Shown one piece after another: positions 1 to 42,540 of a stretch of DNA of 42,540 nucleotides. Position numbers and translations under genes: made by a program. Source of the DNA: Sagittula marina (lineage in GTDB: Bacteria > Pseudomonadota > Alphaproteobacteria > Rhodobacterales > Rhodobacteraceae); NCBI RefSeq assembly GCF_014196795.1, contig NZ_JACIEJ010000019.1, positions 1-42,540 of the forward strand, read 5' to 3'. Position 1 is the first letter of the stretch, and each line of letters opens with the position of its first letter. Under the pieces are notes generated by a model. It ran no database searches. It was not told the DNA's origin and saw nothing but the letters and a program-made list of their open reading frames with translations.

Positions 1-146
1 CCCTTTTCGACCAGCACGACGTTCTGGCCTTCCCGCGCCAACCACCAGGCGGCACAGACGCCGACGATGCCGCCACCGATCACGACGCAATCGGCGTCTT
101 TGGGAATCGTATTGGATGTAGTCACCGCCAGGAGTGGTGCGGACAT
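1..146 (-). CDS. FAD-dependent oxidoreductase (DadA/DAO family), N-terminal part
   Basis: Only the first 48 codons are in the window; the gene runs off the left edge. The start ATG is at 146 on the minus strand. After a short leader, residues about 20-28 read VVIGGGIVG, the Rossmann GxGxxG motif that binds the FAD ADP moiety, followed by CAAWWLAREGQNVVLVEK, which ends with the glutamate expected to contact the ribose. This is the classic N-terminus of glycine/D-amino-acid oxidases (DAO family). It is transcribed away from the Lrp/AsnC gene at 313, a common arrangement for amino-acid oxidising genes and their regulator. The substrate cannot be told from this fragment. It is one of four DAO-family genes in the window. 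Confidence 0.85.
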   Translation of the reverse strand, partial: MSAPLLAVTTSNTIPKDADCVVIGGGIVGVCAAWWLAREGQNVVLVEK

Positions 147-312
147 GTGCAGACCTTTCGTTTGACCCCACCCTACCCGCCGCAATAAAGCGGGTTCTTT
201 CGCAATGGCCCGTGCAAACAGCATTTTCTGTTGAAACCAGATGGTAAATAAGAGCATGGGGGGAAACACCGGGTGGGCATTGGCGCATGCGAAGCAGGAA
301 CAAGGAAAAGCG
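147..312. promoter_or_regulatory. Divergent promoter region with inverted repeat
   Basis: This 166-base gap separates two divergent genes, so it should hold both promoters. At 217-232 there is an inverted repeat AACAG-cattttC-TGTT (5-base arms around an AT-rich centre), which resembles the CAG...CTG arms of Lrp-family sites. It lies about 80 bases ahead of the chosen regulator start, a sensible place for autoregulation. That it is the operator is inference. Confidence 0.4.
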
Positions 313-807
313 ATGAAGCCGGCCTACAAGCTCGACCGGATCGACGTAAAGATTCTCGCGGTGCTACAGCGCAACGGCCGGATCACAAACGTTGAACTGG
401 CTGACGAGGTGAACCTGTCGCCTTCCCCATGTCTGATGCGTGTCAAGAAGCTCCAGCAGGCGGGTTATATATCGGGCTATTCGGCTCAAATTGACTTGGC
501 ACGCCTTGGCTCGACGATGACGGTTTTTACCGAGTTCACGCTGAAGAACCACCGCCAGATAGATTTTGCACGCTTTCAGGAGGCTTTGGAAAAGACCGAC
601 ACCTGCGTGGAGTGCCATCTGGTTTCAGGCGGATACGACTACCTCGTGAAATTTGTCACCGCCGGGATCGACGATTACCAGTCCATCGTGGAGGGGCTGG
701 TCGACCGAGAGCTCGGCATCGACAAGTATTTCAGCTTCGTTGTGCTCAAGACCCCGTTCGCGCGCCAGCACATGGATCTGGCGCGCTTGTTCGGCGATTC
801 TTATTAA
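313..807 (+). CDS. Lrp/AsnC family transcriptional regulator
   Basis: The product is 164 aa, normal for Lrp/AsnC proteins. The N-terminal winged helix-turn-helix is clear: LDRIDVKILAVLQRNGRIT, then ELADEVNLSPSPCLMRVKKL as the recognition part, followed by the RAM/AsnC_trans_reg ligand-binding domain (FTEFTLKNH, then CHLVSGGYDYLVKF). The reading frame extends upstream to 241, but the ATG at 313 is chosen because AAGGAA lies about 5 bases before it and homology starts there. The gene stops 7 bases before the convergent stop of the hydroxyacid dehydrogenase gene. Members sense amino acids and control transport or catabolism; the divergent flavoprotein is the most likely target (inference). Confidence 0.9.
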   Translation: MKPAYKLDRIDVKILAVLQRNGRITNVELADEVNLSPSPCLMRVKKLQQAGYISGYSAQIDLARLGSTMTVFTEFTLKNHRQIDFARFQEALEKTDTCVECHLVSGGYDYLVKFVTAGIDDYQSIVEGLVDRELGIDKYFSFVVLKTPFARQHMDLARLFGDSY

Positions 808-814
808 TTTCGCA

Positions 815-1723
815 TCAATACCCGCGGGAGGGGTCCACGAGGCCGGGCATGGGGGGGCCATCCCGCAGCGACCGCATGACGGCCAGCGCGTGGCGCGCGC
901 CCTCGCCTGCGTCGGTCTGCGCGGCGACATGGGGTGTTACGATCACCCGCGGATCACCCCACATCCAATGACCGGCGGGCAGCGGTTCGGGGTTAGTGAC
1001 GTCCAGCATAGCGGTGGAGATCTGGCCAGAATTGAGCGCCCCCCGCAGCGCCTCCGTATCCAGATGCGCGCCCCGGCCCGCGTGGACCAACGCGGCCCCC
1101 TGAGGCAACGCAGAAAAGGTCTTTGCATTCAGGATACCCTGCGTCTCGTTTGTCAGCGGTAGCAAACAGACAAGCAGATCGCTCCTTGCCAGAAAGCCGT
1201 CGAAATCTGACGCAGGAAACATCGCAACCGCATCGGCATGGCCCGAGCGCGACAGGCCGGCCACATCGAACCCCAGGCCCTGAAGGGTTTGGGCCGCCAG
1301 CGTCCCGATCCGACCCATCCCCAGGATCCCGACGCGGCGGGAGGCGGTGAGGCGTACCGGTTGCCCCTTCCAGTCGCCGCGTTGGGCCTGATCGAGATAG
1401 GCTGGCATGTCCCGATGCAGCATCAGCGTGGCCATGACCACCCAGTCCCGCACCATCGCTTCGATTCCTGGCGCCAGCGTGCGCGACAGCATCACGCCGT
1501 CCGGCATCGGAGGCAAATGGTCAACGCCGGCCCCGACAGAGATGACTGCACGCAGGTTGGGATAGCGCGACAGATCTTCTGGCGGCAGCCAGCAGGCGAT
1601 AGCCGTCACTTCTGCGGGATCGGTCACCGCAGCCTCACCCTCGATCAGCGTTTCGCCTTCGGACGCAAACATCGACCGCCAGACGGGCAGACGGGACGGG
1701 GTAGACAGGAAAAGCAGGGACAT
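815..1723 (-). CDS. D-2-hydroxyacid dehydrogenase, glyoxylate/hydroxypyruvate reductase A type
   Basis: The product is 302 aa. It carries the NAD(P)-binding motif GMGRIG at residues 135-140, the arginine in HAGRG and the catalytic histidine region TPHVAAQT, all typical of D-isomer-specific 2-hydroxyacid dehydrogenases. Overall it is most like the GhrA subgroup, which reduces glyoxylate, hydroxypyruvate or other 2-oxoacids in the cytoplasm. The start at 1723 overlaps the stop of the upstream aminotransferase by one base (TGATG), so the two are translationally coupled. A likely role is reduction of the oxoacid produced by that aminotransferase. The frame is open further upstream, but that part lies inside the aminotransferase gene and has no similarity. 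Confidence 0.88.
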   Translation of the reverse strand: MSLLFLSTPSRLPVWRSMFASEGETLIEGEAAVTDPAEVTAIACWLPPEDLSRYPNLRAVISVGAGVDHLPPMPDGVMLSRTLAPGIEAMVRDWVVMATLMLHRDMPAYLDQAQRGDWKGQPVRLTASRRVGILGMGRIGTLAAQTLQGLGFDVAGLSRSGHADAVAMFPASDFDGFLARSDLLVCLLPLTNETQGILNAKTFSALPQGAALVHAGRGAHLDTEALRGALNSGQISTAMLDVTNPEPLPAGHWMWGDPRVIVTPHVAAQTDAGEGARHALAVMRSLRDGPPMPGLVDPSRGY

Positions 1724-3117
1724 CAGCGCATCACCTCGCGAATTTCGGGATCTTCCAAGGTCAGATCCAGCACCTTGCGCGTGCGGTCGACGATGGCATC
1801 TATCTCCGCCGCCGTGCAGCATAGCGGCGGCGCGTAGCCAAAGACACCTTGCGGGAAGGCGCGCACGACCAGACCCTGATCCCAAGCGCGGTCGAACAGC
1901 CGCGTCGCGGCGTTCAGGCTGGCGGGAACAGGCGTTTTCGCAACCTTGTCCGTGACCAGTTCAACCGCCGCCAGCATGCCGCGGCCACGCACGTCACCCA
2001 CAAGCGGATGATCCATCAGCCCTTGCAGACCAGCCTGCAACCGCGCGCCCATGGCACGGCCATTTTCCAGCAGCCCGCCTTCGTACAGGGCGAGCACCTC
2101 CAGCCCGACCGCAGCAGAGACGGGATGCGCCGAATAGGTGAACCCGTGGCCGACGGCCTTTGCCCCCGCCCCATCAGCGATCACGTCATAAACGGCGTCC
2201 GACATCAGCACGGCCCCCATGGGCACATAGCCCGAGGTCAGGCCCTTCGCGACGGTCATCAAATCGGGCACGATGCCTTCGTCCTCGCAGGCGAACAGCG
2301 GCCCGGTCCTGCCAAAGGCGGTAATGACCTCGTCCGCGACAAAAAGAATACCGTGTTCGGTGCAGACCTCGCGCATCGCCTTGATCCAGCCCGGAGGTGG
2401 CACCAGTACACCACCCGACCCTTGGATCGGCTCGACATAGAAGGCGGCGACGCGCTCGGCGCCGATCGTCTCTATCTTTGCGCGCAGTTCGGCCACCGAG
2501 GCGTCGATCACCGCCTGCGGGTCGTCGGCCAGCGGGTTACGGTAGAGGTCGTGCGAGGCAATCTTGTGTTGCCCCTCGTGCGGCAGGCCGAACCCCTCGT
2601 GGAAGATCGGCAGCGCCGTCAGCCCCGCACCCATGCTGGAGGAGCCATGATACCCTGACGCCACCGAAATGAACTGGTCCCGCTGCGGCTGGCCTTGCGC
2701 GTGCCAGTAGTAGCGGACAAAGCGGATCGTGCTGTCCACGGCGTCCGATCCGCCAAGGGTGAAATAGACGTGGTTCAGGTCGCCCGGCGCACGGTCGGCC
2801 AGCGCGGCAGCAAGGCGGATGGGCGCTTCGGCCCCGAGGTCGAAATAGCCGGTCGCGTAAGGAAGCTCACGCATTTGCCGCGTCGCCGCCTCAATGACGC
2901 TCTCTTGCCCGTAGCCGGCGTTCACGCACCAAAGCCCGGCAAAGCCGTCGATCAGCTCCCGCCCTTCGGCATCTGTGACGGTCGCGCCTTTGGCCGAAGT
3001 CAGCACGCGCACGCCGCGCGCCTCATGTCCTCGGTAGGACGACACCGGGTGAACAAGGTGGCGTCGGTCCAGCTCGGACAGAGAATTGGCAAGGGGAGTG
3101 TGTTTCAGCATTGTCAT
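1723..3117 (-). CDS. Class III PLP-dependent aminotransferase
   Basis: The product is 464 aa, within the usual 430-470 aa for omega-amino-acid:pyruvate aminotransferases. Class III landmarks are present in order: GLWCVNAGYG (60-70), the SGYHGSS segment near 154-160, VEPIQGSGG (228-236), the cofactor aspartate in ADEVITAFGRTG (D262) and the PLP lysine in TVAKGLTSGY (K291). It resembles the beta-alanine, putrescine or taurine:pyruvate group, but the donor cannot be fixed. It is the second gene of a three-gene operon: GNAT 9 bases upstream, hydroxyacid dehydrogenase overlapping downstream. An alternative start two codons in (MLKH) is possible. Confidence 0.9.
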   Translation of the reverse strand: MTMLKHTPLANSLSELDRRHLVHPVSSYRGHEARGVRVLTSAKGATVTDAEGRELIDGFAGLWCVNAGYGQESVIEAATRQMRELPYATGYFDLGAEAPIRLAAALADRAPGDLNHVYFTLGGSDAVDSTIRFVRYYWHAQGQPQRDQFISVASGYHGSSSMGAGLTALPIFHEGFGLPHEGQHKIASHDLYRNPLADDPQAVIDASVAELRAKIETIGAERVAAFYVEPIQGSGGVLVPPPGWIKAMREVCTEHGILFVADEVITAFGRTGPLFACEDEGIVPDLMTVAKGLTSGYVPMGAVLMSDAVYDVIADGAGAKAVGHGFTYSAHPVSAAVGLEVLALYEGGLLENGRAMGARLQAGLQGLMDHPLVGDVRGRGMLAAVELVTDKVAKTPVPASLNAATRLFDRAWDQGLVVRAFPQGVFGYAPPLCCTAAEIDAIVDRTRKVLDLTLEDPEIREVMR

Positions 3118-3126
3118 GTCAACCTT

Positions 3127-3957
3127 TCAGCCGAGCGCTTGGGAGATCAGGGCATGTGTCCGATAATCGGATGCGGGCCATGTTCTAGTGTTACGAACCA
3201 TGCAGATGCCGTCTCCGGCAACCGCTAGCCCCAGGCCCTCGACAAATGGGGCGAGGCCCGTTTCTTCGATCAAGTCGATCCGCAGGAACTGTCCCTGCAT
3301 GTGATTCATCCCGGCGGCAAGAAGCGACCGGGCAGCAACAGCATCCCGCGCGACAACCGGGCCGAGAACATGCCCTTTGCCGAACCGTCGCAGCAAGGCA
3401 AAGCCGCCATCGGTGGTCAGCACCTCGCCGCTTTCTGCGATCCGCATAAGGAGCGGCCCGCGCGCCATCCCGCTGGCCGCTGTATCCATTTGCGCCAGTT
3501 TAGCCAGGTCTACGGGCTCGAAAGACACCGGCAGTTCGGGGCTCGCGGCGCAGGCCGTCCCACGCAACTGGACCACACGCCCGCAGTCCTCGAACCCTAG
3601 CTTTCGGTAAAGTGGAAGACCGTCCTGCGTGGCAACGAGGCGCATTTCGCGGTCCCCGGCCAGTGCGATCACACGCTCCATCACCTTGCGGCCCAGCCCC
3701 CGGCCTCGCATCGCCCCGTCAACAATGATCATGTTCAGGGTAGCCACGGGTCCGTGCAGCGAACACAGAGCGGTCCCCACGACCCGACCACCGGAAACAG
3801 CGACAACACCTTGAGATACTGAGAGATTAAGTTCCCAGTCTTCGATCCGGTGTGGCCATTGCGCGGCTTGCGACAAGGCAAGCGCGCCTGGGATATGTGC
3901 CTGCGTGAATGGTACGAGCTCAATCGCAGATGGGGGCGAGGTGTCAACTTGGGTCAT
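3127..3957 (-). CDS. GNAT family N-acetyltransferase, two-domain type
   Basis: The product is 276 aa, longer than a single GNAT domain (about 150 aa). The N-terminal half has the acetyl-CoA pyrophosphate loop MRGRGLGRK (83-91) and the YRKLGF segment (117-122). The C-terminal half, about 140-276, matches the extra domain (Acetyltransf_18-like) seen in a proteobacterial GNAT subfamily, with RRFGKGHVLGP at 190-200. It heads the GNAT-aminotransferase-hydroxyacid dehydrogenase operon. A paralogue with the same RRFGKG element lies at 7384-8256. The acyl acceptor is unknown; the context suggests an amine or amino acid. Confidence 0.85.
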   Translation of the reverse strand: MTQVDTSPPSAIELVPFTQAHIPGALALSQAAQWPHRIEDWELNLSVSQGVVAVSGGRVVGTALCSLHGPVATLNMIIVDGAMRGRGLGRKVMERVIALAGDREMRLVATQDGLPLYRKLGFEDCGRVVQLRGTACAASPELPVSFEPVDLAKLAQMDTAASGMARGPLLMRIAESGEVLTTDGGFALLRRFGKGHVLGPVVARDAVAARSLLAAGMNHMQGQFLRIDLIEETGLAPFVEGLGLAVAGDGICMVRNTRTWPASDYRTHALISQALG

Positions 3958-4078
3958 GGTAGGAATCCTTCACATCTGTCTGCAATCTAGCGATCCGCCA
4001 AGAGCATCTGTCGCTTGATCGCGGAGACGCGCGGCAGCATAAGCCAAAGCGTACGGGCCGGGGCCGCAGAAAATGCTG

Positions 4079-5206
4079 TCACACCGCCAAACTTTCCCCA
4101 AGTCGCCGGATCAGCGCGTAGGTGGCGTGCAGCTCGTCTCGGGTCAGGTATTCTTCCGGCTTATGGGCGCGCGCGATATCTCCCGGCCCGCAGACCACTG
4201 CAGGGACGCCCGCCGCCTGAAACAGGCCCGCCTCGGTGCCGTAGCTTACGGCCGCAAGCGGCGTGAAACCGGAAAGCGTCGCAATCTTGTCGGCAAGTGG
4301 ATCGTCGGCGGCCAGCGAAAGCGCGGGATAGGTCGAAATCATCTCTACCTCTACGCGGGCGGCTTCGGCTGCGGCGATGACCGGGGCCAAGAGCTCCAGA
4401 GGGTCCACACCGGCGATGGCGCGCGCCTCGATCTGTGCCTCGGACCGTTCGGGGATGATGTTTAATGCCTGACCGCCCGCGACAGTGCCGATTTGCAAGC
4501 TGGACCAAGGGGGGGCAAAGCGCGGATCGGTCGCCCCCTTCATCAGGTCGGCGGCCTGCGCGACCGCAGCCGCCAGCACGGGCACAAGCGCGTGGATGGC
4601 ATTCTGACCCAGGTCGGGACGAGAGGAATGGCCAGCGACACCCTCCGCCGACACCCTGATCGCGGCCTTGCCCTTGTGCGCGAGGACCGGGACCAGTCCC
4701 GACGGCTCCCCGATGATCGCGCCGACAGGCAGCGCACAAAGCCCGGGGAGTGCGGCCAGCAAATGCGGTACGCCCCGACAGCCGGCCTCCTCATCGTAGG
4801 ACAACGCCAGATGGATCGGCACCTGAAGGTCCATGGCGGCCAGTTCTGGAACCATGGCAAGCGCCGCCGCCACGAAACCCTTCATGTCGCAAGCTCCTCG
4901 CCCGATCAACCGCCCGCCGTCGTCGCGCAGGACGAACGGGTCGGCCCGCCAGCCAGGCTCCGTCGCGGGAACCACGTCAAGGTGGCCGGACAACACATAT
5001 CCCGGCCGGTCCACTGGACCAATGCTGGCAAAAATGTTCGAACGGTCGCCCTCCGGCCCCGGCAACACATGCACCTTCACCCCCTCCTGAGCCGACAGCC
5101 AGTCCTGAATAAAGGCGACGATAGGGCCATTCCCGCGACCGACAACGCTGTCGAATCCCACCAGTTTCGTCAGCATTTCTTCAGGTGTCATGGTCAATCG
5201 TGACAT
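4079..5206 (-). CDS. argE: M20 family metallopeptidase, acetylornithine deacetylase-like (ArgE)
   Basis: The product is 375 aa, near the usual 380-390 aa for ArgE. Zinc-binding and catalytic elements are visible: SGHLDVVP with H75 and D77, GACDMKG with D107, and SYDEEAGCRG with E139-E140. The ArgE-type C-terminus GPGDIARAHKPEE supplies the last histidine. The enzyme would hydrolyse an N-acyl amino acid to the free amino acid. The frame is open to 5254, but the ATG at 5206 is chosen because homology begins within a few residues of it and an AAAGAGAG stretch lies ahead. It stands alone in a catabolic neighbourhood with no other arginine-synthesis gene, so a degradative role on an N-acetylated amino acid is more likely than arginine biosynthesis (inference). 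Confidence 0.85.
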   Translation of the reverse strand: MSRLTMTPEEMLTKLVGFDSVVGRGNGPIVAFIQDWLSAQEGVKVHVLPGPEGDRSNIFASIGPVDRPGYVLSGHLDVVPATEPGWRADPFVLRDDGGRLIGRGACDMKGFVAAALAMVPELAAMDLQVPIHLALSYDEEAGCRGVPHLLAALPGLCALPVGAIIGEPSGLVPVLAHKGKAAIRVSAEGVAGHSSRPDLGQNAIHALVPVLAAAVAQAADLMKGATDPRFAPPWSSLQIGTVAGGQALNIIPERSEAQIEARAIAGVDPLELLAPVIAAAEAARVEVEMISTYPALSLAADDPLADKIATLSGFTPLAAVSYGTEAGLFQAAGVPAVVCGPGDIARAHKPEEYLTRDELHATYALIRRLGESLAV

Positions 5207-5303
5207 GCGCGGCTCTCTTTGTTCGTGTGTCACGATCAGAATGCGCCGTCCCATGCCAAAGCGGGCCCCGACTTCCGCAAGGTTCCGGCAGGCTATGCTT
5301 CAA

Positions 5304-5317
5304 GTTTACGCGTAAAC
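5304..5317. promoter_or_regulatory. Perfect 14-base palindrome, candidate operator
   Basis: GTTTACGCGTAAAC is a perfect palindrome in the 201-base gap between the divergent M20 gene and the dehalogenase-like gene. Such short symmetrical sites with a central CG are typical of LacI- or GntR-type operators. It lies 98 bases before the M20 start and 91 bases before the dehalogenase start, so it could serve both. A 12-of-14 match lies upstream of the DSD1 gene at 24248-24261. Confidence 0.5.
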
Positions 5318-5407
5318 GAAATTTCCTGCCTTTGACCGGACCAAGCCAGCACCTCTGACGCTTTGAAATGAAGATGCTGGGACATAGTCAGGAAATCGGA
5401 GACCCCC

Positions 5408-6073
5408 ATGACCTTCCGCCCCAAATTCATCAGTTTTGATTGCCACGGCACCATGATTTATTTCGACATGGCCGGTGCGGCGCGCGATCACTACGGCGCC
5501 AATCTCTCGCCAGAGCAGATGGAAGAGTTTATCCGCGACTTCTCGGCCTACCGGCTGGACGAGGTGCTGCAGGATTGGAAACCTTATGCCGAGGTTGTCC
5601 ACAACGCGCTAGAACGCACCTGCAAGCGCAACGGTGTTGTTTTCAACCCAGATGTGGCCGCAGAAATCTACAACCGCGTGCCGACCTGGGGCCCGAACCC
5701 CGACGTGCCCGCGGGCCTTGCCCGCGTGGCCGAGGAATTCCCCCTGGTGGCCCTGACCAACTCGATGAACGAACAGATCCCGCATAATATCGCCAAACTG
5801 GGCGCGCCCATCGCCCATGTTCTGACGGCGGAAAGTGCGGGGGCCTACAAGCCGCACATGCAGGCCTTCGAGTACATGTTCGACACGCTGGGATGCGGCC
5901 CCGAAGACGTCCTGCATATCTCTTCGAGCTTTCGCTACGACCTGATGACCGCGCATGATCTGGGCATCCGCAACAAGGTCTGGGTCAACCGCGGCCACGA
6001 GCCTGCAAATCCTTACTATGGCTACACAGAGATCCCGGATATATCGCAACTGCCCACTGTACTGGGGCTCTGA
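5408..6073 (+). CDS. Haloacid dehalogenase type II family hydrolase
   Basis: The product is 221 aa, the usual size. HAD motifs are present: the nucleophile aspartate D11 in SFDCHGTM, the serine motif in ALTNSMNEQ, the lysine in GAYKPHMQ, and the acidic motif in SSSFRYDLMTAHDLG. These match 2-haloacid dehalogenase type II, which replaces a C2 halogen with hydroxyl through an aspartyl ester. Many family members of this type have other substrates. The gene is followed after 3 bases by a flavoprotein gene, so the two form an operon. The 14-base palindrome at 5304 lies in its promoter region. Whether it acts on haloacids or on a phosphorylated or other compound is open. Confidence 0.88.
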   Translation: MTFRPKFISFDCHGTMIYFDMAGAARDHYGANLSPEQMEEFIRDFSAYRLDEVLQDWKPYAEVVHNALERTCKRNGVVFNPDVAAEIYNRVPTWGPNPDVPAGLARVAEEFPLVALTNSMNEQIPHNIAKLGAPIAHVLTAESAGAYKPHMQAFEYMFDTLGCGPEDVLHISSSFRYDLMTAHDLGIRNKVWVNRGHEPANPYYGYTEIPDISQLPTVLGL

Positions 6074-6076
6074 GCG

Positions 6077-7366
6077 ATGAAATTTGCATCCTATTGGCAC
6101 GATACGGCGCCCGCTTTTACCGGCGGGCAGACCGGCCCTGTCGAGGGTCGCTACGACGTGGCGGTGATCGGCGGCGGCTTCACCGGGCTCAACGCCGCGC
6201 GCAAGCTGGCGCGCGAAGGTGTTCGTGTGGCGCTTCTCGAGGCCGGACATGTCGGTGCCGGAGGATCCGGTCGCAATGGCGGTCATCTCAACAATGGCAT
6301 CGCCCACGGCTATGCCGACGCCAAGACGCATCTGGGAGACGAGCGGGCAAAGCGGCTCTACCGCGCCTACGACCGATCGATTGAGATGATTGAGGACGTC
6401 ATCGCGGAGGAAGGCATCGCCTGTGACTTCAGACGTGCAGGCAAGCTGAAGCTGGCCTCAAAGCCAAGCCACGTCGCTGGTTTACGTGCAAACCAAGAGC
6501 TTGTTGCAAAGGAGGTCGATCCGGCGACGCGCTGGCTGGACCGGTCGGAGCTGGAAGGCGAGATAGGCTCCCAGAGCTTTCACGGGGCCGCTCTGTTCGA
6601 AAAATCCGCGATGATGCACATGGGCCGCTATCTGACGGGCCTTGCGGATGCAACCAAGCGCCATGGCGTAGACCTGTGGGAGAATGCTCCGGTCACGGGG
6701 CGGCAAAAGGCAGCCGGGGGATGGCAGCTGGACACACCCCGCGGCAGCTTGCATGCGGACACGGTGATCGCCGCGACCGGAGCCTATTCGGCGCAAGTGC
6801 CGAAGGCACCACTAGGCTACTTCCGCAAGCGTATCATTCCGATAGCTTCCTTCGTCATCGCCACGCGACCGCTTTCGGAAGTGGAAGTGGCCGGGACAAT
6901 GCCGGGCAACCGTACCTGCGTCAACTCGCTGAATATCGGAAACTATTTCCGCCTGTCGCCAGACAACCGTCTGATCCTGGGCGGTCGCGCGCGCTTCTCT
7001 GCCCGGTCTGACCAAAAATCGGATGCCGTCTCTGGAGAGCTGCTCCGGGAGGCAATGACCGGCATCTTTCCTCAACTCAAAAAGGTAGAGATCGACTATT
7101 GCTGGGGCGGGCTTGTCGGGCTGACGAGCGACCGCTTCCCCCGCGCGGGTGAGGCCGACGGCATGGTCTATGGCATGGGATATTCAGGTCACGGCGCACA
7201 GATGTCGACCCTGTTGGGTCAGGTTCTGGCGGATCTGGCCATGGGGCGGCGCGATACCAATCCTCTCGACGGTATCGACTGGCCCGCAGTCCCGGCGCTG
7301 AACGGCAAGCCTTGGTTTCTACCGCTGGCAGGACTGTGGTTCAGCCTGAAGGACCGGCTCTCGTAA
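6077..7366 (+). CDS. FAD-dependent oxidoreductase (DAO/PuuB-like)
   Basis: The product is 429 aa. Residues 27-37 (DVAVIGGGFTG) form the FAD-binding motif, followed by LLEAGHVGAGGSGRNGGHLNNG, the segment that contacts the flavin in the glycine oxidase, sarcosine oxidase and gamma-glutamylputrescine oxidase (PuuB) group. The C-terminal MGYSGHGAQMS closes the FAD site. It is closest in layout to PuuB-like amine oxidases that deaminate a primary or N-substituted amine to an aldehyde with hydrogen peroxide formation; exact substrate unknown. It is 3 bases downstream of the dehalogenase-like gene. Its stop is 17 bases from the convergent stop of the second GNAT gene. Confidence 0.88.
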   Translation: MKFASYWHDTAPAFTGGQTGPVEGRYDVAVIGGGFTGLNAARKLAREGVRVALLEAGHVGAGGSGRNGGHLNNGIAHGYADAKTHLGDERAKRLYRAYDRSIEMIEDVIAEEGIACDFRRAGKLKLASKPSHVAGLRANQELVAKEVDPATRWLDRSELEGEIGSQSFHGAALFEKSAMMHMGRYLTGLADATKRHGVDLWENAPVTGRQKAAGGWQLDTPRGSLHADTVIAATGAYSAQVPKAPLGYFRKRIIPIASFVIATRPLSEVEVAGTMPGNRTCVNSLNIGNYFRLSPDNRLILGGRARFSARSDQKSDAVSGELLREAMTGIFPQLKKVEIDYCWGGLVGLTSDRFPRAGEADGMVYGMGYSGHGAQMSTLLGQVLADLAMGRRDTNPLDGIDWPAVPALNGKPWFLPLAGLWFSLKDRLS

Positions 7367-7383
7367 AGAGGTCTTGCAGCGCC

Positions 7384-8256
7384 CTACCCCAGCGAATGCG
7401 CTGCCAGACCGTACATCACCAGACCTTCTTCGGGCCGCATATGACCGCCAATGCGCATCTCGGTAACCTGATCGTGACGCGTCATGCCGGACGCCGTCAA
7501 AAAACCGGTCAACAAGGGACCATCGCAGGGCGTGTCCAGCCGCACGAAGTGACCGGGCACCTGACGCAGCAGGTCAGCCACCATTTGAACCGCCAGCGTC
7601 TCGGACTCGGCGATCAGCGGGCCAATGACGTAACCCTTTCCGAAACGCCGCATCAGCGCGATCCCGCAAGGTTTCCCTGCGCGGGACGCAACCACGCCGG
7701 TCGAGATATCCAGAAGGGCATCGATCACTGCCGGGCGATCCGCTCCAAAGGCGATCTGATCCATCATTTTCACCGCGGGGCGGTCATCCATCGTGATCGG
7801 GGAGAGTTCGATTCCATCTATGGAGTCAACCGCAGGTGGAGCGCTGACAATGCCCTGATGCTGGAACACGGTCTTCACGTGCTGGAAGCCCACGCTCTGG
7901 TACAGGCGGTATCCCGAACGTGTCGCGTTCAGGCGCAGGTCCCGACCTTCGCAATCGGCCATGATCCTCTTTAGTAGAAAACGTCCGCCGCCTTGGGCCT
8001 GCAGACGCGGGGGCGTCACCATCATGCCCAAAACGGCGAAGTCGTCGCCCATCGGAAAATGCATGGCAGATCCCAATGGGCGCCCGATTTCGTCCACGGC
8101 GATATACCCATGGCCGAGCTTCATCAGCATGTCCAGGTCGCTGTCGCGATGGGGCCAGAACACGCTGATCGTCAGCTCGTGCAGACGTCCAAGATCGGAA
8201 CTTTTGATCGGCTCGACCTGTGCCTCGTAAGCGTCGAAGCGGAAACTGTCGTTCAA
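7384..8256 (-). CDS. GNAT family N-acetyltransferase, paralogue of the one at 3127
   Basis: The product is 290 aa. The N-terminal GNAT domain has MMVTPPRLQAQGGGRFLLKRI (beta4-alpha3, about 78-98, acetyl-CoA loop LQAQGGG) and GYRLYQSVGF (115-124). The C-terminal domain carries RRFGKGYVIGP at 203-213, the same element as RRFGKGHVLGP in the first GNAT, and both end in a similar short tail. The two therefore belong to one subfamily and probably arose by duplication, although they are now well diverged. It is a single gene, convergent with the flavoprotein at 6077-7366. The following 175 bases to 8431 hold nothing recognisable. Confidence 0.85.
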   Translation of the reverse strand: MNDSFRFDAYEAQVEPIKSSDLGRLHELTISVFWPHRDSDLDMLMKLGHGYIAVDEIGRPLGSAMHFPMGDDFAVLGMMVTPPRLQAQGGGRFLLKRIMADCEGRDLRLNATRSGYRLYQSVGFQHVKTVFQHQGIVSAPPAVDSIDGIELSPITMDDRPAVKMMDQIAFGADRPAVIDALLDISTGVVASRAGKPCGIALMRRFGKGYVIGPLIAESETLAVQMVADLLRQVPGHFVRLDTPCDGPLLTGFLTASGMTRHDQVTEMRIGGHMRPEEGLVMYGLAAHSLG

Positions 8257-8431
8257 AGGCCTTGCCTCCGGTTAGGCCGGGTATTGGTCCCGGAAAATTG
8301 ATGGTCCTGACGCCCTGCGCCCCTGCCTGCAACCTAGCTGAAACCGCAAAGCAGGTTTACTCATTTTCGAGCGTTAAACGGTACTTTCTGCCCAATTTCC
8401 GCGCTCTTTGCAAACAAGCCGAAGACTTCAG

Positions 8432-9766
8432 TCATACCGCGCTTGCCACCCGTTTCAGAGCACCTTCCAGCGTTTCGAGGAAACGGTCCACGTGGTCGCC
8501 AGCACAGATCAGCGGTGGCCGGATTTTCAGCGTGTCTTCGTTGGCGCCCGTTGTACTGATCAGCACCCCGTCGTCCCGCATCGCGTTGACCACGTCCAGT
8601 GCGGCCTTGCGCCGCTGCAGTGGCGTTGCATCCGGCCTGCCGATATCGACGCCGCAGAACAGCCCGGCATTTCGGATCTCGCCGATCATCTCCTGGCTCG
8701 TCGCCAAGGACTCCAGCCCCTGGCGCAACCGTTGACCCATGGCCAGTGCGTTGCCGGGAATGTCGTCGCGTTGCAGGATCGTCAGCACCGCTTCGGCTGT
8801 GGCGATGCCCACGGTGTTTCCGGCGAAGGTGTTCGAATAGCGCGCGGTGGTGCCGAAGCTTTCCATCGGATCCCTGCGGCCCACAACCGCGCCGATGGGA
8901 AAGCCGTTGCCCATCGGTTTGCCCAGGGTGGCGAGGTCCGGCACGATGCCGTGCCGCTGGAAACCCCACATATGCTCCCCGGTGCGCCCGAAACCCGGTT
9001 GCACCTCGTCCGCGATGACAAGGCCCCCCGCCGCGCGTACCGCATCGGCACCACCCGCGATGAAGCCTGGCGGATCAATGCAGACGCCGTCACTGGAAAA
9101 AATGCTGTCAAACAAAAGCGCCGCGACGCCGATGCCGCGCCGTTGGAGATCGTGGATCGCCGCCTTGACCTGCGCCTCGAAATGCGCCCCCGCCTGCTCT
9201 TGCCCGATACCCGCCGGGCCGGGCAAAGTAACCATCCGCACCGAGGGGCTGAGCCGGACCGCGTCGCCCAGGTTTGGGGACACCGCCGCGACGGCGGCAC
9301 TGGTGCCGTGATAAGCATAGGACGACACGATCACCCCGTCATTACCGCTGACATGGCGCGCGATGCGCAGCGCCAGATCGTTCGACTCGCTGCCGGTGCA
9401 GGTAAAGACGACGCGATCCATCGCCTCGGGAAAGGTCGCAATCAACCGTTCGGCATAGTCAACCAGACGAGGCTCGAGGTAGCGGGTGTTGGCGCTGATC
9501 CGGCCCGCCTGCTCGGTCATTGCCGCGTTGACCTCGGGGTGCGCATGCCCCAGTGACGGCACGTTGTTGTAGAAATCCAAGTAGGCCCGCCCGTCCGGAT
9601 CGTACAGCCACATGCCCTGCCCACGTACGAAATGCACCGGCCGCCGGTATTGCAGCCGATAGGACGCGCCGAGAACTGCGTCCCGGCGGGCAACAAGATC
9701 CGCCTCGCGTGCGGGCAGGTCTGTCTCGCCGGGACGAAAGCGGTTGGGCATCAGATCGGTGGTCAT
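8432..9766 (-). CDS. Class III PLP enzyme, AGXT2L-like phospho-lyase or aminotransferase
   Basis: The product is 444 aa. Landmarks are FYNNVPSLGHAHP (65-77), CTGSESND (123-130), SYAYHGTS (149-156), DEVQPGFGRTG with D253, and the PLP lysine K283 in LGKPMGNGFP. The GKPMGNG form around the lysine, rather than AKGxxxG or AKPLGGG, is typical of the AGXT2L branch (ethanolamine-phosphate and 5-phosphohydroxylysine phospho-lyases), which eliminates phosphate and ammonia instead of transaminating. The adjacent APH-fold kinase gene supports that reading. The ATG at 9766 is used because ACGAGG precedes it and homology starts soon after; the frame is open to 9952 only by overlap into the kinase gene. It is the last gene of the large minus-strand operon. 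A plain aminotransferase remains possible. Confidence 0.85.
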   Translation of the reverse strand: MTTDLMPNRFRPGETDLPAREADLVARRDAVLGASYRLQYRRPVHFVRGQGMWLYDPDGRAYLDFYNNVPSLGHAHPEVNAAMTEQAGRISANTRYLEPRLVDYAERLIATFPEAMDRVVFTCTGSESNDLALRIARHVSGNDGVIVSSYAYHGTSAAVAAVSPNLGDAVRLSPSVRMVTLPGPAGIGQEQAGAHFEAQVKAAIHDLQRRGIGVAALLFDSIFSSDGVCIDPPGFIAGGADAVRAAGGLVIADEVQPGFGRTGEHMWGFQRHGIVPDLATLGKPMGNGFPIGAVVGRRDPMESFGTTARYSNTFAGNTVGIATAEAVLTILQRDDIPGNALAMGQRLRQGLESLATSQEMIGEIRNAGLFCGVDIGRPDATPLQRRKAALDVVNAMRDDGVLISTTGANEDTLKIRPPLICAGDHVDRFLETLEGALKRVASAV

Positions 9767-9794
9767 AGTGCTGGCCTCGTGCTTGGAACTGCGG

Positions 9795-10874
9795 TTATGC
9801 CGCCTGAGGAGGCTGAGACAGGGCGGCGGTGACCGCTGCCGCTTCGGCGCGGGCATCCAGCCGGGACAGGATCGCCAATCCGTTCTGTGACCGTGCGACG
9901 TTCTTGTTAATGTAGATGGCTTGATCGGGAAAGAGATGCGAGCGCCAGGCATTGATCAGGACCAGCGCTGCCTGCCGCGCCCGCATCAGCCCGACGATCA
10001 CCGCCCGGTCGAGGTCGGACAGCGGTATCACGGAAGCATACCCGGCCAGCACCTGCTCGGCCCCGCCAAGCGGCAGTTCCGGGTCGGTGACCATGTGTCC
10101 GGCGGCCACCGCGAGGTCCTGTAAACGAGGATTCCAGCCGCCATCGCCGAAGTCGATGAAGCCGGTGCCGCCCCGCGTTTCCAGCATATTGTGCGGGCTG
10201 GGGTCGTTGTGGGTGATCTGCCAGTCCAGCGCGTCGAGCCGTGGCGCGACTTGGGACAGGTAATCCGCCATGGCCGCCCGGACATGCTCGGCCAGCGGTC
10301 CATCCGGCAGATGACACGATAGCGCGCTGAGCCGGGTCCAGCAGCCGATATGCCAAAGAACCGGGCGCCGCGTGCTCGGCGGATCGCAGCGCGCCAGCGC
10401 AAGGTTCAGCCGGCCCAGTGCCTGCCCGCTTTGTCTGGCAATGGCGGGCGTTTGCTCTTCTGCGTGCAAAGGCGCACCCTCCAGACGGGTTTGAACATAG
10501 CCGCACGTCCGGCCATCGCGAAACATCAGCGCGCCGTCCCGCGTCCGCAGCACCTTTGGCGCGATCACGTCAGCGTATGCCTCCAGATCCGAGAGCGTGC
10601 CCGACTGGAAGGCAAAGCTTTCGACCGCTTCGGGCCGTGCGGATGTCTTGAGGATGAGGCGCCGGCCGTCAGGGAGACGCAGCTCGTCAGTGCGTTCGAC
10701 TTCGGAAGCGAGAGGAACGATCTCGGTATCAATGCCGTAGTGCTGCGCGAGCATGTGAACCGCGTGGCTCGTATCGCCGTGTTCGGGTCGGGTCGCCATG
10801 GGGGCCAAGGCCGCCTGGAACCAGTCCTCTGACACGGGGCCGGTGCCTTTGTTCACGCTCGCCACAGGCATCAT
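9795..10874 (-). CDS. APH-fold small-molecule kinase (hydroxylysine/choline kinase-like)
   Basis: The product is 359 aa. The ATP lysine is probably K76 in RRLILKTSA. The catalytic loop is THNDPSPHNM (221-230, with D224) and the metal-binding motif is FIDFGDGGWNPRLQDLA (239-255). This is the aminoglycoside-phosphotransferase fold as used by choline/ethanolamine, homoserine and 5-hydroxylysine kinases. The start ATG at 10874 overlaps the stop of the dehydratase gene by 4 bases (ATGA), and the PLP lyase follows after 28 bases. Kinase plus AGXT2L-type lyase is the gene pair that degrades hydroxylysine or ethanolamine in animals, and the two also occur as fusions in some bacteria. Drug resistance is unlikely in this context. 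Confidence 0.82.
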   Translation of the reverse strand: MMPVASVNKGTGPVSEDWFQAALAPMATRPEHGDTSHAVHMLAQHYGIDTEIVPLASEVERTDELRLPDGRRLILKTSARPEAVESFAFQSGTLSDLEAYADVIAPKVLRTRDGALMFRDGRTCGYVQTRLEGAPLHAEEQTPAIARQSGQALGRLNLALARCDPPSTRRPVLWHIGCWTRLSALSCHLPDGPLAEHVRAAMADYLSQVAPRLDALDWQITHNDPSPHNMLETRGGTGFIDFGDGGWNPRLQDLAVAAGHMVTDPELPLGGAEQVLAGYASVIPLSDLDRAVIVGLMRARQAALVLINAWRSHLFPDQAIYINKNVARSQNGLAILSRLDARAEAAAVTAALSQPPQAA

Positions 10875-11860
10875 GCGACCTCGGGCACAGTGGTTTGGGT
10901 GCCATAGACCGCCGCAAGATCCGTCAGCCCCCAGTTGCCGCCGGTCAGAATGGTGCAAACCTTTTCTCCCGGTTGCAGCTTGATCGACCCGGCCAGCAAA
11001 GCGCCCACGCCGATCGCGGCAGAGGGTTCCGCCACCAGTTTCGCGTCCCGCGCCAAAGCCTGCATACCCGCCACTATGTCCGCGTCCTCGACGGTTACGA
11101 TCTCGTCCACGTAACGTTCGATGATCGGCCAGGGGTTCTGTCCCGGCACGCTGATCCGCAGTCCGTCCGCAATTGTATCCAGCAGCGGCAGTGACACGCG
11201 TTCGCCCTTGAGCCGGCTTTGGAAATACTTGGGCGTCAGCGCCGGTTCCGCAGCGATCACCCGGACCGATGGCTTGAGCGACTTGAGCGCTGTCGCCACG
11301 CCAGAGATCAGCCCGCCACCGCCAAGCGGCACGATCACCGTATCGACGTCCGGCAGGTCTTCGATGATCTCGCAGCCGATCGTCCCCTGTCCGGCCATCA
11401 CGCGGGGATCCTCAAAACCGTGTATGGTCTCGTAGCCCTCTTCCTCGGCAATGCGGTAGACCTGTTTCCAGCGCGCGGCGGTATCGCCGTCATAAAGGAT
11501 CACCTGTGCCCCTAGCGCGCGGGTGTTGTCGACCTTTTGCTGCGGCGTGGTGGTGGGCAGGACCAGCACCACCTTCGCCCCAAGCATCCGACCGGCCCAG
11601 GACAGGCCCTGCGCATGATTTCCCGAAGATGAGGAGATGAAACCGCGCGCGATCTGCTCGGGCGACAACTGCAGCGCGGTGTTGAGCGCACCGCGGATCT
11701 TGAAAGCGCCGGTCACCTGAAGCGTTTCGGCCTTGAGAAACAGCTGACAGCCGACGGAAGGTTCGATCCTGTCGGCGCGAAGAAGCGGGGTGCGATTGAC
11801 ATAGGACGCGATCCGCGTACGGGCGGCCTGAATGTCATCGAGTGTGGGGTGTTCCAGCAT
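10871..11860 (-). CDS. Threonine/serine dehydratase family PLP enzyme
   Basis: The product is 329 aa, the length of catabolic dehydratases without a regulatory ACT domain. The PLP lysine is K54 in TGAFKIRGA, the substrate loop is SSSSGNHAQG (76-85) and the phosphate-binding loop is PLGGGGL (178-184). The family removes water and ammonia from threonine, serine or 3-hydroxyaspartate. Its partner 14 bases upstream is an OCD-family gene. The same two families pair up as EutB/EutC in hydroxyectoine breakdown and as BhcB/BhcD in the beta-hydroxyaspartate cycle, so the true substrate may be a 3-hydroxy amino acid other than threonine. AAGGA precedes the start at good spacing. Confidence 0.88.
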   Translation of the reverse strand: MLEHPTLDDIQAARTRIASYVNRTPLLRADRIEPSVGCQLFLKAETLQVTGAFKIRGALNTALQLSPEQIARGFISSSSGNHAQGLSWAGRMLGAKVVLVLPTTTPQQKVDNTRALGAQVILYDGDTAARWKQVYRIAEEEGYETIHGFEDPRVMAGQGTIGCEIIEDLPDVDTVIVPLGGGGLISGVATALKSLKPSVRVIAAEPALTPKYFQSRLKGERVSLPLLDTIADGLRISVPGQNPWPIIERYVDEIVTVEDADIVAGMQALARDAKLVAEPSAAIGVGALLAGSIKLQPGEKVCTILTGGNWGLTDLAAVYGTQTTVPEVA

Positions 11861-11874
11861 CTCGTAGGGTCCTT

Positions 11875-12873
11875 TTATTTTGCCGGTGCCAGGAAATCGA
11901 ACGAAGTGCCGATCCCGCGCTCCCGCGCCAGTCGAAGCAGTGCGGCGGCGGTCGCGTTGTCCTGTATCGCCATGCCGGTGGAATCGAAAATGACGATCTG
12001 GTCGTCGCTCTCGCGGCCCGGTTTGCGATCCAGCAGCACTTCACCGATTTCGACAAGCGGCTCAGCCACGATGCCGGCCTTCAGGGCATGCTGCACCTCG
12101 CCTTTTTCGCGGCATTGGGCGGCGGCGTCCACCACCACTCGGGCGTCACGGAAAAGCTCAGGGTCCAATTCCTGCTTGCCCGGTTGATCCGCGCCGATGG
12201 CAACGACAAGGGTGCCGGGACGCAGCCATCCGTCTTGCAGCACGACGCCGCTCGCCCGCGTCGTTGTGATGACGACATCAGCCTCGGCGACGGCCTGTTC
12301 CGCAGAGGTCGCGCACACCACGGAAATGCCGAATTCCGCTTCGATCTCGGCGGCGAAGGCTTGCGCGCCCTCCGGTGATCGCCCCCATGCGTGGATGCTC
12401 TCGATTTGCATGACCTCGCGGATTGCGCGGATCTGCATGCGGGCCTGATTGCCGGTGCCAATAGCGGCGAGCCTGCACGCGCCGGGCCGTGCCAGCGCCT
12501 GAACCGCAATAGCGCCGGATGCACCCGTCCGGAATCCGGTCAAAAGGCTGCCATCCATCACGCAGGTCAACGCGCCGTTTTGTCCGTCAAACAACAGGAC
12601 CGTTCCCATGCCGTTCGGCAGGCCAAATCGGTCGGGGTTATGGCGGAACCCGCCAGACGATGCCTTGAGCGAGACCAGTTCGCCACTGCGGTGATACCCG
12701 GCCTTGAAATCAATTTCGGCCGCGTCGGTGGACAGGTGAATGCCCATATAAGGCGGTTGGTCCACATCACCGCCGCTATAGGCGCGATAGGCGTCCCCCA
12801 CCGCCGCGATCACGTCGGGCATGCGCATAAGGCTGCGCACATCTTCTTTTGTCAAAAGCAGTGTTCCGCTCAT
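11875..12873 (-). CDS. Ornithine cyclodeaminase / mu-crystallin family protein
   Basis: The product is 332 aa. Seen in order are LKASSGGF (69-76), the substrate arginine in GFRTGASGA (113-121), the Rossmann motif AAIGTGNQA (136-144), and GADQPGKQELD in the C-terminal half. The family includes ornithine cyclodeaminase, alanine dehydrogenase, Delta1-pyrroline/piperideine-2-carboxylate reductases, iminosuccinate reductase (BhcD) and EutC; they interconvert imino and amino acids with NAD(P)H. Start ATG 12873 overlaps the stop of the flavoprotein gene by 4 bases, and the dehydratase follows after 14 bases, so the three are one transcription unit. A reductase of a cyclic or linear imine made by the flavoprotein or dehydratase is the most natural guess. 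Confidence 0.85.
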   Translation of the reverse strand: MSGTLLLTKEDVRSLMRMPDVIAAVGDAYRAYSGGDVDQPPYMGIHLSTDAAEIDFKAGYHRSGELVSLKASSGGFRHNPDRFGLPNGMGTVLLFDGQNGALTCVMDGSLLTGFRTGASGAIAVQALARPGACRLAAIGTGNQARMQIRAIREVMQIESIHAWGRSPEGAQAFAAEIEAEFGISVVCATSAEQAVAEADVVITTTRASGVVLQDGWLRPGTLVVAIGADQPGKQELDPELFRDARVVVDAAAQCREKGEVQHALKAGIVAEPLVEIGEVLLDRKPGRESDDQIVIFDSTGMAIQDNATAAALLRLARERGIGTSFDFLAPAK

Positions 12874-14180
12874 CGCCGTGCCCGCCGCATCGCCAGTTTG
12901 TCCTGCGCTGTAAAATACCCAAGCATTGCCGGCAGGAACCAGGGATCGCCCTTGTAAAGCGGAACGGCAGCGGGCGGGCGCGCGGCAAAGGCGCTGCGGC
13001 CTGCATCTGCGCCCAGCAGCCGGTGCGCCGCGCGGCTGCCCACCCACGGCGCCCAGACCACGCCTGATCCGCAGAACCCGGTCGCATAATGAATACCGTC
13101 TTTCTCGAACAACCTCGGGATCATATCGCGGTTCATGGCGACGTTCCCGAACCAGCTGTGGCTGAGCTTGACCTGTGCCAGCTCTGGAAACAGCTCGGCC
13201 AGCCCGTTGCGCAGGCGCAGGGTCGGTTCCAGCGGGTCCCCCTGACGCGACCCATCGCGCCCGCCCAGAAGAATACGTCGCCCGTCCGGTGAGGGCCGAT
13301 AATAGAAACCCATCTGCCGGTTTTCCCCCATCATCATGCGGCGTGGCATCAGCCGGTCCATGACCTCGTGGGGCAGCTCTTCGGTGGCGATGATCCGGCT
13401 GCGAACCGGGATCATGCGGCGTTGCAGGTCGGGCATGGCCTTGTCGGTATAGCCGTTGGTGCACACCAGCACCTGCCGCGCCTGAACCGTGCCGCTGGCC
13501 GTTTCTACACGGCAGTGCGGACCCTCCGGCACAATCCCGGTCACGGGTGTCTGGCCGTGAACACTGGCGCCCGTGTCGCGGGTGATCCGCAAGAGTTCGG
13601 CATGGAACTTCGCCGGATGCAGACCGCCCACATCCATCCTTACCGTACCGCCGCGATAGAAATCCGTGCCGATATGGCTGTGCTGTTCCGAATGGGGAAC
13701 GGCATAGGTCTCGATCCCCAAACGTTTGCTCAGTGTCTCAGAGGCCCGGGCCATAGTGTCGTATTGATCGTAGCCAAGCGCCCCCTTGAAATTGCCGGTC
13801 AGCTTGAAATCGCACTCCAGCCCTTCGGTCCGGATCAGGTCCCAGAGGAATTCACGGGCGACTTTGCCCTCAGCCTCGATGGCAAGCGCCGCCCCCTGAC
13901 CAAAGCGCCGCTCGATCTCTGCAAAGCCGGGTCGGATGTTGCCGCTGGTGATGCCACCGTTGCGCGACGACGCACCTTCGCCCGGACGCATCGCGTCAAA
14001 GACCGCGACCGAGCGTCCGGCTCTCGTCAGGACCAGTGCGGCAGACAGCCCGGCAAAACCCGCACCGACGATGGCCACGTCCACCTTCTTGGGCAGCGGC
14101 GTTGTCGGCATAGCGTGGGGGGGCGCTGCCTCCCACCAGTAGGGCATAGCGGTAGCGGCCGCGCGTGGGTCTCTAGACAT
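12870..14180 (-). CDS. FAD-dependent oxidoreductase (DAO family)
   Basis: The product is 436 aa. AIVGAGFAG (36-44) is the FAD motif, followed by VFDAMRPGEGASSRNGGITSG, the DAO signature with SRNGG near the isoalloxazine. The N-terminal MPYWWEAAPP resembles the WWE/YW leader often seen in PuuB-like and sarcosine-oxidase-like proteins. The C-terminal YATGFCGSGVVWAPWVG closes the FAD site. The start at 14180 has TGAGGT upstream and is 8 bases after the permease stop; the open frame reaching 14297 overlaps the permease gene and shows no homology. Its position between the importer and the OCD/dehydratase genes suggests it performs the first oxidation of the imported compound (inference). Confidence 0.88.
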   Translation of the reverse strand: MSRDPRAAATAMPYWWEAAPPHAMPTTPLPKKVDVAIVGAGFAGLSAALVLTRAGRSVAVFDAMRPGEGASSRNGGITSGNIRPGFAEIERRFGQGAALAIEAEGKVAREFLWDLIRTEGLECDFKLTGNFKGALGYDQYDTMARASETLSKRLGIETYAVPHSEQHSHIGTDFYRGGTVRMDVGGLHPAKFHAELLRITRDTGASVHGQTPVTGIVPEGPHCRVETASGTVQARQVLVCTNGYTDKAMPDLQRRMIPVRSRIIATEELPHEVMDRLMPRRMMMGENRQMGFYYRPSPDGRRILLGGRDGSRQGDPLEPTLRLRNGLAELFPELAQVKLSHSWFGNVAMNRDMIPRLFEKDGIHYATGFCGSGVVWAPWVGSRAAHRLLGADAGRSAFAARPPAAVPLYKGDPWFLPAMLGYFTAQDKLAMRRARR

Positions 14181-14188
14181 ATGTGACC

Positions 14189-15070
14189 TCAGAAACTGTC
14201 GTTGCGGACGTCGAGCGCATCGCGCAGCCCGTCGCCGATGAAATTGAAGCTGGTGACAGCAAGGGTGATGGCGATACCTGGAATGATCGCGAGCCATGGG
14301 GCCGAGCCCAGATATTGCTGCGCGCCGTTCAGCATGTTGCCCCAGCTGGGCAAGGGCGGCTGAATGCCGAAGCCAAGGAAGCTGACGTAGGCCTCCAACA
14401 GAATTGCGCGGGCCACCGTCAATGTCGCGGCAACGATGATCGGCCCCATGCAGTTGGGCAGGATCTCGCGGAACATCATGTGCATCTTGCCCAGCCCCAG
14501 CATCCGGCCGGCCAGCACGAATTCACGCTCCTTGAGTGAACGAACCTCCGCTTCGACGATGCGGGCGACCTCCATCCAGCCGGTAAGCGCAATGATGATG
14601 GTGATCATGACCGGGCTGGGCTTTAGCGCCACGGCGAGGGCGAGCAACATAAAGATCGTTGGGAAGGACAGGAACCCATCGACAAAGCGCATCAGAACGG
14701 CGTTGACCACACGTCCGCCGTAGCCCGCAATCACACCGATCAGCGTACCCAAAATGGTTGCCAGAACCATGGCGAAGAACCCGACCAGTAGCGAAATCCG
14801 CCCCGCCGTCAACAGTCGCGCGGCGATGTCGCGGCCCAACGGATCGGTGCCCAGATAGTGTTGCCCGGACATCGGCGGCGAAAACCGGCCCCGCAGGTCG
14901 ATGTGGAGTGAATCGTAGGGCAGCAGATAAGGTCCGAAGATGCAGGCCAACGTCAGAAGCGTGATCATGACCAGCCCCAGCAGCGCCAGGCGGTGGCCAA
15001 AGAACCGCCGTGCGACGCGACTTTGCCACCAGCGGGGAACGGCGGTCGTGTTTATGTCGGTGGTGGTCAT
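14189..15070 (-). CDS. Opp/Dpp-type ABC transporter permease (DppC-like)
   Basis: The product is 293 aa with an N-terminal membrane helix (LALLGLVMITLLTLACIFGPYLL shifted to about 30-50), a periplasmic stretch containing HYLGTDPLGRDIAARLL, which is diagnostic of DppC/OppC, and then four further helices. The EAA loop ERE FVLAGRMLGLGK...EILPNCMGP contacts the ATPase. The start ATG at 15070 is preceded by GAAGGATCACCTCC; the GAAGG part can act as ribosome-binding site, while the rest copies the 3' end of 16S rRNA itself. It lies 22 bases after the DppB-like gene and belongs to the minus-strand importer operon. Confidence 0.9.
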   Translation of the reverse strand: MTTTDINTTAVPRWWQSRVARRFFGHRLALLGLVMITLLTLACIFGPYLLPYDSLHIDLRGRFSPPMSGQHYLGTDPLGRDIAARLLTAGRISLLVGFFAMVLATILGTLIGVIAGYGGRVVNAVLMRFVDGFLSFPTIFMLLALAVALKPSPVMITIIIALTGWMEVARIVEAEVRSLKEREFVLAGRMLGLGKMHMMFREILPNCMGPIIVAATLTVARAILLEAYVSFLGFGIQPPLPSWGNMLNGAQQYLGSAPWLAIIPGIAITLAVTSFNFIGDGLRDALDVRNDSF

Positions 15071-15092
15071 GGAGGTGATCCTTCTTTGGGAC

Positions 15093-16055
15093 TCAGGCCA
15101 GTCGAATGCGCGGATCGACAAGGGCGACGGTGATGTCAGCGATCAAATTGGCGACGATGGTCAGCAGCGCCGAAAACATCAGCAGCCCCATCACGACCGG
15201 ATAGTCGCTGTATCCCAGGCTATCGAGAAACAGCCGACCCATTCCGGGCCAGGTGAAAACGGTTTCGGTCACCAGCGCACCGGTCAGCAGTGACGGGATC
15301 TGCACACCCGCCAGCGTGATCATCGGGAGCATGGCATTTCCGACCACATGTTTCATGACGACGCGACGCTCGGTCACGCCCTTGGCGCGGGCGGTCTTGA
15401 CGAAATCCTGACTGATTGCATCCAGCGTCGCACCACGCATGAAACGGCTCCAGATGGCGATATGGACGAGCGCCAGCACAACAGACGGCATTATAAGATG
15501 ATGCAGGTAGTTGAGGACCGACTGATCCCCGATCGTGTACATGTTGCCGGCAGGCAGCCAACCAAGCTTCAGGGAAAAGACATATATACCGATCAGGCCA
15601 AACCAGAATGTGGGTATCGACAGCGCCACCATCGCGCCCACCGTCGCCACATAGTCAAAGCCGGAATACCGGTGTGTCGCTCCGCGAATGCCGATCCAGG
15701 TGCCGATGGCCACGGCGATCACCGTGGACGACCCCATCAACAGCAACGTCGCGGGCACGTGTCGCGCAATCACCGCGGTCACCGGGCTGCCATCGCGGAA
15801 CGAGGTGCCCCAGTCGCCCTGCAACATTCCCCAAGCCCACTCCAGGTATTGGATATGCAGCGGGCGGTTGAGGCCCAGTTGTTCTGTTATCCGGGCAATG
15901 TCTGCGGGTGTCATGCCGGGGTCGAGCGCAAATTGCGACAGGGGCCCACCCGGCATCAGGTTTAGCACCGTAAACCCGATGATCGACACGATCACCAAAA
16001 GCACGGCGCTTTGCAGGAAACGGCTAAAAAGGAATGCGGCCAAGGGACCCTCCAT
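15093..16055 (-). CDS. Opp/Dpp-type ABC transporter permease (DppB-like)
   Basis: The product is 320 aa with six predicted membrane helices, the first at about 9-32 (FLFSRFLQSAVLLVIVSIIG). The conserved PGGP after helix 1, QLGLNRPLHIQYLEWAWG in the first periplasmic part and the EAA loop DFVKTARAKGVTERRVVMKHVVGNAMLP identify it as the DppB/OppB partner. No strong ribosome-binding site precedes the ATG at 16055, so an alternative start slightly downstream cannot be excluded. It sits between the binding-protein gene (63 bases) and the DppC-like gene (22 bases). Confidence 0.9.
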   Translation of the reverse strand: MEGPLAAFLFSRFLQSAVLLVIVSIIGFTVLNLMPGGPLSQFALDPGMTPADIARITEQLGLNRPLHIQYLEWAWGMLQGDWGTSFRDGSPVTAVIARHVPATLLLMGSSTVIAVAIGTWIGIRGATHRYSGFDYVATVGAMVALSIPTFWFGLIGIYVFSLKLGWLPAGNMYTIGDQSVLNYLHHLIMPSVVLALVHIAIWSRFMRGATLDAISQDFVKTARAKGVTERRVVMKHVVGNAMLPMITLAGVQIPSLLTGALVTETVFTWPGMGRLFLDSLGYSDYPVVMGLLMFSALLTIVANLIADITVALVDPRIRLA

Positions 16056-16118
16056 TTCGGAATGGTGGTTTCAGAAGGTGCCGTCGCCCACCGCCAGGGG
16101 CGGGCGACGACAGGACGT

Positions 16119-17786
16119 TCAGCTCCAGTACCAAAGCGCAGCGTTGGAGGATTCTGTACGGACGTTCGAGTTTGCCTCGAACCCTTCCAGCCCGGCCTTG
16201 CGACCAAAGACGTTGACGTAGCGGAACAGCGGCAGGAACGGCAGATCCTCGCGGATGATCGCCTGGATTTCTTTGTAGATTTCCTTGCGACGTTCCGTAT
16301 CAAACGTTTTCGCGCCCTCTTCCAGAAGGCTGTCCACCTTGGGGTTGGAATACTGCGCGTTGTTCGAACCGCTGCCGCTTTTGGCTGCAATCGCATCACT
16401 ATGGAAGCGGTTGGTCACATCCGGGTCGGCGCCAATCAGGTAGGTGATCCCGACCATGGCGCTTTCGAATTGCGACTGGCCCCAGAATTCGCCCCACATC
16501 ACGGCTGGCGGCAGGTTTTCGATTCTCATCTCGACACCGATGTCCGCATAGGTCTGCTGAATGAACTGCTGCGCCTGCTCGCGCAGGTGCGCGCCGGTGG
16601 TGGTGGAGTTCGCAAAGCTCAGCCGCAGGCCATCCTTTTCGCGGATCCCGTCAGCGCCGGGCACCCAGCCTGCTTCGTCCAGCAGGCTTTTGGCCTTTTC
16701 GAGGTCGAAGGAATGCTCCGGCAGGTCCGGGTTGAAGTAGCTCGACGTTGACGGCATGAAGGTTTCCGCTTCGCCACCGACACCGAAATACAGGATGTCG
16801 ATAATCGACTTCCGGTCGATAGCGTAATAAAGTGCCTCGCGCACCGCCTTGTCCTGGAACACCGGCAGGGCCTGATTGAGGTAGATGGATTCGAGCGTCC
16901 CGCGCGGCTCAAGCGTGACGACGCGGTCTTCGAGCGCCTTGGCTTCAGCGTAATTGTCGGCCGTGATGTAGGCCTGGCCAACGAGGTCGACTTCCCCGCT
17001 GCGGAACTGGGTATAAAGCACCGTCATGTCCGGGATGTACTTGAACACAAGCTGTTCGATGTACGGGCCGTCGCCGTGGTAGTCCGGGTTCGCCACCAGC
17101 GAAACATTGTCGCCAGCCTGGCGCGACCCCCACTTGAAGGCACCGGTGCCGACGGGCGCTTGGTTGAATGGCGCATCGTTGGGATCTTCTGCCTGGCCAA
17201 GGATATGCTCGGGCATGATGAAGGTTTCGGTCAGGAACGAGATATACGGCGCGAAAGGCTCTTCCATGCGCCAGGTGATCTCGGTCGGGGAGACGACTTC
17301 GATGTCGCGGACCAGATCGTGGCCCGTGGTCCGCCAGGCGCGGAAATCGGGGTTGGTGATCAGCTCGAGAGTGAATTTGACGTCCTCGGCGGTGAACGCC
17401 TCGCCGTCGTGCCACTTTACATCGTCGCGCAGCTTGACCCGCCATTGCAGGCCGTCCTCGGACAGACCGCCATTCTCGATCGTCGGTACCTCTGTGGCAA
17501 GGTTCGGAACGATCTCACCCTCGGGGGTGATGCGGAACAGCGCGTCGAAGATTGAAAATGCAACGCCGTCATCGGTTTCGATATGTGGCATCAGCGGGTT
17601 GAAGACTGTGGGCTCCTGCGACAGACCGACCACGACGCGACCTGTAGGCTCGGACGGAGGAGTCTGCGCAAAGGCAGGCTTGCCCAGCAGATTGGGCGCC
17701 ACAATTCCGATCGCGCCACCTGCGGTCATCATGCGCAATGTCTGTCGCCGGGTGAAGGTCATGCCGGTTTCTTTGGTCTTTTTCAT
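16119..17786 (-). CDS. Peptide/opine-type ABC transporter substrate-binding protein
   Basis: The product is 555 aa, a normal size for SBP_bac_5 (cluster C) binding proteins. The N-terminus has a twin-arginine signal (FTRRQTLRMM, arginines 13-14) and a hydrophobic stretch ending in KPAFA at residue 40, so it should be exported folded by the Tat route. Family features include VVGLSQEPTVFNPL, the KLRDDVKWHDGEAFTAEDVKFT segment (the strongest family signature) and ALYYAIDRKSII. Such proteins bind di/oligopeptides, opines, glutathione or other amino-acid conjugates; the ligand is unknown. Gene order ATPase, binding protein, DppB, DppC is unusual only in that the ATPase gene comes first. Confidence 0.92.
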   Translation of the reverse strand: MKKTKETGMTFTRRQTLRMMTAGGAIGIVAPNLLGKPAFAQTPPSEPTGRVVVGLSQEPTVFNPLMPHIETDDGVAFSIFDALFRITPEGEIVPNLATEVPTIENGGLSEDGLQWRVKLRDDVKWHDGEAFTAEDVKFTLELITNPDFRAWRTTGHDLVRDIEVVSPTEITWRMEEPFAPYISFLTETFIMPEHILGQAEDPNDAPFNQAPVGTGAFKWGSRQAGDNVSLVANPDYHGDGPYIEQLVFKYIPDMTVLYTQFRSGEVDLVGQAYITADNYAEAKALEDRVVTLEPRGTLESIYLNQALPVFQDKAVREALYYAIDRKSIIDILYFGVGGEAETFMPSTSSYFNPDLPEHSFDLEKAKSLLDEAGWVPGADGIREKDGLRLSFANSTTTGAHLREQAQQFIQQTYADIGVEMRIENLPPAVMWGEFWGQSQFESAMVGITYLIGADPDVTNRFHSDAIAAKSGSGSNNAQYSNPKVDSLLEEGAKTFDTERRKEIYKEIQAIIREDLPFLPLFRYVNVFGRKAGLEGFEANSNVRTESSNAALWYWS

Positions 17787-17813
17787 TTTGTTTTTCCCTG
17801 TTTTGGTAGTGGT

Positions 17814-19496
17814 TTATGTCCCGGTATCCGCTTGTGTGGGCACCGTGGTCTTGTCGTCGAAGCGTTCCCCCGGGATCGCCGCGACCAACTGTCTCGTGTA
17901 GTCGGCTTCGGGATTGAAGAAGATCTGCGAGGGGCGGCCGAACTCGACAATCCGGCCTTTGTGCATCACCGCGATTTCGTCGCAGATCTGGCTTGCGACA
18001 CGCAGATCATGGGTGATGAAAATCATTGCCACACCGGTCTCGCGCTGGATCCGGTCGAGCAGTTCAAGGATTTGTGCCTGGATCGACACATCCAGCGCCG
18101 ACACTGCCTCATCGGCGATCAGGAGCTGCGGCTTGAACATCAGTGCGCGGGCGACACCGACACGCTGGCGCTGCCCGCCAGAAAACTCGTGCGGGTATCG
18201 ATCGAACGCACGCACGTCCAGACCCACAAGATTCAGCAACTCCATGGCCTCTTCCCGCGCCTTTGAACCCGACATGCCATGTGCTTTTGGACCAACAGTC
18301 AGGATCTGACCGACTGTCATGCGCGGGTTCAGCGAGGCGAAAGGGTCCTGAAAGATCATCTGGATCTTTGGCCGCATGCTGCGAAACTCGGATTCCGGCA
18401 GAGGGGCAATGTCACGCCCGTCGAACAGAATCTTTCCGGAATCGACGTCCATCAGGCGATTGAGCAGCCGTCCCAGCGAGGACTTTCCCGAGCCACTTTC
18501 GCCCACCACGCCCAACGTATGACCGGGCCGCACCTCAAAGGAGACGTCCTGCACCGCAGGAACAACGCGTTCTGTCCGGAACAACCGACTGCCACTGCGG
18601 TAGGTTTTGACCAGATTGCGCACCTTGAGCAGCGGCTCGGCCGCGGCGCTGGCTGTCGCCTCGCGCGGGCGATCCTCGGCACGCAGGTGCGGCACCGCTG
18701 CGATCAGGCGCTTGGTATAGGGGTGGTCCGGCGCTTTCAAAACCTTGGCCGCCTCGCCACGTTCGACCACGTGGCCCTTTTCCATCACCACGACGCTGTC
18801 AGCGATCTCGGCCACCACGCCGAAGTCATGGGTGATGAACATGACGCTCATGCCCTTACGGCGCTGGATATCCCGAATCAACGTCAGGATCTGCGCCTGA
18901 GTTGTCACATCAAGGGCGGTGGTGGGTTCGTCGGCAATAAGGATCGTCGGCTCCAACGACAGCGCCATGGCAATCATCACCCGCTGACGCTGCCCACCGG
19001 ACAGGCGAAAGGGATACTGGTGATACATCATGGCCGGATCGGGCAGGCCGACCTCGGTCAGCAGTTCGACCGTACGCGTCCGGCGCGACTGGGCCGTGCC
19101 TTCGCCATGGGCGGCCATGGCCTCTTCGATCTGAGCGCCAACGGTCATCAGCGGATTGAGCGCAGACAACGGATCCTGAAAAATCATCGACACGACGCGC
19201 CCACGCAGGCTGCGCAATTCCTCGGCTTCCATGCCGACGATTTCGCGGCCTTCCAGCGTGATAGAGCCAGCGCTGGTCTCCATGCCTCTGGGCAGGAGCC
19301 CCATGATGGTGCTCGCGGTCATCGACTTGCCAGATCCAGATTCGCCAATCACGCAGAGGATCTGGCCACGGTTCAGGTTGAAGGAAACTCCCTCGATCGC
19401 GTTAAGCCGTTCCATGCCGACGGGCAGGCTCACCGTAAGGTCGCGAACCGACAGCGCGACGTCGGGGGCGGATGCGGGGTGACCTCCAGCGACCAT
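17814..19496 (-). CDS. Opp/Dpp-type ABC transporter, fused two-domain ATPase (GsiA-like)
   Basis: The product is 560 aa and contains two complete ABC ATPase domains in tandem. Domain 1: Walker A GESGSGKS 51-58, signature LSGGQ 165-169, Walker B ILIADE 185-190. Domain 2: GESGSGKS 332-339, FSGGQ 438-442, LLIADE 458-463. Each half carries the C-terminal oligopeptide-transporter segment (DHPYTKRLIAAVPH; ADYTRQLVAAIPG). It fuses DppD and DppF, as in GsiA. ATG 19496 is preceded by AGAGGAAA. The frame is open to 19781, but the extra 95 codons show no domain, so the 19497-19761 gap is taken as non-coding with no other feature seen. It heads the importer operon. Confidence 0.92.
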   Translation of the reverse strand: MVAGGHPASAPDVALSVRDLTVSLPVGMERLNAIEGVSFNLNRGQILCVIGESGSGKSMTASTIMGLLPRGMETSAGSITLEGREIVGMEAEELRSLRGRVVSMIFQDPLSALNPLMTVGAQIEEAMAAHGEGTAQSRRTRTVELLTEVGLPDPAMMYHQYPFRLSGGQRQRVMIAMALSLEPTILIADEPTTALDVTTQAQILTLIRDIQRRKGMSVMFITHDFGVVAEIADSVVVMEKGHVVERGEAAKVLKAPDHPYTKRLIAAVPHLRAEDRPREATASAAAEPLLKVRNLVKTYRSGSRLFRTERVVPAVQDVSFEVRPGHTLGVVGESGSGKSSLGRLLNRLMDVDSGKILFDGRDIAPLPESEFRSMRPKIQMIFQDPFASLNPRMTVGQILTVGPKAHGMSGSKAREEAMELLNLVGLDVRAFDRYPHEFSGGQRQRVGVARALMFKPQLLIADEAVSALDVSIQAQILELLDRIQRETGVAMIFITHDLRVASQICDEIAVMHKGRIVEFGRPSQIFFNPEADYTRQLVAAIPGERFDDKTTVPTQADTGT

Positions 19497-19761
19497 AGGC
19501 TGTATTTCCTCTTGACTGCGCGCCGGGCTGCGACAGATGTCACCGGGCCGGGGCGTTGTTGTGGGGCGGTCCATCGGTTCGAAGCCGAACCGGAAGGGAG
19601 AATTTCGCCGCCTTTGAGTAGAGTGTGAAGGTTCGCAAGCCACGATGGTGTGGTTTCGCGCCGATGATGCAGCAGGAAAGTCTGTTTCCGGCGCTCCTTT
19701 GGGCATATCCTTCTGGTGATGGCTCATGGTGTGACTCTGGCCATCGCGGCTGGAGCCACGA

Positions 19762-20118
19762 TCAATCCTGAACAACGACATAGATCTTCTGCACCGTTTC
19801 CAGCGTGCGCCACACGCCGGTAAAGCCGGGCTTCATCACGAAACTGTCGCCGGCAGCAAAGCTGTGCGTCGCGCCGCCGGTTTCTTCGATCTCGACTGAG
19901 CCGGACAGGATGTGACAGAATTCAAACGTCGTCCCCTTGATGGAATGCGTTTCGCCCGGCGTCGCCTCCCAGACCCCCGTCAGCACGCTGCCGTCGCGGG
20001 ACGCGTCCTGCGCCCACGTTTTAAAGGCCGGCGCGCCGGAGATCAGTCTTTCGGGCAAAGGTTGCGCATGCTTCGGCGCGAAATCGGGTTTAGGGTCGAG
20101 AGGGACGAGATTTGACAT
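19762..20118 (-). CDS. Small cupin domain protein (Cupin_3-like)
   Basis: The product is 118 aa, a single beta-barrel. It reads TGVWEATPGETHSI, then FEFCHILSGSVEIEE, then HSFAAGDSFVMKPGFTGVWRTLETVQKIYV, the Cupin_3 (DUF861) pattern shared with ureidoglycine aminohydrolase-like and EutQ-like proteins. The metal-ligand set is partly degenerate (FEFCHIL in place of the usual histidine-rich motif 1), so an enzymatic role is uncertain. It lies between the aldehyde dehydrogenase and importer genes on the same strand, and may bind the imported metabolite or a product. The 168-base gap upstream likely holds its promoter. Confidence 0.82.
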   Translation of the reverse strand: MSNLVPLDPKPDFAPKHAQPLPERLISGAPAFKTWAQDASRDGSVLTGVWEATPGETHSIKGTTFEFCHILSGSVEIEETGGATHSFAAGDSFVMKPGFTGVWRTLETVQKIYVVVQD

Positions 20119-20286
20119 GGATGCTCCTGTTGGAATGGGTTGCGCAGGCCTTTTGCAAAGATCTTTTTGTTTTCTTCAGCCTGCCCCTTGCTGAATTGCT
20201 TTTTGTGCCGAATGCAGCGGCCGTGCAGTGGAAAATGGCGATCATCCCCGTCCTGACAGATTTATCGGCCGGGGCGGATCTGCAGC

Positions 20287-21750
20287 TCAGGACTGAGGGA
20301 AATAGCCCAGCATTGATTTGACTTCGAGATACTCAAGCAGACCTTCGCGCCCGAACTCGCGGCCATTTCCCGACTGGCGGTAGCCGCCAAAGGGGGCGTG
20401 CGGATCGAACGCGGGGTAGTTCAGGTGGACCTGTCCAGCCCGGATCTGCCGACCGACCGCGCGCGCCTGATCCAGATGGCGGCCCTGCACATGCGCGCCC
20501 AGTCCGTACACCGTGTCATTGGCTATGGCGATGCCGTCTTCAAGTGTGTCGTAGGGAAGGACGCACAAGACCGGGCCAAAGATTTCCTCCTGCGCGATGC
20601 GCATGTCGCTCCGGACATCGGAAAACACCGTTGGCCGGACGAAAAGCCCGCTGTCCAGCCCATCGGGGCGGCCCGGCCCGCCAGCGATCATTCGCGCGCC
20701 TTCTGCCATGCCGACTTCGATCATCTGCTGGATGCGGTCGAACTGCGCCCGGTTCGCGATGGCGCCGTGGGTCACACCGGCATCCCTTGGATCACCCACG
20801 GTGATTTCCAAAACCGCGCGGACGACGATGTCCTCGACTTCGGCCAAATGCGCGCGCGGCACGATCATCCGGGTCGGCGCGCTGCACGACTGGCCAAGAT
20901 TGCGCATCGCCGCTGCCACGCCGGGAGGCACTGCGCGCGCCAGGTCTGCATCGGGAAGGATAAGGTTGGGGGACTTGCCGCCCAGCTCTTGCGCCACGCG
21001 TTTGACTGTGTCCGCCGCGGCCTTGGCGACAGCGATGCCTGCCCTGGTGGAGCCGGTAATCGAGATCATGTCGACATCCCGGTGGATCGACAAAGCCGTT
21101 CCCACGCCCGGTCCGTCGCCCTGGACCAGGTTGAAAACCCCGGCGGGCACACCCGCCTCCTCGATCAGTTCGGCAAACAGCAACGCGTTCAGCGGTGCCA
21201 GCTCACTGGGTTTCAGAACCACGGTGCAGCCCGCCGCCAGCGCCGGGGCAACCTTGGCCGTGATCTGGTAGAGCGGCCAGTTCCATGGCGTAATCAAGGC
21301 AACGACCCCGATGGGTTCGCGCACAATCGCGGTGGTTCCGCGCTGCGTGACAAAGGCGAACTCCCGCAAGACCTCGCAGGCCGTGCGCACATGGGCGATG
21401 GCCAGAGGCACCTGCGCCGTTTGTGCATAAGACAGCGCGGCCCCCATTTCGCGCGTCAGGCACTGCGCCAGCATATCTGCCCGATCCTCCATCAGATCGG
21501 CCAGCCGTTCCAGGATATCAGCGCGGTCTTGCGGTGCGCGTGCACTCCATCCGGCGAGGGCCGCCCGGGCTGCGGCGACAGCCCTGTCAACGTCCCGGGC
21601 GTCACCCAGCGGGATCCGGGCTATTTCCGTTTCGGTCGCGGGGTCGATGACGGCTTGGAACGCGCTGCCCTGCGGCGTTACCCAGTCTCCTCCGATCAGG
21701 AACTGATCCACCCGGTTGATTTTGGAAAGATGCGTAAGAGGATCGGTCAT
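20287..21750 (-). CDS. NAD(P)-dependent aldehyde dehydrogenase
   Basis: The product is 487 aa, the standard length. Catalytic residues are all visible: N157 in TPWNWP, E255 in AQELGGKSP, and the nucleophile C289 in GQSCSAPTR. The cofactor motif is FxxxGS-like MISITGSTRAG (228-238), and the C-terminal PFGGYRQSGNGREFG is family-typical. The enzyme oxidises an aldehyde to the acid. Start ATG 21750 has AAAGGA upstream. On the same strand follow the cupin, importer and catabolic genes; an aldehyde produced by the flavoprotein or by the phospho-lyase would be its natural substrate (inference). Confidence 0.9.
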   Translation of the reverse strand: MTDPLTHLSKINRVDQFLIGGDWVTPQGSAFQAVIDPATETEIARIPLGDARDVDRAVAAARAALAGWSARAPQDRADILERLADLMEDRADMLAQCLTREMGAALSYAQTAQVPLAIAHVRTACEVLREFAFVTQRGTTAIVREPIGVVALITPWNWPLYQITAKVAPALAAGCTVVLKPSELAPLNALLFAELIEEAGVPAGVFNLVQGDGPGVGTALSIHRDVDMISITGSTRAGIAVAKAAADTVKRVAQELGGKSPNLILPDADLARAVPPGVAAAMRNLGQSCSAPTRMIVPRAHLAEVEDIVVRAVLEITVGDPRDAGVTHGAIANRAQFDRIQQMIEVGMAEGARMIAGGPGRPDGLDSGLFVRPTVFSDVRSDMRIAQEEIFGPVLCVLPYDTLEDGIAIANDTVYGLGAHVQGRHLDQARAVGRQIRAGQVHLNYPAFDPHAPFGGYRQSGNGREFGREGLLEYLEVKSMLGYFPQS

Positions 21751-22144
21751 GGGGAGAGTCCTTTCTGGCCACCGAGGCCTGAGGCGGGAGCATTTGGGAT
21801 CAACGCCGCCGCCAGCAGGCTTTCCTGGCCATTTTGACCGCTTCGCAAAGGCACGGATGCCGAAGCCCCACCGCGACACGGCAGGATAGTTTGGATAGAA
21901 CCGCAATGAACGCAGTTTCTTGCATAACCGGGCCGTTCGCGGAAAATCCCCTTCAGGGTTTTGATGGATGACCGGTTAGCGAAGAGCGCGCGCGAAAACC
22001 GCCATTTTTCTAATGGTCATATGATCTCCGCACTTTCGTCGACACCGTCGGCCAGGAACTCCGCAGGTAATATCAGTCGCAGGGCACTTGTTGGTTGACC
22101 GTAGCGCCCTCGTTTTCCTGCCTATCAGCTCGCAGACTTGATGA
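21751..22144. other. Non-coding gap between aldehyde dehydrogenase and OmpA-family remnant
   Basis: These 394 bases hold the promoter side of the aldehyde dehydrogenase gene and the upstream region of the broken OmpA gene. No credible gene is seen; small open frames here have no recognisable features. An imperfect palindrome GGTCATATGATC at about 22015-22026 (10 of 12 symmetrical) could be an operator but is weak. Confidence 0.5.
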
Positions 22145-23079
22145 ATGCCCCCGCGTCGGCTTTCCTCAAAAAACAAGAGGCCACTCATACATTCAATCCT
22201 TCGCGCCTTCGCAATTGGCCTCGCTGCGTCCCCTGCCGCCGCGCAGCAGAGCGACTATAGCGACGATGCGCGCGGCATTCTCTTTCTTCCTCAGGGCGAT
22301 CGTTCCTTTGCTGGCGCGATTGTCTCGCACACAGTGGGCAGCCGATCGATCAGGACTTCGGCACAGGACCCGGCCGCAGTGCTGGGCGCATCAAACTACT
22401 CCGGAAATGTGAATGGCGGCAGCTTCTTGTAACTCGGTTGCGACGGAAATGTGGTTTTGCAGTTTACCGACAACGCCCTTGCGGATGTGGAGGGACCGGA
22501 CCTTTACGTTTTCAAGGGTGGCCGAAAGTCGACGGGATGGTGCTCGCCACTTCTATCGATGGCATGGATTGGACAGACGTCGCTGCGATGACCGGAGGGC
22601 GGTCCGAGGTGGACACTGCAGGCAGCGCGCAAGCCGGAACTGTTTCCCGCTACGTGCGTCTTACCGATGAGGGCAAGGGGCATGGCACTTCATTTGCCGG
22701 GGCTGATGTCGTTGCGTTTGCGGCCATCGGTTCAGCCCTACGGTTCACTTTGGACGGCGCCGTGATGTTTGCCCATGACAACACCTACCTTCTGCCGGCC
22801 CTCAGGGCGGCTCTCGACACGCTCGCCGCGCAGATCGCCGAGGCCAACCTCTCCGCTTTCCGCGTTGTCGGCCATAGCGACGCCACCGGCAGCGACGCGT
22901 ATAATATGACACTGTCGCGTGAGCGTGCCGCCGCAGTGCGCGACTACTTTGCAAGTCTCGACAACCTGAACAGCGTGTCGATCTCGTCCGAAGGCCGGGG
23001 AGAGGCCGATCCGCTTTCAAGCAAAGAGACCGAACAAGGTCGCGAACGGAACCGACGCGTGGAGATCATCGGCCGTTGA
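22145..23079 (+). pseudogene. OmpA-family outer membrane protein, broken by a stop and a frameshift
   Basis: The first frame (22145 to about 22435) has a signal peptide ending LAASPAAAQQ and a domain reading DPAAVLGASNYSGNVNGGSFL, then TAA at about 22433. In the same frame past the stop, homologous-looking coding goes on (LGCDGNVVLQFTDNALADVEGPDLYVF). Near 22520 the frame shifts, and the rest (PKVDGMVLATSIDGMDWTDV onward) continues in the next frame to 23079. The C-terminal 110 residues are an OmpA peptidoglycan-binding domain: VVGHSDATGSDAYNMTLSRERAAAVRDYF and QGRERNRRVEIIGR. An intact version would anchor the outer membrane to peptidoglycan. Two independent lesions argue for a dead gene rather than programmed recoding. 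The 211 bases after it hold nothing seen. Confidence 0.8.
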
Positions 23080-23290
23080 TATGGCGTCTAGTGGTCGTTT
23101 CGACGGCATCGCTGGGCAACCGGAAAGGATCGTTGGCCGTTGTTGCCAAAGGCCGACGTGGGCCCTGCCCGACATCGAAACGTTGCCTGGAACAGGTCCG
23201 CACGCCGCTCCGTCCCCCGTTTCGACGATCAAAAGAGAGCTGAATATCAGTTTTCCGGCGCCTTGCGAGGGTCTGTCGAACTGCGGACGG

Positions 23291-24196
23291 TCAAGCCATT
23301 GGCATGGCGCTGATCTCCGCCGTCAGCCGCTCGACAAACTTGTCTATTCGAAGCGAACGCACGGCGCGGGGGTTCAGCAAAGCCACGATGTCGGCGTCCG
23401 GGAGGGACCAGTCCGGCAACACGCGCACCAGCCTGCCAGCACGCAGGTCGGCGGAAATGCTCCATTCGGACCGCTCCACGATCCCGAATCCGTCCAGAGC
23501 CCATGCGCGCAGGACTTCTCCGTCGTTGCAGCTGTAAACCGGCTGCACGCGCAAGTTCATTTCGATGCCGTCAGGACCCGTCAGCGGCCAAAGCGAGGCG
23601 TCGGCCTGGTTCTCGCGCACCACACCGACCCGGTGGGCAGCCATGTCCTGGGGTTTCTGCGGAAGACCGACGCGCCCCGCGTAATCGGCTGATGCCACCA
23701 ACAGGCGACGGTTGGGCGCAAGCTTGCGCTGCGTAATCCGCAGGTTCGGCAATCGCCCCACATGAACCAGGACATCCCAGAGCCCGTCGTTCATCGCGCC
23801 CACGGGATCTTCGCGGAGGCTGAGCATCGGGCGCAGCTCCGGGTTCTCCTCGCCGAAGCGCGTGAGAACCGGGGCAACGCGCAAGCGCCCGAAGCCGAAG
23901 GGTGCAATGACATGAAGTGGCCCGTCGATCCGGCCCGCCCGGGCAGACATGTCTTCCGCAAGACTTTCGATGTCGTCCAGGACTCCTTTTGCCCGGTCGA
24001 CCAGATACGCGCCTTCGGCGGTAAGCCTGAGTTGACCCCGACCGCGCTCGATGAGCCGCAGATGCAAGCGGTCTTCCAGCAGTGCCAGACGCTGCGACAC
24101 CGCCGGGGGCGTGACGCCCAGAGTGCGCGCCGCCGCTGCAAGGCTTGGTGCTGTCGAGAGGGCCGTGACAAAGCGGAGATCGGAGACATCAAGCAT
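23291..24196 (-). CDS. LysR family transcriptional regulator
   Basis: The product is 301 aa, standard for the family. The winged helix-turn-helix covers residues 3-62 (LRFVTALSTAPSLAAAARTLGVTPPAVSQRLALLEDRL), followed by a linker helix and a periplasmic-binding-protein-like effector domain from about 90 (GPLHVIAPFGFGR). It is divergent from the DSD1-family gene at 24290, with a 93-base gap containing an 8+8 inverted repeat that overlaps its own start codon. This is the classic LysR layout of autorepression plus effector-dependent activation of the divergent gene. Confidence 0.92.
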   Translation of the reverse strand: MLDVSDLRFVTALSTAPSLAAAARTLGVTPPAVSQRLALLEDRLHLRLIERGRGQLRLTAEGAYLVDRAKGVLDDIESLAEDMSARAGRIDGPLHVIAPFGFGRLRVAPVLTRFGEENPELRPMLSLREDPVGAMNDGLWDVLVHVGRLPNLRITQRKLAPNRRLLVASADYAGRVGLPQKPQDMAAHRVGVVRENQADASLWPLTGPDGIEMNLRVQPVYSCNDGEVLRAWALDGFGIVERSEWSISADLRAGRLVRVLPDWSLPDADIVALLNPRAVRSLRIDKFVERLTAEISAMPMA

Positions 24197-24214
24197 TAAG
24201 GCACAGCTTAATGC
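24193..24214. promoter_or_regulatory. LysR-type operator, inverted repeat
   Basis: GCATTAAG-gcacag-CTTAATGC is a perfect inverted repeat with 8-base arms and a 6-base centre. It has the T-N11-A geometry of LysR sites (ATTAAGGCACAGCTTAAT) and overlaps the regulator's own ATG (24196), so binding would block its translation-proximal promoter. It is 76 bases before the DSD1 gene start. Confidence 0.65.
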
Positions 24215-24247
24215 GGACTTCAGATCATGTGAATATGCCCTGAACTA

Positions 24248-24261
24248 TTTTACGCGTAGAC
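24248..24261. promoter_or_regulatory. Near copy of the 5304 palindrome
   Basis: TTTTACGCGTAGAC matches the perfect palindrome GTTTACGCGTAAAC at 5304-5317 in 12 of 14 positions, with an identical core TTTACGCGTA. It lies between the LysR operator and the DSD1 start codon at 24290. The same regulator may act on both promoters; this is inference from the shared core. Confidence 0.4.
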
Positions 24262-24289
24262 CTTGGGAAAATGCTGGAGGATGACCCCG

Positions 24290-25417
24290 ATGATAAAGCC
24301 CGATCTGTCGAGCCAGAATGCCCTGCCCACGCCCGCACTGCTGCTGGACGAGGCAAAGATGATGCGGAACATCGCGCGACTTGCCGGGCGCGCAGAATGC
24401 CTCGGCGTCTCGCTGCGCCCCCATTTGAAGACGGCGAAATCCGTCGAGGCCGCGCGCCGCCTGACCGGCGGGACGCCCGGCTCCATCACCGTCTCGACCT
24501 TGGCGGAGGCCGAAGTGTTCCACGACGCAGGGCACACGGATATACTCTACGCCGTCGGGATCGCCCCGCAGAAGCTGGAGCGCGTACAAGCGCTGCGTCG
24601 CCGGGGGTGCGACCTCACGGTGATCCTCGACAGCGAGGCGCAGGCACAGGCCGTGACACAGGCAGCCGTTCCTGCACTGATAGAGATCGACAGCGACGGC
24701 CATCGTGGCGGGCTTCGATCGGATGATCCGGCGCTGATCCAGATCGGGCGCATCTTGCATACGGTCGGCTGCTTGCGCGGCGTGATGACGCATGCAGGTG
24801 AAAGCTATAGCGTCCGCGGCGACGCCGCCCATGCCGAGTTTGCCGAACTGGAGCGCAAGGCCGCCGTCGCCGCAGCAGAGGCGCTGCGTGTCGCGGGCCT
24901 GCCGTGCCCAGTCGTCAGTGTCGGATCAACACCCACTGCCCATGCTGCGCGCGATCTGACCGGCGTGACAGAGCTGCGGGCCGGGGTCTACATGTTCTTC
25001 GATCTTGTCATGGCCGGGATCGACGTCTGCACTGTGGACGACATCGCGCTCAGCGTGCTGACGACCGTGATCGGACACCAGCCGGCCAAGGGCTGGACCA
25101 TGATTGACGCCGGGTGGATGGCCTTGTCGCGCGACCGCGGCACAGCGGCGCAGGACGTGGATCAAGGGTATGGCCTGGTCTGCGACGAGAACGGCCATGT
25201 CCTTCCCGACCTGATCGTGAGCAGCGCCAATCAGGAGCACGGGATTGTTTCGCTCCGTCCGGGCGCGGACAGGCCGATGCCGGATCTGCCTGTGGGGACC
25301 CGCCTGCGCGTCCTGCCGAACCACGCCTGCGCGACCGCCGCGCAGCATGATCGTTACAATGTGCTGCCGGTGAACGGCGGCCCCATGCAGACCTGGCACC
25401 GCTTCGGTGGCTGGTAA
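24290..25417 (+). CDS. DSD1 family PLP enzyme (D-threonine aldolase / 3-hydroxyaspartate aldolase type)
   Basis: The product is 375 aa, an alanine-racemase-fold N-terminal barrel with the PLP lysine K47 in SLRPHLKTAK, and a C-terminal domain with the metal-binding motif LPNHACATAAQHD. These mark D-threonine aldolase, D-serine dehydratase (DSD1) and 3-hydroxy-D-aspartate aldolase (BhcC) relatives, which cleave or dehydrate 3-hydroxy amino acids with PLP and a divalent metal. GGAGG at 24276-24280 sits 9 bases before this ATG; an in-frame ATG at 24281 touches the GGAGG and is less likely. The broken OCD gene follows after 12 bases, so the original operon was aldolase plus OCD under the divergent LysR. 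Confidence 0.87.
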   Translation: MIKPDLSSQNALPTPALLLDEAKMMRNIARLAGRAECLGVSLRPHLKTAKSVEAARRLTGGTPGSITVSTLAEAEVFHDAGHTDILYAVGIAPQKLERVQALRRRGCDLTVILDSEAQAQAVTQAAVPALIEIDSDGHRGGLRSDDPALIQIGRILHTVGCLRGVMTHAGESYSVRGDAAHAEFAELERKAAVAAAEALRVAGLPCPVVSVGSTPTAHAARDLTGVTELRAGVYMFFDLVMAGIDVCTVDDIALSVLTTVIGHQPAKGWTMIDAGWMALSRDRGTAAQDVDQGYGLVCDENGHVLPDLIVSSANQEHGIVSLRPGADRPMPDLPVGTRLRVLPNHACATAAQHDRYNVLPVNGGPMQTWHRFGGW

Positions 25418-25429
25418 GGAGACCGACAT

Positions 25430-25515
25430 GATTTTGATAACCGAGGCCGAGTCCGCCGCCATTATCACGCCGGAACTTGCCTTTGCGGCGGCGCGAGGCC
25501 TTCATCGCCGCCGTC
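25430..25515 (+). pseudogene. OCD-family gene, 5' remnant cut by an insertion sequence
   Basis: The ATG at 25430, preceded by AAGGAGA, starts MILITEAESAAIITPELAFAA, a typical N-terminus of ornithine cyclodeaminase / mu-crystallin proteins. At about codon 23 the frame breaks: the next bases read AFIAAV only in another frame, consistent with loss of two bases from a GCGCGCGAG stretch. Homology ends near 25515, where the IS6-like remnant begins. Only about 29 of some 310-330 codons are left. With the aldolase gene it would have made an operon like bhcC-bhcD. The gene is certainly non-functional. Confidence 0.7.
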
Positions 25516-26316
25516 GGCTTTGTCAGGTTGTTCTGCCGGAACGCGACCAAAAACCGCGCCTCCGTTCAGGCAGCCATTTCAGCCGCATAGTTGTTCCACA
25601 GGCTGAACGCGTCAGCCCGAGATTGGCGGTAGGCTGCTGCGGAAAGGCGGTGGTGTTTAGGACGGAAGATTGTCGCGGCCTGATCGTGAACGGATAGAAA
25701 ACGCTGCGTCTGGCGTGGGGATATGAAACGATCCATGATTTTTTCTCTTCGTCGTGTGTGCTGATGAGACGCCTCTGGTCGGTTGTTCAAACCCGTGTGG
25801 GAGCGATGATCGGCGCTCGGGCAAAAGTCACGGACGGCCACGCCATGGATGCTCAGTTTGTCCGTCACGAGGACCCTTGGCACACCCCATCGCTTCATCA
25901 ACTTCATCAAGAAGCGCTTGGCGGCATGGGCATTTCTGCGGCTTTTTATCAGGATCCCAGTACGTCTCCGTTGGCGTCGACTGCTCGCCAAAGCCATTGT
26001 TTTCGCCCTCGAATTGAAATCACGACCTCGTCCAGGTGCCATTTGTTGGCAGGTAACGGGCGATCGCGACGGATCATGGCTGCTGTCTGCGTTCCGAACC
26101 GCTGGCACCACACCCGGACGCTTTCATACGAAACGATTACGCCCCGTTCAGCCAAGAGATCCTCGACATCGCGAAGGCCCAAGCCAAACCGATGGTCCGT
26201 CCAGATGGCATAAGAAATGATGGACCGAGGGAACCGAAAACCCTTCAGGCGAGGCTGAGAAACTTGGCTGATCCTGAGAGATGGCTATGAGTGCAGATGG
26301 GATGCGTCAACAACAT
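25516..26316. mobile_element. IS6-family insertion sequence remnant
   Basis: The stretch between the broken OCD gene and the IS5 element carries a degenerate IS6-type transposase on the minus strand. The left end probably starts at GGCTTTGTCAGG (25516), where OCD coding stops. No matching inverted end was found before 26317, so the right end has been lost, perhaps with the neighbouring IS5 insertion. Both boundaries are uncertain. Confidence 0.55.
25566..26277 (-). pseudogene. IS6-family transposase, frameshifted
   Basis: The 5' part reads RLKGFRFPRSIISYAIW, then LRDVEDLLAERGVIVSYESV and KWHLDEVVISIRGRKQWLWRAVD, the N-terminal HTH and first DDE aspartate (in HLDE) of IS6-type transposases. 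The frame breaks at about 25950 after DANGDVL, and the remainder (RNAHAAKRFLMKLMKRWGVP, VTDKL, RREKIMDRFISPRQTQRFLS) continues in another frame to the stop at 25566. No ATG is present at the expected start. A frameshift and a missing start make it inactive. Confidence 0.8.
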
Positions 26317-26334
26317 GGCGTTGTTGCGCAAATC
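26317..26334 (+). repeat. IS5 element left terminal inverted repeat
   Basis: GGCGTTGTTGCGCAAATC pairs with the right end at 27356-27373 with four mismatches. Confidence 0.65.
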
Positions 26335-26376
26335 GTCTTACGGTCTGACGGTTCCCGTTCCCGTTCCCGTTGCCCT

Positions 26377-27309
26377 TCACGCGATGGCCTCGATCTCGGC
26401 TCTGCCGAGGGCGTAGAAGCGGTTCATGATGGCGATGCGGATCTGGATTTCTGCGGTCTGGCGGTCGGGGTCTCGTGACATGATCCGCTCACCGAAGAGC
26501 TTCAGGCAGTTCATTTGCGCCTCGACCCGACTTCGGACATGGTAGCCCGCCCACGTCTTCCAGAGTGCCCTACCGAGGTGCCGTGTTGCGCGCAGGATCT
26601 CGTTTCGCGCAATTGCGGCGGGACAGTCTTCTTTCCAGGCGCGGCCATTCCGGCGAATGGGTATGATGGCGTCAGCGCCTCGCTCGATGATCGCGGCATG
26701 GCATCGCCGCGTGTCACAGGCACCATCCGCGGTGACGGTGGCGATCTCTTCACCCTCGGGAATTTGCGACAGCAGGTCCGGCAGCAGAGGGCTGGCCCCC
26801 TGAAGGCTCGAGGCGAACTCGACTGCGCGTATGTCGCCGATCTCCGTGTCCATGGCGATGTGGACCTTGCGCCATTGCCTGCGGCGCGACGACCCGTGCT
26901 TGCGGGCCAGCCATTCGCCATCGCCGCGAAACTTGATGCCTGTGCTGTCGAAAAGCAGGTTCAAGGGCTTGCCCGAACGGCGATACGGGACCTGCACCCC
27001 GATCCGTGCCTGCCGTCTGCACAGCGTCGAATAATCCAGCACCGGCCAGTCGAGCCCAGCCATCCGGATCAGGCTGTCGACCAGCCCAACCGTTTGCCGA
27101 AGCGGAAGGCCGAAGAGCACTTTCAGCGTAAGGCAGACCTGGACCGCCGCATCCGAGAACGTCTCGGGCCGTCCCCGCTTGCCGGTCTTTCCGGCGTGCC
27201 AGACCGTGTCGGGATCAAACCAGACCGAGAGCGAACCCCGCTGGCGCAGCGCCGCGTTATATTCGGATCAGTTCGTCGTGCGATAGCGGGTAGGAGAGGG
27301 TTTCGGCAT
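26377..27309 (-). pseudogene. IS5-family transposase with an early nonsense codon
   Basis: Starting at ATG 27309 the frame reads MPKPSPTRYRTTN and then TGA (27270-27268) at codon 14, where the family has a tryptophan (TTNW.EYN). After the stop the same frame is open to 26377: SEYNAALRQRGSLSVWFDP, LLFDSTGIKFRGDGEW (first D), TADGACDTRRCH (second D) and RVEAQMNCLKLFGERI (E), so the DDE set is intact. A single TGG to TGA change explains the break. Initiation at a later codon (for example 27120) would lose about 63 residues. The upstream DUF927 frame runs into this one without a stop, so a fused read would end at the same TGA. Confidence 0.85.
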
Positions 27310-27355
27310 GGCGCCGATGTAACTCACTGGATTCGCGCGGTGAATCCTCATCACT

Positions 27356-27373
27356 GATATGTGCAACAAACCC
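27356..27373 (-). repeat. IS5 element right terminal inverted repeat
   Basis: Read on the minus strand this is GGGTTTGTTGCACATATC, matching the left end in 14 of 18 positions. It directly abuts the truncated DUF927 coding sequence. Confidence 0.65.
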
Positions 27374-28805
27374 TCCATGACCGCCTCAGGCGCCGTTCCT
27401 GCCGGCCAACCCGTGATCTGACGCTGGCTGGCGAACTCCCCCGCCACCGCGACAAGTGCGAACCGGTCCGGCACCCGCAGGGTCTCATTGCGTGCGGTCC
27501 GGGGGTCCAGACCAAGCTGCACCACCAGCTTTGAAAGCTCGATCTCATGCAGGGTCTCGATGGTGGTCCGGATCGACTGGTCCTGGTCCGACAGAATAAG
27601 CTCGCGGACCAGATTGGCCCCGGCATGGCCGCAATTTCTCGGGGCGATGCTTTCGATCTTGCGAGCGAACGCCTTCGACGTTGCGTGCCCATGAAGGTCG
27701 TTAAAGACGCCATGCGCCATGCCCATGACTGGAATGTCGATCCTCCGGACAGCCTGACCACCTCGCAGTGACTGGCCCAGATCCCGCAGAACCTGGCGAA
27801 CAGGAGCCTCACCGGTCGAGAGGACCGGAGCCCGCCACTGCTGGCGCGCTTGGGCCCGGCCAGTCACCGTGGCGCGGTTCTTGCCGGCGCCATTCGCAGC
27901 TGCATAGATGTCATCTCCGAAGCCGGCATGCGGCTCACCGGGCAATTCATCAACCCGCAAAAATGTGTCGTTCGCCTGGGCCAGCAGTCCCTCCAGGCCC
28001 GCGCTCGTGGTACGCCATGGAGATTCCGTTCCAGCGGAGGGCCAGACCGTATTGCCGACCATGAGCGCCTTGGTCTTGCCGACCGAGTTTTCGCCGTAGA
28101 TATGGAAAATCGCTCCAGTTCGGTTGGTCAAGCTCAAGAAGGGTCCGCTGAGCGCGAGGCTGATGCCGAAGATCAAATAGGGTTACCTGAGGCACGTGTC
28201 GCCACACCTGACTGCCAATCTTCTAGGCGACCTGTGGTGGTGCGGTCGACCGTCCCTGTGTAGATCACCGTTTCACCCCTCGGCACCGGCGCGATGATGC
28301 GCCCATCACCAAGTGCAAAGGCTGTCCTGTCCGGTGTCCACCCAACATGAGGGAGGCGCAGAGCATAGCTTGTGGGCTTCCAGGACGTGAGAAACTGCAG
28401 GAAAAGATAGCGGTCACCCTGAATCTGCAACCCGCAATCAGCGAGCCGTGCGATCGCGTCATTGGGTTTGGCCTCTACCTCCGTATGCGGCACGACGCAG
28501 TCGATCACGCGACGGTCAGGTGTCAGAACCTGAACCAGGCGAGATCAACCCTGACCGTTGTTATCACGGACTAGCGCGCTCACTTGCAGGGGCGAGCAGA
28601 CCGGTATGCCCGGTTTGTTGCTTCGGTTGCAGCAATGGATAGTTCCGTTCGCCAAAACATAGGATGGCGGCATCAGCCTGCGCAGCTCATGAAGGAAACG
28701 GCCGGTGGCGGAAAGCTCCGGATGTGGAGCGTCGGCGGTCAACTCCGAGGAGAGAGGCTGGTTCATGGGACGTCCGATCATTTTACTGACCTGATTGTCG
28801 GGCAT
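27374..28805 (-). pseudogene. DUF927 domain protein, three lesions
   Basis: Starting at 28805 (MPDNQVSKMIGRPMNQ), the first 86 codons end at TGA (28547-28545) after RDNNGQG, where DUF927 proteins have a tryptophan. The same frame then continues (SRLVQVLTPDRRVIDCVVP ... LPHVGWTPD ... RGETVIYTG) to about 28175, where one C is missing (GNP then a shifted frame). The next frame carries the ATPase-like core: FHIYGENSVGKTKAL (Walker A-like), LRVDELPGEP, and ITGWPAGTAPEAVMEG, where the IS5 element cuts it. DUF927 genes occur on plasmids, phages and islands, often next to primase-like domains; the function is poorly known. The C-terminal 100 or so residues are missing. Confidence 0.8.
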
Positions 28806-29150
28806 GGGGCCTGATATCTCAACCGAAGGTTATCGGTTGTCCACATCTTCCGGCCCGGACGATCTGCATTCGGCAGGGCTGCACTGGTTGTCCATCGATA
28901 AAGCGACGAAAAATACAGCAATATCGATACCGTCCAACTGTCCAATGGACAGGAAAGGTAGACTGGTCAGAAAACTCAGCAACCTCGATACATGATGGGC
29001 ATTACATCCGTTACGCTGTTACGAACCAAATATAATATATATAAATCAATAACTAAGGCGTTACGGGCTACGTAACAGCGCTATACTCTCCGTCACCTCC
29101 CCCTACTTAACTATACATATCTCTTCTTCAGAGAGACCGGCCGAAGGGCG
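28806..29150. promoter_or_regulatory. AT-rich gap with clustered short repeats
   Basis: No gene is seen. This region is upstream of the DUF927 gene and is rich in symmetrical motifs: GGTTGTCCA twice (28835-28843 and 28886-28894), the palindrome CTGTCCAATGGACAG (28938-28952), and GTTACG three times (29010, 29018, 29060) plus once inverted (29071-29076). CGCTGTTACG (29014-29023) and CGTAACAGCG (29071-29080) form a perfect 10+10 inverted repeat around a very AT-rich stretch. It may be a promoter/operator or an accessory replication or transfer site; which one cannot be told. Confidence 0.5.
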
Positions 29151-29238
29151 CGGTGGCCGCGCGGGATAGGTTACCGTTCACAGCCGCGCCTCCGGCTCAG
29201 GGAGAAGGCCCCCGAGGGCCATGGTGGTCGCCGAAGCG

Positions 29239-29648
29239 TCGTAGGTGAGGCCCTTGGGCTCAACGGCATCTACGTCGAAAAGCCGTACGAGATCGGCGCC
29301 GCGCTGGACGAAACCTTTGCCCATGACGGGCCCTCGGTGGTCGAGGTGCGGATCGACGACCGCGCAACGCCGATCCTTTCCTTCAGCCATTGGCTCCAAG
29401 ACTTGGAAAATTGGTATGGGCACGCCGAGGGCGACCCATCACGTATACGCATTCATCCTGTCGTTGTCAGCGGGACCTATGATGATCACAACTGGCAGGT
29501 CCTGAAGGAGCGGTGGATGGAGCTGCGTGCACAATTACACGGGGAAGTTTTGCCGCATCAGGGAACCCACGCAGAAATTTCTCCAGAACTAGAAGCTCTT
29601 AGGAACCGTATTATTGTATACACGCCAAACTTTGCGCCATGGAAGTGA
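29239..29648 (+). pseudogene. Chimeric remnant: thiamine-diphosphate enzyme fragment joined to an unknown tail
   Basis: One open frame without a start codon covers this stretch. Its first part (about 29244-29372) reads LGLNGIYVEKPYEIGAALDE, then AHDGPSVVEVRIDD, which is the C-terminal TPP-binding domain ending of acetolactate synthase / pyruvate oxidase-like enzymes. From about 29373 the sequence (LSFSHWLQDLENWYGHAEGDP ... RIIVYTPNFAPWK) is not recognised and does not belong to that family. The two parts were probably joined by rearrangement. Translation is unlikely unless it starts at the GTG at 29337. Confidence 0.55.
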
Positions 29649-29674
29649 TGTGAAGATCCAAAAACACCAACCGA

Positions 29675-30156
29675 ATGGTCACGATCATATTCACACACCG
29701 GGAGAAGCTATTGAACCTTCAACGCGCCATTGAAATCGCTGCGAAAGCCCATCGGGGACAAACCGACAAGGCCGGCGCGCCGTATCTGCTACATCCGATC
29801 CGGGTGATGATGTCATTGAGACCGACGACGAACGGATCGTTGGCGTCCTGCATGACGTAGTCGAAGACGGCCCTGGCTGGACATTCAAGCGCCTTGAGGA
29901 AGAAGGTTTCTCGCCGACTGTGCTCGACGCTTTACGCCTTGTCACAAAGAGGCCCGAGGATGAAGCCGACAGCGAGGCCGTCTACGTGGCCTTCGTCCGA
30001 CGCGCCAAGGGCAACAAGATCGCGCGCCGGGTCAAAACGGCAGACATCCTCGACAATCTGAACGCTTCGCGACTGTCGGCACTGACCGAAAAGGACATGC
30101 GCCGCATGAACCGCTATCTGGCTGCTCTGCGAGAGCTGCGGGACGCGGAAACCTGA
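29675..30156 (+). pseudogene. RelA/SpoT-type HD domain protein, frameshifted
   Basis: The first frame reads LQRAIEIAAKAHRGQTDKAGAPYLLHPIRVMMSL, the H...HP start of the HD hydrolase domain found in SpoT/MESH1-like small alarmone hydrolases. At about 29818 one base is missing, and the rest goes on in the next frame: ETDDERIVGVLHDVVEDGPGW (the HD motif LHD), then RRAKGNKIARRVKTADILDNLN, ending at 30156. Total length about 155 codons equals that of stand-alone homologues, so a single deletion inactivates an otherwise complete gene. The intact protein would hydrolyse (p)ppGpp or a related nucleotide. The start could be ATG 29675 or the later TTG before NLQR. Confidence 0.75.
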
Positions 30157-30174
30157 AGGGAAAAAATCCGGAGA

Positions 30175-30997
30175 TCACTGGCGCGCGGCCAGCACATCGA
30201 AGAAATCTTCAGCCAGCAGCTCATTATGCCTTTCGGGCATCGAATTTGCCTCTGTTGAGCGCGGCTCAACGATCCGCCACATTCGGTATCGTCCCTGCCC
30301 CGTAACTTCCCGGATGAGGCCCTGCTCGCCCATCCAGTCGATGTTGCGCTGAACCGTTGCCCGATGCGTACCTGTCAGTTTCTCGGCCACCTGTACCGAG
30401 ACCAGCGGCCAGCTTGTGAAGAGGTTCCGCAGCATCGGCGGCGTATTGCCCGATAGGGGGGCCATCGTTCGTTCCGCGGCAGCCGCCCAAGCCTCGATCT
30501 CCTCGAGCCTGCGCAGGGCTGCGAATGTCGCGCTCTCCATCGCGTTCAGCCAGCGCGCTAACCGGGCGGGCGGGTCCCCGATCGCGCGGAAGCCCCCTCC
30601 CCCGCCCATGGCGATCGGTGCGAAGATCGCGCCGGGCATGCTCCCTGACGGTGCGAGCTCGGTGATCGCAACACGCGACGCCGTCACCGCGGCCTCGACC
30701 GGATCGTCGACCGGCGAGAGCTCCGCGACATGCCAAACCCATGCAGGCCCGAGTCACGGGGTGGAGGTCGTCGGCCTGATCCATCATCGCGAGCCATCCG
30801 GCAGCCCGGTCCTCGAAGGCTTCGCGCTCTGCCATCTCGAGCAAGCGCAAGGGAGCCTTGGCCTCTTCGAAACGCTCTCCCTGCCCAGGACGTTGGCGTC
30901 GATCAAGGAAGGTTTCGAGATCGCCCACACACGACCGAACTGTCAGCGGCGCAGCTCCACCGGACAGCCGACGCACGGTCCAGCCGATCCGGTACAA
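30175..30997 (-). pseudogene. DUF1612 / helix-turn-helix domain protein, frameshifted
   Basis: The C-terminal part (to stop 30175) reads TASRVAITEL, AIMAPIAMGG-like GAIFAPIAMGGGGGFRAIGDP, and a winged HTH with TGTHRATVQRNIDWMGEQGLIREVTGQGRYRMW, characteristic of plasmid- and island-borne DUF1612 proteins. The upstream part (FEEAKAPLRLLEMAEREAFEDRAAGWLAMMDQADDLHPVTRACMG) is in another frame; near 30730-30745 about two bases seem to be missing between ACMGL and HVAELSPVDDPVEAAV. The usual N-terminal region is also short. A DNA-binding role is likely for intact relatives. It lies just downstream of parB on the same strand. Confidence 0.65.
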
Positions 30998-31040
30998 GGC
31001 CTGCGTGTCTACCGAGGATCAGCCCCCTGCCCTGCGGCAG

Positions 31041-32117
31041 TTACTTTTGCGGCGGGCTGAGCAACCGTTCCAGTTCGCGCATCGCCACCTCGACCAGCTC
31101 GCGGTCGACCTGCTTTCCGCTCATGCGAATGTACCAGCCCCGGCTATCCTCTTCCGCGAGGATCGAGATTCCAGTGGGTGTCTTTCGCGCGGCTGGGGCC
31201 TTCGCCGGACGGCCTCCCCTCTTTGGGTCATGTTTACGCTCCACACCATCCAGAACGCGTCGAATCGCAAGAGTCTCGTCCTCCGCCGTTTCTGCCCGCA
31301 CCTCTGCCAGTTCGCTGCGCAGCCGCGCCTCGGCCCCGTCCCGCAGCGCAGCCGCCATGCGCAGCCCATCCTTCTCCCGCAGCATGTCGGGGAATTCCAG
31401 CATATCGCCGAGCTCTTCAAAGATCAGCGCAAAGGAACGGATCTTCGACCGCTTCGCCTTCGAGGCCTGCGGGAACAGCGCGTTCACAGCCTCCTCGGTA
31501 TTCACGAAAGCCCCCTGCTGCGCCGCCAGAACCGCAATCCGCCCGCGCTCGAAATGGCTCAGCGAGGCGCGGATTTCGTTCTCTTCGATCATCGCGGCAA
31601 ATGTGCCGCCCATGGTCTCCGGGTCGCGCACCACGGTCCGAATGGTGGTGTATTTCTCGCCCTGGAAATACTCCGCCAGCTCCTGCATCGCCATCATCCG
31701 GCGGTAGCCCGACAACAGCCCGTAAGCAAAATCGGGATCATCCGGCGTGGCAAACACCTCTACTGGCAGCCGCAGTCCGTTGCGCATGATCGAATGCTTC
31801 AGCTCGTCCAAGGCCTCCCGGTCGATCACGACCCTATCCCGCTGAATGGCATCGCGGCGAATCTGGTCCAGCGGCACCTCCCGCATCACCAGTCCCTCGG
31901 CCTCCGCCGCCCGCAGCCGCGTCGCATCAGCCCGGTCCTTGGCAGCCGTCTCACGCTCCGCTTGCGACCGCACGTCGTGGGCGCTGGCCGTTTCCGCTGC
32001 CACCTGAGCGATCGGTGCGTTCATCATTCCTTTGGAGGTTTCGCGGCGAAACTCCTCCTCCAGCCTACTCAGATCCTCGGCCGACGGGGCCTCCAGCTTA
32101 CGACGTTTGGCCATCAC
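31041..32117 (-). CDS. parB: Plasmid partitioning protein ParB
   Basis: The product is 358 aa. After a charged N-terminus it has a ParB/Spo0J nuclease-like domain: LVMREVPLDQIRRD, LDELKHSIMRNGLRLPVEV, and LLSGYRRMMAMQEL in place of the classic GERRxxA box, then IEENEIRASLSHFERGRIAV, the end of the domain and start of the HTH. The C-terminal 100 residues with GGRPAKAPAARKTPTGIS and RELVEVAMRELERLL resemble the dimerisation tail. It would bind a plasmid centromere and stimulate ParA. ATG 32117 overlaps the parA stop by 4 bases (ATGA). The second codon is also ATG, so the true start may be one codon later. Confidence 0.92.
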   Translation of the reverse strand: MMAKRRKLEAPSAEDLSRLEEEFRRETSKGMMNAPIAQVAAETASAHDVRSQAERETAAKDRADATRLRAAEAEGLVMREVPLDQIRRDAIQRDRVVIDREALDELKHSIMRNGLRLPVEVFATPDDPDFAYGLLSGYRRMMAMQELAEYFQGEKYTTIRTVVRDPETMGGTFAAMIEENEIRASLSHFERGRIAVLAAQQGAFVNTEEAVNALFPQASKAKRSKIRSFALIFEELGDMLEFPDMLREKDGLRMAAALRDGAEARLRSELAEVRAETAEDETLAIRRVLDGVERKHDPKRGGRPAKAPAARKTPTGISILAEEDSRGWYIRMSGKQVDRELVEVAMRELERLLSPPQK

Positions 32118-33538
32118 TCAGTCTCCTCTTGCGCGCCTGCCTCCGCGCTTTTTGCCAACTGCGCATCCCGCCACCAGGTGCCCAGAATGACCTCCTTCAC
32201 CTCTGCCCATGTCCGGTCAAAGGTCTCCCGCCCGCGCACATAGGTGTCGCGGTTGAACTCCCGGTAATCGGTCTCGTAGATGCCACTCACCTGTTCACCC
32301 GCCTGCCCCACCATGGCCGTCATCTCCTGGCGATAAGTCGTCATGAAATCTCCGAAATAAGCCTGAATCACGTTTGCCAGATCCGCCTGCTGGTTGGCAT
32401 CAAACCGCGTCACCAGCGCCCGCACCGCGTCCCATTCAAACTTCATCTCGGGCAAGCCCCCTGCTCTGCGCGCGCGGTTCTCCCCCTCCTCGATGGAGGC
32501 AAAGGTCGAATAGATCATGTCAAAGAAGCGCCCCGTGCTGTCAAATTCCAGAAACGACGCGCCCAAGGGCACCAGCAGGATGTCCGCCGCCGACAGCGCG
32601 TTGATTGTCAGGTAGCCAAGCGCCGGCGGCGTATCGAGCAGAATGATGTCGTACTCATCCAGCATTCCGCCTTCTTCCAGCGCGTTCAGCAGCGCATCCC
32701 ACAGCGCCCAACCCCGGAGTTGCATGCGCCAGACCGGCACCTGGAATTCGGACCAATAAAGGTTCAGCTGCGCCCCGATCAGATCGATATTCGGCCAATG
32801 GGTTTTCTGAACGAGGTTTCGTGGCGAAACCTCTAACGCAGCGGTCAGTGTCTCATCGAATGGGAAAGGTGTTTGACCCGCGGCCTCCCGGACACGATTC
32901 TCTTCCTGCAATTTCAACGCATAATCCCGCGCCAGCATCGGAAAGACGGTCTGCCATTCATCCTCAACCTTGCCGCCCATGATCGAGGTCATGGAACCTT
33001 GGCTGTCGAGGTCGATCACCAACACTTTGTAGCCATCAAGCGCCGCACTCATCGCCAGATGCGCGCAGGTGGATGTCTTGCCCACGCCGCCCTTGAAATT
33101 CGCCACGGCGACGACTTTCGCCGGCAACCCCTCCGGACGCCATGCGCGGTATTCCTTGTCCTTCGCCCCCTCCTCGGCAAAGAAATCCCGCAGCGTCAGG
33201 ATCTCTTCGAGCGTAAACCATTTCGAGCCGCCCTCGCCTTCGCCTTGGGGCAGCTCCGGGTTCTGGCGCAGCACACGCCGCAGATGCGCGGGGTTCACCG
33301 GGATCAGGTAACGGCATACCTCCCAGGTCGAAAACTTGCGCAGTCGCTTGGCCCCGTCCGGCGCATAGCCGCGCTTCGCCAGATCGTCGCGCCCCCGCAT
33401 GGCAAAAGCCGCCGCCTTGGCAAAGCGCGCCGTATCGATCGGCTCCGCCAGTTTCTTCGCTGCCGTCTCCGGGTCGATGTTGAAATAGGGGGGAAGGTCA
33501 GGTTTCGCTGTCGGTTTCTGGCCGGGTTTCTGTACCAT
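32114..33538 (-). CDS. parA: Plasmid partitioning ATPase ParA
   Basis: The product is 474 aa from ATG 33538, preferred over the ATG at 33562 because GCGAGG precedes it. An N-terminal region of about 130 aa includes a MerR-like HTH (FSTWEVCRYLIPVNPAHLRRVL), as in type Ia ParA proteins that also autorepress. The deviant Walker A is KGGVGKT (149-155), followed by VLVIDLDSQGS (Walker A') and IILLDTPPALG (Walker B). It positions plasmid copies with ParB. It is divergent from the rep gene across the iteron region, so its promoter lies at the origin. Confidence 0.93.
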   Translation of the reverse strand: MVQKPGQKPTAKPDLPPYFNIDPETAAKKLAEPIDTARFAKAAAFAMRGRDDLAKRGYAPDGAKRLRKFSTWEVCRYLIPVNPAHLRRVLRQNPELPQGEGEGGSKWFTLEEILTLRDFFAEEGAKDKEYRAWRPEGLPAKVVAVANFKGGVGKTSTCAHLAMSAALDGYKVLVIDLDSQGSMTSIMGGKVEDEWQTVFPMLARDYALKLQEENRVREAAGQTPFPFDETLTAALEVSPRNLVQKTHWPNIDLIGAQLNLYWSEFQVPVWRMQLRGWALWDALLNALEEGGMLDEYDIILLDTPPALGYLTINALSAADILLVPLGASFLEFDSTGRFFDMIYSTFASIEEGENRARRAGGLPEMKFEWDAVRALVTRFDANQQADLANVIQAYFGDFMTTYRQEMTAMVGQAGEQVSGIYETDYREFNRDTYVRGRETFDRTWAEVKEVILGTWWRDAQLAKSAEAGAQEETE

Positions 33539-33754
33539 CAGTGTGCTGCCTCGCCTCGTCATGTTCGCTGTTTGCCGCGATATCGTGGAAACTATGGCAC
33601 ATGCTGAGGTCAGAGTGAATCAGCTTCGTCACTGTTCCCCTATATTCTTCGATATACTTACAGAAAACGACAACGATGTTTGAGAGTCTTTTGGATATTT
33701 AAGAATCTTTACGGCGTGATTTCTGTAAATTACTCAGTACGTTAGCCAACAATA

Positions 33755-33814
33755 GGTGCCCGCTTACGGGAACTCGGGCACCCGCTTGCGGGCTTTGGGG
33801 CACCCGTTTGCAGG
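33755..33814 (+). repeat. Three direct iterons, 22-base period
   Basis: GGTGCCCGCTTACGGG (33755-33770), GGCACCCGCTTGCGGG (33777-33792) and GGCACCCGTTTGCAGG (33799-33814) share the consensus CCCGYTTRCRGG. The 22-base period equals about two helical turns, placing bound initiator molecules on one face of the DNA. Confidence 0.8.
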
Positions 33815-33840
33815 ATCAAAAGAACCGATTCGCGGTCTTC

Positions 33841-33850
33841 CTGTGGATAA
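33841..33850 (-). other. DnaA box
   Basis: CTGTGGATAA is the complement of TTATCCACAG, a perfect match to the DnaA box consensus. It lies 26 bases after the third iteron, as in many iteron plasmids where host DnaA helps open the origin. Confidence 0.7.
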
Positions 33851-33936
33851 CCGCCGTCTCGCCCCCTGTTTTGGCCTGATTAGAGCCTGTGGAGCACGAA
33901 TCGATTCGCAACCGGAGGGGCTCCAACCTGCGTAAT

Positions 33937-33952
33937 CCTGTAAACGGGTCCC
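33937..33952 (-). repeat. Inverted iteron
   Basis: Read on the minus strand, GGGACCCGTTTACAGG matches the iteron consensus, in opposite orientation to the three-copy array. Inverted copies near the initiator gene are typical of autoregulation sites. Confidence 0.65.
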
Positions 33953-33975
33953 TTAAAGCAGGGGGTCCTTTCACA

Positions 33976-33991
33976 GGCACCCGTTTACGGT
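33976..33991 (+). repeat. Promoter-proximal iteron
   Basis: GGCACCCGTTTACGGT matches the iteron core. With the inverted copy at 33937 it forms a head-to-head pair ahead of the rep gene. Confidence 0.65.
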
Positions 33992-34141
33992 GTGCGTCCA
34001 AGGTGCCCGATCTTCTCTTGCCTATGGATACCTTTTAACCGACACTCAACGCAACCGGAGCCGGGCGGTGCTCGTGATTCCGGACAGAGGCACATAGGTC
34101 GTGGCATCGCGCGGCCCCGTCTGGCAAGAGGCACGAGACCC

Positions 34142-35335
34142 ATGGACGATATCCCCCGCGATCAGCTCAGCGGCTCCTTGCGCCGCGGTGCGGTCAAAAA
34201 GCACGTCGCGGCGATCCACGTTTCCGGCAAGTTGACGCTCTTGCAGCGCAAGCTTTCGAACGTGCTGCTGCTCAACGCCTATGACACGATAACTTCGCAA
34301 AGCCGCCACCAGATTGATGCGCGCACGCTGTGTCTGATGATCGGCTACAACTCCAACGATATGGACACGCTGAAAGCCTCCCTGCGCGGACTGGCAGAAA
34401 CGGTTGCCGAATGGGACATGCTGGACGAAAAGGGCCAGCAGGAGTGGGGCGTGTCCTCGCTGCTGTCCTACGCCAAATTGTCTGGCGGGGTCTGCGAATA
34501 CGCCTATTCCCCGGCGCTGGCGGAAAAGCTGCACGATCCAAAGGTCTTTGCGCTCATCAACCTCAATATCCAGCGGCGCTTCACGTCTGGCCATGCGCTC
34601 GCTCTGTACGAAAACTGTTATCGTTTCGTGCGCACGGGATCGACAGGCTGGTGGTCGCTGGAGCTGTTCCGCCGACTGATGGGCGTCGCGGACAGCCCGT
34701 ATTACGAGGTCTACAAGCACCTCAACGCCAAGATCATCAAGCCCGCGGTGACAGAGGTGAACAAGACTTCCAACATCGTGGTCACGCCTGAAACCCGTAA
34801 AATGGGCCGTACCGTGACTGACATCCGGTTCAAGATTGCGGAGAACCCGCAGCTTGGGATCCTGGACATCGACGACGGCGAAGGGCTGCGCAAATCCGAC
34901 GTCTATGCTCGTCTGCGGGCCTTGGGCGTCTCAGACCGTCTGGCGCGCCAATGGATGTCCGAGCACGGAGAAAGCACGGTGCGTACAAAGCTCGATTACG
35001 TGGCGGGGCAGGGTGGTGTGAAAAACCCGGTGGGCTATCTCACAGCGGCGTTGAAAGAAGATTACCGGCCCGAACGGGTGGAAGGTTTCGCCGCGAAACC
35101 TGCGAAACCGTCCAGCCCGCGCGCCCTCCGTCTCGCACGCGTTCAGGAGCTGGCCTCGGCCCGCAAACCCACACAGCGCGACGCGGATAAGCGGCTGTTT
35201 TCGGCACGGCTCAACGGTGACCTACGAGAGGATTTCGAGCGCCACGGTTGGATGTCGGCGCTGAACGCCGAGGCAATCCGGGCTTTTTGGGAGGAGCTTT
35301 CTCCGGGCGCCTTCGACGACTTGGCCGATGACTGA
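34142..35335 (+). CDS. repB: Plasmid replication initiator, Rep_3 (RepB) type
   Basis: The product is 397 aa. The first winged-helix half is clear: VSGKLTLLQRKLSNVLLLNAY, CLMIGYNSNDMDTLKASLRGLAETVAEWDML, ALINLNIQRRFTSGHALALYENCYRF and GSTGWWSLELFRRLMGV; the second carries KHLNAKIIKPAVTEVNKTSNI. This is the Rep_3 (Initiator Replication protein) superfamily that binds iterons. A C-terminal extension of about 130 aa follows. ATG 34142 is chosen as homology begins just after; the frame open to 33992 would run through the origin repeats. Divergent parAB and the iterons support a single low-copy replicon. Confidence 0.9.
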   Translation: MDDIPRDQLSGSLRRGAVKKHVAAIHVSGKLTLLQRKLSNVLLLNAYDTITSQSRHQIDARTLCLMIGYNSNDMDTLKASLRGLAETVAEWDMLDEKGQQEWGVSSLLSYAKLSGGVCEYAYSPALAEKLHDPKVFALINLNIQRRFTSGHALALYENCYRFVRTGSTGWWSLELFRRLMGVADSPYYEVYKHLNAKIIKPAVTEVNKTSNIVVTPETRKMGRTVTDIRFKIAENPQLGILDIDDGEGLRKSDVYARLRALGVSDRLARQWMSEHGESTVRTKLDYVAGQGGVKNPVGYLTAALKEDYRPERVEGFAAKPAKPSSPRALRLARVQELASARKPTQRDADKRLFSARLNGDLREDFERHGWMSALNAEAIRAFWEELSPGAFDDLADD

Positions 35336-35712
35336 CGACAAGAGCCACACACGAAACAGATCGCGATCCATCTCAATGCCATAGTCTCATACAATTGCGT
35401 GCGGGGTAGGGGAGGACAATAGCTTCGTCCGCAGCCTGCCCGAAAGCATCAGATTTATGCGTGGCGTCCTTCGGGGGCACGGAAGACCCGTTTGCGATGG
35501 AGCGACTACATCTCCGGCAATGTAGCCTGCGCCAGTATCGTGGTGGACAACGAGGGGCGTATCCGGCTCATCGCAGCTGAGATCATGCTGAAAAATGATC
35601 CTCGGATACGGATGCGAGCCAAATCATGATGTTTTTTCTACAGAACTGATTGCGAGTGGACCTGTGGCCGCGACCTGGGTCGCGGCCACGCCAGTCCCGC
35701 CAACCTGGCGGC
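35336..35712. other. Gap with hairpins between rep and flavoprotein genes
   Basis: These 377 bases lie between two convergent genes and contain no credible coding sequence. Symmetry seen: GATCAT-N8-ATGATC (35581-35600), CGTATCCG / CGGATACG (35558-35565 and 35603-35610), and a strong GC hairpin with 12-base arms GTGGCCGCGACC / GGTCGCGGCCAC (35664-35689). The last could stop transcription from either side, but no T-run follows it on either strand. Confidence 0.55.
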
Positions 35713-36843
35713 TCAGTTCGCGAAACGCTCGGGGCGGAACGGGTCGAACAGTGGATGGCGCAGCTCGAGCGCCATTTCTTCAGCCAGCAATTCGCCGGCA
35801 ACTAACCCCAACGTGGCGCCGCTGTGCGAAAACGCCACGAAACACCCCGGAAGCTCTTGCAACTCGCCAAACACAGGTTCGCCGTCCCCGGGGATCGGTT
35901 TGGGGCCAAGGTGCACCGCTTTGACCGTAAGATCGGGCGCGCCCGACAGCACCTTGCGCGCCTCGGAGATCAGTTGCGAAACGGTTTCCTCCGGCGCCTC
36001 AAAGCTCCCGTCGTCATGCACGATCACCTCTTCCTCGGACCAGCCGGAGTCGAGAAAGAACGCCCCGTCCGGCGTCGGACGGATGGCAACACGCGGGGTG
36101 TTGAGCACAGTCTGCAAAGGATGTGCGGTCGGGTGGGTCTCGACAAGCAGCGCCACGGGCGTGTCGTCGCCGATGGTGATGCCCTGTTCGGCCACAATGG
36201 CCGGGACCGCAGGGCCGGTGGCAAGCAACACCTTGTCGGCGTTGAAGCTGCGACCGTCGGCGCAAACCGCGCCGGTGCAGTGGCCATCTTCGACGATCAG
36301 GCTGGCCGGCCCTGCATCGGTAACAATGGTGCCGCCCAGCTCGGTGACCTCGGAGGCGAGCTTGTTGATCAGCGACGGCAGGTCCACCCATCCTTCGTTG
36401 CCGTTAAGGATCGCTCCGGCGCTGGTCACCTGGCTGCCGTCGACACCTGCGATCCGCCTGGTGACGTCGTCGCCTGACAGCAGCTCGGACGGATAGCCCA
36501 ACGCGCGTTCATGGCGGTAAATATCCGCGATCTCGTTGCTGTCGTCTTCGGCGTCCCAGGTCAGGCCACCGGCAAAAGACAGCCAGTCGATACCGGGGGT
36601 GCGATCGGCAAGCACGCGGTAGCGCTCAATCCCAGCCAGACGAAGACGGTGGTAGGGCAGGCTGCGTCGCCGCGCCGAATTGAGCCAGGCCAAAGAGCGC
36701 CCGGAGGCGCCATTTGCCAGCGGACCGTCATTTACCAGCGTGACCTGCACACCCATGCGGCAGAGCTCTGCGGCGGTCGAGACGCCAAAGATGCCGCCTC
36801 CGATGATAACTGCGGTCGAAATGGAGGGTTTGGGGCACTGCAT
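35713..36843 (-). CDS. FAD-dependent oxidoreductase (DAO family)
   Basis: The product is 376 aa, shorter than the other DAO proteins here. AVIIGGGIFG (11-20) is the FAD motif, followed by VTLVNDGPLANGASGRSLAWLN, where ASGRS/AWLN fits the flavin-contact segment. The C-terminus FVAFSHSGATLGLVAGELLAEE closes the FAD site. It is close in form to D-amino-acid or glycine oxidase-like enzymes. The ATG at 36843 is preceded by AGGAG lying inside the end of the Gfo/Idh gene, whose stop is one base upstream. It is the last gene of the LacI-divergent operon, so it probably oxidises the imported amino-acid-like compound. Confidence 0.88.
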   Translation of the reverse strand: MQCPKPSISTAVIIGGGIFGVSTAAELCRMGVQVTLVNDGPLANGASGRSLAWLNSARRRSLPYHRLRLAGIERYRVLADRTPGIDWLSFAGGLTWDAEDDSNEIADIYRHERALGYPSELLSGDDVTRRIAGVDGSQVTSAGAILNGNEGWVDLPSLINKLASEVTELGGTIVTDAGPASLIVEDGHCTGAVCADGRSFNADKVLLATGPAVPAIVAEQGITIGDDTPVALLVETHPTAHPLQTVLNTPRVAIRPTPDGAFFLDSGWSEEEVIVHDDGSFEAPEETVSQLISEARKVLSGAPDLTVKAVHLGPKPIPGDGEPVFGELQELPGCFVAFSHSGATLGLVAGELLAEEMALELRHPLFDPFRPERFAN

Positions 36844-36844
36844 G

Positions 36845-37876
36845 TCAGTCTCCTGCGTGATTTGTCGTTGGTGAAATGGCTTCCCAGCGGTGGCTTTGTG
36901 CGGCGCGGGCCAGAGCCTCAAGCGTCGCAGCATTGCCCAGAATATCCCCTGCCGTGGCCGGGTCTGGCCGGGCCTGACGCACTGCCTGCGCGAAAGTTTC
37001 GGCTTGCAGCCGATATTGGTCGACGGGTGGACAGGCCAGCAGCGCGCGACCACCGCCGAGCAGATCGGCCCCGCTGTCGACGGCCAACCGCGCCGGATGA
37101 TCGGCTGGACAGTTGAACGGCGCGTCGAACACCAGATAGCCATCGGACCCCAGTAGCGTGAGCTGCTGGACCAGCGCGGATTGCGTCGAAACGGTGAAAC
37201 TGAGCTGCCCACCACCCGCAAAGCGCGCAGCGCCGGTCGTCAGCCGATCGGTGCCGAAGTCCGGGTCTATATCCATCAGGCAACTTACCGCCTCTGGCTC
37301 TGAGCCAAAAAAGAAGCGGGCGGTGTCGACCGCGTAGCAGCCGACGTCATAAAGACCGCCGCCGCCGATGGCCTTCTGATTGCGCACGTTGCCGGGGTCG
37401 TTGTTGCAGTAGCTGAACATCGCCTGCACGCCGTTAAGCCGCCCGATCCGGCCCGAGCTCACCATGTCGCGGGCGCGCCGCCATTGCGGGTGGTGCCGGG
37501 TCATGAAGGCCTCAGCCACCACGCGCCCGGCGTCTTGCGCGGCTGCGGTGACGTTTCGGGCGTCGGACAGGGTCAGGGCGAGCGGCTTTTCGCACAATAC
37601 GTGCTTGCCGGCGGCCAGGGCCTGCAGCGTCAGGGGCACGTGCAAGTGGTTCGGCAGGGGATTGTAGATCACGTCGATCCAGGGATCAGCAAGCAGCGCC
37701 TCGTAGCTGCCGTAGGCGCGGGGGATGTCAAAGTCTCTGGCCATCGCCTCGGCGCGGGTGACATCGCGCGAGGCGATCGCGCCGAGACGGCAGCCTTCGG
37801 CAGCCCGTAGGGCGGGCAGCATCGCCTTGCGCGCAATGCCGGCGGTGCCGAGGATGCCCCATGTCAGGTCGTTCAT
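36845..37876 (-). CDS. Gfo/Idh/MocA family oxidoreductase
   Basis: The product is 343 aa. The Rossmann motif is WGILGTAGIARKAM (6-19) and the family hallmark is LCEKPLA (94-100), whose lysine is catalytic; the C-terminal half is the expected beta-sheet domain with GGGGLYDVGCYAVD, the substrate-binding motif. Such enzymes oxidise or reduce sugars, inositols and related polyols with NAD(P). ATG 37876 has AAGGA ahead at good spacing. Finding it between an amino-acid importer and a flavoprotein suggests an amino-sugar or sugar-amino-acid conjugate as substrate (inference). Confidence 0.9.
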   Translation of the reverse strand: MNDLTWGILGTAGIARKAMLPALRAAEGCRLGAIASRDVTRAEAMARDFDIPRAYGSYEALLADPWIDVIYNPLPNHLHVPLTLQALAAGKHVLCEKPLALTLSDARNVTAAAQDAGRVVAEAFMTRHHPQWRRARDMVSSGRIGRLNGVQAMFSYCNNDPGNVRNQKAIGGGGLYDVGCYAVDTARFFFGSEPEAVSCLMDIDPDFGTDRLTTGAARFAGGGQLSFTVSTQSALVQQLTLLGSDGYLVFDAPFNCPADHPARLAVDSGADLLGGGRALLACPPVDQYRLQAETFAQAVRQARPDPATAGDILGNAATLEALARAAQSHRWEAISPTTNHAGD

Positions 37877-37899
37877 CGGATTTTCCTTAGAGTTTCGTG

Positions 37900-39411
37900 T
37901 CACATAACCTCGGCGAAGAATTTCTTCAGCCGGTCGGTCTTTGGGGACTCGAAGAGGACGTCGGGCGGGCCCGCTTCGACGATTTTGCCCTCGTCCATGA
38001 ACACGATCTGGTCAGCGACCTGCCGTGCAAACCCCATCTCGTGGGTCACCACGACCATGGTCATGCCACGCCGTCCAAGATCCGCCATGAGGTTGAGCAC
38101 GCCTTTCACCAGTTCCGGATCAAGCGCGCTGGTGACCTCGTCGAACAACACCACCTCTGGGTCCATCGCTAGCGCCCGCGCGATGGCGACGCGTTGCTGT
38201 TGCCCTCCCGACAGGCTGGAGGGACGGTGATCGCCACGCCCCTGCAGGCCGACCTCGGCCAGACGGGCATCGGCGATGGCGCGGGCCTTGGTGCGCCCCA
38301 ACCCCTTGATTTTGGTGAGTGAAAGCATGACGTTTTCCCGCGCCGTGTGATCCGGAAACAGGTTGAAGTGCTGGAACACCATGCCGACGCGGGCACGCAG
38401 GGTTTCGGGTTTCATGCTGCGGATGTCGGTGTCATCAAGCATCACCTGACCATCGTTCATTTCGACCAGCCGGTTGAGACTGCGCAAAAGCGTCGACTTG
38501 CCCGAGCCGGATGGCCCGACGATGCAGGTGACCGATCCTTTCGGAATCTCCAGGTCGATCCCGCGCAGCACTTCGAGGGTGCCGTAGCTGAGCCTCAGTC
38601 CTTGGATCGACAGGCTGCCGCCGTCAAATCGGGTCTGTGCGTCGCCGCGCGTTGCCGCGCCAAGTTCTTCGACTTCGTCAAGGCCGCTGGTGGGCTGGCC
38701 ACCGGACAGGCGCTTGCCAGTGCGCAGGCTGTGGTCGATGTAGTTGACCAAGTGGGTCAGAGGCACGGTGATCACGAGATAGAAGATCCCCGCCAAAAGC
38801 ATCGGCGACAGGTTGCCGGTGACCACGGCAGCGTCCTGTCCGACGCGAAAGATCTCGCGCTCCGTGGCCAGAAGGCCAAGGAAGTAGATCAGCGAGCTGT
38901 CCTTCACGTTCGAGATGAACTGATTGACCAGCGCCGGCAGCACCCGGCGGATGCCCTGTGGTACAACGATCAGGCGCATGCCCTCGCCATAGCTCATTGA
39001 CAAGGCTCGGCAGGCTTCCATCTGGCCGGTCGGCACGCTTTGGATGCCGGCGCGGAAGATCTCGCCGATATAGGCACCGGCAATCAGGCTCAGGGCCAGA
39101 ATGCCGAGAGGGTAGGGGGAAGGACCGAAAATTTCTCGCCCTACACTCGCAAAACCCTGACCGATCAACAAGATCGTGACGATGGCGGGCAGGCCGCGGA
39201 AGATGTCGGTGTAGATGCGGGCGGGCACGCGCAGCCAAGCGGCGCGCGAGATGCCCATCACGGCCAAGATGATGCCGATGATGATGCCGATGACAGTCGA
39301 AGCGGCGGCAAGGATCAGGGTGTTCTTCAGTCCGGTCGCCAGCATGATCGGCAAGATCTGGGCCATGGCGTCCCAGTCAAGGAACGTCCTTTGAAGGTTT
39401 TCCAACCACAT
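37900..39411 (-). CDS. Polar amino-acid ABC transporter, permease fused to ATPase
   Basis: The product is 503 aa and joins two proteins usually separate. Residues 1-230 form a HisMQ-type permease with helices at about 20-52, 66-90, 100-120 and 200-225, and the EAA loop GQMEACRALSMSYGEGMRLIVVPQGIRRVLP (129-159). After a linker of about 30 aa, residues 265-503 form a GlnQ-type ATPase: Walker A GPSGSGKS (299-306), Q347, signature LSGGQ (400-404), Walker B VVLFDE (420-425), H457. No stop or frame break separates the halves. ATG 39411 follows GGGAG. Such fusions exist in some bacteria; a homodimer would supply both permease and ATPase subunits. Confidence 0.92.
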   Translation of the reverse strand: MWLENLQRTFLDWDAMAQILPIMLATGLKNTLILAAASTVIGIIIGIILAVMGISRAAWLRVPARIYTDIFRGLPAIVTILLIGQGFASVGREIFGPSPYPLGILALSLIAGAYIGEIFRAGIQSVPTGQMEACRALSMSYGEGMRLIVVPQGIRRVLPALVNQFISNVKDSSLIYFLGLLATEREIFRVGQDAAVVTGNLSPMLLAGIFYLVITVPLTHLVNYIDHSLRTGKRLSGGQPTSGLDEVEELGAATRGDAQTRFDGGSLSIQGLRLSYGTLEVLRGIDLEIPKGSVTCIVGPSGSGKSTLLRSLNRLVEMNDGQVMLDDTDIRSMKPETLRARVGMVFQHFNLFPDHTARENVMLSLTKIKGLGRTKARAIADARLAEVGLQGRGDHRPSSLSGGQQQRVAIARALAMDPEVVLFDEVTSALDPELVKGVLNLMADLGRRGMTMVVVTHEMGFARQVADQIVFMDEGKIVEAGPPDVLFESPKTDRLKKFFAEVM

Positions 39412-39501
39412 GAGGGATCTCCCTGGGCGGGGCCTTGGCGCCGCCCGACGTCTAGGGGGTTGGGCTGCCGGATCCACCGGCAGCCAGAGGGGCTGGCGTG
39501 A

Positions 39502-40320
39502 TCAGCCGTTGTTCGGCAGGTACTGCTTGGGCATCGGCGAGCCGGGGAACCATTTTTCGTAAAGGTCGCGCCAGGTGCCGTCTTCCATCGCAGCGCGGAG
39601 CGCTTCGTTCAGTGCGTTGCGCAACGCGTCGTTGCCCGGCTTGACGGCAAAGCCCGCCGGCGCGTCAAAGGACGGAATGTTAACCTTTAGCTCAAGCTCG
39701 TAGCGCTCGCCGTAGGACTTGGCGGCCTCGTAGTCGAGGAAATGCGCGTCGGTCGTGCCGTTGTTCAGCGCTGCGACACCGGTGTTGTTGTCGGGGAACT
39801 GCACGATATCGGTGTCAGTAAAGGTCTTCTTTGCATACATTTCCTGAAGCGTCCCCTGAACGACGCCCAGTCGCTTTCCAGCGAGGCTGGCGGGGTCATC
39901 GGTGATCGTGTCTTCGCCCGAAAGGACCGTCAGGTAACCGGCCAGATAGCCATCCGAGAAATCAACGACCTCTTCGCGCTGTTCGGTGATCCCGATCGCG
40001 GCAGCGGCGATGTCAAAGCGACCGTTGGAGACCGAGGGCAGAAGTGCTGCGAAATCCTGACCGGTGAAGAGGATCTGATCTTCTTCGAACCCAAGACGCC
40101 CGAGCACGTTGCGCAGGAACTCGACGTCGAAGCCACTGAATTCGCCGGTCATCGTGGTGAAGGCATAGGGCTTTGCGTCACCCAGTGAACCGACGCTTAC
40201 CGTGTCGGGGTCGATCAGGTTGTAGGGATTGTCCTGGGCCTGGACGGCGCCGGCAGTGGCAAGAGCAACCAGAACGCCGGTCAGGGGGGCTTTCACCCGG
40301 GCGAAAAGGGAATTTGACAT
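39502..40320 (-). CDS. Amino-acid ABC transporter substrate-binding protein
   Basis: The product is 272 aa with a Sec signal peptide (positively charged start, hydrophobic [14 protein letters not shown], cleavage after AVQA near residue 28). The mature part is a family 3 binding protein: [41 protein letters not shown], then [13 protein letters not shown] and the arginine/aspartate ligands typical of polar amino-acid binding. It is first in the operon, 90 bases before the fused permease-ATPase, with GGAG before ATG 40320. The operator pair at 40393-40427 lies 70-110 bases upstream. Confidence 0.92.
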
Positions 40321-40511
40321 GTCGTTTCTCCGCTGTTGACGGGTCGGCTTTTGCGGCGCCCAAGCACTGCCAAGCCTACCTCTTTTTGGAAATGATACCG
40401 ATATCACATGGTGTGAGACCGGTATCATTAGCTTTATGCTTTATGTATGTTTTGATTCGCGTCAATAGGATTGCTAAGGATTTCGAGCCCGAAAAAATCG
40501 AAGTGTCAGAA
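40321..40511. promoter_or_regulatory. Divergent control region with tandem operators
   Basis: The 191-base gap between the importer operon and the lacI-family gene holds two 14-base palindromic sites, TGATACCGATATCA (40393-40406) and TGAGACCGGTATCA (40414-40427). Their centres are 21 bases apart, two helical turns, and the whole 40391-40429 segment is itself a near-perfect inverted repeat. Such sites fit a LacI-family dimer pair controlling both directions. Confidence 0.7.
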
Positions 40512-41576
40512 ATGAGCGAAAAATCGAGTTCACCAACCGTGGCGGATGTCGCCCGCGAAGCAAAAGTGTCGAAGGCTACGGCTGCTCGTGTCCTCGGAGG
40601 CTACGGCATTGCCAGCGACAGCGCGCGCCGCGTCGTGATGGAGGCTGCTGATCGTCTGGGATATCAGCCAAATGATCTGGCCCGCTCCATGAGCACCGGG
40701 CGCAGCGGTTTGGTCGGCGTGATCGTCGGCGACATCGAAAACGCCTTTTTCAGCCAAGCCGTGCGGGGCATCAGCGACACTTTGCGCGCCGCTGACCTCA
40801 ACCTGATCATAAGCAATTCCAGCGAGCGGCTCTCTGAAGAGGTCGAGATGGTCTCGGTCCTGCTGCGCCAGCGGGTTGCCGGTCTTATCGTGGCGCCGAC
40901 AGATTCACGTCACGTGAATCACCTGAAAGCAGCTTTGGTCGCGGGCACGCCGGTTGTCACAATCGACCGACATGCGCCGGAACTCGCGGCCGATGCGATC
41001 TGCGGCGAGGACCGCGAAAGCATCGGGCGCGTGCTGAGCAGGCTGCAAGGCGCGGGGCATCGCCACGTCGCCTACGTCACGGCCATGGAAACGCGCGATG
41101 GAAAACTTGGCCGACTGGAAGACATTGGAATTTCGGCGGTGAGGGAGCGGATCGCGGGCTTTCTGGAACACATGCGCGAGGCGGGCGTGGAAAACCCTGC
41201 CGATCTTGCCTTTATCGGGGCAACCGGTGACGATGAGACGACCTCTGTTGTGACCCGCATTCTTGAGCATTCCCCGCCGATTACTGCGATCTTGGCCTCG
41301 GACAGCCTTATCGGGGCGCGGGTTTTCCGGGAACTGTCGGATCGTGGCCTGTCCCTGCCGCAAGACATGAGCTTGGTGTCGTGGTTCGATGCAGACTGGT
41401 CGCGGGTGACCTCGCCCCGGATCAGCGTGGTAGATCAGCCAACCTATCAGTTTGGTCAAAAGGCAGCCGAGCGATTGATTGCTCGGCTGCAGGGCGATGC
41501 CTCCCCGCCGAAGCTTTTCGTGATCCCGACGCCTCTGTTGGATCGCGGTACGATCGGACCGGCAAAGACTGGATGA
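40512..41576 (+). CDS. LacI family transcriptional regulator
   Basis: The product is 354 aa. The HTH is TVADVAREAKVSKATAARVL (9-28) and the hinge helix follows at NDLARSMSTGRSG (54-66); the periplasmic-binding-like effector domain covers about 68-340 (VGVIVGDIENAFFSQAVRGISD, then TAILASDSLIGARVFRELSDRG and a SWFDADWSRVTSPRISVVDQP end). The frame is open far upstream through the operator region, so ATG 40512 is taken as start because the HTH begins right after it; the ribosome-binding site is weak. It should repress the divergent importer operon and itself until an effector, probably a sugar-like metabolite, binds. Confidence 0.92.
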   Translation: MSEKSSSPTVADVAREAKVSKATAARVLGGYGIASDSARRVVMEAADRLGYQPNDLARSMSTGRSGLVGVIVGDIENAFFSQAVRGISDTLRAADLNLIISNSSERLSEEVEMVSVLLRQRVAGLIVAPTDSRHVNHLKAALVAGTPVVTIDRHAPELAADAICGEDRESIGRVLSRLQGAGHRHVAYVTAMETRDGKLGRLEDIGISAVRERIAGFLEHMREAGVENPADLAFIGATGDDETTSVVTRILEHSPPITAILASDSLIGARVFRELSDRGLSLPQDMSLVSWFDADWSRVTSPRISVVDQPTYQFGQKAAERLIARLQGDASPPKLFVIPTPLLDRGTIGPAKTG

Positions 41577-41632
41577 CCTCTTGTCAGATCACAGTCTGCA
41601 CGCCGGTCCATTTTGGTCATGCCGCGCCGGGC

Positions 41633-42212
41633 TCAGGCGGCCAGCCGAGCCATCAGCGCTTGTGCGGCAAACAGGTCAAGATGCCCGCCGCCGACATTCT
41701 TGCAGACCGTGATCTGCGTATCGTTGTTGCGACCAGAGTGTCTGCCCTGCGCCAGGTCGTAGTCGTCCGCCTGCACCGCGTCCCAGCCGATCACGTCGGC
41801 AGCGACAGGTTGGCAGAGATCCCCGGCACTTTGCATTCCGTTGCGCGTGTCCACGAAGACGGTGCCGCGTGTCATGCAGATGTCGTCGCCTTCGCGAAAA
41901 TCCGGACGGTAGGCCCCCACCAAGTCGAGATGCGCGCCAGGCTTTAATAGCGCGCCCTTGACCAATGGGGCGTTGGACATCGTCACGCATGAGATGACAT
42001 CCGCGACCGCCAAGGCGGCATCGAGGTCTGAGACGGTCTCGATCGTGACACCCTCTTTGGCGAGCGTGGCTTGCAATGTCCGGGCCCGCGCTGGCGTCCG
42101 GTTCCAGACCATAATGCGTGAAATCGAAGGCCGCGCCGCGCAATGGGCGGCAATGACATGCGGCGCCAGGCCTCCGGCGCCCACGACAAGCAGGACTTCG
42201 GGTTCCTCACGC
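41633..42212 (-). pseudogene. OCD-family gene, 5' part cut off by an IS5-type element
   Basis: Coding resembling ornithine cyclodeaminase / mu-crystallin begins abruptly at about 42212 with AREEPEVLLVVGAGGLAPHVI (Rossmann motif) and runs to the stop at 41633: VWNRTPARARTLQATL, CVTMSNAPLVKGALLKPGAHLDLVGAYRPDFREGDD, FVDTRNGMQSAGD, and ITVCKNVGGGHLDLFAAQALM. This equals roughly the last 190 residues of a 310-residue protein. The first 110 or so residues would lie beyond the insertion sequence, outside the window. The frame stays open into the IS sequence (to 42301), but that extension is IS-derived. Convergent with lacI, 56 bases between stops. Confidence 0.8.
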
Positions 42213-42218
42213 GCTAGT

Positions 42219-42540
42219 TCATGTTGACAAATGGCGGATCCCAAGCCTGATCGAGGTGATGTCGACGAAGCTCTCTGCGGTCTTATCGTAACGAGTGGCA
42301 ACTCGGCGGGCGTTCTTCAGCTTGTTGAAGCACCGTTCAAGCAGGTTGCGTAGCCGGTAGAGGGAGCGGTTGACGCCGACGCGCATCTTGCGTGATCTCG
42401 GCATCGGGATGACCGGCAGAACGTCACGCCTGTCCATGGATTTGTGAATGCTGTCAGCGTCATAGCCTCGGTCGGCCAGCAGGACGCTTGGCGTGGGCAG
42501 GTTATCGGCCATGACCATATCAAAACCGAGATAGTCTGAG
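42219..42540 (-). mobile_element. IS5-family insertion sequence, partial
   Basis: The minus strand encodes the C-terminal part of an IS5-family (IS427-like) transposase: PSVLLADRGYDADSIHKSM (second DDE aspartate), a basic stretch PMPRSRKMRVGVNRSLYRLRN, and LERCFNKLKNARRVATRYDKTAESFV (catalytic E with the YxxRxxxE-like spacing). It ends at the stop at 42219, and the element boundary with the OCD gene is within the next 10 bases or so. The 5' half and other end lie outside the window. The coding part seen has no lesion. It differs in sequence from the IS5 element at 26317. Confidence 0.8.

What the first reader, a model, noticed from the sequence alone, without database searches (positions are those of the whole stretch)
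8432..21750. Thirteen-kb minus-strand catabolic region with its own importer and unknown substrate
From the aldehyde dehydrogenase down to the PLP lyase, ten genes lie on one strand with mostly tiny gaps or 4-base overlaps: aldehyde dehydrogenase, cupin, double ATPase, Tat-exported binding protein, two permeases, DAO flavoprotein, OCD protein, dehydratase, APH-fold kinase and AGXT2L-like lyase. This set does not match a named pathway I know. A plausible reading is import of a peptide- or opine-like conjugate, oxidation by the flavoprotein, reduction of an imine, and removal of a phosphorylated hydroxyl by the lyase with the aldehyde then oxidised.
Basis: partly seen in the sequence, partly recalled or inferred. 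Interest (0 to 1): 0.75.

Follow-up and report, generated by a model that had tools for sequence, protein, structure and literature searches.

The report
Plasmid cluster for unusual amino-acid conjugates
A bacterial plasmid carries a shared, modular set of about twenty genes that seems built to import and dismantle an amino-acid conjugate made of four-carbon units, possibly one with a four-membered azetidine ring such as the plant metal carriers nicotianamine or mugineic acid.

Summary
The block is real. It has 11 genes, not ten, and is the right half of a larger unit of 21 genes (241-25417). An Alloyangia plasmid has 19 of the 21, Paracoccus tibetensis 17. Ten control genes of the same window hit 0 of 80 related loci. 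The contig carries plasmid genes, and the block's lyase was not found in 3 of 3 other genomes of the genus.

The block is modular: importer + DAO oxidase; OCD + dehydratase; APH kinase + class III lyase, preceded by a HAD hydrolase in 49 of 80 loci. The lyase is closest to solved phospho-lyases. The HAD's best sequence match is L-azetidine-2-carboxylate hydrolase, at only 29%. In one relative a 58%-identical azetidine hydrolase lies one ORF upstream of kinase-lyase, with succinate-semialdehyde (SSADH) and tartrate dehydrogenases nearby. In Leisingera an aminotransferase 57% identical to the window's stands beside an azetidine-hydrolase homologue and the same two dehydrogenases. The host genome has that dehydrogenase pair on a small contig that may adjoin the window.

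Best reading: breakdown of a secondary-amine conjugate of C4 amino acids. Boldest: nicotianamine/mugineic-acid catabolism. No substrate is shown; 19 of 20 azetidine-hydrolase neighbourhoods examined in other genomes lack SSADH, and known phospho-lyase chemistry needs a hydroxyl beside the amine.

The parts
3..146 (-). first 48 residues of a FAD oxidoreductase gene cut by the contig edge (context)
   Evidence: 71% to Palleronia FAD oxidoreductase residues 1-48, which in Palleronia lies between tartrate dehydrogenase and Lrp
241..807 (+). Lrp/AsnC-type regulator
   Evidence: Pfam AsnC; 91-93% identical and same place in Alloyangia, Palleronia and Ponticoccus plasmids
815..1735 (-). D-isomer 2-hydroxyacid dehydrogenase (GhrA-like)
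   Evidence: PF02826, GhrA model below cut-off; 79% in Alloyangia
1723..3117 (-). AT3, class III aminotransferase
   Evidence: PRK05965 818 bits over cut-off 729; 57% identical to the aminotransferase beside an azetidine-hydrolase homologue in Leisingera M527
3127..3957 (-). GNATa, double-GNAT acetyltransferase
   Evidence: PF18014 and PF13508
4079..5215 (-). ArgE-type deacetylase
   Evidence: TIGR01892 402 bits over cut-off 298
5408..6073 (+). HAD type II hydrolase, L-2-haloacid-dehalogenase-type
   Evidence: TIGR01428 160 over 125; best PDB sequence hit L-azetidine-2-carboxylate hydrolase; model pLDDT 93.5 and fold search
6077..7366 (+). DAO2, second DAO-family flavoprotein
   Evidence: PF01266; 85% in Alloyangia, adjacent to HAD there too
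7384..8256 (-). GNATb, acetyltransferase
   Evidence: PF18014
8432..9766 (-). class III PLP phospho-lyase homologue
   Evidence: best PDB hits 5g4i phospholyase 364 bits and ethanolamine-phosphate phospho-lyase 275 bits
9795..10874 (-). APH-fold small-molecule kinase
   Evidence: PF01636; catalytic motifs; contiguous with the lyase in 69 of 80 loci
10871..11860 (-). PALP, fold-type II PLP dehydratase/racemase
   Evidence: PF00291; BhcB, threonine dehydratase and EutB models all below cut-off; serine racemase 242 bits
11875..12873 (-). OCD-family, imine-reductase type
   Evidence: PF02423; alanine dehydrogenase and iminosuccinate reductase nearest in PDB
12870..14180 (-). DAO, FAD-dependent amine oxidase type
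   Evidence: PF01266; AmaA pipecolate oxidase model 144 bits, far under cut-off 600
14189..15070 (-). ABC permease 2 (OppC type)
   Evidence: PF00528 and PF12911
15093..16055 (-). ABC permease 1 (OppB type)
   Evidence: PF00528 and PF19300
16119..17786 (-). Tat-type substrate-binding protein, family 5
   Evidence: PF00496; RRQTLR motif
17814..19496 (-). fused OppDF-type double ATPase
   Evidence: two ABC_tran stretches; start revised
19762..20118 (-). cupin (PF05899)
20287..21750 (-). aldehyde dehydrogenase
   Evidence: PF00171; BADH, phenylacetaldehyde and aminobutyraldehyde models below cut-off
23291..24196 (-). LysR regulator divergent from the next gene
   Evidence: 81% in genome G303 in the same arrangement
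24281..25417 (+). D-threo-3-hydroxyaspartate dehydratase homologue (DSD1 family)
   Evidence: PDB 3wqc 410 bits; 86% in G303, upstream of OCD-PALP-kinase-lyase with one gene between; 70% in Alloyangia
31041..35335 (.). plasmid replication/partition genes (context)
   Evidence: matches ParB, AAA ATPase and replication initiation protein of rhodobacterial plasmids at about 80%

Best explanation
The block is the importer-plus-oxidation half of a 21-gene, plasmid-borne, modular catabolic unit for a conjugate of four-carbon (C4) amino acids joined by secondary or tertiary amines. Proposed flow: the Tat-exported binding protein and Opp-type importer bring the conjugate in. DAO and DAO2 cleave its C-N bonds oxidatively, releasing C4 amino aldehydes (aspartate-semialdehyde type) that the ALDH oxidises. 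The HAD hydrolase acts at C2 of a released C4 acid, most likely opening an azetidine-2-carboxylate-type ring, giving a (2R)-2-hydroxy-4-amino acid. AT3 (or, for a unit with a hydroxyl beside the amine, kinase plus phospho-lyase) removes the terminal amine to give a C4 hydroxy-semialdehyde, oxidised by an SSADH to a D-malate/tartrate-type acid. Beta-hydroxyaspartate-type by-products go through the dehydratase + imine reductase pair (PALP-OCD) or the 3-hydroxyaspartate dehydratase. GNATs and ArgE would manage N-acetylated forms. Shown by calculation: gene families, motifs, linkage, plasmid context. Inferred: every reaction and the substrate class.
For: Linkage: of 21 genes, 19 in Alloyangia, 17 in Paracoccus tibetensis, 16 each in Ponticoccus and Rhizobium leguminosarum GLR17; ten control genes 0 of 80. 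Kinase-lyase contiguous in 69 of 80 loci, HAD-kinase-lyase in 49 of 80, OCD-PALP pair in 13 of 80. Lyase nearest to solved phospho-lyases. HAD nearest in sequence to L-azetidine-2-carboxylate hydrolase. In the fold search ranks 1-3 are one enzyme titled (S)-2-haloacid dehalogenase, whose K152A mutant (rank 2) is trapped with (2R)-4-amino-2-hydroxybutanoic acid, and ranks 5, 9 and 13 are azetidine hydrolase. Asp11, Arg49, Asn118, Lys148, Ser174 and Asp178 are invariant in 63 family members, window included. In L102 a protein 58% identical to the solved azetidine hydrolase lies one 175-aa ORF upstream of kinase-lyase, with tartrate dehydrogenase (552 over 470) and SSADH (708 over 646). In Leisingera M527: aminotransferase 57% identical to AT3, azetidine-hydrolase homologue (61% to the one in L102), Lrp, SSADH, tartrate dehydrogenase in a row. 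A more distant azetidine-hydrolase-like protein (41% to the solved one in Thioclava; 61-79% to the Thioclava one elsewhere) stands within two genes of AT3 in four plasmids, L163, L167, L172, L198. The host genome has tartrate dehydrogenase (560 over 470) and SSADH (655 over 646) side by side on 3.4-kb contig C35, whose edge holds the end of a FAD gene like the one cut at the window's left edge. Relatives have homoserine, threonine, PdxA, four-carbon acid kinase and aspartate ammonia-lyase genes (as annotated).
Against: The window HAD is only about 29% identical to azetidine hydrolase; Foldseek E-values barely separate that enzyme from haloacid dehalogenases and epoxysuccinate hydrolases, and a marine dehalogenase has the higher TM-score. 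In 19 of 20 alphaproteobacterial neighbourhoods of azetidine-hydrolase homologues no SSADH or tartrate dehydrogenase homologue was found by this test, and the twentieth had SSADH only (some stretches were short); 5 of 8 plasmid neighbourhoods lacked AT + SSADH. A 1,2-eliminating phospho-lyase cannot simply act on 4-amino-2-hydroxybutyrate. Ponticoccus and Palleronia do without kinase and lyase. The window itself has no tartrate dehydrogenase, and its only SSADH-like gene is the 38%-identical ALDH; C35 could instead adjoin a second partial copy at contig C3. ALDH, DAO, PALP and OCD match no specific model above cut-off. The DAO model failed (pLDDT 44).
Confidence: 0.42

Rival explanations
1. 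The unit handles free azetidine-2-carboxylate (or a ring-hydroxylated form) as nutrient or toxin; the oligopeptide-type importer and oxidases serve something else on the same plasmid.
For: L102 and Leisingera M527 have azetidine-hydrolase homologues with TRAP importers, and no DAO or DAO2 homologue in the fetched stretches. Aspergillus nidulans pairs an azetidine hydrolase with an acetyltransferase and the GABA route (PMC8016842, abstract and passages).
Against: Importer + DAO stay linked to HAD + DAO2 in Alloyangia, Palleronia, Ponticoccus and Paracoccus tibetensis, which free azetidine-2-carboxylate would not need.
Confidence: 0.17
2. Hydroxyectoine-type catabolism: 3-hydroxy-2,4-diaminobutyrate is phosphorylated and deaminated by kinase-lyase to aspartate semialdehyde, and PALP-OCD replaces EutBC.
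For: EutB/EutC are relatives of PALP/OCD; the genome has EutD over cut-off elsewhere (699 over 613) and no EutB over cut-off; a vicinal amino alcohol fits phospho-lyase chemistry.
Against: PALP and OCD score far under the EutB/EutC cut-offs (227 vs 413; 231 vs 472); EutD lies on another contig (C5); the importer is of Opp type; two DAO oxidases unexplained.
Confidence: 0.1
3. Hydroxylysine or ethanolamine/1-amino-2-propanol salvage: kinase + phospho-lyase + ALDH, as hydroxylysine kinase + phospho-lyase or ethanolamine-phosphate phospho-lyase in animals.
For: Lyase is nearest to ethanolamine-phosphate-type phospho-lyases; a simple AraC / kinase / lyase / permease cluster exists in 9 of the 80 loci (Salinicola, Serratia, Rahnella, Rouxiella; gene names by my reading, no family search).
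Against: Does not explain HAD, PALP-OCD, 3-hydroxyaspartate dehydratase, tartrate dehydrogenase or the C4 enzymes of relatives; DAO is far from an AmaA-specific score.
Confidence: 0.12
4. Plasmid accretion: several unrelated amino-acid catabolic modules share a plasmid because such plasmids collect accessory metabolism.
For: Modules occur separately and in different orders; R. leguminosarum GLR17 has homoserine genes beside them.
Against: The same modules co-occur in Rhodobacterales and Rhizobiales in tight runs, e.g. LysR / 3-hydroxyaspartate dehydratase / reductase / OCD / PALP / kinase / lyase in G303; controls 0 of 80.
Confidence: 0.19

Closest known systems
L-azetidine-2-carboxylate assimilation (Pseudomonas sp. 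A2C hydrolase; AzhA/NgnA of Aspergillus nidulans)
   Same: HAD type II hydrolase, acetyltransferase, aminotransferase/SSADH-type route; a 58% azetidine-hydrolase homologue near kinase-lyase in L102
   Different: window HAD is a different subfamily (about 29%); window adds importer, two DAO oxidases, PALP-OCD and kinase-lyase
Hydroxylysine kinase + 5-phosphohydroxylysine phospho-lyase; ethanolamine-phosphate phospho-lyase; phospholyase 5g4i
   Same: APH-fold kinase beside a class III PLP lyase with phospho-lyase motifs
   Different: substrate not established; HAD partner in 49 of 80 loci; separate polypeptides, unlike the fused PRK06148 model
Beta-hydroxyaspartate cycle (BhcABCD)
   Same: dehydratase + iminosuccinate-reductase-like pair and a DSD1-fold enzyme
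   Different: all under the Bhc cut-offs; the genome has BhcA over cut-off on another contig (C3)
Hydroxyectoine utilisation EutBC
   Same: PALP + OCD pair
   Different: under both cut-offs; other neighbours
Homoserine catabolic plasmid genes of Rhizobium leguminosarum (pathway recalled)
   Same: homoserine dehydrogenase and kinase genes lie beside the same modules on GLR17 plasmid p3
   Different: no such genes were seen in the window

Membership tests
Phosphohydroxy-amine phospho-lyase (class III PLP lyase) | closest to solved phospho-lyases rather than other class III enzymes | tested here: met
   364 and 275 bits versus 172 for the next, dialkylglycine decarboxylase; NNVP, RYL, GKPMG present
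Phosphohydroxy-amine phospho-lyase (class III PLP lyase) | partner kinase with intact active-site motifs | tested here: met
   HxDxxxxN and DFG; contiguous in 69 of 80 loci
Phosphohydroxy-amine phospho-lyase (class III PLP lyase) | lyase activity on an O-phosphoamine | not testable with these tools
   needs an enzyme assay
L-azetidine-2-carboxylate hydrolase | HAD type II fold with nucleophilic Asp and Lys | tested here: met
   TIGR01428 over cut-off, Asp11 and Lys148 invariant, model and fold search
L-azetidine-2-carboxylate hydrolase | close sequence kinship to the characterised enzyme | tested here: not met
   29% identity; so not filed as a member, only 'works like' proposed
Beta-hydroxyaspartate cycle | BhcB, BhcC and BhcD over curated cut-offs | tested here: not met
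   277 vs 550 and 220 vs 500; DSD1 gene 92 vs 690; BhcA is on contig C3
Hydroxyectoine utilisation EutBC | EutB and EutC over cut-offs | tested here: not met
   227 vs 413 and 231 vs 472
D-threo-3-hydroxyaspartate dehydratase | strong match to the solved enzyme | tested here: met
   410 bits to 3wqc; D-serine dehydratase 209, D-3-hydroxyaspartate aldolase 65
Opp/Nik-type peptide importer | family 5 binding protein, OppB/OppC permeases, double ATPase | tested here: met
Opp/Nik-type peptide importer | ligand class | tested here: inconclusive
   PDB neighbours are mixed peptide, nickel and opine binders

The most novel reading that the evidence does not exclude
This is a first candidate gene set for bacterial breakdown of azetidine-containing plant metal carriers (nicotianamine, deoxymugineic and mugineic acid). 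The importer takes up the carrier or its metal complex, two flavin oxidases cut it into aspartate semialdehyde units and azetidine-2-carboxylate, and the HAD opens the ring. AT3, SSADH and tartrate/D-malate dehydrogenase finish that C4 acid. Kinase + phospho-lyase and the 3-hydroxyaspartate enzymes serve the hydroxylated units of mugineic acids.
Probability: 0.17. Interest if true: 0.87.

Novelty: new variant of a known kind. Interest (0 to 1): 0.6.

Why it matters
A 2021 study that saw Pseudomonas fluorescens lower mugineic and deoxymugineic acid states that the taxa and genes for phytosiderophore metabolism are currently unknown, and offers three upregulated genes of its own as candidates (PMC7786132, passages). 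If this unit does that job, a question about iron competition between grasses and rhizosphere bacteria becomes testable with named genes. Even without that substrate, the work joins a kinase/phospho-lyase pair of unknown role, an azetidine-hydrolase-like HAD and 3-hydroxyaspartate enzymes into one recurrent unit with a concrete C4 pathway to test.

Tried and rejected
Filing PALP-OCD as EutBC or BhcBD: rejected on curated cut-offs; the genome has BhcA and EutD elsewhere. Filing the kinase-lyase pair as hydroxylysine kinase/phospho-lyase: kept as a rival only. Filing the window HAD as an azetidine hydrolase: rejected as membership (29%), kept as a working analogy.

Led nowhere: the DAO structure model (pLDDT 44); the promoter and terminator scan, at shuffle level; literature on bacterial genes for 1-amino-2-propanol, hydroxylysine, phospho-lyase, azetidine, nicotianamine or mugineic-acid catabolism (searches, in an open-access library only; listings, except passages of PMC8016842, PMC8154272, PMC10869282 and PMC7786132). 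The EutBC papers were seen as listings only. That no such gene set is in print rests on those searches alone.

Rows dropped or limited: of 103 lyase loci the tool kept 80. Of 178 plasmid records with azetidine-hydrolase homologues I opened 8 by that search: AT + SSADH in 3 (L193, L196 and, with the more distant homologue, L198), not in 5. Of 50 alphaproteobacterial genomes with a match (385 searched) I opened 20. Of 267 plasmid records with a lyase homologue I opened 10; five further regions were chosen by DNA similarity to the window. The 17 loci counted were picked because they carry parts of the block. A Novosphingobium pentaromativorans plasmid has HAD-kinase-lyase with no siderophore receptor directly beside it.
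Full report
What is there. The window is one 42,540-base contig (C19 of a 5.04 Mb genome in 45 contigs) with plasmid replication and partition genes at 31-35 kb whose nearest records are rhodobacterial plasmids; that the host is rhodobacterial is inferred from this and from the block's relatives. Its ends do not overlap. With revised starts, nine of them, from the double ATPase to the lyase, form a tight run (gaps -4 to 63). The cupin stands 265 bases upstream of the ATPase and the ALDH 168 bases upstream of the cupin.

The unit is larger. Comparing the window with 80 loci that encode relatives of the lyase (103 found, 80 kept) showed that genes outside the given coordinates travel with it: Lrp, 2-hydroxyacid dehydrogenase, class III aminotransferase AT3, acetyltransferases GNATa and GNATb, ArgE, HAD, DAO2 (241-8256), and a 3-hydroxyaspartate dehydratase with its LysR (23291-25417; LysR in few loci). 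Counting 21 genes in 17 loci picked because they carry parts of the block: Alloyangia pacifica plasmid 19, Paracoccus tibetensis 17, Ponticoccus alexandrii plasmid 16, Rhizobium leguminosarum GLR17 p3 16, R. etli IE4771 15, Rhizobium Pop5 15, Sinorhizobium meliloti LMB1 14, Palleronia 13, Bradyrhizobium 195 and Aminobacter 12, down to 5 in Mesorhizobium 131-2-1 and Rhizobium ACO-34A. As a control, ten other genes of the window hit 0 of the 80 loci at 50% identity over 60% of the query; block genes hit up to 57 (HAD), and LysR hit none.

It is accessory. The lyase at 79% identity or more occurs in 2 of 393 other genomes of the family, and no lyase match at E 1e-60 was found in 3 of 3 other genomes of the genus. 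The kinase matched 19 of 294 other family genomes, at 35% identity or less.

Modules. APH kinase and lyase are contiguous in 69 of 80 loci, HAD-kinase-lyase in 49 of 80, OCD with PALP in 13 of 80. In the window the HAD is instead beside DAO2 on the plus strand, as in Alloyangia, Palleronia, Ponticoccus, Thioclava, Pseudosulfitobacter and Paracoccus sp. MA. In genome G303 the order is LysR | 3-hydroxyaspartate dehydratase, BhcD-like reductase, OCD, PALP, kinase, lyase, with an SSADH (654 over cut-off 646) beyond LysR. Among the importer-side genes Ponticoccus lacks kinase and lyase; Palleronia also lacks cupin, OCD and PALP. So importer + DAO + HAD + DAO2 + ALDH is what the three marine or sediment plasmids Alloyangia, Palleronia and Ponticoccus share, and kinase-lyase is optional.

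Enzymes. The lyase is closest to two solved phospho-lyases (364 and 275 bits, next enzyme 172). That 5g4i acts on O-phosphoethanolamine is recalled; that relatives act on 5-phosphohydroxylysine and phosphoethanolamine is visible in a reference title of PMC8154272 (passages). That paper says the class III lyases known before its own enzyme release phosphate by 1,2-elimination. The kinase has its active-site motifs. PALP and OCD are nearest to threonine dehydratase/serine racemase and to alanine dehydrogenase/iminosuccinate reductase, but below every specific cut-off. The gene at 24281 is a strong match to D-threo-3-hydroxyaspartate dehydratase (410 bits). The genome carries BhcA and EutD over cut-off on other contigs and no EutB over cut-off, so the block is not the place of this organism's BhcA; a stand-in role for EutBC is not excluded.

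The azetidine lead. The HAD's best sequence match in the PDB is L-azetidine-2-carboxylate hydrolase (74 bits). Its predicted fold (pLDDT 93.5) ranks first against an enzyme titled (S)-2-haloacid dehalogenase, one mutant of which is trapped with (2R)-4-amino-2-hydroxybutanoic acid, and ranks 5, 9 and 13 are azetidine hydrolase itself. The E-values of dehalogenases and epoxysuccinate hydrolases follow closely, and several have equal or better TM-scores, so fold alone does not decide. Residues that I recall as the L-2-haloacid dehalogenase catalytic set are invariant in the 63 family members. Independent linkage is stronger. In L102, a Rhizobiaceae metagenome genome, a protein 58% identical to the solved azetidine hydrolase lies one ORF upstream of kinase-lyase, where other loci have the HAD, with tartrate dehydrogenase and SSADH, both over cut-off, beyond the lyase. 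On a Leisingera M527 plasmid a TRAP importer, a regulator, an aminotransferase 57% identical to AT3, an azetidine-hydrolase homologue, Lrp, SSADH and tartrate dehydrogenase follow one another. On a Burkholderia ambifaria plasmid two such hydrolases stand near Lrp, SSADH, a related aminotransferase and a GABA permease. In four plasmids a more distant hydrolase (41% in Thioclava) stands within two genes of AT3, one from an Agave rhizosphere strain; the family Agavaceae is named as a producer of azetidine-2-carboxylate in PMC8016842 (abstract). Against this, 19 of 20 alphaproteobacterial neighbourhoods of azetidine-hydrolase homologues showed no SSADH or tartrate dehydrogenase homologue and the twentieth SSADH only, and 5 of the 8 plasmid neighbourhoods opened lacked AT + SSADH.

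The missing dehydrogenases. The window has no tartrate dehydrogenase match and no SSADH beyond its 38%-identical ALDH. The host genome does have both over cut-off, side by side on the 3,385-base contig C35. In Palleronia the order is SSADH, tartrate dehydrogenase, FAD oxidoreductase, Lrp; Alloyangia has tartrate dehydrogenase, FAD oxidoreductase, Lrp. C35 ends in the last 58 residues of that FAD gene, and the window begins with its first 48 residues beside Lrp. The genome, however, holds a second such start at contig C3 (beside a 64% Lrp in two frames and a 75% GNATa) and a second such end at contig C4, so C35 may adjoin either the window or C3; no shared end of 15 bases or more was found.

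A pathway that uses these parts. Azetidine-2-carboxylate + water gives (2R)-4-amino-2-hydroxybutanoate (HAD); AT3 gives the 2-hydroxy-4-oxo acid; SSADH gives D-malate; tartrate dehydrogenase, known to act on D-malate (recalled), gives pyruvate. The R configuration of the trapped product (title) fits a D-acid route. Oxidation of a C4 amine substituent by the DAO enzymes would release aspartate semialdehyde, which would explain ALDH here and homoserine, threonine, DapA and aspartase genes in rhizobial relatives. Kinase-lyase needs a hydroxyl next to the amine; a 3-hydroxylated C4 unit (as in mugineic acid, 3-hydroxymugineic acid or hydroxyectoine; structures recalled) would give an aspartate- or malate-type semialdehyde, and 3-hydroxyaspartate formed on the way would suit PALP-OCD and the 3-hydroxyaspartate dehydratase. 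Nicotianamine would yield two aspartate semialdehydes and one azetidine-2-carboxylate. All of this is inference.

Metal link. Four Novosphingobium loci (L038, L043, L050, L052) carry a gene of one family divergent from HAD-kinase-lyase (family c30); the L043 member is a TonB siderophore receptor over cut-off with a PepSY gene beside it; the others were not tested by model. A manganese/iron ABC transporter adjoins the Ponticoccus block. N. pentaromativorans US6-1 lacks the adjacent receptor. The window organism's habitat is not known to me, and several relatives come from sea water or sediment, not grass roots, which weakens the phytosiderophore reading.

Verdict. A real, recurrent, modular catabolic unit with a C4 amino-acid theme; substrate not shown. 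An azetidine-type conjugate is the best single reading, with the plant metal carriers as the boldest version.

Noticed in passing
window 5408-6073: Window HAD has Asn97 and Ala136 where the 62 other aligned family members have His; Paracoccus tibetensis L056, not among them, shows the same two residues.
   Followed up: partly
window 1-146; contigs C3, C4 and C35 of the host genome: A FAD oxidoreductase gene is cut at four contig edges (starts at C19 and C3, ends at C35 and C4), a sign of two similar copies of this region in the genome; the C3 side has an Lrp match in two frames and a 75% GNATa.
   Followed up: partly
window 35713-41576: Second catabolic set by reading: DAO-type oxidase, Gfo/Idh-type dehydrogenase, polar amino-acid-type ABC importer and a LacI regulator; not found in the 80 loci.
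   Followed up: no
window 25566-28176: ORFs at 26377-27120 and 25566-26111 read like transposase pieces between the block and the replicon; not tested with a family search.
   Followed up: no
L129 (genome G299) 8580-16563: A kinase-lyase pair (54% lyase) stands beside BhcA, BhcB, BhcC and BhcD, all over their cut-offs.
   Followed up: partly
L166 and L171 (Rhizobium etli IE4771, Rhizobium Pop5): Two different HAD / kinase / lyase sets in one locus; the second lyase is about 47% identical to the window's.
   Followed up: no
L069, L072, L077, L078, L088, L097, L098, L100, L101: A minimal AraC / kinase / lyase / permease cluster (names by reading) that looks like bacterial ethanolamine or aminopropanol use by a phosphorylated route.
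   Followed up: no
L102 12480-12869: A 129-aa aminotransferase N-terminal fragment beside tartrate dehydrogenase, as if kinase-lyase had taken over from the transaminase.
   Followed up: no
L161, L169, L171: PdxA plus four-carbon acid kinase recur beside the modules in rhizobia, suggesting a four-carbon hydroxy acid intermediate.
   Followed up: no
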